Positions 1-55,476 of a stretch of DNA of 55,476 nt are shown here, piece by piece; position 1 is the first letter of the stretch, and each line of letters starts with the position of its first letter. The notes under the pieces were generated by a model. It ran no database searches. It was not told the origin of the DNA and worked only from the letters and a program-made list of their open reading frames with translations. This stretch comes from an uncultured Alphaproteobacteria bacterium (GTDB lineage: Bacteria; Pseudomonadota; Alphaproteobacteria; HIMB59; GCA-002718135). The translations under genes and the position numbers were made by a program. The stretch covers positions 5,001 through 60,476 of the forward strand of contig CACOIH010000007.1 of assembly GCA_902627245.1 (NCBI GenBank). Direction: 5' to 3'.

Positions 1-106
1 CATAGCAACAGATTAACACCCGATCCCATTCCGAACTCGATCGTGAAAGCTGTTAGCGCCGATGGTACTTAGTCTTAAGGCTTGGAAGAGTAGGTCGTTG
101 CCAGGA
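1..106 (+). rRNA. rrf: 5S ribosomal RNA, 3' part (5' end outside window)
   Basis: The first ~106 bases carry conserved 5S elements: a loop resembling ACCCGATCCCATTCCGAACTC, then GCGCCGATGGTACTT, and the terminal helix strand GTAGGTCGTTGCCAGG. This matches the usual alphaproteobacterial 5S pattern. The 5' end lies upstream of the window, and the 3' end is estimated from the closing helix at about 105-106. A T-rich stretch follows, but I see no clear hairpin. The polysaccharide genes begin 33 bases later on the same strand, matching the known position of a SAR11 hypervariable island beside the 5S gene. Confidence 0.93.
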
Positions 107-138
107 TTTTTATTTCTTTATCAAAAAATCACATATAA

Positions 139-831
139 ATGGTTATGATGTTTTCAGTCATTATTCCTGTTTTTAACGAATCTGGAAATATAGATAAATT
201 ACTTAATGAAATTCACAATCACTTAAAAAAATTTGAATATGAAATAATCATTGTCGATGACTGTAGTAATGATGATACAATAAAGGAAATAAAAAATTTT
301 AAAAAAAAAAATATTAATTTACTGGTCAATAAAATTAACATGGGTCAAAGTTTTTCTCTTAACAAAGGTATTTTATCTTCAAGATTTAACATTATAGTTA
401 CCTTGGACGGAGATGGTCAAAATAATCCAAACGATATAATTAAACTATTAAATATATATAATTCAGAAGAAGATATTTCTTTAGTTGGTGGACTTCGTAT
501 GGATAGAAAAGACAGTTTTGTTAAAATCTTTTCTTCGCAAATTGCAAATTATATAAGATCAAAAATATTAAAAGATAATTGTAAGGATACAGGTTGTGCA
601 TTAAAAGTATTTGATAAAAATGTATATTTAGAATTTTCTTTTTTTAATGGAATTCATCGTTTTTTACCCGCACTATTTAATGGTTACGGCTACAAAACCA
701 CTTATGTAAATGTGGATCATCGTAAAAGAATTAATGGTTACTCAAAATATGGAATCAATAATAGATTGTTTAGAGGTATTAGAGATATGATAAAAGTCAA
801 TAAAATGATTAAAACACATAAACTTAAATGA
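139..831 (+). CDS. Family 2 glycosyltransferase, DPM1/polyprenyl-phosphate type
   Basis: A 230-residue GT2 protein that starts directly in the Rossmann-like core (FSVIIPVFNESGNID). It has a DxD-type motif in TLDGDGQ (about residues 94-100) and the conserved DTGCALKVF segment typical of dolichyl/undecaprenyl-phosphate sugar transferases. It lacks the C-terminal membrane helices of some relatives, so it is probably a cytoplasmic enzyme loading a sugar onto a polyprenyl phosphate. ATGs at 139, 145 and 148 are all possible starts; 139 is the longest. It overlaps the next gene by 4 bases, and that LAB_N membrane protein is a plausible membrane partner. The sugar substrate cannot be read from sequence. 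Confidence 0.85.
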   Translation: MVMMFSVIIPVFNESGNIDKLLNEIHNHLKKFEYEIIIVDDCSNDDTIKEIKNFKKKNINLLVNKINMGQSFSLNKGILSSRFNIIVTLDGDGQNNPNDIIKLLNIYNSEEDISLVGGLRMDRKDSFVKIFSSQIANYIRSKILKDNCKDTGCALKVFDKNVYLEFSFFNGIHRFLPALFNGYGYKTTYVNVDHRKRINGYSKYGINNRLFRGIRDMIKVNKMIKTHKLK

Positions 832-1139
832 TTACTATACTAGAATTATTAGGATTAAATAATCTAAACTTTAATGAATTTTTATGGGTTATCTTTGGAA
901 CACTAGGGCAAATGATTTTTTTCAGTAGATGGTTAATTCAATGGTATTTTTCTGAAAAATTTAAAACTAGCATTATTCCGATAGGATTTTGGTGGTGTAG
1001 TTTAACTGGAGGAATAGTAACTTTAATTTATGCTTACCATATTGCTAGCTTTCCATTTATGATGGCACAATTAATTGGTATTTTAGTGTACTCTAGAAAT
1101 TTATATTTGATATATAAGAGAAGAAATGAAAAAAATTAA
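828..1139 (+). CDS. LAB_N (lipid A biosynthesis N-terminal) domain membrane protein
   Basis: A 103-residue protein with three hydrophobic segments and the FFSRWLIQWYFSEK and PIGFWWCSL blocks typical of the LAB_N domain, which occurs at the N terminus of some LpxB proteins and as stand-alone small membrane proteins. Stand-alone copies commonly follow a DPM1-type GT2 gene, as here with a 4-base overlap. A role in translocating or modifying a polyprenyl-linked sugar for the outer envelope is inferred from context; no catalytic residues are recognisable. Confidence 0.82.
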   Translation: MITILELLGLNNLNFNEFLWVIFGTLGQMIFFSRWLIQWYFSEKFKTSIIPIGFWWCSLTGGIVTLIYAYHIASFPFMMAQLIGILVYSRNLYLIYKRRNEKN

Positions 1140-2613
1140 AAATTATATTAATGGTACAAATACATCTTATTCATCTGAATACCTAGCAATTGAAGATCCA
1201 TCTAAAGGTGAAATAATCGGAGAAGTCGTTTTATCTGATGAAAAAGATTTTAATGACATTATCAGAAGTTCTGAAAAAGCATTTTTGGAATGGTCTCAAG
1301 TAACCCCACTTAAAAGATCTAGAATTATATCAAAGTACAAAGATGTCATAGAAAGAAACATTGAGGTACTTGCAAAAATAATATCAGAAGAGCATGGTAA
1401 AACATTGGATGATGCTAAGGGTTCTGTAATTAGAGGATTAGAAGTCGTAGAGTTTGCTTGTGGCATTCCTCATCTTTTAAAAGGAGAATTTTCTCAAAAT
1501 GTTGGAGCTAATATTGACTCTTGGTCAATTCGACAACCTTTAGGAGTCACAGCAGGAATTACACCATTTAATTTTCCAGCTATGGTTCCCATGTGGATGT
1601 ATCCAATTTCAATAGCTTGTGGAAACAGTTTTATTTTAAAACCATCTGAAAAAGATCCATCTTGTGCAATTAAATTAGCTGAATTATTTTCAGAATCCGG
1701 TCTACCTGATGGAGTTTTTAATATAATCAATGGAGATAAAAAAGTAGTTGATATGATTTTAAATCATAATTCTATAACAGCAATTAGTTTTGTTGGATCA
1801 ACTCCTGTTGCTAAATATATTTACGAACAATCAGCAAGAAATGGAAAAAGGGTTCAAGCTTTGGGAGGAGCTAAAAATCATTTAGTAGTAATGCCGGATG
1901 CAAATTTGAATCAAGCAGTTGATGGAATAATAGGAGCTGCTTATGGCTCGGCAGGAGAGAGATGTATGGCTGTTTCGGTTGCAGTAGCAGTTGGAAACAT
2001 AGCTGATGAATTAATTGAAAATATCAATAATAAAGCATTAACGCTTAAAGTTGCTCCTTGGACAGACAAAAATTCCGAAATGGGACCAGTAATTTCAAAA
2101 GACCATAAAATAAAAATAGAGGAATATATTCAGTCTGGAGTTGATAGTGGCGCCAATCTAGTTTTAGATGGAAGAAATTGTAAAATTCAAGGCTATGAAA
2201 ATGGATATTTCGTAGGGCCAACTTTATTTGATAATGTATCGCCTGAGATGGACATTTACAAAGATGAAATCTTTGGACCCGTTTTAAGTGTAGTACGAGT
2301 TAAGAACTATGAGGATGCTCTTAAATTGGTTAATGATCATAAATTTGGAAATGGTACCAGCATTTATACATCTGATGGTGAGGTTTCAAGGCACTTTACT
2401 ACAAACTCAAAAATTGGAATGGTGGGAGTTAATGTTCCTATTCCAGTTCCAATGGCCTTTCATAGTTTCGGTGGTTGGAAGCAATCACTATTTGGTGATC
2501 ATTCTATGCATGGTTCGGAAGGTGTCAAATTTTATACTAAATTGAAAACGGTTACTAGTAGATGGCCAAATAGTATAAAATCTGGCCCAGAATTTAAAAT
2601 GCCAACTAATTAA
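1126..2613 (+). CDS. mmsA: Methylmalonate-semialdehyde dehydrogenase (CoA-acylating)
   Basis: A full-length 495-residue aldehyde dehydrogenase. It has the GITPFNFPAMVPMWM block and the active-site segment GSAGERCMA (about residues 280-288) of the MmsA/IolA family, where this Cys is the nucleophile, plus NAD-site SFVGSTPVA. The family converts malonate or methylmalonate semialdehyde to acetyl-CoA or propionyl-CoA in valine, inositol and beta-alanine breakdown. Its place is odd: central metabolism inside a polysaccharide island, overlapping the LAB_N gene by 14 bases and the epimerase gene by 1 base. It may be island-border cargo or a conserved flank gene. Family assignment is strong; the physiological role is not shown by the context. 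Confidence 0.93.
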   Translation: MKKIKNYINGTNTSYSSEYLAIEDPSKGEIIGEVVLSDEKDFNDIIRSSEKAFLEWSQVTPLKRSRIISKYKDVIERNIEVLAKIISEEHGKTLDDAKGSVIRGLEVVEFACGIPHLLKGEFSQNVGANIDSWSIRQPLGVTAGITPFNFPAMVPMWMYPISIACGNSFILKPSEKDPSCAIKLAELFSESGLPDGVFNIINGDKKVVDMILNHNSITAISFVGSTPVAKYIYEQSARNGKRVQALGGAKNHLVVMPDANLNQAVDGIIGAAYGSAGERCMAVSVAVAVGNIADELIENINNKALTLKVAPWTDKNSEMGPVISKDHKIKIEEYIQSGVDSGANLVLDGRNCKIQGYENGYFVGPTLFDNVSPEMDIYKDEIFGPVLSVVRVKNYEDALKLVNDHKFGNGTSIYTSDGEVSRHFTTNSKIGMVGVNVPIPVPMAFHSFGGWKQSLFGDHSMHGSEGVKFYTKLKTVTSRWPNSIKSGPEFKMPTN

Positions 2614-3584
2614 TGAATATCTTAATAACGGGCTGTGCTGGGTTTATTGGATTTCATTTAGTTAAAAAATTTTCAAATAAAAAAAATATAAATATTGTAG
2701 GTTTGGATAATTTAAATAATTATTATGATACTAAACTAAAATTAGATAGGTTGAAGATTATTAAAAAACTTAATAATTTTAAATTTATTAAAACTGATAT
2801 AACAAACTACAAAAAACTAGAAACAATCTTTAAGAAAAATAATTTTGATATAGTTTATCATCTCGCAGCACAAGCTGGAGTAAGATACTCTTTTGAAAAT
2901 CCAAAAGTTTATATTGAAACAAATATAAATGGTTTTTTTAATATTATTGAAATATCAAGATTATATAATATAAAAAAATTTTTTTTTGCATCATCGAGTT
3001 CAGTTTACGGTGAAAGCAAGAAGTTTCCATTAAAAGAGTCTTTTAATACAGATAATACAACTTCATTATATGGTTCAACAAAAAAATCAAATGAGGTATT
3101 AGCTACTACTTACTCATCACTTTATAAAATGCATTGCATTGGTTTAAGGTTTTTTACTGTTTATGGGCCTTATGGTAGACCTGATATGTCTTTATATAAA
3201 TTTACTGAAGCGATTATTAGAAGAAAAAAGCTTTATTTATACAATTACGGAAATCACATTCGAGATTTTACTTATGTTGATGATGTTACGGAGAGCATAT
3301 ATAGGCTTTCCAAGAAAAAAAATAAGATAAAAAATAATTTCATAGAAATCTATAATATTGGCTCTAATAATCCGAAAACATTAATTAATTATGTTAACAT
3401 GATTGAGAAATTACTTTCAAAAAATGCCAGAATTGTTAAAGTTCCATTCCAAAAAGGCGATATCTTGAAAACTCATGCTTCAATAAATCTACTTCATAAA
3501 AGAATTAACTACAAACCATCAACTAATATGTTAATTGGTATTAAATCATATATTGATTGGTTTAAAAGCTACTACAAACTATGA
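2613..3584 (+). CDS. NAD-dependent sugar epimerase, UDP-glucuronate 4-epimerase-like
   Basis: A 323-residue extended SDR with N-terminal GCAGFIG (NAD binding) and Y153xxxK157 in SLYGSTKKS. The block RFFTVYGPYGRPDMSLYKF is characteristic of the CapI/LspL UDP-glucuronate 4-epimerases that make UDP-galacturonate. Start ATG shares one base with the preceding stop. A cytoplasmic role in supplying a uronic acid or related sugar for surface polysaccharide is likely. The UDP-GlcA source is unclear, because the only dehydrogenase homologue in the window (13353-14639) lacks the catalytic Cys. Confidence 0.83.
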   Translation: MNILITGCAGFIGFHLVKKFSNKKNINIVGLDNLNNYYDTKLKLDRLKIIKKLNNFKFIKTDITNYKKLETIFKKNNFDIVYHLAAQAGVRYSFENPKVYIETNINGFFNIIEISRLYNIKKFFFASSSSVYGESKKFPLKESFNTDNTTSLYGSTKKSNEVLATTYSSLYKMHCIGLRFFTVYGPYGRPDMSLYKFTEAIIRRKKLYLYNYGNHIRDFTYVDDVTESIYRLSKKKNKIKNNFIEIYNIGSNNPKTLINYVNMIEKLLSKNARIVKVPFQKGDILKTHASINLLHKRINYKPSTNMLIGIKSYIDWFKSYYKL

Positions 3585-4516
3585 TCAAAAACAATTTCTT
3601 TGAAACTATAGATTATTTGCTTTTACATAAGTTTAAAATAATCTTTATTCCAATTTTTATTACATTAATAATAATTTTATTATACCAATATTTAGTTTCT
3701 AAAAACACTAACACAGAGTATATAAATTTTTCTTATGAAATAGATTTTTTAGAGCAAAATGAGAATCTAAAAACTATTGAATTAGCTAATAGAGTCTTAA
3801 ATTTATCTTCAATAAATAGCTTGTGGAGATTAAAGCTTAATAATAATAAAGAATTGGACATAGTTGAGTTGCCATCTTTCAGTTTTTCTAAAAGTAAAGA
3901 AATAAGTCAAAATGACTTAAATAAAAGCTTCATTAATAATATAAAAAATAAAGTATATAAAGAAAGATTAGAATTAGGTGATAATAAATTATATCCTAGT
4001 AAAATTGAACTAATTACATCTGAAAAAGTAAAAAATATGCAAGGGTTTAGATTAAAATTTATTTTTAACAATTCTAAATTAGATGGTTCAGAAGAAATTG
4101 TAAATCAAATAATAGAGAATACTTTAGAGGCAATTAATAATGAATGGAAAAATATCTTAAAAAATGAAATCGATAAACATTTTTGGATTATAAAAGAATA
4201 TAAAGACTATTATGATAAATCAAGAAAAGTTTTAGGCGATAATAATATAAAAACTATTGAATTAAATGAAATATTTGATGATTTAAATTATGCCATAATT
4301 AAAAAGGACATAGATCAATTATTTGTAAATGGATCGATGATTGATATTATTCAGTTATCTCCAATTTTTCCAGAATTGATAATTTTATCAGAGCAAAAAA
4401 GCTCATCATATATATACAGACTTTCATTGGCATTAATGATATTTTTTTCTTTTTTGACAATACTTATATTTATATTTATTTACGAATATAAGAAATATTT
4501 AAATTTAAAAAAATAA
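3581..4516 (+). CDS. Wzz/chain-length-determinant-like inner membrane protein
   Basis: A 311-residue protein with one membrane helix near the N terminus (about residues 18-36) and one near the C terminus (about 278-302). They flank a ~240-residue charged, helix-rich, presumably periplasmic domain. This two-helix topology is that of polysaccharide co-polymerases (Wzz). There is no strong family motif, so the call rests on topology, length and neighbours: it sits between an epimerase and an O-antigen ligase/polymerase-like gene. It overlaps the epimerase gene by 4 bases. Expected role: setting glycan chain length with the polymerase encoded next. Confidence 0.65.
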   Translation: MIKNNFFETIDYLLLHKFKIIFIPIFITLIIILLYQYLVSKNTNTEYINFSYEIDFLEQNENLKTIELANRVLNLSSINSLWRLKLNNNKELDIVELPSFSFSKSKEISQNDLNKSFINNIKNKVYKERLELGDNKLYPSKIELITSEKVKNMQGFRLKFIFNNSKLDGSEEIVNQIIENTLEAINNEWKNILKNEIDKHFWIIKEYKDYYDKSRKVLGDNNIKTIELNEIFDDLNYAIIKKDIDQLFVNGSMIDIIQLSPIFPELIILSEQKSSSYIYRLSLALMIFFSFLTILIFIFIYEYKKYLNLKK

Positions 4517-4534
4517 AAGTGTATTAAACCAGTA

Positions 4535-5815
4535 GTGCTTATTAAAGTTTTGAATTTAAATTTTCTTATAAAATTATTAAATTTTTTAGGATATTTAATC
4601 CCAATAGCATATATAACTGGACCTTTTTTAAGCGGATTAGCCGTTGTATTATTTTGCATTATTTCAATAATTCTCATTATAGCTCAAAAGAAATATTTAT
4701 ATTTTAAAAATCTTTTTTTTATTTTAGTTCTTTTGTGGTCTATATATATTATTACAATCTCCCTATTCTCACTTAATATTTCCCTTTCACTTAGTTCTTC
4801 CCTTTTTTATTTTAGGTTTGTTTTCATGGCATTAGGTTATTGGTATTTATTACAGCAAAACCCAAATTTTTTTTACAATTTTACCAGACTGCTCTGCATA
4901 GTATTTTTATTTTTATCTTTTGATTCCATTATACAGGCAATATTTAAATTTAATTTAATTGGTTTTCCATATGAACATGGAAGAATATCAAGTTTTTTTG
5001 GAAGAGAAAAAATATTAGGAAGCTATCTTTCAAGATTGCTACCTTTCGTAATAATCTTTTTATTTCTCAGATTTAAGAAATTTAATTTCAGAATGTCTTT
5101 AATTCTTCTGTTGATTTCTACTACGATAGTTATATCTGGAGAAAGAGTGGCAATACTTTATTTGTCTTTCTCTTTAATTCTATTATTAATATCTCTTAAA
5201 AGTTATATTCGAACAAAAATATATTTTTTATTTTTCTTAATAGCAATTATTTTTTCAATGAATTTGATTACAAATAATACTTTATATGAGAGAGTTATAA
5301 AGGGGACAATTAGTGATTTAAAATATATTCAGTTAAATGAAAATTCTTTTATTGAAAATACAAAAATTATCCCTGAGTTTTTTTGGAATTGCTATAATTT
5401 CTCTTTTAATAAATTTCTTGAAAATAAAATGTTTGGTGTTGGACCAAAAATTTCTAGAGAACTATTTCGCTTAGAGATTGAAAAACAGTTAGATAAGAAA
5501 GAATATGAAAGATACAATCCATGTATTTCACACCCTCATAATTTTTACATTCAATTATTACTAGAAACAGGTTTATTAGGAACGACACCAATTATTGTTA
5601 TTTTCTTTTTTGTTATTTATAAAATTCTGAGTTTATTATACTTAAACATTAAGGATTATTCTGAGATAACATTTAAAAAAATATTTATTTATAATGCTTT
5701 TTTCATAACTTTATTCCCATTAATACCAACTGGAAATTTTTTTAGTAGTCATTTAAATATTTTAATTTATTTACCATTAGGTTTTATTTTTTACCTTAGT
5801 ACAAAAAATGATTAG
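4535..5815 (+). CDS. O-antigen ligase/polymerase-like polytopic membrane protein (WaaL/Wzy type)
   Basis: A 426-residue protein of about ten to twelve hydrophobic helices with one large loop around residues 260-345. The loop ends in CISHPHNFYIQLLLETGLLG, the HxHN-containing signature of the Wzy_C/WaaL family. These proteins join or polymerise lipid-linked glycans on the periplasmic face. The start is GTG at 4535, as no suitable ATG lies upstream of the first helix. It overlaps the ABC transporter gene by 8 bases. Ligase and polymerase cannot be told apart from sequence. Confidence 0.8.
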   Translation: MLIKVLNLNFLIKLLNFLGYLIPIAYITGPFLSGLAVVLFCIISIILIIAQKKYLYFKNLFFILVLLWSIYIITISLFSLNISLSLSSSLFYFRFVFMALGYWYLLQQNPNFFYNFTRLLCIVFLFLSFDSIIQAIFKFNLIGFPYEHGRISSFFGREKILGSYLSRLLPFVIIFLFLRFKKFNFRMSLILLLISTTIVISGERVAILYLSFSLILLLISLKSYIRTKIYFLFFLIAIIFSMNLITNNTLYERVIKGTISDLKYIQLNENSFIENTKIIPEFFWNCYNFSFNKFLENKMFGVGPKISRELFRLEIEKQLDKKEYERYNPCISHPHNFYIQLLLETGLLGTTPIIVIFFFVIYKILSLLYLNIKDYSEITFKKIFIYNAFFITLFPLIPTGNFFSSHLNILIYLPLGFIFYLSTKND

Positions 5816-7541
5816 TAGAATAAAAAAATTTTTAAAACTTATATCAAATAAAAATAAAAATTTTATTGTATTAATGATCGCTATGTCATTAATTTTGGGT
5901 TTGTTAGAAGTTATTGGAATTAGTATTGTTATACCTTTGATAGCAATTGTGCTTAATACTGAAAATAGTTTTCAATCAGACTTAATCTTAATAGATATAT
6001 TTGCAAAAATAATTAACTCTATTGGCTCTACAAATTTTTTATTATTTGTAGTCCTGATTTTTCTTTTTAAAGCTATATATGTGATACTTTTTCATTTTCT
6101 TAAAAGTAAACTACAGTTTAACATTCAAACTAGTCTGTCAACTTTCTTTTTCAATAAATATCTTAATTCAAGTTGGTCATTTTTAATAAAAAACAATAGC
6201 AGTAGATTAACTTCATATGTCATTAAAGAAACAGAAATATTTTCAGCTTTAGTTGCAAATATTATTATTTTAATATCAGAAATTATAATACTTATTTCAA
6301 TTCTGATTTTACTTTCTATTTTTAACTTTTATGCAGTTATCATTGCGCTTTTATATGCTTCTGTATTTTTAATAATTTACACACTTGCTACCAAAAAAAT
6401 TTTATTTAATATTGGAAGACAAAGGCAAGAAGTAGATATTAAAAGGTTAGGTTTGGTTCAAGAAGGATTAAGGGCCGTCAAGGAAATAAAAATATATGAT
6501 GCTGAAAATTTTTTTACTAAAATTATTAAAAAACTAAATTTAAAATATGCTAAAATTAACATAATAGACAAAACTATTGTTGCACTGCCATATGCATTAA
6601 TTGAGTTTACCGCAATTTGTTTAATTTTATCAATAATATTTTTATTTACTTTTAACAACAGTGATTCTACTCATGTTATCAATTTGCTTGGTTTATTTGC
6701 TGCAGCATTTATCAGAATCTTACCGTCTTTTAATAGATTAATTACGGTAAGGCATAGTTTACAATTTAACTCTTACGTTATTGATACACTTTACTCAGAA
6801 TTTCAAATAATTAAGAAATTTGAAAAAAATTATAACCTTAATTTTACAAATTTAGAAAATAATGAAATTTTAGCAAAAATTGATAATTTATCGTTCTCAT
6901 ATAATAATCAAGATAATGCAAAGGATGAAATATTTAGTGGCTTGGACTTAGTCATTAACAAATATAAGACAATTGGTCTGCTTGGTGATAGTGGCACTGG
7001 TAAAACAACATTTGTAGATTTATTACTTGGGTTACACATTCCAAATAAAGGTAACATTTATTATAATAGTAAATCTCCAAAATTATCAAATACTTTTAAT
7101 AAAAAAAATTTTGGTTATGTCTCGCAAAATATTTTTTTGTTAAATGATTCATTTATTAATAATATTGCTTTCGGTGTAATAGATGATGAAATAGATATTA
7201 AAAGAGTCGAGGAAGTTTCTAAATTGGCACAAATTAATACATTTATAGAAGCACAAAAAAATTCCTATAGCTCTATGATTGGTGAAAATGGATCAAATTT
7301 ATCTGGAGGTCAAAAACAAAGAATCGCAATTGCTCGAGCTTTATATCATGATCCTGAATTCATAGTATTTGATGAGGCTACAAATGCTTTAGATTCAGAT
7401 ACAGAGCAAAAGATCTTGGAAAATATTTATGAGATTGCAAAAAGAAAAACAGTTATTATAATTTCTCATAATGTTGACAATATAAATAAATGTGAAATAA
7501 TATTCAAAATATCAAAAAAAAATATTGTCCAAATCAGATAA
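5808..7541 (+). CDS. ABC transporter with fused membrane and ATPase domains (lipid-linked glycan flippase-like)
   Basis: A 577-residue half-transporter. About six N-terminal helices (residues ~15-310) are followed by an ATPase domain with Walker A GDSGTGKTT (about 392-400), signature LSGGQKQR, Walker B FIVFDEATNALD and switch ISHN. Architecture and length match MsbA/PglK-type exporters. Next to Wzz-like and ligase-like genes, the best inference is a PglK-like flippase for lipid-linked saccharides. General lipid export cannot be excluded. Confidence 0.85.
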   Translation: MISRIKKFLKLISNKNKNFIVLMIAMSLILGLLEVIGISIVIPLIAIVLNTENSFQSDLILIDIFAKIINSIGSTNFLLFVVLIFLFKAIYVILFHFLKSKLQFNIQTSLSTFFFNKYLNSSWSFLIKNNSSRLTSYVIKETEIFSALVANIIILISEIIILISILILLSIFNFYAVIIALLYASVFLIIYTLATKKILFNIGRQRQEVDIKRLGLVQEGLRAVKEIKIYDAENFFTKIIKKLNLKYAKINIIDKTIVALPYALIEFTAICLILSIIFLFTFNNSDSTHVINLLGLFAAAFIRILPSFNRLITVRHSLQFNSYVIDTLYSEFQIIKKFEKNYNLNFTNLENNEILAKIDNLSFSYNNQDNAKDEIFSGLDLVINKYKTIGLLGDSGTGKTTFVDLLLGLHIPNKGNIYYNSKSPKLSNTFNKKNFGYVSQNIFLLNDSFINNIAFGVIDDEIDIKRVEEVSKLAQINTFIEAQKNSYSSMIGENGSNLSGGQKQRIAIARALYHDPEFIVFDEATNALDSDTEQKILENIYEIAKRKTVIIISHNVDNINKCEIIFKISKKNIVQIR

Positions 7542-7559
7542 TAATATAATTAATTTTTA

Positions 7560-8147
7560 ATGCAGAACCATTCAAAACATTTTTTTAAAGATGTAAGTGA
7601 TATATCATCAATGCTTAATCATGATTTAATAAATAATTTCGCTAAAAACCTTCGTAAATTGAGAAATGATAAGGGCAGACTTTTTTTCTTGGGAGTAGGT
7701 GGTAGTGCAGCTAACGGCTCTCATGCTGTTAATGATTTTAGAAAAATCTGCAATATTGAAAGTTATTGTATAACTGATAACGTATCTGAATTAACTGCCA
7801 GAACAAATGATGAGGGCTGGGATACAACATTTTCAAATTGGTTAAAAATTTCAAATCTTTCAAAGAAAGATGCAATTTTCGTTTTTTCAGTTGGAGGTGG
7901 AAATATTAGTAAAAAGGTTAGTGTTAATATAGTTAATGCAATTAAATTCGCAGATAAAAAAAAATGTAAAATTTTCGGAATAATAGGAAATAAAAATGGC
8001 TATATCACCAAAAAAAGTAAAAATGTTATTATTGTTCCATGTAAAAATAATAAATATAAAACACCTATTGTAGAATCATTCCATGCTCTGATATGGCATT
8101 GTTTAGTATCACACCCACAATTGCAAATAAATAAAACTAAATGGTAG
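7560..8147 (+). CDS. SIS-domain phosphosugar isomerase, GmhA-like
   Basis: A 195-residue SIS-domain protein with FLGVGGSAANGSHAVNDF (phosphate-binding loop), ITDNVSELTARTND, and the Ser/Gly-rich VFSVGGGN loop. These correspond to GmhA-type sedoheptulose-7-phosphate isomerases, and length is normal for GmhA. It would convert a ketose phosphate into an aldose phosphate at the start of an NDP-heptose-like route. The adjacent transaldolase (7-base overlap) and the downstream kinase-nucleotidyltransferase fusion support this. The exact substrate is not established. Confidence 0.82.
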   Translation: MQNHSKHFFKDVSDISSMLNHDLINNFAKNLRKLRNDKGRLFFLGVGGSAANGSHAVNDFRKICNIESYCITDNVSELTARTNDEGWDTTFSNWLKISNLSKKDAIFVFSVGGGNISKKVSVNIVNAIKFADKKKCKIFGIIGNKNGYITKKSKNVIIVPCKNNKYKTPIVESFHALIWHCLVSHPQLQINKTKW

Positions 8148-8869
8148 AAAATAATAATTTAATTAATAATTTAAATATTGAGATCTATGCTGATGGAGCT
8201 AACATAGATAGTATAATTAAGCTCAATAAGCTAAACTTCATAAAAGGTTTTACAACTAATCCATCTCTTATGAAGAAAGCTGGTATAAAAAACTACGAAA
8301 GCTTTGCCAAGGAAGTTGTCAATTTAATACCAGATAAACCTATTTCTTTCGAAGTTTTTGCGGATGATTTGGATGAAATGGAATACCAGGCGCGTCAAAT
8401 ATCATCTTGGGGATCAAACATTAACGTAAAAATTCCAATAACTAATACAAAAGGTGAATTCACTAATGAAATTATTGGAAGATTGTCAAACGATGAAATC
8501 AAATTAAATATAACTGCAATATTTACTTATGAACAAGCACTTAAAATCAAAGATTATATTAATGAAAACGTTTTTACCATAATTTCAGTTTTTGCTGGTA
8601 GAATTGCTGATACAGGTACTAATCCTGAATACGTAATTAGTAAAATAATGGGATTATTTGAAAACAAAAAAATGTCAAAAATTTTGTGGGCAAGCCCTAG
8701 AGAAATATATAATATCTTTCAAGCAAATAATATAGGTTGTCATATTATTACTGTAGCTGATGATATATTGAATAAAATAGAAAGTGTTGGAAAAGATCAC
8801 AATGAATTCTCACTAGATACAGTAAAAATGTTTTATAAGGATGCAACATCAGCAGGATTTAAAATATAA
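8141..8869 (+). CDS. Transaldolase / fructose-6-phosphate-aldolase-like enzyme
   Basis: A 242-residue TIM-barrel protein. Family hallmarks are Asp18 in IYADGAN, the FTTNPSLMKKAG block, Schiff-base Lys97 in NVKIPI, and SVFAGRIADTGTNP. Class I aldolases of this family transfer or cleave three-carbon units. Overlap with the GmhA-like gene suggests it supplies or remodels a C7 (or longer) ketose phosphate. The length fits the small FSA/TalC-like class. Whether it acts as transaldolase or aldolase cannot be decided from sequence. Confidence 0.85.
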   Translation: MVENNNLINNLNIEIYADGANIDSIIKLNKLNFIKGFTTNPSLMKKAGIKNYESFAKEVVNLIPDKPISFEVFADDLDEMEYQARQISSWGSNINVKIPITNTKGEFTNEIIGRLSNDEIKLNITAIFTYEQALKIKDYINENVFTIISVFAGRIADTGTNPEYVISKIMGLFENKKMSKILWASPREIYNIFQANNIGCHIITVADDILNKIESVGKDHNEFSLDTVKMFYKDATSAGFKI

Positions 8870-8901
8870 TATTTTATCAAGTGGAATAATATTAATAAAT
8901 T

Positions 8902-9900
8902 ATGTCAAAAAAAATTTTTATAACTGGTGGTGCGGGTTATTGTGGCTCTGTACTTGTTCCTATGTTATTGTTGAAAGGGTATACAGTTACAGTATACGAT
9001 ACTTTTTATTTTGGAAATTTTCTTCCACAAAATGATAATTTAAATACTGTTGTTGGTGATATAAGAGATAGTGCAAAACTTATAGAGACTTCAAAAGACC
9101 ATGATATTTTTATTAGTCTTGCTTGTATTTCAAATGATGCAAGTTTTGAGTTAAATGCTGATCTTTCTACCTCAATTAATCTAAATGCTTTTGAGCCTAT
9201 GGTATTAGCAGCTAAAAAAAACAAAATAAAAAGATTTATTTATGCATCTTCTAGCTCAGTTTATGGGGTTTCAAATCAACCAAACGTAACAGAGGAACAT
9301 CCTCTTGTTCCTTTAACACACTATAATAAATACAAGGGGATGTGCGAACCAATATTAGAAAAATATACAAATGATGAATTTATAGGTGTTACTTTTCGAC
9401 CTGCTACAGTTTGTGGTTATTCTCCCCGTCTAAGACTAGATTTATCTGTAAATATTTTAACTAACCATGCAATTAATAAAAATGTAATAACGGTTTTCGG
9501 AGGAGATCAACTTAGACCTAATTTACATATCAGAGATTATTGTGAAGCTATTGAGTTATTTATAAATGCTCCTAAGGAACTAATTCAGAACGAAAAATTT
9601 AATATTGGCTATCAAAACTTATCTATAGCAGAAATAGCAAATATTGTAAAAAAGGTAGTTGAAAAAGAATTTCCCCATAAAAAAGAAATTGAAATAATTA
9701 AAACTGAAAGTGATGATAATAGATCATATCATATCAATTCTGATAAAATAAAGAATGTTTTAGGTTTCGAGCCAAGATTTACAATAGAAGATGCTATAAT
9801 TGACTTATGTAAAGCATTTAAAAATAATCTTATTAAAAATAGTTTCACAGATGAAAACTTTTTTAATGTAAAAAAAATTAAATCATTGAATATAAAGTGA
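8902..9900 (+). CDS. NAD-dependent sugar-nucleotide epimerase/dehydratase (extended SDR)
   Basis: A 332-residue extended SDR with GGAGYCG at residues 9-15, the active-site triad region YASSSSVYG and THYNKYK, and a C-terminal substrate domain. The second half (FRPATVCGYSPRLRLD, HIRDYCEA) resembles NAD(P) epimerases of heptose and deoxysugar loci. The specific reaction is unknown. There is a 32-base upstream gap with no clear promoter. Its stop TGA overlaps the GTG I infer as the start of the next SDR. Confidence 0.82.
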   Translation: MSKKIFITGGAGYCGSVLVPMLLLKGYTVTVYDTFYFGNFLPQNDNLNTVVGDIRDSAKLIETSKDHDIFISLACISNDASFELNADLSTSINLNAFEPMVLAAKKNKIKRFIYASSSSVYGVSNQPNVTEEHPLVPLTHYNKYKGMCEPILEKYTNDEFIGVTFRPATVCGYSPRLRLDLSVNILTNHAINKNVITVFGGDQLRPNLHIRDYCEAIELFINAPKELIQNEKFNIGYQNLSIAEIANIVKKVVEKEFPHKKEIEIIKTESDDNRSYHINSDKIKNVLGFEPRFTIEDAIIDLCKAFKNNLIKNSFTDENFFNVKKIKSLNIK

Positions 9901-10887
9901 AAAAAAATTGCTGTAGTAACAGGAGGTGGAGGCTTCATAGGAAGTCACATGGTAGATTTGCTTTTAAAAAAAAATTTTAAAGTAATTGTTATAGATAATT
10001 TTTCTGGAGGCCATGAAAAAAATTTACATCATCATAAAAAAAATACTTTATTAAGTGTTGAGCGTACAGACATATTGAAATTAAAAAATAAATCTATTTT
10101 TAACGACGCTACATTCGTTTTTCATTTTGCTGGTATTGGTGATATTGTGCCATCAATTGAGAAGCCAATAAAGTATATGAACATAAATGTTCAGGGTACT
10201 ATAAATGTATTAGAGATGTGCAGGGAAACAAATATTAAAAAATTTGTATATGCCGCCTCTTCTTCTTGCTATGGTTTGGCATCAACTCCCACATCTGAAA
10301 AAAATAAAATTTCACCACTGTATCCTTATGCTTTAAGTAAATATTTTGGCGAGCAAAGTGCTTTTCATTGGGGTAAAGTATACAGAATACCAATAAATTC
10401 TATCAGAATATTTAACGCATATGGTACAAGGGTTAGGACAACTGGTGCTTATGGAGCTGTTTTTGGAGTTTTTTTTAAACAAATTATTGATAATCAGCCT
10501 ATAACTATTGTGGGTAATGGTCGTCAAAGAAGAGATTTTATATATGTTACTGATTTAGTAAATGCTTTTTATTTGGCAGCCAAGACAAAAGATAGTGGAC
10601 AAATTTATAATGTTGGATCAGGTAATCCACAATCAATTAATAAATTAGTCAAATTAATTGGTGGAAATAAAATTGAATACTTGCCAAAAAGACCTGGTGA
10701 GCCTGATTGTACTTGGGCTAATATATCTAAGATAAAGAAAGAGCTTAACTGGAGGCCAAAAGTTTCTTTTGAAAAAGGCGTTAAATTTATGCTTAAAGAA
10801 ATTAAAAATTGGGAAAATGCTCCTTTATGGAATAAAGAAAAAATAGATAAAGCCACAAGAACTTGGTTTAAATATATGAGTAGATAG
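9897..10887 (+). CDS. NAD-dependent epimerase, start region disrupted by one extra A
   Basis: From 9901 the frame reads KKIAVVTGGGGFIGSHMVD, a perfect Rossmann N terminus, but there is no ATG, GTG or TTG in frame before ATG 9949, which lies after the glycine motif. GTG at 9897, in a typical GTGA overlap with the previous stop, would start the protein exactly if the A8 run at 9900-9907 were A7. The remaining ~312 residues are intact, with YAASSSCYG, YPYALSKYFGEQ and IRIFNAYG, as in UDP-glucose/GlcNAc 4-epimerase-like SDRs. Initiation at ATT 9907 is the alternative. Assembly error, slippage and true mutation cannot be separated here. Confidence 0.75.
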
Positions 10888-10889
10888 TT

Positions 10890-12428
10890 ATGAGTAGTGA
10901 ATTCTTTAATAAATATAAATATAAGATTAAAACAATTAAAGAAATAGAATTAATTTTAAAAAAGAAAACAAAAAAAACTAAATTAGTTATGTGCCATGGA
11001 GTTTTTGATTTAGTTCATCCTGGCCATGTAAGGCACTTATCTTACGCTAAATCCAAAGGTGATATATTGCTTGTGACAATTACTGCAGATGTTCATATTA
11101 AGAAGGGAGTTTATAGACCGCATGTACCACAAAACTTAAGAGCATTAAATTTGGCGGCATTTGAAATGGTGGATTTTGTTGTTATTGATAAAAATGAAAC
11201 ACCATTAATAAATTTAGATAAACTAAAACCTGATTATTTTGCAAAAGGTTTTGAATATTCATCTAAAGGTTTGCCAAAGGCAACTTATCAAGAAATGAAA
11301 ATAGTGAAAAAATATGGTGGAGAAATGTTATTTACGCCTGGAGACATTGTTTATTCATCATCAAAATTTTTGCAAAAGAATTTACCTAAACTTAATTATG
11401 ATAAACTACTTTTATTATTAAATCAAAATTCATTAAACTTTGAAGATTTAAAAAAAACACTAAAACAAATTCAGGATATTTCAATACATGTTGTTGGTGA
11501 CACCATAGTTGACACCTATACAAGAACATCATTGATTGGAGGTCAAACAAAAACACCTACTTTTAGCGTATTATTCAACGAAAAAAATGATTATATTGGT
11601 GGTGCAGGAATAGTAGCTAAACATTTACAAGCTGCTGGCGCCAAAGTAACATTTACAACTGTATTGGGGAATGATGAATTAATGAAATATGTTAAAACAT
11701 CATTTAAAAATTCTAATATTAAACTTAATGCAATAATTGATAAAAACAGACCAACAACAAATAAAAATGTAATTACTACTGATAATTATAAGCTTCTTAA
11801 AATTGATAATGTTAATAATACACCTATTAGTGAAAATATATTCACTCAAATAAGTAAATACATTCAAAAGACTAAATCAAAATCGATTATTTTCAGTGAT
11901 TTTAGACATGGAATTTTTAATAATTTAACTATACCAAAACTAATTAACGCAATACCTAAAAAAATGTTCAAAGTAGCAGATAGCCAAGTTGCAACAAGGT
12001 GGGGTAATATTTCTGAATTTAAAAATTTTGATTTGATTACGCCAAATGAAAAAGAAGCAAGGTTTTCATTAGCTGACCAAGATTCAAATATAGGTACTCT
12101 TGCATCTAAACTTAGAGATGAGTCTAACTACAAAAATCTGATATTAAAATTGGGCGAAAAGGGTGTGTTGTGTGTGGGTTCAGTAAAAAAGAATGAAGCT
12201 TTTAATATTGACTCATTTGCAAGTAATGTACTAGATGCTGTAGGAGCAGGAGATGCTTTATTAGCGTATTCTACATTAGTATTATTGAAAACAAATTCGT
12301 TAGTTCTTGCAGGTATTATTGGATCTATAGCAGCAAGTTGTGAATGTGAAGTTGATGGTAACATACCAATAAAAGTTGATAAAATAATTGAAAAAATTGA
12401 TGAAGTTGAAAAAAATATAAATTTATAA
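10890..12428 (+). CDS. Bifunctional nucleotidyltransferase-PfkB kinase (HldE-like, reversed domain order)
   Basis: A 512-residue fusion. The N-terminal part (about 30-165) is a cytidylyltransferase-fold domain with GVFDLVHPGHVRHL, where H43-P-G-H46 is the HxGH nucleotide-binding motif. The C-terminal part (about 193-505) is a PfkB sugar kinase with GGAGIVAKHL and DAVGAGDA (Asp455 the expected base). Both activities occur in HldE, which phosphorylates heptose-7-phosphate at C1 and adds a nucleotide, but HldE has the kinase first. Here the order is inverted, implying an independent fusion or domain swap. It lies 2 bases after the epimerase gene. Expected product: an NDP-heptose or similar NDP-sugar. 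Confidence 0.88.
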   Translation: MSSEFFNKYKYKIKTIKEIELILKKKTKKTKLVMCHGVFDLVHPGHVRHLSYAKSKGDILLVTITADVHIKKGVYRPHVPQNLRALNLAAFEMVDFVVIDKNETPLINLDKLKPDYFAKGFEYSSKGLPKATYQEMKIVKKYGGEMLFTPGDIVYSSSKFLQKNLPKLNYDKLLLLLNQNSLNFEDLKKTLKQIQDISIHVVGDTIVDTYTRTSLIGGQTKTPTFSVLFNEKNDYIGGAGIVAKHLQAAGAKVTFTTVLGNDELMKYVKTSFKNSNIKLNAIIDKNRPTTNKNVITTDNYKLLKIDNVNNTPISENIFTQISKYIQKTKSKSIIFSDFRHGIFNNLTIPKLINAIPKKMFKVADSQVATRWGNISEFKNFDLITPNEKEARFSLADQDSNIGTLASKLRDESNYKNLILKLGEKGVLCVGSVKKNEAFNIDSFASNVLDAVGAGDALLAYSTLVLLKTNSLVLAGIIGSIAASCECEVDGNIPIKVDKIIEKIDEVEKNINL

Positions 12429-12439
12429 ATAATATAAAA

Positions 12440-13372
12440 ATGAAAATTATTATAGTTGGTTATGGAGTACAAGGTAAAAAGAGACGACTTAATATTGATA
12501 ATAAATCAAGTATAATTGCTATAGTTGACCCATATTATAAATTATCAGATTATAATTACATTCAAGATGTTCCAATAAATACTTATAATACAGTGTTCAT
12601 CTGTACTCCCGATAGTAATAAAGAGGAGATCATTAACTATTGCGTTGAACACAATAAAAATATTTTGGTTGAGAAGCCATTAATATTCAATAGTTTGAAA
12701 AAGCTCAATAATTTAGAAAAAAAAATTAATAAGAAGAAAATTACACTTTATACAGCTTATAATCATAGATTTGAGCCACATATAAAAACATTAAAAAAGA
12801 TAATTAAATCTAAAAAATTTGGAAAGATTTATTATTGTAGTTTGTTTTATGGTAACGGAACTGCAAAACTAGTTAAAAAAAGTAATTGGCGAGACCAGAG
12901 ATCAGGGGTGTTTGGAGATCTTGCACCACATTTAATTGATATGTGTTATTTTTTATTTGGAATTAATAATGTAAATTCTTTTAAGCTTGTTTCTTCAAAT
13001 AATTACGAAAATAAAGCTCCAGATCATGTTATAATAAAGAATTATAATTCAAAAATAAAAATTTTTCTAGAAATGACATTATGTATGTGGAAAAATGATT
13101 TTAGATGTGATTTAATTTGTGAGAAAGGATCAATTCATATCAATTCACTTTGTAAATGGGGTCCAACCACTATTATAACAAGAAAAAGAAAATTGCCGTC
13201 AGGTAAGCCAAGTGAAAATAAAAAAACCATTATTAGTTCTGATCCTACTTGGTTTGAAGAATATAAATTTTTTAGAAAAGCTAGTAAAAGACGTGAAAGT
13301 TATGATTCTTTAAAAGATATATCTATTTTAAAAAATATATTAAATATAGAAAATGAAATCAAAAAAAAATAA
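12440..13372 (+). CDS. Gfo/Idh/MocA-family sugar oxidoreductase
   Basis: A 310-residue protein with an N-terminal Rossmann motif (IIIVGYGVQGKKR), the family EKP motif in NILVEKPL (about residue 76) and a C-terminal domain with FGDLAPHLIDMCYFLFG. Family members oxidise or reduce hydroxyl groups of sugars or NDP-sugars with NAD(P). Placed between the kinase-nucleotidyltransferase and the dehydrogenase homologue, it probably acts on the nucleotide sugar made here, for example as a 3-dehydrogenase preceding a DegT aminotransferase. That step is inference. It overlaps the next gene by 20 bases. Confidence 0.83.
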   Translation: MKIIIVGYGVQGKKRRLNIDNKSSIIAIVDPYYKLSDYNYIQDVPINTYNTVFICTPDSNKEEIINYCVEHNKNILVEKPLIFNSLKKLNNLEKKINKKKITLYTAYNHRFEPHIKTLKKIIKSKKFGKIYYCSLFYGNGTAKLVKKSNWRDQRSGVFGDLAPHLIDMCYFLFGINNVNSFKLVSSNNYENKAPDHVIIKNYNSKIKIFLEMTLCMWKNDFRCDLICEKGSIHINSLCKWGPTTIITRKRKLPSGKPSENKKTIISSDPTWFEEYKFFRKASKRRESYDSLKDISILKNILNIENEIKKK

Positions 13373-14639
13373 ATTAGTTATAGGCTTTTTAGGGCTATCT
13401 CATTTAGGACTTTGTTACCTTGTTGCAGCTGTATCTAAAAATACCAAAGTAATTGGTATTGATAAAAATAAGAATATAATAGAAAATTTAAGAAAAAATA
13501 AAATATTACATGTTAAGGAAAATTATTTATTAGAAAATATAGTTAAATATAAAAAAAATATTTTATTTAGCACTGATTTTAAAGCATTAATTAAATGTGA
13601 TATAGTATTTATATCTCAAGATGTTAAAACAAATAACTACGGTAAAAGTAATTTTAATATCTTAAATAGCTATATTTCAAAAGCTATAAAAAATATGAAT
13701 ATTAATGCAGAACTTGTTTTATTATCTCAAGTTCCACCCGGTTTCACAAGAAAAATTAAATGGCCAAAGAAACAATTATTTTATAACGTTGAAACGCTTG
13801 TTTTTGGCAATGCTATATTTAGAGCTAAATTTCCAGAACGATTAATAATAGGTTATGATCAAAAAGAAAATATCAACAAAACCAAAATTTATAAATATTT
13901 AAAATCTTTTAAGGTTCCTATAATATCTATGAGTTATGAAAGTGCAGAAATAACCAAGATATCTATTAATTTAATATTAATTTCTAATATTACTGTTGCA
14001 AACGAAATAGGAATTATTTGTGAGAAAATAAATGCTAGTTGGAACGATGTATACCAGGCTTTAATATTGGATAAAAGAATTGGTAAATATGCATATATAA
14101 AAAATGGTTTAGGTTTATCGGGAGGTAATCTTGAAAGGGATTTATATAACTCAATTGAAATATGTAAAAAAAATTCATTAAAAAATGATTTTTTTAATTC
14201 AATGCTTAATAGCTCAAAAATTAACAAAAAATGGGCATTAAATAAATTTAAATTTATCTCAAAGTTTTTACCTAAAAATTCTAAAATAGGCATTTTAGGT
14301 CTCTCTTACAAAGAAAATACAAATTCTACTAAAAATTCTCCAGCTATTACAATATTAAAGGAGAATAAATTCAAAAATATTTATTGTTATGATCCGCTAG
14401 CTGAATTAAATATGAACAATCTCTCTTATAAAAGAGAAAATTCTTTTAAAAAAGTTATTAAAAACTGTGATTTATTATTAATTATGACTAAGTGGGATGA
14501 ATTTAAAAATATTAATTTAAAAACTTTAAAACTAAACATGAATAAAAGATTTATTATTGATCCATTTGGAGTATTGGCGCATTTGTCTTTAAATGAAAAC
14601 GGTTTTGATTATTTTTGCAAGGGCAGTATAAAGTTATGA
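13353..14639 (+). CDS. UDP-glucose/GDP-mannose dehydrogenase homologue lacking the catalytic cysteine
   Basis: A 428-residue protein with the three-domain layout of nucleotide-sugar dehydrogenases: N-terminal GFLGLSHLGL, central ESAEITKISINL, and C-terminal GILGLSYKENTNSTKNSP. The active-site block that normally reads GFGGSCFPKD is GLSGGNLERD here. The catalytic Cys position is Asn259, so the thioester step of four-electron oxidation to a uronic acid is not expected. It may perform a two-electron oxidation, act on a different substrate, or be non-catalytic. The gene is otherwise full length with no frameshift. Its neighbours are a Gfo/Idh oxidoreductase and a frameshifted epimerase. Confidence 0.8.
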   Translation: MKSKKNKLVIGFLGLSHLGLCYLVAAVSKNTKVIGIDKNKNIIENLRKNKILHVKENYLLENIVKYKKNILFSTDFKALIKCDIVFISQDVKTNNYGKSNFNILNSYISKAIKNMNINAELVLLSQVPPGFTRKIKWPKKQLFYNVETLVFGNAIFRAKFPERLIIGYDQKENINKTKIYKYLKSFKVPIISMSYESAEITKISINLILISNITVANEIGIICEKINASWNDVYQALILDKRIGKYAYIKNGLGLSGGNLERDLYNSIEICKKNSLKNDFFNSMLNSSKINKKWALNKFKFISKFLPKNSKIGILGLSYKENTNSTKNSPAITILKENKFKNIYCYDPLAELNMNNLSYKRENSFKKVIKNCDLLLIMTKWDEFKNINLKTLKLNMNKRFIIDPFGVLAHLSLNENGFDYFCKGSIKL

Positions 14640-15480
14640 AAAATAAGAAATCTAATAGACTTATAATATTAGGATCTAATAGCTTCATTGCTAAAAGTAT
14701 TATTAAAAAAATTAGCAAAAAAAATTGCAATTATTAAAATTTCTAGAAAAGAAGTAAATTTGCACAACAAAAAGAGTATTCTAAAATTAAATAAAATAAT
14801 AAGAAATGGTGATTCTGTTATGCTTGCAGCCGCTAGAGCTCCTGTTAAAGATATAAAAAATGTTTAATTATAATATAAAAATAGTTGAAAATTTAATAGA
14901 AGTTCTTGTAAATAAAAAACTAAGACACTTAACTTATTTAAGCTCAGATGCTGTTTATAAGGATAGTAAGGGTTTAATTACTGAGGACTCTCCTTGTGAA
15001 CCTGATTCTTTACATGGATTAATGCATTTAACTAGAGAAAAAATTTTTGAAAACTATTTTCCTAATAATTTGTGTATATTAAGACCTACATTAGTATATG
15101 GAAAAGAAGATCCTCATAACGGTTATGGACCAAACTCTTTTTTAAAAATAGCTAATAAAAACCAAAATATTCAATTATTTGGAAAAGGAGAAGAAAGAAG
15201 AGATCATATAAATATTGATGATGTTGGAAGGATATCTTCAAAACTAATCTTAAATTCATTTGTTGGAAAAATAAATATAGTTACTGGTAAAGTTATTACT
15301 TTTTACAAAATTGCTAAAACTATCCAGAAAAATATTAATCCAAATATTAAAATAGAGTTCAGAAAAAGATCTGGTCCAATGCCACATAACGGTTATAGAG
15401 CATTTGATAATAAAAAAATATCTAGAATTTTTAAAAACTTTAAGTTTAAAACTATCGAAAACTGGGCTTCCGATGAGTAA
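14636..15480 (+). pseudogene. SDR-type sugar epimerase/reductase with two +1 A frameshifts
   Basis: ATG 14636 (4-base overlap with the previous stop) begins an SDR with RLIILGSNSFIAKSI. The frame breaks at the A8 run 14717-14724; removing one A continues as IAIIKISRKEVN to about 14850. A second break is at the A6 run 14855-14860; removing one A joins it to the long 3' frame with YLSSDAVYKD, LRPTLVYGKEDPH and RRDHINIDDVG. The reconstructed product is about 280 residues, normal for a short extended SDR. As written only a ~207-residue 3' fragment is open. Function would be sugar-nucleotide epimerase or reductase. Real decay and homopolymer error are both possible. Confidence 0.78.
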
Positions 15481-16589
15481 AAATTTTCCAAAAATAGAGT
15501 TAATAGATTTAAAAAAAAGATATTTGGATGAAAAGAATAACTTATTAAAATGTTTTAAAAAAGTTTTAAAGAATGGAACACTAGTTTTAACTGACGAAGT
15601 CAAAAATTTTGAAGAAAATATTTGTAATTATACAGGCTCTAAGTACTGTTTAGGATTAAACTCTGGAACAGATGGGTTAATGATGGCTTTATGGTCTCTT
15701 AATATTGGTAGAGGAGATGAAGTTATCACTTCTCCATTATCTTTTATAGCTTCAGTTGCCGCTATCGTTCATGTTGGCGCAAAACCAGTTTTAGTAGATG
15801 TTAAAAATGATTTGAACATAGATGAAAACTTAATTGAAAAATCAATAAGTTCAAGAACCAAAGCAATTATGCCTGTTCACTGGACTGGCAAGATTTGCAA
15901 TATGAAAAAAATCTCACAAATTGCTAAAAAATATAATTTGCATGTTATAGAAGATGCTGCACAGGGAATGGGCTCTTATTACAATAATAAACATGCAGGA
16001 ACATTTGGAACAATTTCAGCTTTTTCAGCTCATCCACTTAAAAAATTTAAACGCTCTTGGAGATGGTGGTTTTATTACTACAAATAAAAAATCTTTGTAT
16101 GAAAAAATAAAGCTTTATAGAAATCATGGAATAAAAAGTAGAGACAATGTCACAATATTTGGAGTAAATTCTAGATTAGATTCATTAAATGCAGAAATAC
16201 TTTCATTTCGATTAACAAGATTAGAAAATATTATTAGAAAAAGACGTAAAAATGTCATGCTTTACAAAAAATATTTAAAAACTGACAAAGTAAATCTACC
16301 GGTAGAAAATAAAGAAAATTTTGATCCATATGTAATGTTTATAACGCAATGTAAGGATAGAGATAAATTACATAAGTATTTAAATTCCAAAAATGTGCAA
16401 TCATTAATATACTACGGTACACCACTTCATTTGCATGTAGCTTCAAAAAATATAGGATTAAATAAATTTAAACTTCCAAATGCAACAAAAATTGCTAGTA
16501 GAGTACTCTCGTTTCCCCATCATCAATATTTAAAAGAATCCCAAATCAAACATGTATGTAAATTAATAAATAAATTTTATGAAGAATAA
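15473..16589 (+). pseudogene. DegT/DnrJ/EryC1 aminotransferase with a +1 A frameshift at the PLP lysine
   Basis: ATG 15473 overlaps the preceding stop by 8 bases and begins SKNFPKIELIDLKKRY. The protein has SGTDGLMMAL, VIEDAAQGMGS and AHPLK, where Lys190 is the PLP-binding lysine. The frame breaks in the A6 run 16040-16045, directly after that lysine codon. With five As it would read HPLKNLNALGDGGF and continue to the stop at 16589, giving ~371 residues. The downstream gene is a tandem paralogue with an intact HPLKSLNVMGDGG at the same site. The family transfers an amino group to keto-sugar nucleotides. If truly broken, the paralogue may cover the function. Confidence 0.82.
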
Positions 16590-17688
16590 AGTACCCTACA
16601 ATTACCTACCTTTTGAATTTTCTAATTATAAGAAAATTTCTATTAAATGGGATAAACTAATTAAGTCTTCTGAATTTACATTAGGTACTTTTATGGAGGA
16701 ATTTGAAAATAATTTTAAGAAATATATAAAAGCAAAATATTGTTTTGGAACAAATAATGGAACTGACGCTCTAATACTTTGTCTTAAATCTCTTGGAATT
16801 AAAAAAGGTGATGAAGTAATAACAGTTTGTAATTCTTTTTACGCAACGGCGGGTGCCATACATGCTGTTGGTGCAAAAATAGTCTTTGTAGACTCTGATG
16901 ATAGATATCAGATCAATACATCTCAAATCGAAAAAAAAATAAATAAAAGAACTAAGGCCATAATTCCAGTTCATTGGGGTGGGGCATCACCACTAATGAA
17001 AAATATTATAAAGATTGCTAATAAATATAAAATTCATGTGATTGAAGATGCTTGTATGGGGATTGGTGCATCAATCTATAAAAAATCTCCCGGTACTTTT
17101 GGAATTGTCAATGCTTTTAGTATGCATCCATTAAAATCTTTAAATGTAATGGGTGATGGAGGTATTGTTGCAACCAATAACACAAAAATTGCAAATTGGA
17201 TAAGAAAGTATAGAAATCATGGAATGATAAATAGAGATAATATTGATTTTTGGGGTGTAAATTATAGATTACAGCCATTACAAGCAATAGTTGCAAACGA
17301 AAATTTAAAAAAAATTGATAGTGTTATTAAAAAAAGAAACAAAAATGCGAGTTTTTTAGATGAGCATTTAAAAATATTACAACCAAAAGTTATTTTACCT
17401 AAAAGATTAAAAGGTTACATGGAGACATTTGCTTTGTATATGATAATTTGTGAGAAAAGAGATAAGTTAATTAAATATCTTGTTCAAAATAATATTGAAG
17501 CTAAAATACATTATCCAATACCGTTACATTTACAAAAGCCAGGATTAAAAAATGGTTACAAAAAAGGTGATTTTCCTATAGCAGAGCAACAAGCAAAAAA
17601 ACTTATTACACTTCCTGTTCACCAATATTTAAATAAAAATCAACTTTTGTACATGGTTAATAAAATCAAACAATTTTATAATTATTAA
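16579..17688 (+). CDS. DegT/DnrJ/EryC1-family sugar aminotransferase
   Basis: An intact 369-residue fold-type I PLP enzyme with NNGTDALILCL, VIEDACMGIGAS, and MHPLKSLNVMGDGG with Lys186 as the expected internal aldimine. It is a tandem paralogue of the preceding frameshifted gene and overlaps it by 11 bases. Members convert 3- or 4-keto NDP-sugars to amino sugars. The Gfo/Idh protein at 12440-13372 could generate a 3-keto substrate, but this is not proven. Regiochemistry cannot be assigned. Confidence 0.88.
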   Translation: MKNKVPYNYLPFEFSNYKKISIKWDKLIKSSEFTLGTFMEEFENNFKKYIKAKYCFGTNNGTDALILCLKSLGIKKGDEVITVCNSFYATAGAIHAVGAKIVFVDSDDRYQINTSQIEKKINKRTKAIIPVHWGGASPLMKNIIKIANKYKIHVIEDACMGIGASIYKKSPGTFGIVNAFSMHPLKSLNVMGDGGIVATNNTKIANWIRKYRNHGMINRDNIDFWGVNYRLQPLQAIVANENLKKIDSVIKKRNKNASFLDEHLKILQPKVILPKRLKGYMETFALYMIICEKRDKLIKYLVQNNIEAKIHYPIPLHLQKPGLKNGYKKGDFPIAEQQAKKLITLPVHQYLNKNQLLYMVNKIKQFYNY

Positions 17689-17693
17689 TTTAT

Positions 17694-18149
17694 TTGCTTA
17701 AACCAAATCAAATAAATTATCTTTATAAACATTTTGTTTCGGTTCTTTTTATTTTTGATAGTAAAAACAATATATTAATGCAATTACGAGATAAAAATCC
17801 AGATATTGCTGCACCGAATATGTGGGGACCAGTTGGCGGTAGATGCAACATAGGTGAAACTCCTTATCAATGTTGTGTAAGAGAAACTGAGGAAGAGACA
17901 GGTTACAGCCCAAAAAAAATTTATTGGCATAAAAATATTTTTATAAAAAAAAACATAAATTATAATCAAAAAGAACATTACCTATCTATTTTTTGGAATA
18001 ATTATGATAATCTATCAAAAATTAATTGCTTTGAAGGTCAAAAAATTATCTTTATTAGTTTAAAAGAAATTGAAAAATTAAATACTTTTAAACATAATAT
18101 AGAATGTATTAAGGAGATCTTAAAAATAAAAGAAAAGTATGAAGAATAG
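17694..18149 (+). CDS. Nudix hydrolase
   Basis: A 151-residue protein with a complete Nudix box in GRCNIGETPYQCCVRETEEE followed by TGY, fitting GX5EX7REUXEEXGU. Nudix enzymes hydrolyse nucleoside diphosphate linked substrates, including NDP-sugars. The start appears to be TTG at 17694, 6 bases after the previous stop. Overlap with the cupin-ThDP gene suggests a role in the same sugar pathway, perhaps removing a wrong or dead-end NDP-sugar, but the substrate is unknown. Confidence 0.85.
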   Translation: MLKPNQINYLYKHFVSVLFIFDSKNNILMQLRDKNPDIAAPNMWGPVGGRCNIGETPYQCCVRETEEETGYSPKKIYWHKNIFIKKNINYNQKEHYLSIFWNNYDNLSKINCFEGQKIIFISLKEIEKLNTFKHNIECIKEILKIKEKYEE

Positions 18150-20700
18150 TAATATAATAAATTTTGAAGATAATAATTCAAATACCAGTATTTATAAAAA
18201 ATTATCTTTTAACAAAAAAAAACTTAGTAAAGACAAGACAAATTATTCAGAAATTATTGTCAGAAAGCCATGGGGTTATGAATATTTAATATATCAAAAC
18301 AAGTATGTCTCAGTTTGGATTCTGCATATTACAAAAAAACATCAGACCTCTATGCATTGCCATCCTCAGAAAAAAACTTCATTAATAGTTCTCAATGGTG
18401 AAGTTTATTGTAAAAATTTAAAAAATAATTATCTACGAACTAAAGGGGAGGCAATACAAATAGACAAAAAAGTTTTTCATTCTACTCAAAATCTTTCAAC
18501 CAAAAATGCTGTTATTATGGAAATTGAGTCTCCAAATAATAAACATGATTTATTAAGATTAAAGGATAAATATGGTAGAGAGAAAATTGGATATGAAAAG
18601 GACTCACATTTTAGTGTAAATACAAATAATTATAATTACATTAACTTAAAATCTCAAAATACTTATCATAACTTAACAAAAAAATTTGGTTCTTCATCGA
18701 TATCATTTATAAAAATTAAAAAATTTAATGAGCTAGTAAAGATAATAAGAAAAGAAAAGAATAACAAATCACTCCTAACAATATTATCTGGTAAAATTAA
18801 AGTAAATGATGATGGGTATAACCCAGCTGATACTATTAGCGCAAATTTTTTATATTCAAATATTAGTACAATAAAAATATCTACAAACCTAACTATTTTA
18901 CTTACTAAACAAAATGATAATATAATTAAAGTTTCTGATTTAATATTCAATATTTTAGAAAATGAAAATATTAACAAAGTATTTGTAACCCCTGGTGATA
19001 GCAACTTACATCTACTAGACTCCTTAGGAAGAAAAGAAAATTTTAATTATAATGTTTTTAATAATGAATATTTTTCATCTTTTGCTGCACTTGGATATGC
19101 AAAATTGACCCACAAACCATCACTTCTTATTCTTTCGTCGGGAACTTCTTCGCTAAAAGCTATTGAGGCTGTTTGCAATGCTTATATAGACTCAGAACCT
19201 TTAATTGTTTTATCGGGCCAAGTTACAAGAGAACATATAAATCAAAAAAAATTAAGACAATTAGGTAGCAAATCATTAAATTTAATAAATTTAATTAAAA
19301 ATATTACTAAGTATTCTGTTACAGTTAAAAATATTAATGATTTAAATTATCATTTACAAAAAGGAATTTATTTATCAAAAAAAGGCAGGTCTGGACCAGT
19401 ATGGATTGATTTACCAATTGATATATTAGGAAAAACAGTAAATGAAAATAATATAAAATATTTTGATCCATCTGAAATTAATGAAATAAGTGATTATAAA
19501 TATGTAAATGATATTGTTTTAAAAATACATAAATCAATTAATAAATCAAAGAGGCCTATTATTCTTATCGGGTATGGCATTAGGCTAAGTAATTCTGAAA
19601 AACAAATTTTAGAGTTAGTTAAGAAGCTCAAAATACCAGTAATGACAAGTAGACGAGGTACAGATTTAATTAATAATGAGAATAAATATTTTTTTGGTAG
19701 ACCAGGAGTTTATGGAAATAGATACTCAAATATAATACTTCAAAAATCAGACTTATTAATCACTTTTGGTTCTAGATTATCAATTCCATTAATTGGTAGA
19801 AAGAAATTTAATTTTGCACAAAACGCAAAAAAAATTATTATCGATATAGATATTGATGAACTTCAAAAAAAAACAATTAAACCTAGTGTCTCAGTAAATG
19901 CTTCATGTGATATTATTATAAATAATTTATTAAAAAATAATTTAAAAATAAATAAATTTACTTCATGGATTAAAGACTGTAGTCAAATTAAAAAAAACTT
20001 GTCATTTAAATATGAAAAATATAAAGATACTAATTTTATAAACCCTTATAATTTTATTAAAAATTTATCAAAATTTGCAACTGCTAATTCAATAATTTTT
20101 ATGGATGGTGGCCCAATAATGAACTATGTAATGCAGGGATTTGAAATAAAAAAAAATCAAAGATTAATAACTAATTCAGGTCTAGATAGTGAAGGATTTG
20201 CTTTACCAGCATCCTTAGGAGTCGATGACATAAATACATTTAAAAATGTAATTGTAATATGTGATGACTATAGCACCACATCAATAATTGAAAATTTTCA
20301 TAAAATTACTAATTCTAAAATGATTTTTAAAATATTTTTGTTAAATGGTGTTAAAAATATAGCACTCAGAAGTAGTCAAAAAGATTTTTTTGGGCATAGG
20401 TATGTTGCAACTAAAATTGATGATTATAATCAAAAAATTTTACCCAAAATTATTAAAAATAATAAAAATATCAGTCTTCGTAATATTTATGATATTAAAA
20501 AATACAAATCACAATTAAAAAATATATTCCAAAATATTAAATCTGAAATTATATCTGTAAACATTGATCCCAATCATAAGCTGATGCCAAAATTAGGATT
20601 TTCTATTGATTTTGATGGAAATTGGTATCCAAAACCATTAGAAGATATGTATCCATTTATAAACAATGATAAATTAAAAAACTTAATGAAAAATAAATGA
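18139..20700 (+). CDS. Cupin-ThDP enzyme fusion with degenerate cofactor motif
   Basis: An 853-residue fusion. Residues ~40-150 form a cupin like the C-terminal domain of mannose-phosphate isomerase/guanylyltransferases (RKPWGYEYL, H73xH75, H114). Residues ~200-265 look like a second, weaker beta-rich domain. From ~275 it is an acetolactate-synthase-like protein: Glu310 in NNEYFSSFAALGYAKL matches the glutamate that activates ThDP. The pyrophosphate/Mg motif expected as GDG reads C708-D-D, with no following NN block. It overlaps an intact ThDP paralogue by 4 bases, and both end with a DMYPF tail. It may be a regulatory or scaffolding half of a two-subunit enzyme. Such a fusion is not one I recognise. 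Confidence 0.8.
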   Translation: MKNSNIINFEDNNSNTSIYKKLSFNKKKLSKDKTNYSEIIVRKPWGYEYLIYQNKYVSVWILHITKKHQTSMHCHPQKKTSLIVLNGEVYCKNLKNNYLRTKGEAIQIDKKVFHSTQNLSTKNAVIMEIESPNNKHDLLRLKDKYGREKIGYEKDSHFSVNTNNYNYINLKSQNTYHNLTKKFGSSSISFIKIKKFNELVKIIRKEKNNKSLLTILSGKIKVNDDGYNPADTISANFLYSNISTIKISTNLTILLTKQNDNIIKVSDLIFNILENENINKVFVTPGDSNLHLLDSLGRKENFNYNVFNNEYFSSFAALGYAKLTHKPSLLILSSGTSSLKAIEAVCNAYIDSEPLIVLSGQVTREHINQKKLRQLGSKSLNLINLIKNITKYSVTVKNINDLNYHLQKGIYLSKKGRSGPVWIDLPIDILGKTVNENNIKYFDPSEINEISDYKYVNDIVLKIHKSINKSKRPIILIGYGIRLSNSEKQILELVKKLKIPVMTSRRGTDLINNENKYFFGRPGVYGNRYSNIILQKSDLLITFGSRLSIPLIGRKKFNFAQNAKKIIIDIDIDELQKKTIKPSVSVNASCDIIINNLLKNNLKINKFTSWIKDCSQIKKNLSFKYEKYKDTNFINPYNFIKNLSKFATANSIIFMDGGPIMNYVMQGFEIKKNQRLITNSGLDSEGFALPASLGVDDINTFKNVIVICDDYSTTSIIENFHKITNSKMIFKIFLLNGVKNIALRSSQKDFFGHRYVATKIDDYNQKILPKIIKNNKNISLRNIYDIKKYKSQLKNIFQNIKSEIISVNIDPNHKLMPKLGFSIDFDGNWYPKPLEDMYPFINNDKLKNLMKNK

Positions 20701-22490
20701 TCACAGTTTCTGATTATGTAGTAGAATTTTTAAGTAAAAAAAAATTAAATAATATTTTCACAGTTAGTGGTGGAGGATCAATATTTTTATGTGATAGTTT
20801 ACAAAGATCCAAAAAAGTAAATTATATATCTTGTCATCATGAACAAGCTGTTTCTTTTGCAGCTGAAAGTTATGCAAGGGAAAAAAATGCAATCGGAGCA
20901 GCTGTTGTCACTACTGGACCTGGAGGAACTAATGCAATTACTGGTGTTGCAAGTTGCTGGATTGATTCTATTCCAGTAATCTTTATTTCAGGACAAGTAT
21001 TTCTAAATCAAACAATTAAAAAAACAGGTTTAAGACAATTGGGCGTGCAAGAAATTGATATAATAAGTTTAGTAAAGCCTATAACAAAGTATGCTGTTCT
21101 AATTGAGGATCCAAAATCAATTAATTATCACCTTGAAAAAGCATACTTTGAGTCAATTAATGGTAGGCCCGGTCCAGTGTGGATAGATATTCCTGCTAAC
21201 ATACAATCAAGTATAATTGAGATTAAAAAGTTGCCAAAATTTCATAAAAAAAAGAAAAATCTCACTTCCAAAAAAATAGATAATCAAATTAAAAAAGTAG
21301 CTAACTTACTATTAAAATCTAAAAAACCACTTCTTCATCTTGGGCAAGGTGTAAAATTATCACATTCCTCAAAAGAGTATGAAAAGCTAATTGATAAATA
21401 TTCTTTACCGTTCTGTTTAACCTGGAATGCATCTGATACTATACCATCTCAAAATAAGAATTATGCTGGAAGACCAGGTGCATTTGCAGAGAGAGGATCA
21501 AACTTTATAGTACAAAATTGTGATTTATTTTTGTCAATTGGTAGCAGATTACCATTTATGGTTACGGGTTATAATTCAAAAGATTTTGCAAGAAAAGCAA
21601 TTAAAATTACGGTTGATATAGACAAAAACGAAATTAGAAAAAAAACTTTAGATTTTGATTTAAGAATCGAATGTGATGCAAACATATTTATAAAAAAATT
21701 AAAAATGTATTTAGGTAAATTAAATATCAATAAAGATTGGATAAATTATTGTAAATATATAAGACAAAAATATCCAATTGTTTTAAATGATTTCAAAAAA
21801 CATAACAAATCAGTTAATTCATATTACTTTGTAGATAGCTTATCTAGCCTATTGACTTCAAAATCTACAATTGTAACTGATATGGGTTTATCATTTGTTG
21901 GTACTCACCAGACATTTAAAGTCAAAAAAAATCAAAAATTATATACTAACTCTGGTCACGCTCCAATGGGATGGGGCCTTCCTGCTGCAGTAGGCGCATC
22001 TTTTGCTGATAGAAAAAAGAATATTATATGTTTAACTGGAGATGGTGGTTTACAAATGAACATTCAGGAACTGGCAACAGTAATGCATCACAAATTACCT
22101 ATCAAAATTTTTATATTTAATAACGGAGGCTATTTGACAATTAGGCAGACTCAAGAATTAGGCTTTAAAAGTAGAATTATGGGTTCTGACTCAAAAAGTG
22201 GTTTATCCTTTCCTAATTATCAAAAAATATCGGAAGCACATGGAATAAAATATTTTTCACTTAATAAAAATAAAGAAATAATTACAAAACTGCCTAAAAT
22301 ATTAGCTTATAAAAAAACTCTTATTTGTGAAATATTTATGGATAATTCACAAGAGCAAATGCCAAAGGCTATTAATAGAAGAAATGAGCAAGGTAAATCA
22401 ATTCCAACTACCTTTGAAGATATGTATCCTTTTTTAGATAAAAAAGAAATTGATGAAAGTTCATTTGAATACTATATAACAAACAAATAA
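20697..22490 (+). CDS. ThDP-dependent acetolactate-synthase-like enzyme
   Basis: A 597-residue ThDP enzyme with all three domains: Glu49 in HHEQAVSFAAESYAR, TTGPGGTNAITG, the central domain with PLLHLGQGVKLS, and the ThDP/Mg site G448-D-G in LTGDGGLQMNIQE followed by IFNNGGY. It therefore looks catalytically competent. The family includes acetolactate synthase, and YerE, which adds a two-carbon acetyl branch from pyruvate to a keto-sugar nucleotide. In this island a sugar-directed C-C bond-forming reaction is more likely than branched-chain amino acid synthesis. Partnership with the preceding degenerate paralogue is inferred from 4-base coupling. Confidence 0.88.
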   Translation: MITVSDYVVEFLSKKKLNNIFTVSGGGSIFLCDSLQRSKKVNYISCHHEQAVSFAAESYAREKNAIGAAVVTTGPGGTNAITGVASCWIDSIPVIFISGQVFLNQTIKKTGLRQLGVQEIDIISLVKPITKYAVLIEDPKSINYHLEKAYFESINGRPGPVWIDIPANIQSSIIEIKKLPKFHKKKKNLTSKKIDNQIKKVANLLLKSKKPLLHLGQGVKLSHSSKEYEKLIDKYSLPFCLTWNASDTIPSQNKNYAGRPGAFAERGSNFIVQNCDLFLSIGSRLPFMVTGYNSKDFARKAIKITVDIDKNEIRKKTLDFDLRIECDANIFIKKLKMYLGKLNINKDWINYCKYIRQKYPIVLNDFKKHNKSVNSYYFVDSLSSLLTSKSTIVTDMGLSFVGTHQTFKVKKNQKLYTNSGHAPMGWGLPAAVGASFADRKKNIICLTGDGGLQMNIQELATVMHHKLPIKIFIFNNGGYLTIRQTQELGFKSRIMGSDSKSGLSFPNYQKISEAHGIKYFSLNKNKEIITKLPKILAYKKTLICEIFMDNSQEQMPKAINRRNEQGKSIPTTFEDMYPFLDKKEIDESSFEYYITNK

Positions 22491-23015
22491 ATGAAAAACG
22501 CACTTATTCTTTCTGGTAATTTAGTTCAAGATCATGAGTTCATTTATCCATTTTACAGATTATTAGAAGATAATTTTTCAGTAGACGTAGCTTTGTTAGG
22601 TGGTAATCCAGTTGAAGGTATTTTGAAAACAAGAATACCTCCAAACAAAGAACACCCTGTTTTGTCCCCTAACGATGTTAATATAGACAATTATAATTTG
22701 TTAATTCTTCCTGGGGGAGCAAAGGCAATGGAATATTTAAGACAAGATCAAACAATCTTAAATATTATTAAAAATTTCTATGATAAAAAGATATTAATAG
22801 GATCAATATGTCATGGTGCCCAATTATTGATTTCTGCTGGAGTAGTTAAAAATAAAAAAATTTCAGGATATTACAGCTTAAAAGATGATATAAATAACGC
22901 CGGTGCTGTGTACTCTCCTGATGGATGTGTTGAAGATCAGGGTATTATTTCTTCTCCACATTATAAATATTTAGGTGACTGGATGAGGCAAATATTAAAA
23001 AAATTTAATGATTAA
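22491..23015 (+). CDS. DJ-1/PfpI-family protein
   Basis: A 174-residue DJ-1/PfpI-fold protein with LLILPGGAKAMEYLR and the nucleophile-elbow Cys107 in GSICHGAQLL. The family includes glyoxalase III-like, deglycase and amidohydrolase activities. The gene directly abuts the ThDP enzyme stop and overlaps the HAD gene by 8 bases, so co-expression is likely. It might process or detoxify a reactive carbonyl in the sugar pathway. That is speculation from context. Confidence 0.82.
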   Translation: MKNALILSGNLVQDHEFIYPFYRLLEDNFSVDVALLGGNPVEGILKTRIPPNKEHPVLSPNDVNIDNYNLLILPGGAKAMEYLRQDQTILNIIKNFYDKKILIGSICHGAQLLISAGVVKNKKISGYYSLKDDINNAGAVYSPDGCVEDQGIISSPHYKYLGDWMRQILKKFND

Positions 23016-23664
23016 AGGGGTTTTTTTTGATCTAGATGGCACTTTAATTCGATCTATGTATTTTCACTATCTTGGTTGGAAAACTGTTCTTCTAAAACAA
23101 GATGTTATAATTAACAAAACTGATTTTTATAAAAAAGAAGGAACAAAGTTAAATCAATTACTTAAAGAATTTTTTAAAGAGAATAATAAAAACTTTAATG
23201 TTAAATTAATTGCAAAATTGATTGAAAAAAAAAATAATTTTTATATTAAAAATAATAAAAGCACCTTTTATCCTGGAGTTATTAATCTTTTAAAATACTT
23301 AAAGAAAAATAATGTATATACATCTATTGTTACTGCAGGATCTAAAAAAAGAGTTCTAAATACTTTGCCAAAAAATTTCTTAAATTTATTTAACTCTATA
23401 ATTACTGGCGATGATTGCACCAGGGGTAAGCCTTATCCTGATCCTTACTTATTAGCACTAAAAAAATCAAAATTAAAAAAAAAACAATGTATTGTTCTTG
23501 AAAATGCTCCACTGGGAATAAAATCTGCTAATAATGCAGGTATATGCTCTGTAGCTATAACAAATACTTTACACAAAACAAATTTTAAAGAGGCGAAATA
23601 TATCATCTCTTCTGCTAATGAGTTTAAAATTCTAATTAATAAAATAAATGAAAAATATTCTTAA
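23008..23664 (+). CDS. HAD-family phosphatase/phosphoglucomutase-like hydrolase
   Basis: A 218-residue HAD protein with FFDLDGTLI at the N terminus (Asp8 nucleophile, Asp10 acid/base), an alpha-helical cap, TAGSKKRV, and the GKPYPDPYL and VLENAPLGIKSA motifs of the beta-phosphoglucomutase-like subfamily. It could remove the C7 phosphate of a heptose bisphosphate (the step done by GmhB in LPS heptose synthesis) or isomerise a sugar phosphate. Sequence type is closer to beta-PGM than to GmhB, so the substrate stays open. Confidence 0.85.
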   Translation: MIKGVFFDLDGTLIRSMYFHYLGWKTVLLKQDVIINKTDFYKKEGTKLNQLLKEFFKENNKNFNVKLIAKLIEKKNNFYIKNNKSTFYPGVINLLKYLKKNNVYTSIVTAGSKKRVLNTLPKNFLNLFNSIITGDDCTRGKPYPDPYLLALKKSKLKKKQCIVLENAPLGIKSANNAGICSVAITNTLHKTNFKEAKYIISSANEFKILINKINEKYS

Positions 23665-24319
23665 AAATTATCCTCAACCTTCAAAACCTAGATATTTAAA
23701 AGAAAACTTTAGAACTTTTAAAGATACTATTATTGCATCATATAGGGACAAAGATTTTTATAACGGGTCTAAATCAACAGGATATGGCGGCTATAAATAT
23801 GATGGAAGATGGAAGCAAATTGCAATAAATTGTAAAACTGAATATAGATTAAAAGATTATTCAAAAATACTTCAAATAAATTGTGATTTTGGTTTTCTTC
23901 TTTATGATCTAAAAAATCTTAATAAAACATACAATATTTTTGGAACTGAAAGTTCAAGATACGCAATTAAGAATGCAATACCAGGGCTACGAAATAAGAT
24001 TAAATATACTAAGCCAATTGATATAAATTATAAAAAAAATCAGTTTGATCTAATTATCTGTTTAGGTGTAGTTTATACTCTAACAATACCTGACTCTATA
24101 ACACTCTTAAAAAAAATATCTAATTTTTCTAAAAATTCATTTATTACTCTTGCAACTTATAAAACTGAAACAGAAAAAAAGCTTTTTGAAAAATGGACTT
24201 TAGGTGGTAACCTTTGCCTCAAAAGAAACGAATGGAAATTATTATTCAAAGAAGCAAATTATAAAGGTGATTATTTATTTATCGACTCAAATTATTTAAA
24301 TCTTAAAACAAAGAAATGA
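23648..24319 (+). CDS. Class I SAM-dependent methyltransferase-like protein
   Basis: A 223-residue protein. The N terminus (FYNGSKSTGYGGYKYDGRWK) resembles a block seen in some sugar-cluster methyltransferases. A Rossmann-like core follows, with ILQINCDFGFLLYDL (degenerate motif I), FGTESSRYAI, and FDLIICLGVVYTL. The SAM glycine loop is less regular than usual, so activity should be treated as likely rather than shown. Overlaps of 17 and 4 bases with its neighbours place it in the same transcript. Probable target: a hydroxyl or amino group of the pathway sugar. Confidence 0.65.
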   Translation: MKNILKNYPQPSKPRYLKENFRTFKDTIIASYRDKDFYNGSKSTGYGGYKYDGRWKQIAINCKTEYRLKDYSKILQINCDFGFLLYDLKNLNKTYNIFGTESSRYAIKNAIPGLRNKIKYTKPIDINYKKNQFDLIICLGVVYTLTIPDSITLLKKISNFSKNSFITLATYKTETEKKLFEKWTLGGNLCLKRNEWKLLFKEANYKGDYLFIDSNYLNLKTKK

Positions 24320-25074
24320 ATCTTAAAAATAAAATTATTTTAATTACTGGAGCTTCTCAAGGGCTGGGCGCAATGTCAGCTGAATACCTTAGTAGATTGA
24401 ATGCAAGCTTAATACTTGTTTCAAGCTCAGAGAAAAAACTTAAACTAACATTAAAAAATTGTAAAAATAAAAAAAAACATAGTATCTATGAATGCGATTT
24501 TCAAGATATAAAAAATATTAAAGACCTATCCAAAAAAATTAAAGAAAACTATTCTAAATTAGATGTAATTATGCATTTTGCAGGTGGAGGCTTGGGTGTA
24601 AAAAAAAGTATTCCAGTTTATGATGAATATATTAAAGTTTTTCAATTAAACTTATTTTCTGTATTTGAATTAAATAGGGAATTGTTAAATCTATTAAAAA
24701 AATCAAAAAAATCGACTATTTTTCATGTTGGTTCAATTGCCGCTAAAGAAGCTGTCGGATCTGTGTCATATAATGCTTCAAAATCAGCATTAAATTCTTA
24801 TGTAAGAAGTCTTTCAAAATCTCTAATTAAATATAACATTTGTGTTACTGGGATTAATCCAGGAGGCTTTGAATACAGAGGTAATGCTATGCATAGACTA
24901 AAGAAAAATAATTTAAAAGCTTATAAAAACTTTATTACAAAAAGGATGATAATAAACAGAATGCCTAATGCCACAGAATTACTTCCAATAATAACAACAT
25001 TAATATCCGAAAATAATATTGCTTATACTGGTAATATGATCAATTGTGATTTTGGTGAAGGAAATTATTATTAA
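24316..25074 (+). CDS. Short-chain dehydrogenase/reductase
   Basis: A 252-residue classical SDR with TGASQGLGAMSAEYL, HFAGGGLG, HVGSIAAKEA and the catalytic SYNASKS (Tyr-x-x-x-Lys). It reduces or oxidises a carbonyl or alcohol with NAD(P). It is the last gene of the first plus-strand run, and its stop is immediately adjacent to the stop of the convergent minus-strand epimerase, so no terminator fits between them. Likely the final redox step on the sugar or its branch, by position only. Confidence 0.85.
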   Translation: MNLKNKIILITGASQGLGAMSAEYLSRLNASLILVSSSEKKLKLTLKNCKNKKKHSIYECDFQDIKNIKDLSKKIKENYSKLDVIMHFAGGGLGVKKSIPVYDEYIKVFQLNLFSVFELNRELLNLLKKSKKSTIFHVGSIAAKEAVGSVSYNASKSALNSYVRSLSKSLIKYNICVTGINPGGFEYRGNAMHRLKKNNLKAYKNFITKRMIINRMPNATELLPIITTLISENNIAYTGNMINCDFGEGNYY

Positions 25075-26091
25075 TTAGAAAATTTTGTTTTGCCATGTTT
25101 TAGGAGTTTTAGAATTAATTATTTCTAAATCTAAATGGTATTCAAATTTTTTTGGACCTCTTTCGTAAACATAATTGATCGTGTTTAACAAAGATCTTTC
25201 TAGACTAATTATTGGTTTGTAATTGAAAAATTTTCTAATTTTATCTGATGAACAAGTTGCATATTTAACTTCTTGTGGTCTGCGATCAACATAAACCGGT
25301 TTAACTTTAAAATTCATTAAGGAGCCAAGTTCACTAGCAAGTTCATTTATTGTAATTGGATTATTATCAGGGCCAATATTGAAAATCTGACCAGTAGATT
25401 TCTCACTAGTAATAATTTTATACAAACAATCGATATTGTCCTCTATTGGAGAAAAACATCTAATTTGATTTCCATCACCATAAATTATAGGCTGACGTTT
25501 CTGGGCAATTAAATTGATCATTATAGACACAACATTCCTATATGGGTCATCATACTTTTGTCTTTGTCCAATAATATTGTGAGGCACCGCATTTACAATT
25601 TCTACTCCATGAGTATCACCTAAATTGAACAAAATTTTTTCTAAACTCAATTTTGCTATTCCATAGGGATCTTGTGGGTTACATTCCAAATCTTCAGTAA
25701 ACTTTACATTACCATCTTTATGTGCCCCATATCGTGCCATTGATGAACAATTAACGAATCTCTTTACTTTATTTTTAATTGCAGCAGTCATTGCACAAAC
25801 TCCAATTTGAAAAGTGTTAGTTGTAACCAAATTTGGTGAAAAAACACTTAAGCCTTCATAAGCAGTGCAAGCGGTATGAAAAACTATGTCACAATCTTTC
25901 ATCGCATTAGTCATCTGGTCTAAATCAAGGCAATCAATATTATAAAATTCAACATTTTTGGGTATATTATCTTTATATCCACCAATTAAATTATCATTTC
26001 CTACTACATTCCAACCCTGACTAATAAATTTATCAGCCATGTGAGAGCCTAAAAATCCAGCTACACCAGTTATAAAAATTTTATTTTTCAT
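25075..26091 (-). CDS. NAD-dependent sugar-nucleotide epimerase
   Basis: A 338-residue extended SDR with GVAGFLGSHMADKF, NCSSMARYGAH (the active-site Ser region), NPQDPYGIAKLSLEK (Tyr-x-x-x-Lys) and AVPHNIIGQRQKYDDPYRN in the substrate domain, as in UDP-glucose/GlcNAc 4-epimerase-like proteins. It is the last gene of a three-gene minus-strand block, overlapping the GT2 gene by 11 bases. Exact substrate unknown. Confidence 0.85.
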   Translation of the reverse strand: MKNKIFITGVAGFLGSHMADKFISQGWNVVGNDNLIGGYKDNIPKNVEFYNIDCLDLDQMTNAMKDCDIVFHTACTAYEGLSVFSPNLVTTNTFQIGVCAMTAAIKNKVKRFVNCSSMARYGAHKDGNVKFTEDLECNPQDPYGIAKLSLEKILFNLGDTHGVEIVNAVPHNIIGQRQKYDDPYRNVVSIMINLIAQKRQPIIYGDGNQIRCFSPIEDNIDCLYKIITSEKSTGQIFNIGPDNNPITINELASELGSLMNFKVKPVYVDRRPQEVKYATCSSDKIRKFFNYKPIISLERSLLNTINYVYERGPKKFEYHLDLEIINSKTPKTWQNKIF

Positions 26092-27079
26092 TTATTTTTC
26101 TTTTTAATGAATGATAAATATCAATTAATAATCGATTTAAAACAAATATATCATTTTTCATTATGATTAATAAATGTTTTAAAAAAAGTATAAAGTTTAT
26201 ATTTTTAATACTATATTTAATACCGGTTACTGATGAAATTGCTAGTTCTCGTTTTATTAATTTTTTCATTATATAAACATCATTTTTGTTATATAGTTTT
26301 GTCCAAATTTTAATAGCAAGTTTATCTCTAATCTTCCATTGTTTACTATATATAAAGTATTTACTGTTAAAATTATTTAGAGCATCATTCATTCTATCAC
26401 TAGAGTGCCTTCCCCAATACATTTTTGCTTCTTTGTCAAAACCTGTAACACCCATTGATACTAAGCTTAGTAAGATACTTGTATCATATCCATACCAAAT
26501 ATCATCACCAATTTCTTTAAGTAAATTTTTTTTAAACACATAACAAAATCCTGGATTTAGTGAAAAAGTTGGGTTGGTATAAGATTTAATTACTGCCTCT
26601 TTACCTGAGCAGTATTTTTCTCTTTTTTGCCAATCTCCATCTATAGGTTCTATAAATTTATTTTCATCCCAGATATACTGTCCAGGTATTCCAATTGCGG
26701 TAAGACATTTTGGATTATTTTTAAATAAATTTACAATTTTTTGGAAGTAATCATTATTTAATAAGTCGTCATCAGATTGACAAAATATTAAGCTCCCTGA
26801 TGATATATCAATACCGTACTGATATCTTTTTCTTCCAATTTTTGAGTGATCAAAATTGTCATGACAATTTTCAGAAAAATTATAATATATAAAATTACTA
26901 TTTTTTGATGACCAACTTTTTAAATATTGGTCATTTTCATTAGTAAAGCCATTTCCAATAATTATGATTTCAATATTATTATAGGTTTGTCTTTCCAAAG
27001 ATGATAAAACTTTTTTTAAGAAATTAATTCTCTTGTCATAGCTTACAATGATAATTGATATCCTATAAGATTTATCCAT
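26081..27079 (-). CDS. Family 2 glycosyltransferase
   Basis: A 332-residue GT-A fold protein with RISIIIVSYDKR, SLERQTYNNIEIIIIGNG and the metal-binding SGSLIFCQSDDDLL (DDD at about residues 103-105). The C-terminal ~120 residues are basic and helical with a hydrophobic stretch near the end, possibly for membrane association. It transfers a sugar to the growing surface glycan. It lies in the minus-strand block between the oxygenase and the epimerase. Confidence 0.85.
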   Translation of the reverse strand: MDKSYRISIIIVSYDKRINFLKKVLSSLERQTYNNIEIIIIGNGFTNENDQYLKSWSSKNSNFIYYNFSENCHDNFDHSKIGRKRYQYGIDISSGSLIFCQSDDDLLNNDYFQKIVNLFKNNPKCLTAIGIPGQYIWDENKFIEPIDGDWQKREKYCSGKEAVIKSYTNPTFSLNPGFCYVFKKNLLKEIGDDIWYGYDTSILLSLVSMGVTGFDKEAKMYWGRHSSDRMNDALNNFNSKYFIYSKQWKIRDKLAIKIWTKLYNKNDVYIMKKLIKRELAISSVTGIKYSIKNINFILFLKHLLIIMKNDIFVLNRLLIDIYHSLKRKINEK

Positions 27080-27094
27080 TTAATAAGTTTGATT

Positions 27095-27982
27095 TTATAA
27101 CTTAGCTGGTTTACCGGTATGTCTATCCTTGACATAATCAGAAACTGTTGAATATAGACCCATAAACCATCTTCCTGATGTATCAACTTCATTAGTATTT
27201 TCAATATTTTCAGTTTTATCAACACCATGTAAAATTGTACCAAAACCGAATGATAGGTCACCTACCTCAATATTTTTTTCTAATTCAATTTTTGATTTAT
27301 CTTCTTTAATAAGATACATTCCACCACCAAAATAATCTTTGTCCCTTTCACTCATATAAACAGATATAAAAAATTTTTGATAAATATATGGATCTTGATG
27401 TAGTTCGAGTTCTCCAGATCCAGGAGGGTATTTTACAATTTGTATTCTATCAACAATACCATCTTTTGGAGTATTTGTTTCCCAAACATTAGAATGATAA
27501 CCACTTAAATGTTTTATGATTCTCCATCTTTTATATGTTTCCTTATAAAGATTATTAAAATCTTTATTCCAAGGATAAAAATAATGTGTGTGTTTAACTT
27601 GGTGAAATGCATATTTTTGTGCGTGTTCCAAAGTAATATTTCTATAAAAATTTGGACAGTTTTCTATTATTTTATGAAAAGATGATTTTGATTTTTTAAA
27701 TAATTCTGAAGCATCTTTTTTAAGATTTAATATATAATTTTTATCATAAGCTTTTTTTAATAGGTATACATTCCCGCTTAATAGTGAATCTACTATATTA
27801 TTAGCAAAATTCACATCATTGGAAAGAACCTTGCTACTAAACTCATTAAAGTCAATCTCTATAATTTCATTTAAATAATTAGGGACATTATCTTTAGTTT
27901 CTTTTTCTTTCCATATATTATAATAGACATTTTTATAATCAAAGTATTTGTTAAGATCTATGCTTTCTATTTCTATGCTCAT
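27095..27982 (-). CDS. 2-oxoglutarate/Fe(II)-dependent oxygenase-like protein
   Basis: A 295-residue protein with a jelly-roll C-terminal half. It carries the facial triad HxD...H as His195 and Asp197 (LHQDP) and His252 (TILHGVDK), plus Arg271 in SGRWFMGL, positioned to bind 2-oxoglutarate. Such enzymes hydroxylate or otherwise oxidise small molecules, lipids or proteins. In this location a glycan- or lipid-linked substrate is plausible but unproven. It is the first gene of the minus-strand block, transcribed from the short divergent gap before 28023. Confidence 0.78.
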   Translation of the reverse strand: MSIEIESIDLNKYFDYKNVYYNIWKEKETKDNVPNYLNEIIEIDFNEFSSKVLSNDVNFANNIVDSLLSGNVYLLKKAYDKNYILNLKKDASELFKKSKSSFHKIIENCPNFYRNITLEHAQKYAFHQVKHTHYFYPWNKDFNNLYKETYKRWRIIKHLSGYHSNVWETNTPKDGIVDRIQIVKYPPGSGELELHQDPYIYQKFFISVYMSERDKDYFGGGMYLIKEDKSKIELEKNIEVGDLSFGFGTILHGVDKTENIENTNEVDTSGRWFMGLYSTVSDYVKDRHTGKPAKL

Positions 27983-28022
27983 TTATATTTTAATATATTA
28001 TTTTACAGATTTTTCATATTAA
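27983..28022. promoter_or_regulatory. Divergent intergenic gap, probable bidirectional promoter region
   Basis: These 40 bases separate the start codons of two divergent genes and are the only head-to-head junction in the window. The sequence is almost entirely A/T with several TATATT/TAATAT-like hexamers that could serve as -10 elements in either direction. I find no convincing -35 box or operator palindrome. At least one promoter per direction must lie here or inside the flanking genes; the exact sites cannot be assigned. Confidence 0.4.
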
Positions 28023-29225
28023 ATGTCTATTAAAAATCAATTAAAAAATTTTTATTCTCTTATTTTTATACCATTCATATTAATTATAGTTCTTTTTTCA
28101 AAAATCAAACAAATTAGATTCGGTAAATTACCCTCTTCAAGGATAGGTCACTTTTCTACAAACACCGCTTTAAATATTTTAGAAAAAAAATATCAGAATA
28201 TAAATTCATATGATATATATTATTTAGAAGATAAAGTTTCTAATATTTTTTTGTTAAAGCTTTGGAAAAAAAAATTAGTAATTTTACCAAGATTTATTAT
28301 TTTTCCTTTTTACAACTTTTTTAATAATTTAATAATAAATCATAATTATATCATTTCAGATAATACAAACAGTGACAGAGATCCAAAAAAATTAATAATT
28401 AAAAATGAAATTTTATTAAACTTTGAAAAATCTGATATTGAAAGAGGCAATCTCATTCTAGATAAAATGGGAATAAAAAAAAGTGATGAAATAATTTTAA
28501 TTTATAATAGGGATAGTAAATATTTAAAATTAAACTTTTCTTTTGATTCTGATTATCATAATTTTAGAAATTCAGATATATTCACTTATTTGAAAGCAGC
28601 TGAACAATTAACAAAAAAAAATTACTATGTTGTTAGAATTGGCAAAAATGTTGAGCATAAATTGATCAGTAATAATAACAAAAAAATAATTGACTATGCT
28701 GATAGTCAATTTCAAAATGATTTTATGGATATATTTTTACAATACAGGTGTAAATTTATAATTTCTAATGGCGCAGGTATTGATGAAGTTGCTAGATTAT
28801 TTAAGAAACCAATTTTAAAAGTTAATTTTGCTCCATATATATACATCCCAACTTATCAAAATGATATTTTAGTTTTGCCAAAAAAATATTTAAACAAAAA
28901 AACTAATACCTATCTCACTCTGACTGAATTATTCAATCTCAGATTAGCTCAAAGCTATAACTATAATGATTTTGTGAAAAATGACATCAATGTTATTGAT
29001 AATACTCCAGAAGAAATACTATTTGCTGTTAATGAAATGCTCAAATATCTATCAAATAAAAAGGTTTATTTTCAAAATATTAACAATCAACAACAAGAAT
29101 TTTGGAAAATTTACTATGAAAACTTAATTAAATTTAATCTCAACTATCTTCATTGTAGTCTTGAAAGTAAAACTTCATTTATTTCAGCAAAATTTTTATT
29201 TGAAAATCCATACCTTTTAAAGTAA
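28023..29225 (+). CDS. Putative glycosyltransferase (resembles TIGR04372-type proteins)
   Basis: A 400-residue protein with one hydrophobic N-terminal helix (about 11-27), then RIGHFSTNTALNILEKK, a Rossmann-like block with YYVVRIGKNVEHKL, and a late block CKFIISNGAGIDEVARLFKKP typical of the nucleotide-sugar half of GT-B-like enzymes. I assign it cautiously as an uncharacterised surface-glycan glycosyltransferase. It opens the second plus-strand run and precedes the nonulosonic acid genes by 11 bases, so it could be the enzyme that uses that sugar. Confidence 0.6.
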   Translation: MSIKNQLKNFYSLIFIPFILIIVLFSKIKQIRFGKLPSSRIGHFSTNTALNILEKKYQNINSYDIYYLEDKVSNIFLLKLWKKKLVILPRFIIFPFYNFFNNLIINHNYIISDNTNSDRDPKKLIIKNEILLNFEKSDIERGNLILDKMGIKKSDEIILIYNRDSKYLKLNFSFDSDYHNFRNSDIFTYLKAAEQLTKKNYYVVRIGKNVEHKLISNNNKKIIDYADSQFQNDFMDIFLQYRCKFIISNGAGIDEVARLFKKPILKVNFAPYIYIPTYQNDILVLPKKYLNKKTNTYLTLTELFNLRLAQSYNYNDFVKNDINVIDNTPEEILFAVNEMLKYLSNKKVYFQNINNQQQEFWKIYYENLIKFNLNYLHCSLESKTSFISAKFLFENPYLLK

Positions 29226-29236
29226 TCACTTATACT

Positions 29237-30238
29237 ATGACAGATAAAGTAATTGTATTTGGCTCTGAAGGTTTTATAGGATCTCATTTAGTTGAGCAAT
29301 TAGTAAAAAAAAATTATAAAGTAAAAGCTTTTATTCTGTATAACTTTACCAACTCAAAAGGTTGGATTTCAAACATAGATAAAAATATATTAAAACAAGT
29401 TGAAATAGTTTTTGGAGATATAAGAGATTATCAATCTGTAAATAGTGCAATAAAAAATTGTGATTATATTATTAATTTAGCCGCTTTAATAGGAATACCA
29501 TATTCTTATAGAGCTTCAGAATCTTATTTAGATACTAACGTAAAAGGTACTTTAAATATTTTAAATTCAAGTATGAGTAAGAGTATAAGAAAAATTATAA
29601 TAGCTTCTACAAGTGAAGTGTATGGTAGTGGTCAATATTTTCCAATAGATGAAAATCATCCACTAAATGCTCAGTCACCTTATGCGGCATCAAAAATAGC
29701 CGCAGATCAATTAGCTTTATCATTTTATAAATCTTTTCAATTGCCTGTTTCTATTGTCAGGCCATTTAATACATATGGTCCCAGACAGTCTAATAGAGCT
29801 GTCATTCCAACAATAATTTCTCAACATATTAGCTCATCTAAGATTTTAAATATTGGATCTTTAGATACTATTAGAGATTTTACTTATGTCACTGATACAG
29901 CAGAAGGATTTATTTGTGCAATAAAATCAAAAAAATCAATTGGTGAAGTAGTTAATCTAGGGACAGGCTATGCCTTAAGTATCAGAGATATTATTAAAAT
30001 TGTAAGTGAGGCCACTGAAAAAAAATTGATTGTTAAAGTAGATAAAAATAGAAAAAGACCTGCTAAAAGTGAGGTTAATAAACTTTTAAGTTCTAATAAA
30101 AAGGCAGAAAAAATTCTAAAATGGAAACCTAAATTTAACAATAAAAATGGTTTTGTAAAAGGTATTAATTACACAATTAAATGGTTTAGCAATAAGGAAA
30201 ATCAAAAATTATATGACTCAAAAAAATATACGGTCTAG
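29237..30238 (+). CDS. legB: LegB-type NDP-N-acetylglucosamine 4,6-dehydratase
   Basis: A 333-residue extended SDR with GSEGFIGSHLVEQL, NLAALIGIPYSYRA, IASTSEVYGSGQ, SPYAASKIAAD and the block RPFNTYGPRQSNRAVIPT found in LegB/retaining 4,6-dehydratases. It makes the 4-keto-6-deoxy intermediate that the adjacent LegC aminates. In Campylobacter jejuni the substrate is GDP-GlcNAc, and the PtmE-type guanylyltransferase gene nearby suggests the same here. It overlaps legC by 26 bases. Confidence 0.9.
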   Translation: MTDKVIVFGSEGFIGSHLVEQLVKKNYKVKAFILYNFTNSKGWISNIDKNILKQVEIVFGDIRDYQSVNSAIKNCDYIINLAALIGIPYSYRASESYLDTNVKGTLNILNSSMSKSIRKIIIASTSEVYGSGQYFPIDENHPLNAQSPYAASKIAADQLALSFYKSFQLPVSIVRPFNTYGPRQSNRAVIPTIISQHISSSKILNIGSLDTIRDFTYVTDTAEGFICAIKSKKSIGEVVNLGTGYALSIRDIIKIVSEATEKKLIVKVDKNRKRPAKSEVNKLLSSNKKAEKILKWKPKFNNKNGFVKGINYTIKWFSNKENQKLYDSKKYTV

Positions 30239-31403
30239 TAAAAATACTATTAATTTACATGAGCCACACTTTTTTGGTAACGAAAATAAATACCTTAAAG
30301 AATGTATAAGATCTACATTTGTATCAACAAATGGAAAGTATGTTGAAAAATTAGAAAATAATATTTCTAAATTTTTGAAAAATCAACATTGTGTCTGCAC
30401 AGCTAGTGGCACATCGGCTCTTGATCTTTCTTTAAAAGTCTTAGGAGCGAATGAAAAATGTGAAATAATTGTACCAACTTTAACGTTTATAGCCCCAATA
30501 AACACAGTTATATACAATAATGCCCATCCTATATTTATTGATTGTGATAAATTTCTTAATATTGATGTAAAAAAAGTAATTAATTTCATAAAAGAAAATA
30601 CCTATTTTAAAAATAAAAAAACTTATAATAAATTTACAAAAAAAATTATACTTGCGGTTATAGTTGTGCATATTTTTGGAAACGCTGTACTGTTAGATGA
30701 ATTAAAAAAAATATGCAAAAAAAGAAATATATTCATTATTGAAGATGCTTCAGAAAGTTTTGGAACTAGATACACAAAAGGTAGATACAAAGGTGAATTT
30801 ACAGGAACAATTGGAGATATCGGTTGCTTCTCCTTTAATGGCAACAAAATAATTACTGCAGGATCAGGTGGAGCAATAGTAACTAATAACTCAAAATATG
30901 CGAAAAAATCTTATTATCTTTCTACTCAAGCTAAAGATAATAAAATAAAATTCATACATAATGAAGTTGGTTATAATTATAGAATGTCTAATCTTAATGC
31001 TGCCGTTGCACTGGGTCAATTAGAAAATTTTAAAAAAATTTTAGAATTGAAAAATCAAGTAAGAAAAATTTATAAAAAGATATTCAATAATATTGAAGGA
31101 TTAACATTATTTGAAGGTCCTGAATATTCATCAAATAACAATTGGTTAAATTTATTAAGAATAGACAGATTAAGCGTTAGTTCCTCTCAGAAATTAATTG
31201 AATTTCTTGTTTTAAATAATATAAATGCACGTCCTATATGGCATCTTAACCATTTGCAAAAACCATTTAAAAATTTTCAAAAAATAAAAATTGAAAATGC
31301 TACTAAAATAATACATAAATTTATTTGTTTGCCTTCTAGTGCTTTTCTAAAAGAAAAAGATATTAAAAATATTGGAAAAAAGATTAAAGAATGGATACAA
31401 TAA
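30213..31403 (+). CDS. legC: LegC-type PLP aminotransferase (nonulosonic acid pathway)
   Basis: A 396-residue DegT-family aminotransferase beginning near LHEPHFFGNENKYL, with SGTSALDLSLKVLG, IIEDASESFGT and the PLP lysine Lys212 in FNGNKIITAGSGG. The long loop after residue 130 and the LegB neighbour fit LegC, which puts the 4-amino group on the 4-keto-6-deoxy sugar. It overlaps legB by 26 bases and the acetyltransferase by 13. Confidence 0.9.
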   Translation: MTQKNIRSSKNTINLHEPHFFGNENKYLKECIRSTFVSTNGKYVEKLENNISKFLKNQHCVCTASGTSALDLSLKVLGANEKCEIIVPTLTFIAPINTVIYNNAHPIFIDCDKFLNIDVKKVINFIKENTYFKNKKTYNKFTKKIILAVIVVHIFGNAVLLDELKKICKKRNIFIIEDASESFGTRYTKGRYKGEFTGTIGDIGCFSFNGNKIITAGSGGAIVTNNSKYAKKSYYLSTQAKDNKIKFIHNEVGYNYRMSNLNAAVALGQLENFKKILELKNQVRKIYKKIFNNIEGLTLFEGPEYSSNNNWLNLLRIDRLSVSSSQKLIEFLVLNNINARPIWHLNHLQKPFKNFQKIKIENATKIIHKFICLPSSAFLKEKDIKNIGKKIKEWIQ

Positions 31404-31978
31404 TAATAATTGGGGGAGGTGGTCATGCAAAGTCTTGTATTGATGTTATTGAAAATGAAAACAAGTTCAAAATCATTGGTATTATTGAAAAAAAATCTAA
31501 ATTAAACATTGATATTGATTATCCAATATATTCAGAAGATGAAGATATTAATTTTATTAAAAATAAAACAAATAATATTTTAATTGGTGTTGGTTATATA
31601 AAAAATTATCAAATAAGAAATGAATTATATTTAAAATACAAATCATTTGGATTTAAATTTCCAAAGATCATATCACCTCATTCATATGTTTCAAAAAAAG
31701 TTAAAATAGGTGATGGAACTATAGTGATGCATAAATCAATAATAAACACAAACTGTACAATAGGATCTAATTGTATAATAAATACAGGATCAATAATTGA
31801 ACATGATGTAAAAATAGGAAATAATTGTCATATATCTACATCCGCAGTAGTGAATGGCAATGTATCTATTGGAGATAATGTTTTTATTGGAAGTAATACC
31901 ACATTAGTTAATTCCATAGATATCGAGTCAAATATATTTTTAAAAAGCCATAAATTAATTAAAAATGAAAAAAAATAA
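31391..31978 (+). CDS. legH: Hexapeptide-repeat sugar N-acetyltransferase (NeuD/PglD/LegH-like)
   Basis: A 195-residue protein with an N-terminal Rossmann-like start IIIIGGGGHAKSC and a C-terminal left-handed beta-helix of hexapeptide repeats (VKIGDGTIVM, CTIGSNCIIN, VSIGDNVFIG). This two-part design is that of PglD/NeuD acyltransferases. Between LegC and LegI the expected reaction is acetylation of the 4-amino sugar. The gene symbol rests on context more than on a specific motif. Confidence 0.82.
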   Translation: MDTIIIIGGGGHAKSCIDVIENENKFKIIGIIEKKSKLNIDIDYPIYSEDEDINFIKNKTNNILIGVGYIKNYQIRNELYLKYKSFGFKFPKIISPHSYVSKKVKIGDGTIVMHKSIINTNCTIGSNCIINTGSIIEHDVKIGNNCHISTSAVVNGNVSIGDNVFIGSNTTLVNSIDIESNIFLKSHKLIKNEKK

Positions 31979-32963
31979 AGTAACAATTATAGCTGAAGTA
32001 GGAGTAAACCATAACGGCAGTATCACAATTGCAAAAAAAATGATTGATACTCTCTCAGGGATTGGAGTGGATTTTGTAAAATTTCAATTATACAACACTG
32101 ATGATTTAGTTACAGATAAAGCTAAAAAAGCTAAGTATCAAATTAAAAACTCTAAAAACAATAATCAATTTGATATGTTAAAGAAGTATGAAATCAATGA
32201 TAAGTTTTTGAATAATGTTATTGAATATTGCAAAATAAAAAAAACTAAATTTCTATGCTCAGTATTTGATCTTCAAAGTTTTGAATTAATAAAAAGATAC
32301 AATATCAAGTATATCAAAATACCCTCAGGGGAAATAACAAATTTCCCATTATTAGAAGCAATATCAAAAACTAATCTTAAAATATTTTTATCAACTGGTA
32401 TGTGTAATATAAAAGAAATCAAAGAGTCTCTTAAAGTTTTGAATCAAAAAAAAATTAAAAATATAACGTTAATGCATTGCACAACCGATTATCCAACTTC
32501 TTTTAATGAAGTAAATTTAAATGTAATCAAAGAATTTAAAACATTATTTAATACAAGCTTAGGTTATTCTGACCATACTATAGGTGATGAGGTTGCAATT
32601 GCAGCTGTCGCTTTAGGAGTTACTGTTGTTGAAAAACATTTTACATTAAACAATAAATTTTCTGGACCAGACCACAGTTCAAGTTTAGAGCCAAACGAAT
32701 TTAAAATATTTGTATCAAAAATAAGAAATATTGAAAAAGCATTTGGATCTAAAACTAAAAAACCAACTAAATCAGAGAAGATTAATTTAAAATTTGTAAG
32801 GAAATCAATATATGCATCAAAAGATATTAAAAAAAATGAGTTACTAACAATTAAAAACATCACTACAAAAAGACCAGCTTTAGGTATCAATCCTATGAAT
32901 TGGAATAATGTTATAAATACCAAAGCAAAAAAAAATTACAAAAAAAATCAATTAATTAAATGA
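31965..32963 (+). CDS. legI: Nonulosonic acid synthase (LegI/NeuB family)
   Basis: A 332-residue NeuB-family protein: TIM-barrel start TIIAEVGVNHNGSITIAKKM, IKIPSGEITNFPLLEA, LMHCTTDYPTSF, LGYSDHT, KHFTLNN, and a C-terminal antifreeze-like (SAF) domain (residues ~275-332) with RKSIYASKDIKKNE. It condenses phosphoenolpyruvate with an N-acyl mannosamine-type sugar to a nine-carbon acid. LegB, LegC and a hydrolysing 2-epimerase beside it point to legionaminic acid rather than sialic or pseudaminic acid. Confidence 0.93.
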   Translation: MKKNKVTIIAEVGVNHNGSITIAKKMIDTLSGIGVDFVKFQLYNTDDLVTDKAKKAKYQIKNSKNNNQFDMLKKYEINDKFLNNVIEYCKIKKTKFLCSVFDLQSFELIKRYNIKYIKIPSGEITNFPLLEAISKTNLKIFLSTGMCNIKEIKESLKVLNQKKIKNITLMHCTTDYPTSFNEVNLNVIKEFKTLFNTSLGYSDHTIGDEVAIAAVALGVTVVEKHFTLNNKFSGPDHSSSLEPNEFKIFVSKIRNIEKAFGSKTKKPTKSEKINLKFVRKSIYASKDIKKNELLTIKNITTKRPALGINPMNWNNVINTKAKKNYKKNQLIK

Positions 32964-34114
32964 GAAAAGTATGCATAATATCTAGCTCAAGGGCAGATTA
33001 TGGAATATTTTCTAGATTAATTAAAAAACTTCAAAATGATAAAAAAATAAAATCCTATTTTATAATAACAGGATCCCATCTATTAAAAAAATTTGGTGAG
33101 ACTCAGTCTGAGATTATTAAAGATAAAGTTTTAATTAATAAAAAAATTTTACTTAAAAATCTAAATGATAATAAACTATCAATTACTAAATCTATATCTA
33201 ATCTTACCTATGAATATGGTAAATATTTTTTAAAGATTAGGCCTCAGTTACTGCTAATATTGGGCGATAGATTTGAAATTCATACTGCAGCAATTGTTGC
33301 GTCGATATTTAATATACCAATAGCACATTTTCATGGGGGAGAAATAACAGAGGGTGCTATAGATGAGGGATTTAGGCACTCTATATCTAAATTATCACAT
33401 ATTCATTTTGTAACTCATAATCAATATAAAAAAAATTTGATTCAACTTGGAGAAAGCAAGCAAAATATATTTAATATTGGTTCAATGAGCTTAGATAATA
33501 TTTCTAATACTAAACTGCTAACTAGAAAACAGGCTGAAAAATTCTTGAATTTTAAATTCAAAAATAAAAATATTCTTGTAACTTATCATCCGGTAACATT
33601 GGAGCCAGAAAAAACTGAAATTAATTTTAATAAAATTTTAAAGTGTCTAAAAAAGGTGAAAGAAGTAGGAATAATTTTTACATATCCTAATTTTGATTAT
33701 GGTAATTCTCCGATTACGAAGCTGATTGATAAATTTGTAAAATATAATCAAAATAGATCTGTAGTTTTCAAATCTTTAGGATATAACAACTATATTTCAA
33801 TTCTTAAACATGTAGATATAGTTATGGGAAATTCATCTAGCGCTATTATAGAAGCCCCTTTTCTAAAAACCTACACTCTTAACATAGGTAATAGACAAAA
33901 GGGTCGATTAACTTCTAAGAATGTTATATCTTGTAATGACACAGAAAAATCAATTTTTATTTCACTTAAAAAAATACTTAAGTTATCAAATAATAGGCCT
34001 CTTTCAGACAAAATGTTTTATAAAAAAAATTCTGTCAAAAAAGCTATTAAGATAATTAAAGAAATAAAATTAAATAATATTTTGATTAAAAAATTTAATA
34101 AAATAAATAATTAA
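32960..34114 (+). CDS. legG: NDP-sugar hydrolysing 2-epimerase (LegG/NeuC family)
   Basis: A 384-residue GT-B-fold protein with ISSSRADYGIFSRLIKKL, LGDRFEIHTAAIVA, HFHGGEITEGAIDEGFRH, VTYHPVTLEP and GNSSSAIIEAP, all typical of NeuC/LegG. It removes the nucleotide while inverting C2, giving the mannose-configured substrate of LegI. Pseudaminic acid routes use a different hydrolase (PseG), so this gene is a main argument for a legionaminic-type product. It overlaps legI by 4 bases. Confidence 0.93.
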   Translation: MRKVCIISSSRADYGIFSRLIKKLQNDKKIKSYFIITGSHLLKKFGETQSEIIKDKVLINKKILLKNLNDNKLSITKSISNLTYEYGKYFLKIRPQLLLILGDRFEIHTAAIVASIFNIPIAHFHGGEITEGAIDEGFRHSISKLSHIHFVTHNQYKKNLIQLGESKQNIFNIGSMSLDNISNTKLLTRKQAEKFLNFKFKNKNILVTYHPVTLEPEKTEINFNKILKCLKKVKEVGIIFTYPNFDYGNSPITKLIDKFVKYNQNRSVVFKSLGYNNYISILKHVDIVMGNSSSAIIEAPFLKTYTLNIGNRQKGRLTSKNVISCNDTEKSIFISLKKILKLSNNRPLSDKMFYKKNSVKKAIKIIKEIKLNNILIKKFNKINN

Positions 34115-35163
34115 TGTTCATAAATAAATCTAATTGGAAAAAATCTTTATTAGAAATTAATAATGGTTCTATAATAAAAGACGCTATTAATTCATTAAAT
34201 GAAAGTGGTATGCAAATACTTCTTATAGTAGATAAGAATGAAAAATTAATTGGAACTATTACAGATGGAGATGTTAGAAGAGGACTGCTTAAAGGAAAAA
34301 CACTTAATTCAAATCTTAGAACAATAATTAATAAAAAACCATTATTTATTGATCATAATAATAATCCTAGTAAAAAAAAATTAAAAAATTATAATTCATT
34401 TTTAGTACCTGTATTAAATAAATATCTTAGAGTTATTGGCATAAAGCAGTTTGTTGATGATCTCAAACCTCAATTAGAAAGTACTTTAATCATTATGGCT
34501 GGAGGAAAGGGGCAAAGACTTAAAAGTCTTACCAAAAAAACACCTAAACCAATGTTGCTTTTTAATAAAAAACCTTTGTTAGAACACATAATAACAAGTG
34601 CAAAAAAGCAAGGAATTTATAATTACATTATCTCAGTTAATTATTTAGCTGATAAAATTAAAAAATATTTTAAAAATGGAAATAAATATGGAATTGATCT
34701 AACTTATGTCCAAGAAAAACAAGCATTAGGAACTGCAGGATCTTTATCTTTAATTAAAAATTTAAATAATAATCCATATATAATTATTAATGGAGATGTA
34801 TTAACTAATGTTAATTTTAAAAATATTTTAAATTTTCATTTAAACTCTAAAGCAGATATTACTATTGGAATTATTTCATATGAATACCAAATACCATATG
34901 GTGTCATTGAAACAAATGGTCAAAAGTTTAAATCAGTAAATGAAAAACCATTCATTAAAAATTTTATTAATGCAGGTGTTTATGTTTTTAATAAAAATGT
35001 ATTCTCAAGTATAGAATACAATAAAAAAATTGATATGACTGATTTATTAGTAAAATTAAAAAAAAATAAATATAATATAAAAGTATTTCCTATTCATGAA
35101 AATTGGATTGATATAGGTTTACCAAAAGATTTTAAAAATTTAAAGAATATATTTAATGACTAA
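34114..35163 (+). CDS. ptmE: CBS-domain sugar-1-phosphate nucleotidyltransferase (PtmE-like)
   Basis: A 349-residue protein. A CBS-type N-terminal part (residues ~18-115; GTITDGDVRRGLL) is followed by a nucleotidyltransferase with IIMAGGKGQRLKSLTKKTPKP (residues ~126-146), NGDVLTNVNF and INAGVYVFNK. This architecture matches C. jejuni PtmE, the glucosamine-1-phosphate guanylyltransferase of the GDP-linked legionaminic pathway. It indicates GDP- rather than UDP-activation of the precursor, by family analogy. Confidence 0.87.
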   Translation: MFINKSNWKKSLLEINNGSIIKDAINSLNESGMQILLIVDKNEKLIGTITDGDVRRGLLKGKTLNSNLRTIINKKPLFIDHNNNPSKKKLKNYNSFLVPVLNKYLRVIGIKQFVDDLKPQLESTLIIMAGGKGQRLKSLTKKTPKPMLLFNKKPLLEHIITSAKKQGIYNYIISVNYLADKIKKYFKNGNKYGIDLTYVQEKQALGTAGSLSLIKNLNNNPYIIINGDVLTNVNFKNILNFHLNSKADITIGIISYEYQIPYGVIETNGQKFKSVNEKPFIKNFINAGVYVFNKNVFSSIEYNKKIDMTDLLVKLKKNKYNIKVFPIHENWIDIGLPKDFKNLKNIFND

Positions 35164-36274
35164 ATCTACAAAAGATATTTATTGGTGTAAAAATTGTCTG
35201 GTAATGTCAACTAGACCAAGAATAACATTTAAAGATGGTATTTGTAGCGCTTGTCATTGGTATTTTAAAAAAAAAGAAATGGATTGGTCGAAAAGACAAA
35301 ATCAATTAAATGATTTACTAGATAGGTATAGAAGTAATAATGGCAGTTATGATTGTATAGTACCTGTTAGTGGTGGAAAAGATGGTTCTTATGTATGTTA
35401 TAATTTAAAAGAAAAATATTCAATGAATCCTCTAAGTGTAACCGTTACTCCTGCTTTACCTTTGGCATTAGGTGATAAAAATTTAAAATCATTTGTAGAG
35501 AGTGGTTATACAAATATTTCTATAAATCTTGATTATAATGCAATGCAAAAGTTAAATAAATATGGATTTATTGAAAAAGGTTTTCCTTATTATGGCTGGT
35601 TAATTGCTATCCATACAACTATTTTACACATCTCAAAATCTATGAATATAAAGCTAATTTTTTATGGTGAAGATGGAGAAGTAGAGTATGGTGGTTCAAC
35701 AGAAACACAAAATACGGCGTTTTACGACTTTAATTATCAAAAAAGGGTTTACCTAGAGAGTGGTTATGAAAATCTCTTGGAGTCTATGGATTTAAACTCT
35801 TCTAAGTATTATTTTTTTAAATATCCTAAAGATGATGAATTTTTCAATGACTTAAAAATTACTCATTGGTCTTATTATGAAAATTGGGATCCTTATAGAA
35901 ATTATTTAATAGCAAAAGAATTCTGTGGGCTTGAAGAATCTGATGAAACAAATATGGGTACTTTTACAAACTTTGCACAAAATGATCAATCACTCTATGC
36001 ATTACATACATTTCTGATGTATATAAAGTTCGGTTTTGGTAGAGCAAATCAAGATGCCTCAATTGAAATTAGAAGAGGAGCTATGAATAGAGATCAAGCA
36101 ATAAATCTAGTAAATCTTTATGATGGCAACTTTCCTTTAGAAAATTTACAAACGTACCTAGATTATTTTAAAATGAATGAAGGAGAATTTTTTGAAATTC
36201 TAAAAAAATGGACCAATTATGACTTATTTGATGTAATAAACAATAAATGGGAAAAAAAATTTTATATTGAATAA
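35156..36274 (+). CDS. N-acetyl sugar amidotransferase (WbpG/PseA-like)
   Basis: A 372-residue PP-loop enzyme. An N-terminal cysteine cluster (C11xxC14 and C30xxC33) probably binds zinc, and SGGKDG at 72-77 is the ATP pyrophosphatase loop. Homologues WbpG and PseA turn an N-acetyl group of a surface sugar into an acetamidino group, using ammonia from HisH/HisF-like partners. The next two genes are exactly such partners. The probable target is an acetamido group of the legionaminic acid made by the flanking genes. It overlaps ptmE by 8 bases. Confidence 0.9.
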   Translation: MTKSTKDIYWCKNCLVMSTRPRITFKDGICSACHWYFKKKEMDWSKRQNQLNDLLDRYRSNNGSYDCIVPVSGGKDGSYVCYNLKEKYSMNPLSVTVTPALPLALGDKNLKSFVESGYTNISINLDYNAMQKLNKYGFIEKGFPYYGWLIAIHTTILHISKSMNIKLIFYGEDGEVEYGGSTETQNTAFYDFNYQKRVYLESGYENLLESMDLNSSKYYFFKYPKDDEFFNDLKITHWSYYENWDPYRNYLIAKEFCGLEESDETNMGTFTNFAQNDQSLYALHTFLMYIKFGFGRANQDASIEIRRGAMNRDQAINLVNLYDGNFPLENLQTYLDYFKMNEGEFFEILKKWTNYDLFDVINNKWEKKFYIE

Positions 36275-36280
36275 TAGCAA

Positions 36281-36898
36281 ATGAAACTTGTTGTTATTGA
36301 TACTTCAATCTCGAATATATATTCACTTGAATCTGCTCTAAATTTTGTTGGAGTAAGACCAAATATATCAGTCAATCATGAGGAAATCCTAGGTGCATCT
36401 CATTTAATTCTGCCAGGTATTGGTAATTTTGATAAAGCTATTAAAAAACTAAAAAAAAATAATCTAGATAAAATAATATATGAGTTTGCAATAAATCATA
36501 AAAAACCTGTTTTAGGAATATGTCTTGGAATGCAGTTATTATTTCAGAAAAGTAATGAAGGAACTTTAAACGGTCTTTCAATTATTAAAGGTGAATTTAA
36601 AAAATTAATTTTTGAAAATAAAAACGAATTTAAAGTACCAAATGTTGGATTTCATAGAATAAAAATAAAAAAAAATACAGGTATATTTTCTGATCTAGAA
36701 AATAATTTTTTTTATTTTACTCATTCATTTGGTTTATTCGAAACAAAAAATTTAATTAATTATTCTTTATCAAAACATACAGAAGATTTCGTTTCTGCAT
36801 TTCAAAATAATAATGTTTGCGGTACTCAATTTCATCCTGAAAAAAGTCAATCATCAGGAATAAAACTTCTAAATAACTTTTTAAGATTAAGATCATGA
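36281..36898 (+). CDS. hisH: HisH-like glutaminase subunit for sugar amidotransferase
   Basis: A 205-residue class I glutamine amidotransferase with an intact triad: nucleophile Cys81 in GICLGMQLLF, and His185 and Glu187 in TQFHPEKS. It would release ammonia from glutamine for transfer through the HisF-like protein. Position between a WbpG-like amidotransferase and a HisF-like gene, with no other his gene present, assigns it to glycan amidination and not to histidine synthesis. Confidence 0.9.
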   Translation: MKLVVIDTSISNIYSLESALNFVGVRPNISVNHEEILGASHLILPGIGNFDKAIKKLKKNNLDKIIYEFAINHKKPVLGICLGMQLLFQKSNEGTLNGLSIIKGEFKKLIFENKNEFKVPNVGFHRIKIKKNTGIFSDLENNFFYFTHSFGLFETKNLINYSLSKHTEDFVSAFQNNNVCGTQFHPEKSQSSGIKLLNNFLRLRS

Positions 36899-37713
36899 AG
36901 AGATTAATTTTTACTTTACTATATTGTGATGGATATTTTGTGCTAAGTAGAAATTTTAGACTTCAAAAAGTTGGAAACATTGATTGGTTATTTTCTAACT
37001 ATAAATTTAATCTAGTTAGTAGGTCATTAGATGAAATAATGATAATAGATATTTCAAGAAAAAATAGAAATACTATTAATTTTACAAATGCAATTAAAGA
37101 AATAGCCAAAAAATGTTTTGTACCTATTACTGTAGGCGGAGGTATATCAAATATGGAGATTGCAAAAATTTATATGAATAGTGGCGCTGATAAATTACTA
37201 GTTAATACAGTTATATATAAAAATATTGATTTAATAAAAGAGCTTGTAGATACATATGGTAAACAATGTATTTTAGGGTGTGTTGATTTTCGACTAAGAA
37301 ATAAACATATGTCAAATGAATTAGAAATCTATGTTAACAATGGACAGGAAATTATTAATATAGAATTTTATAAATGGTTAAGTTATTTAGAAAAAAATAA
37401 TATAGGTGAAATAGTGCTACAAAGTATTGATAATGATGGAACAGGTATTGGTTTATTTAAAAATTTAGATCAAAAATTTTTATCTAAAATTTCTGTACCA
37501 TTAATTTTTATGGGAGGTATTGGAAACTACGAGCAAATTTATGAGGGATTTAACAAAAACTACATAAATGCAGTTTCTACAGCAAATATATTAAATTTTA
37601 TTGGTGATTCTTTTTTTAAAAATAGAAATTATTTGATAGAGCAAGGCATTGATCTTCCTAATTGGAATTTTAATGACTTTGATAAACTTGAGAATATTCT
37701 ATATGAGATTTAA
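36895..37713 (+). CDS. hisF: HisF-like ammonia-channel subunit, histidine-synthase Asp lost
   Basis: A 272-residue TIM-barrel protein with HisF hallmarks (RLIFTLLYCDG at the N terminus, PITVGGGISNME, GADKLLVNT, PLIFMGGIGN). In histidine-making HisF the N-terminal strand reads CLDVKDG with a catalytic Asp; here that position is Leu9, while the second conserved Asp (Asp131 in CVDFRLR) is kept. Surface-sugar HisF2 proteins share this loss. It therefore probably channels ammonia but does not cyclise the imidazole. It overlaps HisH by 4 bases. Confidence 0.88.
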   Translation: MKRLIFTLLYCDGYFVLSRNFRLQKVGNIDWLFSNYKFNLVSRSLDEIMIIDISRKNRNTINFTNAIKEIAKKCFVPITVGGGISNMEIAKIYMNSGADKLLVNTVIYKNIDLIKELVDTYGKQCILGCVDFRLRNKHMSNELEIYVNNGQEIINIEFYKWLSYLEKNNIGEIVLQSIDNDGTGIGLFKNLDQKFLSKISVPLIFMGGIGNYEQIYEGFNKNYINAVSTANILNFIGDSFFKNRNYLIEQGIDLPNWNFNDFDKLENILYEI

Positions 37714-38671
37714 AAGAATACTAATTATTGGCTATGGTCAAATAGCTAAAAGACACTCCAAAATATTAAAATCATTAATTAGAAATGTTAAAATAAAGTA
37801 TCTTAGATCTAAAACAAGTAAACAAAAAAAAAATATAATATTTATTTATAATAAAAAAGAAGTTGAAGAATTTAGCCCAGATTTAATTGTAATCGCCAAT
37901 CCTTCATCAATGCATATTAGATCTTCTCTAACATTTTTAAATTTGAAAATACCCTTTTTTATAGAAAAACCAATATCAAATGAATATGAGCTTGCAAAAA
38001 AATTTGTAAATAAATGTAAATTGAATAAAATTAAAATATTTATAGGATATAATTTACTTTATTCTGATTCATTAAATTTAATTAAAAAGACTCTTAAGAA
38101 TAATTTTGGAAAAATTTATTTCATTAGGGTTGATACTGGTTATAATTTAAAATATTGGAGAAAGAATACTAATTATAAAAATACTGTTTCAGCCAATAAA
38201 ATGCTTGGTGGAGGTGTTTTATTAGAATTAAGTCATGAATTAAATTATTTAGAATGGCTTTTTGGAAAAATTGTTAATTTTGATTGCTATTTTACAAAAT
38301 TAAGTGATTTAAATATTAATGTAGAAGATTTTGCTGATATGAGATTATTTTTTAAAAATAACAATCAAAAGGATAAAATTTTTGCTAATGTTTCCCTTGA
38401 TTTTATTAGAAATATTAAAACGAGAAAAATGCATATCTTTGGTGATGTGAAAACAATATTATGGGATGCTACTAAAGGTGAAGTTAAACTTATTTCATTA
38501 AAAAATAATAAAACTAAATTAATAATTTCTAATAAAGAAGATATAAATAATTCTTACATTAATATGTGGAAAAAATGTTTAAATTTATTTGAAAAGTCTA
38601 ACAATTATGAATCTGCTAACAATGCCTTAAAAACATTAAGCATAATTGAGAAAATGAAAAAAAATAAATGA
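37703..38671 (+). CDS. Gfo/Idh/MocA-family oxidoreductase in legionaminic cluster (PtmF-like position)
   Basis: A ~322-residue protein. I place the start at ATG 37703, just before the Rossmann motif ILIIGYGQIAKRH, and not at the more upstream in-frame ATG inside hisF. It has NPSSMHI, the EKP motif in FIEKPIS and a GGGVLLELSHELNYLEWLFG helix of the C-terminal domain. A Gfo/Idh gene between the PtmE-type and CMP-sugar synthetase genes recurs in flagellin/LPS legionaminic clusters. Its reaction there is not certain to me. Confidence 0.82.
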   Translation: MRFKRILIIGYGQIAKRHSKILKSLIRNVKIKYLRSKTSKQKKNIIFIYNKKEVEEFSPDLIVIANPSSMHIRSSLTFLNLKIPFFIEKPISNEYELAKKFVNKCKLNKIKIFIGYNLLYSDSLNLIKKTLKNNFGKIYFIRVDTGYNLKYWRKNTNYKNTVSANKMLGGGVLLELSHELNYLEWLFGKIVNFDCYFTKLSDLNINVEDFADMRLFFKNNNQKDKIFANVSLDFIRNIKTRKMHIFGDVKTILWDATKGEVKLISLKNNKTKLIISNKEDINNSYINMWKKCLNLFEKSNNYESANNALKTLSIIEKMKKNK

Positions 38672-39351
38672 ATTTTTTTGTTTTAATTTGTGCAAGAGGA
38701 GGCTCCAAAGGTATTAAAAATAAAAACTTAAAAAAAATTAATAAAAAATCACTTATTGGCATAAGCATTGATTTAGCAAAAAAAATAAATAATAATCCAA
38801 TAATTGTAGTTTCAACTGATTCTTTAAAAATTCAAAAAGAAGCCTTAAAACATAAAGTAGATATTATAATCAAAAGGCCTAAATATTTATCAACTGATTC
38901 ATCCCCAGAAATTTTAACATGGAAACATGCTATCAATACTCTCAAAAAAAAATATAATCTTAAATTTGATTATTTGATATCATTGCCACCAACCAGTCCA
39001 TTAAGAGATATAAAAGATGTTCATAATTGTATAAATCATTACAATAATAATAAATATGATGGTATTATTACAATTAGTGAATCAAATCGTAATCCTTATT
39101 TTAATATGGTAAAAATCAAAAATAAAAAAGTTAAATTACTGTTTGATAGCAACAAAAAAATATTCAGAAGGCAGGATGCAGTAAAAACTTATGATATTAA
39201 TACAGTAGCTTATATTTTTAGAACCAATTATATTTCTAATTCAAAAAGTTTATTTGATGGCAACATAGGATATACAATTATTCCTAAAGAAAGATCAATA
39301 GATATAGATGAAAATCTTGACTTAAAGATCGCTAGAGTATTAAAAAATTAA
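38668..39351 (+). CDS. legF: CMP-nonulosonic acid synthetase (LegF/NeuA family)
   Basis: A 227-residue cytidylyltransferase with the signature CARGGSKGIKNKNLKKI, STDS, and LPPTSPLRDIKDV, closely following the NeuA/LegF/PtmB pattern. It activates the nonulosonic acid with CTP before glycosyl transfer. It overlaps the Gfo/Idh gene by 4 bases. Substrate preference (legionaminate or amidinated form) cannot be read from the sequence. Confidence 0.92.
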   Translation: MNFFVLICARGGSKGIKNKNLKKINKKSLIGISIDLAKKINNNPIIVVSTDSLKIQKEALKHKVDIIIKRPKYLSTDSSPEILTWKHAINTLKKKYNLKFDYLISLPPTSPLRDIKDVHNCINHYNNNKYDGIITISESNRNPYFNMVKIKNKKVKLLFDSNKKIFRRQDAVKTYDINTVAYIFRTNYISNSKSLFDGNIGYTIIPKERSIDIDENLDLKIARVLKN

Positions 39352-39355
39352 AATT

Positions 39356-40147
39356 ATGACTCTTAGAGATAAATTAAATTTTAAAAATAAAATTATACTA
39401 CTTACAGGAGGGCTTGGGAATTTAGGAAAAGCATTCACTAAAGAATTAATAAATTTAGATGCTAATGTAATAATTTGTGATAATAAAAGTAAGTCTGATT
39501 TTAATATATTTTTAAAAACATTTGAAACTCATTTAAGAAGTAAGATTGATTATATAAAAGTTAATTTATTATCAAAAAAAGATCGAAACTCATTGATAAA
39601 AAAAATTAATAAACTTGATATTTTAATAAATAATGCATCTTTAGTTGGTGACTCAAGATTAAAAGGTTGGAATACTAAATTTCATGATCAATCTATTAGT
39701 TCTTGGTCCAAAGCTTTTGAGATCAATTTAACAGCTACATTTCACTTATGTAGAGATCTAAGCCCTCTTTTAATGAAAAATAAAAAAGGTATCATTATAA
39801 ATATATCATCTATTTATGGATTAATGGCACCAGATATTAGAATATATAAAAATTCAAATATTTTTAACCCTGCAGCGTATTCTGCATCAAAATCAGGATT
39901 AATTAATTTAACAAAATGGCTGGCAGTCAATCTAGCCCCACATATAAGAGTGAATTGTATTTCACCGGGGGGCATAATTAGAAACCAAGATAAATCATTT
40001 ATTAATAAATATAATAATAGAACACCTCTTAATAGAATGGCAACTGAAGAAGATATTGTGGACTCACTTATATTTTTAACTTCAGATATGTCTAGATATA
40101 TTAATGGTCATAACTTAGTTGTAGATGGTGGTTTTAGTATATTTTAA
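39356..40147 (+). CDS. ptmA: Short-chain dehydrogenase, PtmA-like
   Basis: A 263-residue classical SDR with LLTGGLGNLGKAF, LINNASLVGD, NISSIYGLMAPD, AYSASKSGLINLTK (catalytic Tyr/Lys) and the C-terminal YINGHNLVVDGGFS. This SDR type follows the CMP-sugar synthetase in the C. jejuni ptm region, and the order CBS-nucleotidyltransferase, oxidoreductase, CMP synthetase, SDR is retained here. The precise step is not well defined in my knowledge; the symbol reflects family and synteny. Confidence 0.85.
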   Translation: MTLRDKLNFKNKIILLTGGLGNLGKAFTKELINLDANVIICDNKSKSDFNIFLKTFETHLRSKIDYIKVNLLSKKDRNSLIKKINKLDILINNASLVGDSRLKGWNTKFHDQSISSWSKAFEINLTATFHLCRDLSPLLMKNKKGIIINISSIYGLMAPDIRIYKNSNIFNPAAYSASKSGLINLTKWLAVNLAPHIRVNCISPGGIIRNQDKSFINKYNNRTPLNRMATEEDIVDSLIFLTSDMSRYINGHNLVVDGGFSIF

Positions 40148-40153
40148 ATTGAT

Positions 40154-41098
40154 ATGAAAATTTATAGAAAATCAATAAAATCAAATAATTATATAGTTAC
40201 GCTAAATATCGGATCAAAGTATCTAAATGATTGGTCTAAATACTCTCTACCACTCTGGTTAAAATATTGTAAGAAACATGATTTAGGTCTGATAAGTTTT
40301 AATAAAGATTTAATATCTAAACAAAGCAAATACTATAAAAAGAAACAGTGGCAAAAACTTCTAATAGGATATGAGTTACTTAAAGCCGACCTTAATATTA
40401 AAAATATATGTTATTTAGACTCAGATATTCTAATTAATTTTTATTCGCCAAATATTTTTAACTTTCATCATAAAAGTTCAGTCTCATTGGTCTCTCAGTT
40501 CAATAATATTCCCTATGATGATAAATTAACAAGAAAAAAAATCTCAATTTTCAGGAATACATTTTATTCAAAAAAATACCCACTAAATTCAGCTATACAT
40601 ATGAATATATCACAAATTTATAAATATCATAATCTTGAAGTACAAAAAGATTTTTGTTGCACGGGGCTATTTATAATAAATTTAGAAAAATATGCTAATT
40701 TATTTAAGAGTTTCTTTTATAAATATAATCAAAACATATCATCAATTACTGATGGTGGTGAAGAAGCTTATATGAATTATGATATTCATAAAAACTGTAA
40801 AGTTAATTTTATAGATTATCGATTTCAAGCACTATGGGTATTTGAGATGGCTAATTATTATCCACATCTATATAAATACAAAAATATTAAAAATAACTTA
40901 ATTATACAAAGTGTAGAAAATAGCCTAATTAATAATTATTTTTTACATTTCGCTGGATCATGGTATGAATCTAATATGTGGAAAAATTCTAAGATTTTAA
41001 AAAGTACAGATAGTTTAAAAATTATTAAAAATTTAAATAAAATTAATACTATTGAATTCAATTCAAAGCCTGCTGGAGTAATCAAGCCAAACAAATGA
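40154..41098 (+). CDS. Putative GT-A glycosyltransferase with DxD motif (GT8-like)
   Basis: A 314-residue protein with YIVTLNIGSKYLNDWSK at the N terminus, the metal-binding Asp89-Ser-Asp91 in CYLDSDILI, CCTGLFIINLEKY and DGGEEAYMN before the C-terminal third, a layout of GT8-like and other GT-A transferases. No membrane helix is seen. It begins a three-gene set (transferase, sulfotransferase, beta-propeller protein) after the legionaminic genes. Confidence 0.68.
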   Translation: MKIYRKSIKSNNYIVTLNIGSKYLNDWSKYSLPLWLKYCKKHDLGLISFNKDLISKQSKYYKKKQWQKLLIGYELLKADLNIKNICYLDSDILINFYSPNIFNFHHKSSVSLVSQFNNIPYDDKLTRKKISIFRNTFYSKKYPLNSAIHMNISQIYKYHNLEVQKDFCCTGLFIINLEKYANLFKSFFYKYNQNISSITDGGEEAYMNYDIHKNCKVNFIDYRFQALWVFEMANYYPHLYKYKNIKNNLIIQSVENSLINNYFLHFAGSWYESNMWKNSKILKSTDSLKIIKNLNKINTIEFNSKPAGVIKPNK

Positions 41099-41832
41099 AT
41101 AAAAAAATTAATATTAACTTAGTATGTGGTTGTGGCCATACTGGGAGTACTATAATTTCAAGAGTAATAGGCGAGCACTCTAAAATTTATTTTCCAAAAT
41201 ATGAAACAAATACTTTCTTATTATATAATCACTTCCATCATCAAAGATTAGTCAAAAAATTATACAATGAATGTATTAAATCTAAAAAAAAACAAATTTT
41301 AGAAAAAACTAATAGGCATATTTGGCATATTGATTATATAAGAAGAGAGTATAAAAATGTTAAATTTATTTTAACTACCCGAAAATCAAAAGATGTTATA
41401 GCTTCACTCTATAAAAGATATAAAAAAGACAAGAATGCTATTGAAATAGCTATTAGAAAGTATTCTGATGACTCTTTATGTACTATAAGACAAATTGATA
41501 AGAGTGATACACACTTAATAAGATACGAAGATTTTATTAAAAATAAAGAAAAGACCATGAAAGATGTATTTAAATTTTTAAATTTAAAATATGAAAATGA
41601 AATCTTTGATTTTTATAAAAATAAAATTTCTTGGAATAGTCAAACAAAAATTATTAAAACTGATGGAGTTGGTGAATTAAAACATGATTTACTTAGAAAT
41701 TGGCAGGTTAATCAAAAGATATTTAAAAATAAAAAAAAGTGGAAAGAAATAATACCAAAAAAATATTGGAAATTAGTAAATTCATTTCAAGAAAACAAAG
41801 GTAAAAAAATAATGAAAGAACTTGGTTATTAA
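41095..41832 (+). CDS. PAPS-dependent sulfotransferase
   Basis: A 245-residue sulfotransferase. The 5'-phosphosulfate-binding loop is CGCGHTGST (residues 11-19). The 3'-phosphate site is LTTRKSKDVIASLYKR with Arg96 and Ser104. Length is typical of small bacterial carbohydrate sulfotransferases. It suggests a sulfated surface glycan, if the cell makes PAPS; no PAPS synthesis genes are in this window. It overlaps the preceding transferase gene by 4 bases. Confidence 0.85.
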   Translation: MNKKININLVCGCGHTGSTIISRVIGEHSKIYFPKYETNTFLLYNHFHHQRLVKKLYNECIKSKKKQILEKTNRHIWHIDYIRREYKNVKFILTTRKSKDVIASLYKRYKKDKNAIEIAIRKYSDDSLCTIRQIDKSDTHLIRYEDFIKNKEKTMKDVFKFLNLKYENEIFDFYKNKISWNSQTKIIKTDGVGELKHDLLRNWQVNQKIFKNKKKWKEIIPKKYWKLVNSFQENKGKKIMKELGY

Positions 41833-41833
41833 T

Positions 41834-42736
41834 ATGTTTAGAGTCTTAAAAAAAAAAATTATTATTGATCAAGACATAAAAAAAAAAAAAATTAATATCT
41901 GTAATCCAACTTGTATTGAGTTACCAAAATGGTGCACAAATAGATTAGGTAAATATTATTTATATTATGCTGACCATAAAGGAAAATTTATCAAACTTGC
42001 TTGCAGTAATAATCTTTTTGGTAATTGGATAAATGTTAATAAAAAAATTGCTCCAATCGCTGATTTTAAAAATGCAGTAAATCACATTGCATCACCCGAC
42101 ATTTATATAGATAATATAAATAAGAAGATTTATCTTTTTACGCATTCACATTCAAATGAAAAGATAGGTCAATGGACATTTTTATCAGTTTCAAGTGATG
42201 GTATTAATTTCAAACAAATGTCTACCAAATGTCTAGCCCCTTTTTATCTAAGAGTTTTTAAATTTAAAAATTATTTTTATGGAATCTCTAAAGGAGGAAA
42301 TCTGTGGAGGACTAAAAAAATTACTAACAAATTCAAAAACCACCAAAACCTTTTTAATAAAAAATTAAATAAAGAGTTTTTACATAATAAGCCAGGTTCT
42401 ATTAGGCATGTGGGAATTTTAATTAAAAAAAATAAATTATATTGTTTTTATACCAAAATAGGTGACATGCCTGAGAGAATATATTATTCCTGGCTAAGTT
42501 TATCAAATAATTATAAGAAATGGATGCTACAAAAAGAACATGAATTGTTAAGACCTACAAGAGAATTTGAGGGAAAAAAACTTAAACTGAGACCTTCAAA
42601 ACCTGGTAATTCAACTTTATTTGAAAATGCAGTTAGAGATCCCTACTTATTCGAAAATAATAAAAAAATTTATCTTTTCTATTCAGTTAAAGGAGAATTT
42701 GGGTTAGCAATAGCAGAATTAAAATTTTATGGATAA
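41834..42736 (+). CDS. Predicted five-bladed beta-propeller protein, glycoside-hydrolase-like (GH32/43-type fold)
   Basis: A 300-residue protein without signal peptide, with repeated propeller-blade patterns: RLGKYYLYYADHKGKFIKLA, HIASPDIYIDNINKKIYLF, GISKGGNLWRT and NAVRDPYLFENNKKIYLFYS. These resemble GH43/GH32 propellers. A catalytic set cannot be assigned with confidence. I prefer ATG 41834 over TTG 41822. Intracellular location and the neighbouring sulfotransferase suggest it acts on an assembled or precursor glycan. A14 and A11 runs lie near the start and are both in frame. Confidence 0.65.
   Translation: MFRVLKKKIIIDQDIKKKKINICNPTCIELPKWCTNRLGKYYLYYADHKGKFIKLACSNNLFGNWINVNKKIAPIADFKNAVNHIASPDIYIDNINKKIYLFTHSHSNEKIGQWTFLSVSSDGINFKQMSTKCLAPFYLRVFKFKNYFYGISKGGNLWRTKKITNKFKNHQNLFNKKLNKEFLHNKPGSIRHVGILIKKNKLYCFYTKIGDMPERIYYSWLSLSNNYKKWMLQKEHELLRPTREFEGKKLKLRPSKPGNSTLFENAVRDPYLFENNKKIYLFYSVKGEFGLAIAELKFYG
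41848..41891. repeat. Two long poly-A runs (A11 and A14) inside a gene start
   Basis: Positions 41848-41858 are eleven As and 41878-41891 fourteen As, among the longest homopolymers seen in the window. Both encode lysine runs (LKKKI and IKKKKI) and keep the propeller gene in frame. Such tracts are natural slippage sites, so the gene could switch on or off by A-run length change. Confidence 0.85.
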
Positions 42737-43727
42737 TAATTTAAAAATTTTTCTAACTGGAGGCACGGGTTCTTTTGGTAATGCTTTTGTTAAAATGACT
42801 CTTAAAAAATATAAGCCAAGAGAAATTATTATTTTTTCTAGAGATGAAATGAAGCAGTGGGAAATGAAAAATAAATTTAAAAATGAAAAAAGAATTAAAT
42901 TTATAATCGGAGATGTAAGAGATCATGTTTCATTATCAAAGGCAATGAGAGGATCTGATGTAGTTGTTCACGCAGCAGCTACAAAGATTGTTCCTTTGGC
43001 TGAATACAATCCATTTGAATGTATTAAAACAAATATTAATGGCGCAATGAACGTTATTAATGCTTCCATTGAAAATAATATAAAAAAAGTAGTAAGCTTA
43101 TCTACAGATAAAGCATCAAATCCAGTTAATTTATATGGTGCTACCAAATTGGCCGCTGATAAATTATTTATAGCAGGTAACGATTTTAATAATGTAAAAT
43201 CTTCAATATTCTCTATTGTCAGATACGGAAATGTTATGGGCTCAAGAGGATCTGTAATACCATTATTTATTAAACAGTCTAAAAAGAAAGTTATAACCAT
43301 AACAGACAAAGATATGACTAGGTTTATGATTTCATTAGATGAAGCAGTTAAACTAGTTTGGAATGCCTTTTCAGATATGAGTGGAGGAGAAATATACATT
43401 AAAAAAAGTCCATCAATGAAAGTTGTTGATATAGCTCAAAGTATATCAAATGAATCAAAATTAAAAATTATTGGTATTAGACCAGGTGAAAAAAAACATG
43501 AACAAATGATTAGTATTGAAGATGCTCAGTTTACTTATGAATATAAAGATTATTATAAAATTTTGCCTTCTATTCACAACATTAGCAAAGATAAAAAAAG
43601 GATTAAAAATGGCAAATTAGTTAATAAAAATTTTTCATATAATTCTGAAAAAAATAAAGATTGGATGTCGCCACTTCAATTAAAAAAATGGATTAAAAAT
43701 AACGAAGAAATAATTGGCAAATTATAA
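42729..43727 (+). CDS. UDP-GlcNAc 4,6-dehydratase, PseB/CapE/FlaA1-like
   Basis: A 332-residue short FlaA1-type SDR with LTGGTGSFGNAFVKMTL, FSRDEMKQWEM, VVHAAATKIVPLAEYNPFEC and LSTDKASNPVNLYGATKLAAD. These are hallmarks of inverting UDP-GlcNAc 5-epimerase/4,6-dehydratases (PseB, CapE, WbjB). The product would be a 4-keto-6-deoxy-L-arabino sugar. No dedicated PseC or CapG partner is adjacent; the next gene, an RmlD-like reductase, suggests reduction at C4 toward an L-QuiNAc/L-FucNAc-type sugar. Confidence 0.88.
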   Translation: MDNNLKIFLTGGTGSFGNAFVKMTLKKYKPREIIIFSRDEMKQWEMKNKFKNEKRIKFIIGDVRDHVSLSKAMRGSDVVVHAAATKIVPLAEYNPFECIKTNINGAMNVINASIENNIKKVVSLSTDKASNPVNLYGATKLAADKLFIAGNDFNNVKSSIFSIVRYGNVMGSRGSVIPLFIKQSKKKVITITDKDMTRFMISLDEAVKLVWNAFSDMSGGEIYIKKSPSMKVVDIAQSISNESKLKIIGIRPGEKKHEQMISIEDAQFTYEYKDYYKILPSIHNISKDKKRIKNGKLVNKNFSYNSEKNKDWMSPLQLKKWIKNNEEIIGKL

Positions 43728-43733
43728 AATACT

Positions 43734-44633
43734 TTGAAAAAAAATATTTTAATATTTGGTGCTTCAGGTTTACTTGGAAAAAATTGGATAAAATTAAAAA
43801 AAGATCAATTTAACATTAGTGTAGTAATTAATAAAAAAAATATTTCAGATAAAAATATTAATAAATACAAAATAAATTTTAATAAAAAAAATGAAATTAA
43901 AAAAATATTTCATTTGGCTAAACCCGATATTGTAATCAATTTAGTTGCCCTTACAAATTTAGAAAAATGTCAAAAAAATAAAAAATTATCATATAAAACT
44001 AATTATTTAATCCCTTCAATGATAGCTAATCAGTGCAGATATAAAAAAATTAAATTTGTCCATATTTCTACAGATCAAATTTTTTCAAAAAATCATAAAT
44101 TCAAGAGTGAAAAATTTTCCACAGATCCGATTAATCATTATGGGTATACTAAAGCTTTAATAGAAAAATATATAGTTAAAAATTTAAAAAATTATTTAAT
44201 ACTTAGAACTAATTTTTTTGGCATTGGAAGCACATATAGGCAATCGTTTAGTGAATACATAATAAATAATTTAAAACGTAATAAAAAAATAAATTTATAT
44301 GAAGATGTATATTTTAATCCAGTTTTTATTGATAATTTGATAAATTATATACATATGTTAATAAATAAGGATTGTAGAGGTATATTTAATATATCTTCTA
44401 GTGATAGAATATCAAAATATCAGTTTGGTATTTTAATTTGTAGGTCTTTTAGATTAAATAAAGAATTAATTAATCCAATAAAAGTCAATGCTGGTAATAA
44501 TATTATAAAAAGACCAAAAGAAATGTCATTATCTAATAAAAAAATATCTAAATTATTAAATTTAAAAATAGGTATCACAAAAGATCAAATTAATTTTATG
44601 AAAAAAAAACTATTTGTCTCAAATAATGTTTAA
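43734..44633 (+). CDS. RmlD-like dTDP-4-dehydrorhamnose reductase family protein
   Basis: A 299-residue SDR with ILIFGASGLLGKNW, NLVALTNLEKCQ, KFVHISTDQIFSK and NHYGYTKALIE (Tyr-x-x-x-Lys), matching the RmlD_sub_bind family. The start is TTG at 43734. Six bases after the PseB/CapE-like gene, it probably reduces that enzyme's 4-keto product, as WbvR-type reductases do in L-QuiNAc pathways. This pairing is inferred, and no 2-epimerase of the WbjD type was found nearby. Confidence 0.8.
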   Translation: MKKNILIFGASGLLGKNWIKLKKDQFNISVVINKKNISDKNINKYKINFNKKNEIKKIFHLAKPDIVINLVALTNLEKCQKNKKLSYKTNYLIPSMIANQCRYKKIKFVHISTDQIFSKNHKFKSEKFSTDPINHYGYTKALIEKYIVKNLKNYLILRTNFFGIGSTYRQSFSEYIINNLKRNKKINLYEDVYFNPVFIDNLINYIHMLINKDCRGIFNISSSDRISKYQFGILICRSFRLNKELINPIKVNAGNNIIKRPKEMSLSNKKISKLLNLKIGITKDQINFMKKKLFVSNNV

Positions 44634-46242
44634 AATATTATATAATTTTCTATTTAATAACAAAATCTATGACAATAAATTAGCAGAAATTTCTAAAAAA
44701 TTATATGTAGAAAAAAAATTTTACGAAATTAGGAATATTTTTTATCAAATAAAAATATACGAATTTAAAAAAATAATTAGTGATAAGTATTCTATAATAA
44801 ACTCAAATGATAATAGAGAATTAATCGTTAGACAATATTTAGACAGAAATTTATTAGGCCATGTTTTTTTAAGACAGCTATTATTAGCTAAATATTTAAA
44901 TAAATCTCTAGTATATCCATTGCCTAATGAATACATCTCTATTTTAAAAAAAAATAATATTAAAGTAGGTTCTATTAGAACAAAATTACTTTGGAAACTA
45001 TATCTAACTTACCTTTGTCAAAAAAGTTTGATGTTATTTATTAAGATTTTTTTTAAAAATTTATTTGATTTTAGTAAAAAAGATATAATTCCTAAAAATA
45101 GTATATATTTTTATGGCTTAAGCGAAAAGAATTTTCCAGATAATTCAAACTTGAATAAAAAAAATTATAATATTTTTGAATGGTATTTAAAACATTTTAA
45201 AAAAACAGATGAAATTTATCATGGTCAAAAAAAATTTAAAAATAAATATTCAGTAAATAATATAAATATCAAATTCATAGATATTTTTTCAAATGTAAAA
45301 AAAAAATATTTAATAATAATTTTTATTCGATTTTTTATGATTTACTTAAATTCATTGATAACTCTTTTATATGGAAAGTGGTGGAATGCTTTTATTTTAA
45401 TGGAAAAAACACTTTCTTTAGTTATTGATTATTCAAATGAAAATATATTATTTAATAAATACTTATTTTCTAACTCATTTATTGAGTATCGACCCCTGTG
45501 GACTTATAATTTAGAAGCTAAAAATAAAGAAATATCTAATTATTTTTATAGTATGAGTGATGAACCATTATGTCCAATTACAAATCAAATAACATATGGC
45601 CTGCACTTTATGAATATAAATTGGCCTGTTTACTATTGTTGGGATGAATTTCATTCTAAGAATACAACAAATCTAAAATATTCAACTAATTCAAAAACTT
45701 TTAATTTAGGACCAATATTATTTGAGTCTAGTAAAGGAAAAATGCCAACCATATCTTATAACAGTATTGCTGTATTTGATACCGAATCACATAAATTAGA
45801 TAAGTATATAGGATACGGTACGTATTATGATGTTGGATATCCTTTCAACATAGAAATATATGAAAAACTACTTTTTGATATTGTCGACATTGCAAAAGAA
45901 TTTAATATTAATGTATTTCACAAGCCTAAAAGAAACGTAGGACAAAAAAGGCAAGAATCATATACTAGATTGCTAAATCAATTATCAGGAATTAGTAATT
46001 ATAAAAGATTAAATCCTGATTTAAATGCTTATTCAGTCATTTCAAAATGCAAATTAGTCATAAGTCAGCCTTTAACCTCAACAGCATTAATGGCAAAATT
46101 AATAAATACAAATTCTATATATTATGATCCTCTTAAAAAAATTAATAAATCTGAGCCGTCTTTAAGAGACATACCACTAATTCAAAATAAAAATGAATTA
46201 AAAAACTATGTAAAAAATATATTTACTAATATAAGCAAGTAA
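44626..46242 (+). CDS. Large surface-polysaccharide transferase-like protein, uncharacterised
   Basis: A ~538-residue protein. I place the start at ATG 44626 (8-base overlap) and not at TTG 44614. A hydrophobic stretch lies around residues 225-250. The C-terminal third has a GT-B-like half with VFHKPKRNVGQ, KLVISQPLTSTALMAKL and NSIYYDP, reminiscent of polysaccharide biosynthesis proteins with a P-[FL]-T-S motif. Function is not established; export or transfer of glycans is likely from position. Confidence 0.55.
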   Translation: MFKILYNFLFNNKIYDNKLAEISKKLYVEKKFYEIRNIFYQIKIYEFKKIISDKYSIINSNDNRELIVRQYLDRNLLGHVFLRQLLLAKYLNKSLVYPLPNEYISILKKNNIKVGSIRTKLLWKLYLTYLCQKSLMLFIKIFFKNLFDFSKKDIIPKNSIYFYGLSEKNFPDNSNLNKKNYNIFEWYLKHFKKTDEIYHGQKKFKNKYSVNNINIKFIDIFSNVKKKYLIIIFIRFFMIYLNSLITLLYGKWWNAFILMEKTLSLVIDYSNENILFNKYLFSNSFIEYRPLWTYNLEAKNKEISNYFYSMSDEPLCPITNQITYGLHFMNINWPVYYCWDEFHSKNTTNLKYSTNSKTFNLGPILFESSKGKMPTISYNSIAVFDTESHKLDKYIGYGTYYDVGYPFNIEIYEKLLFDIVDIAKEFNINVFHKPKRNVGQKRQESYTRLLNQLSGISNYKRLNPDLNAYSVISKCKLVISQPLTSTALMAKLINTNSIYYDPLKKINKSEPSLRDIPLIQNKNELKNYVKNIFTNISK

Positions 46243-46243
46243 T

Positions 46244-48037
46244 ATGTGTGGAATTGTCGGTATTTGGGGTAACAAAACTTTAGAAACTAATAATATTATT
46301 AAAATGAATCTTTCTCAATCTCACCGCGGTCCTGACGATAAGGGTATATTTGAAAGTAAAAGAGATCAAATATCTTTAGGTATGACAAGATTATCAATAA
46401 TAGATCTACAATATGGAAAACAACCATTGTCAATTGATGGTGGAAAATTTACAATCGTTTTTAATGGAGAAATATTCAATGCTAATGAGCTACGGAACAA
46501 TTTAATTTCTAGGGGCGAACAGTTTTTTTCAAGTAATTCTGACACAGAACTTCTGGTTCGGTTATATAAAAACTATGGAACAAATTGCTTAAAAATGCTT
46601 AATGGAATGTTTGCATTTTCTATTTTTGACAAAAAAAATCAAAATCTTTTTTTGGCTAGAGACAGATTTGGAATTAAGCCCTTATATTATTTTAATAAAA
46701 ATGATAATTTTATTTTCTCTTCAGAAATTAGGGGTATTTTAAATGTTATAGATAGACCTGACATAAATCATCAAAGTTTATACGATTATTCAAGTCTGAA
46801 ATACATTCCTTTTGCAAATACCATTTATAAAAATATAACAAAACTTTTACCAGGTCATTATATTAAAATAGATTTAAGAAAAAATAAATTACAAATAAGA
46901 AAATGGTGGAAATTAAAATTTAATATTAATAACAAAATAAAAGAAAAAGACTGGACAGAAATTATAAGAAACAAAATTAGGGAAGCAGTTTCCAGATGGT
47001 CTATCTCTGATGTAAATTATGCTTTTTCATTATCAGGAGGACTAGATTCATCATCATTAGTTGCTACATCTGCCGAAAATAATAAAAATATTAAAACTTA
47101 CTCCTTGGTATTTAAAGAAAAAGCATATGAAAATTGGAATGAATTAAATTATGTAAAAGATATGAATAATAAATATTCTTTAAAATCAAAAGAATTGTAT
47201 GTGAAATCTAAAGATCTAATTGAAGATTTTCATAATATGATGGTTTACGCTGAAGAGCCTTATGGGGCTGGATTGCCAAGATATTTATTATTTAAAGAAA
47301 TTAGTAACTATGAAAAAGTTGTTATTACAGGAGAGGGAGGAGATGAAATATTTGGTAATTATAATAGAGCATTTAATTTGTTATCAAAAATAAATATGGA
47401 TTATGAAAAAAGTAAAAAAACTAATATGCTATCTTTTGAAAAATATTATCATGACAAAATTTATAAATTTAGTAATAATGATAAAATAAAATATTTATCA
47501 TTAGGTAAAAATATGAGATCTACTTCACATGCTTTATTTAATATTTTTTACAAAGATGGAAATATAGATGTATTTAATAAAGTTGCAAATTTAGAAATAT
47601 TAACACAATTGCCTGATGAATATTTGAATATAACTGATAAATATTCAATGGCACATTCACTTGAGGCGAGAACACCTTTCCTTGATCATGAACTTGTTCA
47701 GTTAATGTTCACGGTGCCAACATCTTTAAAATTTTCAAAAACTGATTATAAAAAACTTTTAAGAAAATCTATGGGGGATCTAATTCCTTCAAGTATATTA
47801 GAAAATCACAATAAAAAAGGTTTTAGCCTTCCAATTAGTATCTGGATGAGATCAAGTCTCAAAGATCAAATAATGCACTACCTTGGTAAGAAAAATTTAT
47901 CATCTGTTGGTTATGTTAACAGCAAATTTTTTGACGATTTTGTAAAGCCATTTTTTAATGGTTCGAATAAAAATATAGAAACTATATGGGGTTTATTTAC
48001 ATTTCATTATTGGTATAGTGAGATTTATAAAAAATAA
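46244..48037 (+). CDS. asnB: Asparagine synthetase-type glutamine-dependent amidotransferase
   Basis: A 597-residue class II amidotransferase: N-terminal Cys2 nucleophile (MCGIVGIWG), SHRGPDDKG, FNGEIFN, and a C-terminal synthetase domain with PP-loop S264-GGLDSS and GEGGDEIFGNYNRA. Full AsnB length. AsnB homologues in surface-polysaccharide loci often amidate a sugar carboxylate (uronamide or similar); the UDP-glucuronate-epimerase-like gene and nonulosonic acids offer candidate targets. Housekeeping asparagine synthesis is the alternative. Confidence 0.9.
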   Translation: MCGIVGIWGNKTLETNNIIKMNLSQSHRGPDDKGIFESKRDQISLGMTRLSIIDLQYGKQPLSIDGGKFTIVFNGEIFNANELRNNLISRGEQFFSSNSDTELLVRLYKNYGTNCLKMLNGMFAFSIFDKKNQNLFLARDRFGIKPLYYFNKNDNFIFSSEIRGILNVIDRPDINHQSLYDYSSLKYIPFANTIYKNITKLLPGHYIKIDLRKNKLQIRKWWKLKFNINNKIKEKDWTEIIRNKIREAVSRWSISDVNYAFSLSGGLDSSSLVATSAENNKNIKTYSLVFKEKAYENWNELNYVKDMNNKYSLKSKELYVKSKDLIEDFHNMMVYAEEPYGAGLPRYLLFKEISNYEKVVITGEGGDEIFGNYNRAFNLLSKINMDYEKSKKTNMLSFEKYYHDKIYKFSNNDKIKYLSLGKNMRSTSHALFNIFYKDGNIDVFNKVANLEILTQLPDEYLNITDKYSMAHSLEARTPFLDHELVQLMFTVPTSLKFSKTDYKKLLRKSMGDLIPSSILENHNKKGFSLPISIWMRSSLKDQIMHYLGKKNLSSVGYVNSKFFDDFVKPFFNGSNKNIETIWGLFTFHYWYSEIYKK

Positions 48038-48864
48038 TGAAAAAACTATCATTAGTAGAAATTATAAATAAAATTAATTATTTGTATAATAGCAATAACT
48101 GCAAAATTGTTGGCGGTTTCCCGAGTCATCTTACCAATGGTAGTTTACATAATTTATTTAATTATATTGTCAGAAACAATAAACTTCTATCTACATCTGC
48201 TGGAATATCTAATGATGAAATGTCTATGATATTTAATATAAGCAAATATATTAATCCAAAAAATATTTTAATTATTGGAAATTCATATGGCATATCGACT
48301 ATTTTTTTTAGTTTATTATTTCCAAGTGCTAATATTGTAGCTATTGATAAGTATAGAGTAAAGGGCATAGAATTCACAAATAATATATTAAAGCAAATTA
48401 ATAAAAAACATCTTGCTATTAAAGGAGACTCACCTAAAGATATTAAAAATATTGCATTTAAATATTTTAGTAATAAAATTGATCTAGTCTTAATTGATGG
48501 CTTGCACACAAACAAAGCACAGACAAATGATTTTAATGCAATTTCTAGCTACTTAACTTCAAATTCATTAGTAATTTTACACGATGTAATTAATTGTAAA
48601 ATGATTGAATCTTATAATCATATAAAGAAAAAATATAAATATAATAATTACTTAATAACAAAGTCTTCATCAGGAATGGCTTTTATTTTTAAACAAAAAA
48701 AAATAAACAAATCCTTAAAGGATTTTCTAGAATATTATTCTTCATCATTAGAAGATATACAAAAAGTGTCAAAAATCCAAAAAAAATTAGTAACTACAAA
48801 AATTAATAAAAAGTATCTAAATAAATTCAAGAGATTTATTATTCCTAAACACCCTCAAAAATGA
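48037..48864 (+). CDS. Class I SAM-dependent methyltransferase-like protein
   Basis: A 275-residue protein with a Rossmann core: ILIIGNSYGISTIFFSLLF (motif I-like, G-rich but not GxGxG), ANIVAIDKYRVKGIEF (acidic residue for ribose), KGDSPKD, DLVLIDGLHTNKAQ and VILHDVIN. This is the pattern of the Methyltransf_24 type used on small molecules and sugars. One-base overlap with asnB suggests co-translation and a shared substrate. Catalytic activity is likely but unverified. Confidence 0.72.
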   Translation: MKKLSLVEIINKINYLYNSNNCKIVGGFPSHLTNGSLHNLFNYIVRNNKLLSTSAGISNDEMSMIFNISKYINPKNILIIGNSYGISTIFFSLLFPSANIVAIDKYRVKGIEFTNNILKQINKKHLAIKGDSPKDIKNIAFKYFSNKIDLVLIDGLHTNKAQTNDFNAISSYLTSNSLVILHDVINCKMIESYNHIKKKYKYNNYLITKSSSGMAFIFKQKKINKSLKDFLEYYSSSLEDIQKVSKIQKKLVTTKINKKYLNKFKRFIIPKHPQK

Positions 48865-48887
48865 TAATTTTTAATAGGTTAATTTGA

Positions 48888-49661
48888 ATGAATTATTATT
48901 TTTTTTTAAACTTTGAAGAACTGAATCTTGATAGTTCTGTGGAAATTTTTAATTCACCTCCAATATCTAAATTTTATAAAAAAAAAATAGAGGATAAGAA
49001 AATCGTGATTTTTTATTCAAAAGATAATAAATGGAACTATTTTGATTATGGAATTATAAAAAAAAATACTTTTGTTACAATAAAGAAAAGTGAATTACCA
49101 AGTCAATTAGATAATCAATCATTATTTATTTATTTATCAGATATTTCATCAGAATTAAGTATAGATTATGAAAATGATTATAATCTTTCTTTGCCTGAGT
49201 GGAGATCAAACATTAAAATAATAAGTCCTAGTACATCATGCTCATATCAAGGCGAGCTACCAAATCACTTCAAAAACAAAAAATTATCATTAATTAGTTG
49301 TTCTCCAATGGTTCAGCAAGATAACTTAGTTGAAAATTACTTTATACTAGTTAATCTCTCTAAAAACCCTACTAAAAATCCTTTTGACGTAGAAATATTA
49401 AATAGTAAAAAAAAAATATTAGATAAAACAACATTTTATACAAATACAATAAATAAATACTCACTTAAAAAATTAAAAAATTATAATTCTGAAATGTTTA
49501 TTTTTAAATCATCTGAAAGAGGAGGTTTGCCTCTATATTTTTCAAGAAATATTGAAAATAAATCGATGTCACTTGAACACACTCATCCTCCTCAGGCTTA
49601 TTTTATATTTGGTGATACTTTTAAATATCAAAAAATTAAAAAAAATTACTGGTTTTCATGA
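48888..49661 (+). CDS. Uncharacterised beta-rich protein in glycan cluster
   Basis: A 257-residue protein with no family I recognise. It is beta-strand rich, with NYFILVNLSKNPTKNPFDV and a C-terminal block GGLPLYFSRN...EHTHPPQAYF. The EHTHPP segment could be a metal- or substrate-binding site. The following gene, in 4-base overlap, encodes a protein that repeats a similar strand pattern, so the two are probably distant paralogues working together. No signal peptide or membrane helix. Confidence 0.55.
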   Translation: MNYYFFLNFEELNLDSSVEIFNSPPISKFYKKKIEDKKIVIFYSKDNKWNYFDYGIIKKNTFVTIKKSELPSQLDNQSLFIYLSDISSELSIDYENDYNLSLPEWRSNIKIISPSTSCSYQGELPNHFKNKKLSLISCSPMVQQDNLVENYFILVNLSKNPTKNPFDVEILNSKKKILDKTTFYTNTINKYSLKKLKNYNSEMFIFKSSERGGLPLYFSRNIENKSMSLEHTHPPQAYFIFGDTFKYQKIKKNYWFS

Positions 49662-50458
49662 TAAATGTGGTAAAAAAAATTTTTTCATCTAATTATTCTA
49701 GATCACTAAGAAATTTTTTACAAATTAAAACCACGTTATCTAATAAACCAAAAAAAATTGATTCAACAATAAGTGATTTTTTTTATTGGAATCAAGATCA
49801 AACGAATTCAACCAAATTTATGTTAACTAATTTAAGTTCTCACACGTATCCATTAGAAAATGAAAATGATAGTGTTAGAATGCTTATCTTTGATAATAAC
49901 GGAAAAAATATTAAGTCTTTAAATGTTACATTAAAACCATTTGAAACATTAAATATTTTTTTTAGTGATTTAAATATTACCGGATATGGTTCATTTTTTG
50001 TATTTCATAAGTTTAGCAAATTGAATGATATTTTTAAATCAACAACTTACTTAGCTGAAAGGGGTTATGTAGGCTATCGGCAACAAAATGGAGTTTGGAA
50101 TTTTATGCACGGCAATAAATTTTCCAATTATTTAGATTTTAAAAATAATATTCAAACCATAGAGGCATTATCTTTTTATAATATTGAATATATGCCTCAA
50201 GTATCATTCAATGACACAAGAGAGGGTTTTATTATTTTAAATAATCCATTGAAAAAGTTAATTAATTTTAAAGTTAAATATTATTCTACTAATAATAATC
50301 TTTTAAGTTCAGAGATGGTAAATCTGCATAAGTATCAAACTAAGATTATTAAATTAGTCAATTCGTGTAGTTATGTAAAAGTATCATCTAAATTGATGCT
50401 TTCAAGACCAATTATTTTAAAGAAATACAAAACATATTTCGATATATTTCATGGATAG
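49658..50458 (+). CDS. Uncharacterised protein with two similar beta-sandwich-like modules
   Basis: A 266-residue protein I do not recognise. Two segments follow the same plan: FMLTNLSSHTYP...VRMLIFDNNGKNIKSLN (about 48-95) and FIILNNPLKKLINFKVKYY...LLSSEMVNLHKYQTK (about 187-230). Both are followed by a strand with FF or KLV and an aromatic/basic stretch. A middle motif GYVGYRQQNGVWNFMHGN separates them, and the C-terminus RPIILKKYK...DIFHG echoes it. The repeat pattern is judged by eye. Possible carbohydrate-binding or modifying role only. Confidence 0.5.
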   Translation: MINVVKKIFSSNYSRSLRNFLQIKTTLSNKPKKIDSTISDFFYWNQDQTNSTKFMLTNLSSHTYPLENENDSVRMLIFDNNGKNIKSLNVTLKPFETLNIFFSDLNITGYGSFFVFHKFSKLNDIFKSTTYLAERGYVGYRQQNGVWNFMHGNKFSNYLDFKNNIQTIEALSFYNIEYMPQVSFNDTREGFIILNNPLKKLINFKVKYYSTNNNLLSSEMVNLHKYQTKIIKLVNSCSYVKVSSKLMLSRPIILKKYKTYFDIFHG

Positions 50459-50485
50459 TAGTGATACATCATTCAATTAAATTAA

Positions 50486-51304
50486 ATGTTTAAAACTTTA
50501 AAATTAATTATAAGAAATTTATTATTTACATTTTCTAAATTTATATATGCCACAAAAGTAGATATAATTTTTAATACATTTAAGGCTAAACATATAAAAA
50601 AAATTAAATATAAGAATAATACTTATTTTTTTATCAATAAAAATTTAATTACAAATTACAGAATAAATACATTTAGTACAAAGGAACCTGAAACTATAAA
50701 ATGGATTGATAATTTTAAATCAGATAGCACTTTTTGGGATATTGGAGCTAATGTGGGAATTTATTCAATTTATGCAGCAAAATCTAAAAAGTGTAATGTT
50801 GTAAGTTTTGAACCTTCATTTTCTAACTTGGAAATTTTATCTAATAATATTATTTTAAACAAATTAAATCATAAAATCATAATTGCACCAATAGCATTAA
50901 ATAATTCCACTGCAGTAAATTACTTAAATTCATTAAATATTCTTGAAGGTTCAGCTCATTCAAATTTTGGAAAAAAAACTGATCAAAAAGGTAATTCATT
51001 TGAAACAGAAATTAGTTATAAAACACTTGGACTTTCTCTTGATACCTTTAATAAGATTTTTAGATTAAATGAGCCAGATTATATTAAAATTGATGTCGAT
51101 GGTATTGAGCATCTAATCCTTGAAGGAGGATTAAATTTAATCAATAAAACAAAAGAAATTTTGCTTGAGGTAAACCCTGATTATAAAGAACAATATGATA
51201 AAATTAATTTAATATTTAAGAAAAATAAATTTAAACTAATTGCAGATTTTTTTAATAAAGATATAAATCAAGGTAATCAGATCTGGATCAAAGAAAATGA
51301 ATAA
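50486..51304 (+). CDS. FkbM-family methyltransferase
   Basis: A 272-residue protein with the FkbM core: FWDIGANVGIYSIYAAKS (SAM loop), VVSFEPSFSNLEIL, and LDTFNKI...DYIKIDVDGIEHLILEG, the last being the FkbM hallmark. These enzymes O-methylate sugars and other hydroxyls. The first ~70 residues precede the domain and may contact the acceptor. A 27-base upstream gap holds nothing recognisable; the gene overlaps kdsA by 8 bases. Confidence 0.88.
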   Translation: MFKTLKLIIRNLLFTFSKFIYATKVDIIFNTFKAKHIKKIKYKNNTYFFINKNLITNYRINTFSTKEPETIKWIDNFKSDSTFWDIGANVGIYSIYAAKSKKCNVVSFEPSFSNLEILSNNIILNKLNHKIIIAPIALNNSTAVNYLNSLNILEGSAHSNFGKKTDQKGNSFETEISYKTLGLSLDTFNKIFRLNEPDYIKIDVDGIEHLILEGGLNLINKTKEILLEVNPDYKEQYDKINLIFKKNKFKLIADFFNKDINQGNQIWIKENE

Positions 51305-52166
51305 AATTATATCAGTTGGCCTAAAAGGTGTAAAAAAAGTAAAAATAGGGTCTGGCAATCCTTTAGTATTTATTGGAGGACCATGTGCAATTGAAAATGA
51401 AAAACATACATTTAAAATAGCAAAATCTATAAAAAAAATATGTGATCAGCTTGATATAAAATGGATTTTTAAAGCATGTTATGACAAAGATTGCAGATCA
51501 TCATTATCCAGTTTTCATGGTGTGGGTATTGATGAAGGTCTTAATATTTTATCAAAAATAAGAGAAGAATTCAAAGTACCTGTTGTAACAGACTTTTCTG
51601 ATGCATCTTGGGCTTCAAGGACAGCAGAAGTTTGTGATATGCTTCAAATACCTGCCTATTTATGTAGACAAACATCAATTTTAAGAGCTGCTGCAGAAAC
51701 AAAAAGACCTATACACTTAAAGAAGGGTCAATTTATGAGTCCCTGGAATATTAAAAACTCAGTTAAGAAAATTGAAAATTTTGGCAATAATCAAATATTG
51801 CTTACTGAAAGAGGAACTTTTTTTGGATATAACATGTTAGTAAATGATATTAGAAGTTTACCGATTATGGCAGAAACAGGTTATCCAATATGTTATGATG
51901 CAACCCATTCAATTCAAATGCCTACTTCAATGGGAAATATTTCTGGAGGACAAAGAGAATTTATCCCATATTTAGTAAGAGCGGCAGTTGCCAGTGGTGT
52001 TAATGCATTATTTATGGAGGTCCATGATAATCCGCAAAAAGCACTTTCTGATCCTGGAACTGTTTTAAATATTAAATATTTAAAAAAAATATTAGAACAA
52101 GCAAAATTTTTTCATAAAGTAAGATTAAAATTTTCAAAAATAAATGGAAAATTTGATGTTGAGTAG
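51297..52166 (+). CDS. kdsA: 3-deoxy-D-manno-octulosonate 8-phosphate synthase (KdsA)
   Basis: A 289-residue DAHP/KDO8P-synthase-fold protein with IGGPCAIEN (Cys30 in the GPC motif expected of the metal-dependent class), VPVVTDFSDASWA, FLCRQTSIL-like LCRQTSILRAA, LTERGTFFGYNML, DATHSIQMP and MEVHDNP. It condenses phosphoenolpyruvate with arabinose-5-phosphate. The substrate loop usually reading FKASFDKANRSS is FKACYDKDCRSS (58-69), so substrate preference could differ. It lies with a CBS gene and kdsB. Confidence 0.92.
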   Translation: MNKIISVGLKGVKKVKIGSGNPLVFIGGPCAIENEKHTFKIAKSIKKICDQLDIKWIFKACYDKDCRSSLSSFHGVGIDEGLNILSKIREEFKVPVVTDFSDASWASRTAEVCDMLQIPAYLCRQTSILRAAAETKRPIHLKKGQFMSPWNIKNSVKKIENFGNNQILLTERGTFFGYNMLVNDIRSLPIMAETGYPICYDATHSIQMPTSMGNISGGQREFIPYLVRAAVASGVNALFMEVHDNPQKALSDPGTVLNIKYLKKILEQAKFFHKVRLKFSKINGKFDVE

Positions 52167-52575
52167 CTTTTATAAATCTAAAATTGAAAGCTTATTTATA
52201 AATCTAGATAAAATTCCTTATGTTTATGAAAATTCATTGTTCAAAGAAGCTTTGGATCAAATGATAAATAATAAATTAGGTGTATTATGTGTTGTAAATA
52301 ATAATCTTGATTTAAAAGGTATTCTTACAGATGGTGATATTAGAAGAAAACTCATAAAAATTCAGAAACCATTATCAGCATTTTTTGCGGATGACATAAT
52401 AAATCACATTAATAAACAGCCATTTACAGTAAATAAAACAATCACAGTCTTAGAGGCAATAACGATTATGAGTGAAAAAAAAATATGGGATTTACCTGTT
52501 GTAGAAAATAAAAAATTAATTGGCATCTTGCACCTCAACGATATCTTAAAAAAATTAATAAATAATAAGATTTGA
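52144..52575 (+). CDS. Stand-alone tandem-CBS protein between kdsA and kdsB
   Basis: A 143-residue protein of two CBS domains (GVLCVVNNNLDLKGILTDGD and IWDLPVVENKKLIGILHLND). It resembles the C-terminal CBS part of arabinose-5-phosphate isomerase KdsD/KpsF but lacks the SIS catalytic domain. The start may be ATG 52144 or the in-frame ATG 52156; both overlap kdsA. A nucleotide-sensing regulatory role for Kdo synthesis is plausible. The only SIS protein of the window lies far upstream at 7560-8147. Confidence 0.82.
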   Translation: MENLMLSSFYKSKIESLFINLDKIPYVYENSLFKEALDQMINNKLGVLCVVNNNLDLKGILTDGDIRRKLIKIQKPLSAFFADDIINHINKQPFTVNKTITVLEAITIMSEKKIWDLPVVENKKLIGILHLNDILKKLINNKI

Positions 52576-53342
52576 AAAATAATATATCAATAATAATACC
52601 AGCACGTTTAAAATCCTCTCGATTTCCCAATAAAGTATTAAAGAAAATATATAATATACCTATAATTGAGCATGTTAGAAGGAGGGCGCTTTTAGTAAAA
52701 AATATAGATAATGTTTACATTGCTACTTCTGATAAACAAATTATTAAAACTATTAAAGATTACAAAGGAAAAATTTTAAAAACAAAAGGAAAGCATTTCA
52801 ATGGAACAAGTAGGGCAGCAGAAGCAACAAAACAAATCAGTTCCAAATATATTATTATATTACAAGCTGATGAACCACTTATTATTCCAGATGAAATTGA
52901 TATTTTTGCAAAATATATAAAAAAAACAAAATATAATTATTATAATTGTATTGGTAAGATAAATCATAACGAGCTTGATGATCAATCCATAGTTAAATGC
53001 CAAATTAATAAAAACATAATAACTAATTGCTATAGAAAAATAATTATTAAAAAAGTTAACAATGAATCTCCAAAAGTAAACTTTAAACTTTTTGGTTTAT
53101 TAGGTTTTGAGCGTAAATCGCTTTTAAAACTTATAAATAATAAAAGGACTCTTAATGAAAAAAAATTAAAAATAGAACAGATGAGAATAATTGATAATAA
53201 TTATAAGTTAAGACCCTATCTTATTAAAGGCACTAAGACTTCTGTAAATTATAAAAAAGATATGAAAATTGCTATTGACGAAATTAAAAATAATAACATT
53301 CAAAACAAAATATTCAAAAAAATTTATTATGAATCTAAATAA
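52572..53342 (+). CDS. kdsB: KdsB-family CMP-3-deoxy-octulosonate cytidylyltransferase
   Basis: A 256-residue cytidylyltransferase with IIPARLKSSRFPNKVLKKI, YIATSDKQI, NGTSRAAEA and LQADEPLI, following the KdsB pattern (usually NGTDR and QGDEP). The start is TTG at 52572, in 4-base overlap with the CBS gene. It activates Kdo or a close relative with CTP. The GTSR and QADEP variants leave room for a modified octulosonic acid. Confidence 0.85.
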   Translation: MKNNISIIIPARLKSSRFPNKVLKKIYNIPIIEHVRRRALLVKNIDNVYIATSDKQIIKTIKDYKGKILKTKGKHFNGTSRAAEATKQISSKYIIILQADEPLIIPDEIDIFAKYIKKTKYNYYNCIGKINHNELDDQSIVKCQINKNIITNCYRKIIIKKVNNESPKVNFKLFGLLGFERKSLLKLINNKRTLNEKKLKIEQMRIIDNNYKLRPYLIKGTKTSVNYKKDMKIAIDEIKNNNIQNKIFKKIYYESK

Positions 53343-54783
53343 TTTTTTTAGAATAAGATCTTTTACAAATAGAATTTTATCTTCAGATAATTTTAGTTAT
53401 ATAAAATATTATTACCAATATTTATATGTTTTAAAAGAAAGTCCTGAAGTAATGTTCCAGTATAATGATATTTTTAATAATAAAAAATATAAACAAAATA
53501 ATAATGTCAAATTTTCCAAATTTAAAAAATATGTTAGTTTTATTTTTTCTAAAAATAAATTAAATATTGTCAAAAAAAATAAATATAAAGCTGACATTCT
53601 TATATTTTCTCATTTAATGCCTTCCTTTGATTATGACAAAGGTAATGATTTTTATTTTGGAAATCTGCCTCAAGAACTAAAAAAAACAAATAAAAAATTT
53701 AAAATTATATTTAGAAATTTAAATAACTATCAAAATATAAAAATTAAAAATGGTCTTATTTTGCCTAATTCTGCTGGTTTGTTTAAAGAGATATATTTCA
53801 TTTTTAAATGCAGTTTGTTTTTATATATATTTAAAAAAGAATTAAAATTCAATTTTAAATACAATGAGTATAGCAATGAATTAAGGTATTTTACAAGATT
53901 ATCAAAATTTTATTCAATAATAAATAATTTAAGGTTTGAATACTTTGTTGAAAAGGTTCTTCTAAATTATGATCCAAAAATTATATTAACAACTTTTGAA
54001 GGACATTCTTGGGAAAGAATTTTATTTAAAAAATCCAAAGAGTACAACAAGGATATTAGTATTTTAGCATATCAACATACAATGTTAACTAATTTGCAAA
54101 ATACCTTATTAATCAACTTTCCAAAAGACTATAGTCCAACAGAAATACTCACAACTGGTAAAATAGTATCTGATAGATTTAAGGAAAAGGGGTTTCAAAA
54201 TGTAAAAGTATTTGGCTCTCATAAAAATTTAAACAATAAAATCAAACTTAAGCCAGATAATTATAAGATATTAAACTTAAATTTTTTAATCCTACCAGAT
54301 GCGTTTGATTACGAATTTGAAATATTACTTAATTTAACACTTAAATTATGCAAAGCTTATAAAAAAAATAGTTTTATTTTTCGACCTCACCCTAAAACTA
54401 ATTTGCAGTTTAAATTGAAAAAATATCAAAATGAACTAGAAAAGACTCAGAATTTTAAGATTTCTACTAATTCACTTTCTAATGACATTAATTTATGTGA
54501 TATTGTAATTTATAGAGGAAGTGCTTCCATAATTCAGTCATGTTTATCAGGAATTTATCCAATTTATTACAACAATAATGATAAGTTGCCATTTGATCCA
54601 TTATTTAAAATTTTTCAAAATAAAATGAATCAAATAAATGATTATGAAGAAATTAATGCCAAAATTCAACATTTTAAGAATAGTTGGATTAAGGGCTCAG
54701 ACAATAATAAAAGTCAACTTATCAAATATTGTAATTCATATTTTGAAAATGTAGATTATAAATATCTAATAAACAAAATATAA
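53329..54783 (+). CDS. Surface carbohydrate biosynthesis protein, GT-B-like
   Basis: A ~484-residue protein; I start it at ATG 53329, overlapping kdsB by 14 bases. The first half is basic and low-complexity. The second has LTTFEGHSWERILFKKS, LAYQHTMLTNLQN, FIFRPHPKTNLQFK and IVIYRGSASIIQSCLSG, consistent with a GT-B transferase such as the Leptospira/TIGR04326-type O-antigen proteins. A Kdo-transferring role is conceivable because of kdsA/kdsB next door, but is not demonstrated. Confidence 0.62.
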   Translation: MNLNNFFRIRSFTNRILSSDNFSYIKYYYQYLYVLKESPEVMFQYNDIFNNKKYKQNNNVKFSKFKKYVSFIFSKNKLNIVKKNKYKADILIFSHLMPSFDYDKGNDFYFGNLPQELKKTNKKFKIIFRNLNNYQNIKIKNGLILPNSAGLFKEIYFIFKCSLFLYIFKKELKFNFKYNEYSNELRYFTRLSKFYSIINNLRFEYFVEKVLLNYDPKIILTTFEGHSWERILFKKSKEYNKDISILAYQHTMLTNLQNTLLINFPKDYSPTEILTTGKIVSDRFKEKGFQNVKVFGSHKNLNNKIKLKPDNYKILNLNFLILPDAFDYEFEILLNLTLKLCKAYKKNSFIFRPHPKTNLQFKLKKYQNELEKTQNFKISTNSLSNDINLCDIVIYRGSASIIQSCLSGIYPIYYNNNDKLPFDPLFKIFQNKMNQINDYEEINAKIQHFKNSWIKGSDNNKSQLIKYCNSYFENVDYKYLINKI

Positions 54784-54790
54784 TAAAAAA

Positions 54791-55476
54791 TTGTCAAAAG
54801 TTAATAAAAAAATATCAGTAGTCTGTGCTTCTCATAAAGGTAAATTTAAATTACCAATATTAATAGAATCAATTTTTAATAGTTATATTTGGCCAAAAGA
54901 AATTATTTTATGTTTAACGGACTATAATGATATTTCACAAATTAAAAATTTCTACTTTGAAAAATTAAATATAAGAATATTTATTTCCAAAATAAAAAAT
55001 CAATCTTATCAAAGAAGGCTAGCCATATCAAAGACTACTGGAATTTTTATAATTCAATTTGATGACGACTTATATATTGATAAATATGCGATAGGTAATT
55101 TTATTAATCATTTTCAAAATGATAATGAAAAAAAAATCATTAGTGCTGTTGTATATTTGCCTAATAAACAAATACAATCATTACGATGGAATAATTTATA
55201 CAACAAAAATTATTTATTTAAGTTTATTATAAACATGTTAAATTCTTTTAAGAAAATTAAGACAATGTCAATCTTAGACTCCGGAAAAATTGCACCATTG
55301 ATGAATTTTGAAAAGGACACTGATATAATTAATGACGCTCAATGGTTAAATAGTTGTATTATCTATAATAAAAATATAATTGATAAAGCTGAATACATAG
55401 GAATAAATTTAGAAAAATCCTATTTTGAAGATGTTTTCTTTTCTCATAGTTTGTATAAAAAAGATTATAAATTAAT
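54791..55476 (+). CDS. Family 2 glycosyltransferase, 3' end outside window
   Basis: An open frame of at least 228 codons from TTG 54791 to the window end. The N terminus VNKKISVVCASHKGKFKLPI, SYQRRLAISKT and the metal-binding FIIQFDDDLYIDKYA place it among GT-A family 2 transferases. It follows the preceding gene by 7 bases. The 3' part and stop are not seen, so length and any C-terminal domains are unknown. Confidence 0.75.
   Translation, partial: MSKVNKKISVVCASHKGKFKLPILIESIFNSYIWPKEIILCLTDYNDISQIKNFYFEKLNIRIFISKIKNQSYQRRLAISKTTGIFIIQFDDDLYIDKYAIGNFINHFQNDNEKKIISAVVYLPNKQIQSLRWNNLYNKNYLFKFIINMLNSFKKIKTMSILDSGKIAPLMNFEKDTDIINDAQWLNSCIIYNKNIIDKAEYIGINLEKSYFEDVFFSHSLYKKDYKL

Follow-up and report, generated by a model that had tools for sequence, protein, structure and literature searches.

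Legionaminic acids are sialic-acid look-alikes that have been studied mainly in pathogens. The substrate of Campylobacter jejuni LegB is GDP-GlcNAc (PMC7439481). In Legionella pneumophila, a PtmG homologue is said to match the enzyme that converts CMP-Leg5Ac7Ac to CMP-Leg5Am7Ac (PMC3766260), and the amidotransferase structure 8wex displays a PP-loop and a tetracysteine (CxxC...CxxC) zinc motif (PMC10607449); the available text does not equate 8wex with the ORF 28 enzyme of PMC3766260. The product of PseA is said to be Pse5Ac7Am, with an N7 amidine (PMC7099621), and the C. jejuni sugar is called Pse5Am7Ac in PMC3068675, the position of the amidine being disputed.

Here we describe a low-GC alphaproteobacterium with what is predicted to be a complete gene set for legionaminic acid synthesis and acetamidino addition. 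Within the window (the whole stretch of DNA analysed, 55,476 nucleotides), 12 close-packed genes occupy positions 29237-40147 of the plus strand, from the start of LegB at 29237 to the stop of a PtmA-like short-chain dehydrogenase (SDR) at 40147, and all genes named in a first-pass annotation proved to be open reading frames (ORFs) lying where they had been placed. Gene content, order, family membership, tree position and conserved motifs are read directly, and the genes follow one another as LegB, LegC, NeuD, NeuB/LegI, NeuC/LegG, PtmE-like, WbuX-family amidotransferase, HisH, HisF-like, Gfo/Idh, CMP-NulO synthetase and PtmA-like SDR:

28023..29225, plus strand: TIGR04372 glycosyltransferase directly upstream of LegB, candidate transferase of the sugar (a role assigned by inference only); 195.3 bits, cut-off 45
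29237..30238, plus strand: LegB-like NDP-GlcNAc 4,6-dehydratase; TIGR04180 the best family at 429.8 bits, below the cut-off of 475
30213..31403, plus strand: LegC aminotransferase; TIGR04181 423.2, above the cut-off of 420
31391..31978, plus strand: NeuD/PglD-type N-acetyltransferase in the LegH place; TIGR03570 173.6, above 160.8; PglD_N and Hexapep
31965..32963, plus strand: NeuB family synthase, LegI; TIGR03569 406.4, above 399.65; PseI 258.6, below 340.25; KIPSGE motif
32960..34114, plus strand: NeuC family hydrolysing 2-epimerase, LegG; TIGR03568 406, above 235.9
34114..35163, plus strand: PtmE-like protein, CBS region and sugar-1-phosphate nucleotidyltransferase; NTP_transferase 136.8, above 21.2; CBS 23.2, just below 24
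35156..36274, plus strand: WbuX family N-acetyl sugar amidotransferase with PP-loop and cysteine motifs, clade I by trees; TIGR03573 319.7, above 203.2
36281..36898, plus strand: HisH-type glutaminase; TIGR01855 185.7, above 105.4
36895..37713, plus strand: HisF-like barrel, presumed ammonia channel; WbuZ the best family at 194 bits, below 299.7
37703..38671, plus strand: Gfo/Idh oxidoreductase in the PtmF place; GFO_IDH_MocA 35.5, above 24
38668..39351, plus strand: CMP-NulO synthetase in the LegF place; CTP_transf_3 57, above 22.6; PseF the best NCBIfam match at 96.7, below 205.7
39356..40147, plus strand: PtmA-like short-chain dehydrogenase in a Campylobacterales-like position; adh_short_C2 137.3, above 27

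Adjacent frames share 1 to 26 bases or are separated by 4 to 6 bases, given that the start of the Gfo/Idh gene is taken as the ATG at 37703 (the ORF list gives a TTG at 37649). The solved chains nearest to LegC are 7b0m (237.8 bits) and 1o61 (213), with the perosamine synthetase 3bn1 behind (171.9), and the PtmE-like and Gfo/Idh proteins score above Pfam cut-offs and above no NCBIfam cut-off. Homologues of the TIGR04372 glycosyltransferase were present in three examined loci, L056, L060 (adjoining PtmA) and L128 (adjoining the WbuX-family gene).

We consider it quite probable that this operon makes a CMP-activated legionaminic-type sugar bearing one acetamidino group; from the genes we infer the reactions, the nucleotide used, the sugar that is modified and display on a surface polysaccharide. 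PtmE would charge GlcNAc-1-phosphate, probably with GTP, LegB would dehydrate, LegC would aminate C4 and the NeuD-type enzyme would then acetylate. Sugar release and epimerisation would fall to LegG, condensation with phosphoenolpyruvate to LegI and formation of CMP-legionaminic acid to LegF. HisH would produce ammonia from glutamine and the HisF-like barrel would channel it to the WbuX-family enzyme, which would activate an N-acetyl group with ATP and swap its oxygen for =NH, acting on the CMP-sugar or earlier and on the N-acetyl group at N5 or N7. The Gfo/Idh and PtmA-like proteins, in the PtmF and PtmA places, would probably aid precursor supply. Counting against this explanation, LegB, the HisF-like barrel, LegF and the PtmA-like SDR score under curated cut-offs.

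A scan of genome contigs confirmed at least 214 relatives, from which 79 distinct loci were kept; L078 lies on the same contig as L036 and was dropped, leaving 78 loci in the order counts. These loci were selected by amidotransferase similarity alone and their neighbouring genes labelled by best BLAST hits to the window proteins or to a few reference ORFs, bit thresholds being applied in annotating a 110-row tree and in the neighbourhood counts of 46 relatives (see below) and not in the order counts. Among the matches listed, the same 12 genes occur in the same order in five of the 78 loci (L056 from Methylomonas, L059, L060, L064 and L069, with Chlorobium and a Nitrosomonadaceae MAG also among them), a count that ignores unassigned ORFs in between. 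Loci picked by their amidotransferase alone repeat the order five times, so it is not due to chance. The amidotransferase module had been described as embedded in the pathway, and its placement between PtmE and Gfo/Idh is real but not special, as it recurs in seven of the 78 relatives; in a further arrangement, seen in 34 of the 78, it follows PtmA, with one unassigned ORF between in five cases (both counts among the matches listed). The arrangement is not unusual: the cassette is common to unrelated bacteria. In viral contigs three stretches fitted the patterns and none was confirmed, and in the genus around a Legionella MAG three of seven genomes had a match, one of them over the cut-off. 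At another locus, L067, the predicted structure of an AP_endonuc_2-like protein (mean pLDDT 88.8) is similar to sugar 3-epimerases and to endonuclease IV alike, which would leave epimerase and hydrolase inseparable on this model.

The window amidotransferase is placed in the WbuX family by its score and by its motifs, a cysteine quartet (C11, C14, C30 and C33) and, starting at S72, the PP-loop SGGKDG, and is predicted to form acetamidino groups. S72, G73, G74, K75 and D76 and all four cysteines are invariant across six aligned sequences; the PP-loop of 8wex ends in Ser (PMC10607449), whereas the window enzyme has Gly there. In trees drawn with midpoint roots, the enzyme falls in a clade of its own, clade I (support 100/100), which is labelled with 14 phyla among the matches listed. 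Its nearest branch is clade II (100/99), the rows of which best match 8wex (751 bits for the second copy in L108, 454 for L045 and 338 for L043, against 165 for the window enzyme). The tree rows exclude 8wex itself and WbpG of P. aeruginosa, and contain four called PtmG by position and three called PseA by gene neighbourhood, labels taken from those contexts; each set forms a separate clade (both 100/100) with the window enzyme outside. The first-pass annotation was right in placing an amidotransferase with HisH and HisF between PtmE and Gfo/Idh; its PseA-type label is not supported, the rows taken as Campylobacter PseA and PtmG standing apart in the tree. Counting against a legionaminic acid role, the 110-row tree joins the enzyme to L036 and L103 (95), and in the DNA covered (only 3.2 kb for L036) neither locus shows a match to LegI, LegG or PtmE.

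Neighbourhoods were counted for those 46 clade I relatives that have 7 kb or more of flanking DNA on each side, five Acidimicrobiia second copies being left out. Among the matches listed, a NeuB match (at least 120 bits within 9.5 kb) occurs in 37 of these and none at that threshold in nine; LegI, LegG and PtmE occur together in 30, at least one of the three being missing from 16; LegF occurs in 39 and HisH with HisF in 45. Clade I is therefore not tied to legionaminic acid alone, given the 16 relatives lacking the full LegI, LegG and PtmE set and the nine with no NeuB match at that threshold. As read from its translation, HisH has a Cys in GICLGMQ and a His-Glu pair in FHPEKS, which we take to be catalytic residues. 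In the HisF-like barrel the residues aligned to D11 and K19 of HisF are Leu and D130 is retained, these three being presumably the catalytic residues of imidazole glycerol phosphate synthase HisF, and the protein scores below the cut-offs for both HisF (141.7 against 294.55) and AglZ-HisF2 (142.9 against 310). A spare histidine gene was rejected on the loss of D11 and K19 and on the presence of a separate hisF, over the cut-off, in the same genome (G000:C1:20645-21394); judged by its sequence, the barrel is not an imidazole glycerol phosphate synthase.

The site of amidination divides the evidence. The product could be Leg5Am7Ac, amidinated at N5 like the sugars reported from L. pneumophila and C. 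coli, a reading that we find very nearly balanced between belief and doubt. Clade II, the nearest other clade, matches the structure from L. pneumophila, an organism whose O-antigen reportedly has the 5-acetamidino form (PMC3766260), and PMC7099621 mentions Leg5Am7Ac from C. coli. Furthermore, clade II by itself fills the same legionaminic acid slots in the window's own genus (for example PtmE-WbuX-...-LegF in L039), as if clades I and II were interchangeable, which counts against an N7 reading of clade I. However, three Acidimicrobiia legionaminic acid operons have clade I and 8wex-type (clade II) enzymes in tandem and just one HisH (L080 and L091 are Acidimicrobiia loci with both clades); two N5-directed enzymes in one operon would be redundant. 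In addition, some clade I relatives adjoin perosamine-type genes, the sugar of which bears nitrogen at C4 alone. Together the tandem and these neighbours hint that clade I may act on N7, giving Leg5Ac7Am instead of Leg5Am7Ac. We tentatively advance, while leaning somewhat against it as a whole, that the clade holding the window enzyme, with its 14 phylum labels, is uncharacterised and N7-directed, that the cell makes Leg5Ac7Am, that Acidimicrobiia with both clades make Leg5Am7Am and that the perosamine-type relatives amidinate the nitrogen that becomes N7. The trees are silent on N5 versus N7 because none of the clade I members found has a known product.

A GDP linkage of the intermediates is suggested by collinearity only. 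The pathway had been called GDP-type, and in favour of this the PtmE-PtmF-LegF-PtmA set is collinear with Campylobacterales loci; against it, the PtmA-like SDR falls short of the PtmA equivalog NF050062 (127.9, cut-off 350) and best matches the generic oxidoreductase PRK09186 (194.9). The PtmE-like protein is 36-42% identical to the PtmE-position genes of L153-L157 and L160. That the pathway uses UDP-linked intermediates instead seems to us unlikely. Bacillus subtilis has UDP-type legionaminic acid synthesis (PMC7439481), and the family scores of PtmE are mixed (Arch_glmU 156.4, mannose-1-phosphate guanylyltransferase 149.1, HddC 123.5 and MurU 122.5 bits, none over its cut-off), but the entire PtmE-Gfo-LegF-PtmA set known from Campylobacter occurs here in collinear order, and the best solved chain for PtmE is mannose-1-phosphate guanyltransferase beta (99.5 bits), in a near tie with others and not much ahead of a UTP-glucose-1-phosphate enzyme (87.1).

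At the level of protein families, a legionaminic-type pathway, neither Neu nor Pse, is supported, in agreement with the first-pass annotation: LegC, NeuB/LegI and the hydrolysing NeuC/LegG are all over their cut-offs, although the NCBIfam NeuB and NeuC models carry sialic acid pathway names, and LegB is the best family, under its cut-off. We regard the 8-epi and 4-epi stereoisomers of legionaminic acid as distinctly unlikely products: 8eLeg5Am7Ac has been reported in Aliivibrio salmonicida, whose Leg-type cluster includes PtmE (PMC7371886), but the 12-gene set here comes without an extra epimerase gene, although SDR genes in other parts of the window could fill this role. We give very little credence to amidination of a different N-acetyl sugar within the same polysaccharide, such as a UDP-linked 6-deoxy sugar from the PseB/RmlD-like pair at 42729-44633, for which speak a PseB score of 473.3 bits (cut-off 407.75) beside the RmlD-like gene, the FucNAm said to be made by WbuX in E. 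coli O145 (PMC10607449) and the nine of 46 clade I relatives without a NeuB match among those listed. The module lies inside the legionaminic acid gene order, overlapping the PtmE and Gfo/Idh frames in a placement found again in seven of 78 loci, and a FucNAm-type target appears weakened by a wecB-family search of the genome (62% complete), which gave LegG alone. A sialic acid (Neu) pathway is rejected because LegB and LegC share the operon and Neu synthesis is not known to require either. A pseudaminic acid pathway is rejected because the PseI score is under its cut-off and because the NeuB protein has SGE instead of the SFE of L041 and L042, the Phe at this site being tied to Pse (PMC7371886). 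The KIPSGE of the window LegI is shared by six of six compared LegI from Campylobacterales ptm-type loci, which favours the legionaminic-type reading; against it, the second motif, HCTTDYP in the window, reads HCTTEYP in three of the six, the pattern being unmatched in the other three. Position 184 is given as Tyr for Leg in PMC7371886 and is Thr in the window and in the three pattern-matching Campylobacterales LegI, and is thus unusable as a test for Leg.

Because the alphaproteobacterium shares the cassette gene for gene with Methylomonas, Chlorobium and the Nitrosomonadaceae MAG, the predicted chemistry of a legionaminic-type sugar with one acetamidino group is not restricted to pathogens. 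The amidine adds positive charge to a carboxylate-bearing sugar and may change phage adsorption and surface charge. If clade I is N7-directed, genome-based predictions of Leg5Am7Ac from such clusters need revision. The operon is ordinary in kind and its point of interest is regiochemistry.

Compared with known systems, the Campylobacter PseA-HisH-HisF genes (L173-L175) have the identical three-gene module order, but PseA is 31-32% identical to the window enzyme and belongs to a separate clade; a NeuB-like gene adjoins the module in L173 only. The Plesiomonas shigelloides cluster has PtmA, LegF, PtmF, PtmE, LegH, LegI, LegG and LegC in this order (PMC4481668, Table 5), whereas its ORFs 1-9, as presented in the available text, include no amidotransferase. 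The L. pneumophila locus shares NeuB, NeuC, NeuD, an aminotransferase and a PtmG-homologous amidotransferase (PMC3766260), but the route proposed there is UDP-linked and 8wex fits clade II far better than the window enzyme (751 versus 165 bits). The Campylobacter GDP-type ptm/leg locus is alike in order, as the first-pass annotation had recognised: LegI-LegG-PtmE-Gfo(PtmF)-LegF-PtmA recurs in six of the eight Campylobacterales regions compared (L153-L157 and L160), and in L160 PtmE and Gfo likewise flank an amidotransferase gene. In contrast to Campylobacter ptm/leg, where the amidotransferase comes from another clade, the window operon carries a clade I enzyme together with its own HisH and HisF.

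The window (G000:C7:5001-60476) comes from a genome of 1.19 Mb in 47 contigs that is 62% complete, and a 16S rRNA gene (C7:356-1842) lies shortly ahead of it. The feature under study is as follows, its spacing figures assuming that the Gfo/Idh start is shifted to 37703:

29237-40147, + strand: 12-gene cassette, neighbouring frames overlapping by 1-26 bases or lying 4-6 bases apart

The regions flanking the cassette look like a surface polysaccharide locus. One gene past the cassette is a sulfotransferase-family gene (41095-41832; Sulfotransfer_3 58.4 bits, cut-off 27), and the glycan may therefore be sulfated. Further along are a PseB gene (473.3 bits, cut-off 407.75) followed by an RmlD-like gene (42729-44633), a pair also seen upstream of LegB in the Chlorobium locus L059, and consecutive DAHP-synthase-type, CBS and cytidylyltransferase genes (51297-53342), which are probably for Kdo synthesis. 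The polysaccharide locus also holds an asparagine-synthase-type amidotransferase (46244-48037; TIGR01536 410.5 bits, cut-off 267.1) and two consecutive thiamine-diphosphate enzymes (18139-22490) that perhaps serve a branched sugar; a cupin profile weakly matches the first of the two.

When the window proteins were scored against profiles, LegC, NeuB, NeuC, NeuD, WbuX and HisH passed the curated cut-offs, and LegB, the HisF-like protein, the CMP-NulO synthetase and PtmA fell below theirs, with TIGR04180, WbuZ, PseF and a generic oxidoreductase as their respective best matches. The legionaminic-type pathway proposed by the first-pass annotation is supported; its dehydratase, LegB, keeps the expected best match at a score under the cut-off. 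The solved chains closest to LegC are 7b0m and 1o61, with perosamine synthetase ranking behind. For comparison, ptm-type loci of Campylobacterales were located via the curated PtmA family: of 298 genomes, 6 pass its cut-off and 8 have a match with E no higher than 1e-90. The KIPSGE motif of the window NeuB is identical in all six LegI proteins of these loci, and at a second NeuB motif three of the six agree to within one residue, the other three being unmatched by the pattern.

As the first-pass annotation noted, an amidotransferase/HisH/HisF module lies between PtmE and Gfo/Idh in the window. The amidotransferase carries a PP-loop and four cysteines, as does the solved L. pneumophila enzyme, and HisH, read from its translation, retains the glutaminase cysteine, histidine and glutamate. 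In the HisF-like protein, leucine takes the places of D11 and K19 of HisF, and D130 is retained. Since D11 and K19 are replaced and a separate hisF, over cut-off, is encoded elsewhere in the genome, the protein is best read as a predicted ammonia channel.

The amidotransferase had been described as WbpG/PseA-type; the phylogeny does not support the PseA assignment. A 36-row tree gave four clades, each with 100% bootstrap: clade I (with the window enzyme), clade II (nearest to I), and two Campylobacter clades, PtmG and PseA, that were named from gene neighbourhood. The window enzyme pairs with that of L036 (86/82) at a fork that is not starred, lies in a starred set of six (window, L036, L056, L058, L067 and L103), and by path distance is closest to L056 and L058. 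The L. pneumophila structure 8wex, which is outside the tree, best matches clade II (the second copy in L108, 751 bits; L045, 454; L043, 338), and scores lower against the window enzyme (165 bits) and one PtmG (102 bits).

Six aligned amidotransferases, used as the query against GTDB genomes, revealed relatives at 49-62% identity in at least 79 loci. A 110-row tree places the window enzyme in an 82-row clade (SH-aLRT 100) with 14 phylum labels among the matches listed, one of them an archaeal MAG; within the window's family, WbuX matches turn up in 41 of 110 genomes and exceed the cut-off in 32. Among the matches listed, 46 clade I members flanked by at least 7 kb in both directions were used for neighbourhood counts: a NeuB match (at least 120 bits, no farther than 9.5 kb away) is present in 37 and none at this threshold in 9, LegI, LegG and PtmE occur together in 30, LegF in 39, PtmA in 37, and HisH with HisF in 45. 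Among the 78 loci listed for placement, the module is flanked by PtmE and Gfo, as in the window, in 7; it lies downstream of PtmA in 34 (one unassigned ORF intervening in 5), precedes Gfo with a different upstream neighbour or a contig end in 9 (the neighbour being PtmA in 3), and takes other positions in 28. The complete 12-gene order, unassigned ORFs disregarded, is found in 5 of the 78. In two loci of the window's genus (L041:8477-15333 and L042:7804-14788), a single NeuB is accompanied by two amidotransferase-HisH-HisF modules, which fall in other clades. In L038, the expected place of NeuD after NeuB is taken by a formyltransferase (3513-4268; Formyl_trans_N 83.9 bits), with an AP_endonuc_2 barrel, a CBS-aminotransferase and a WbuX truncated at the contig end downstream; its product is perhaps an N-formyl sugar.

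The amidine could be placed on either N-acetyl of legionaminic acid, giving Leg5Am7Ac (N5) or Leg5Ac7Am (N7). An N7-acting enzyme within the family has been claimed but is disputed, because PMC7099621 gives the PseA product as Pse5Ac7Am and the abstract of PMC3068675 writes the C. jejuni sugar as Pse5Am7Ac; PMC3766260 reports the PtmG product as Leg5Am7Ac. For L. pneumophila, the N5 position is established, in the source text available, for the organism and not for the 8wex enzyme itself. No use of 'Leg5Ac7Am' was found in the open-access literature on related sugars, a scope outside which most subscription papers fall. The open-access titles and abstract openings among the matches listed held nothing on a perosamine-to-nonulosonic or NeuB route, and neither Pelagibacter nor SAR11 was named with such sugars among the open-access matches listed; this silence on Leg5Ac7Am and related routes is weak evidence of absence.

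We consider it possible, at somewhat short of an even balance, that clade I acts on N7. In 9 of the 78 loci listed, all labelled Actinomycetota, clade I, HisH and HisF are followed by a second WbuX, and those second copies whose length sufficed for the tree, five in number (L080, L091, L093, L108 and L126), all belong to clade II, with a second HisF next. The tandem closes the LegB-to-PtmA run in L080, where the aminotransferase matches window LegC and a perosamine-type reference equally (224 vs 221 bits), in L091, and in L108, where the PtmE frame is broken into two. It argues for N7 in clade I because two enzymes at one site would be redundant; being found in one lineage, it is probably a single event. 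In addition, clade I members in L036, L062, L067 (SAR86) and L103 (Prochlorococcus) adjoin a CBS-aminotransferase. That of L067 is closest to perosamine synthetases (328 bits), and the other three score 377-527 bits to it vs 178-198 to window LegC; a GDP-mannose-dehydratase-like gene lies upstream of the CBS-aminotransferase in L103 and, by Pfam, upstream of NeuB in L067. A perosamine-type sugar has its sole nitrogen at C4, the later N7, so this association likewise argues for N7. As L103 has no NeuB match within the available DNA around the locus, its target sugar may be perosamine itself. Counted against N7 are the Leg-type NeuB motif of L062, the presence of clade II without clade I in Leg-type loci of the window's genus (L043, L044 and L045), and L039, where a clade II enzyme holds the slot after PtmE, as if clades I and II were interchangeable in Leg loci.

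Some related loci suggest a candidate nonulosonic acid route starting from GDP-mannose. L067:4862-15022, L168:7238-12580 and L169:7548-14100 group a GMD-like gene, an AP_endonuc_2 barrel, a perosamine-type aminotransferase, NeuB and a CMP-NulO synthetase (spread over two frames in L169), with NeuD inside the group in L067 and L168 and farther downstream in L169. Their NeuB has SAD or SMH instead of SGE, and in these BLAST-labelled loci a LegG match and a close LegB are absent. Among 110 genomes of the family, 6 encode the barrel (E no higher than 1e-8), and of these six L168 and L169 alone have the GMD run; among 385 genomes of the class, 1 encodes it (E no higher than 1e-15). The L067 barrel (7632-8483) and five relatives retain His56, His103, Glu155, Asp196, His199, His226, Asp235 and Glu260, a set that we take to resemble the metal ligands of endonuclease IV; sugar 3-epimerases are nearest by Z to its predicted model, and it could stand in for LegG/PseG. 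A CBS region precedes both the L067 aminotransferase (8509-9942) and the PtmE nucleotidyltransferase of the window (34114-35163), which suggests a shuffled regulatory domain.

Overall, the cassette is genuine, well conserved and of an ordinary kind, comprising legionaminic acid genes with their own amidination module; its interest lies in the amidotransferase clade with its predicted function, in the broad spread of that clade and in the choice between N5 and N7. According to PMC7439481, legionaminic acid intermediates are GDP-linked in C. jejuni and UDP-linked in B. subtilis. The PtmE-like protein scores similarly against GTP-using and UTP-using families, and its closest solved relative is, by a narrow margin, a mannose-1-phosphate guanyltransferase. 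Because these scores are mixed and that margin is small, it is collinearity that would point to the GDP route, and the cassette is probably of GDP type. The likeness to C. jejuni gene order noted at first pass is supported: LegI-LegG-PtmE-Gfo-LegF-PtmA is common to six of the eight Campylobacterales regions compared (L153-L157 and L160, the order being absent from L158 and L159), with additional ORFs separating LegG from PtmE in L153 and, in L160, an amidotransferase with PtmE on one side and Gfo on the other.
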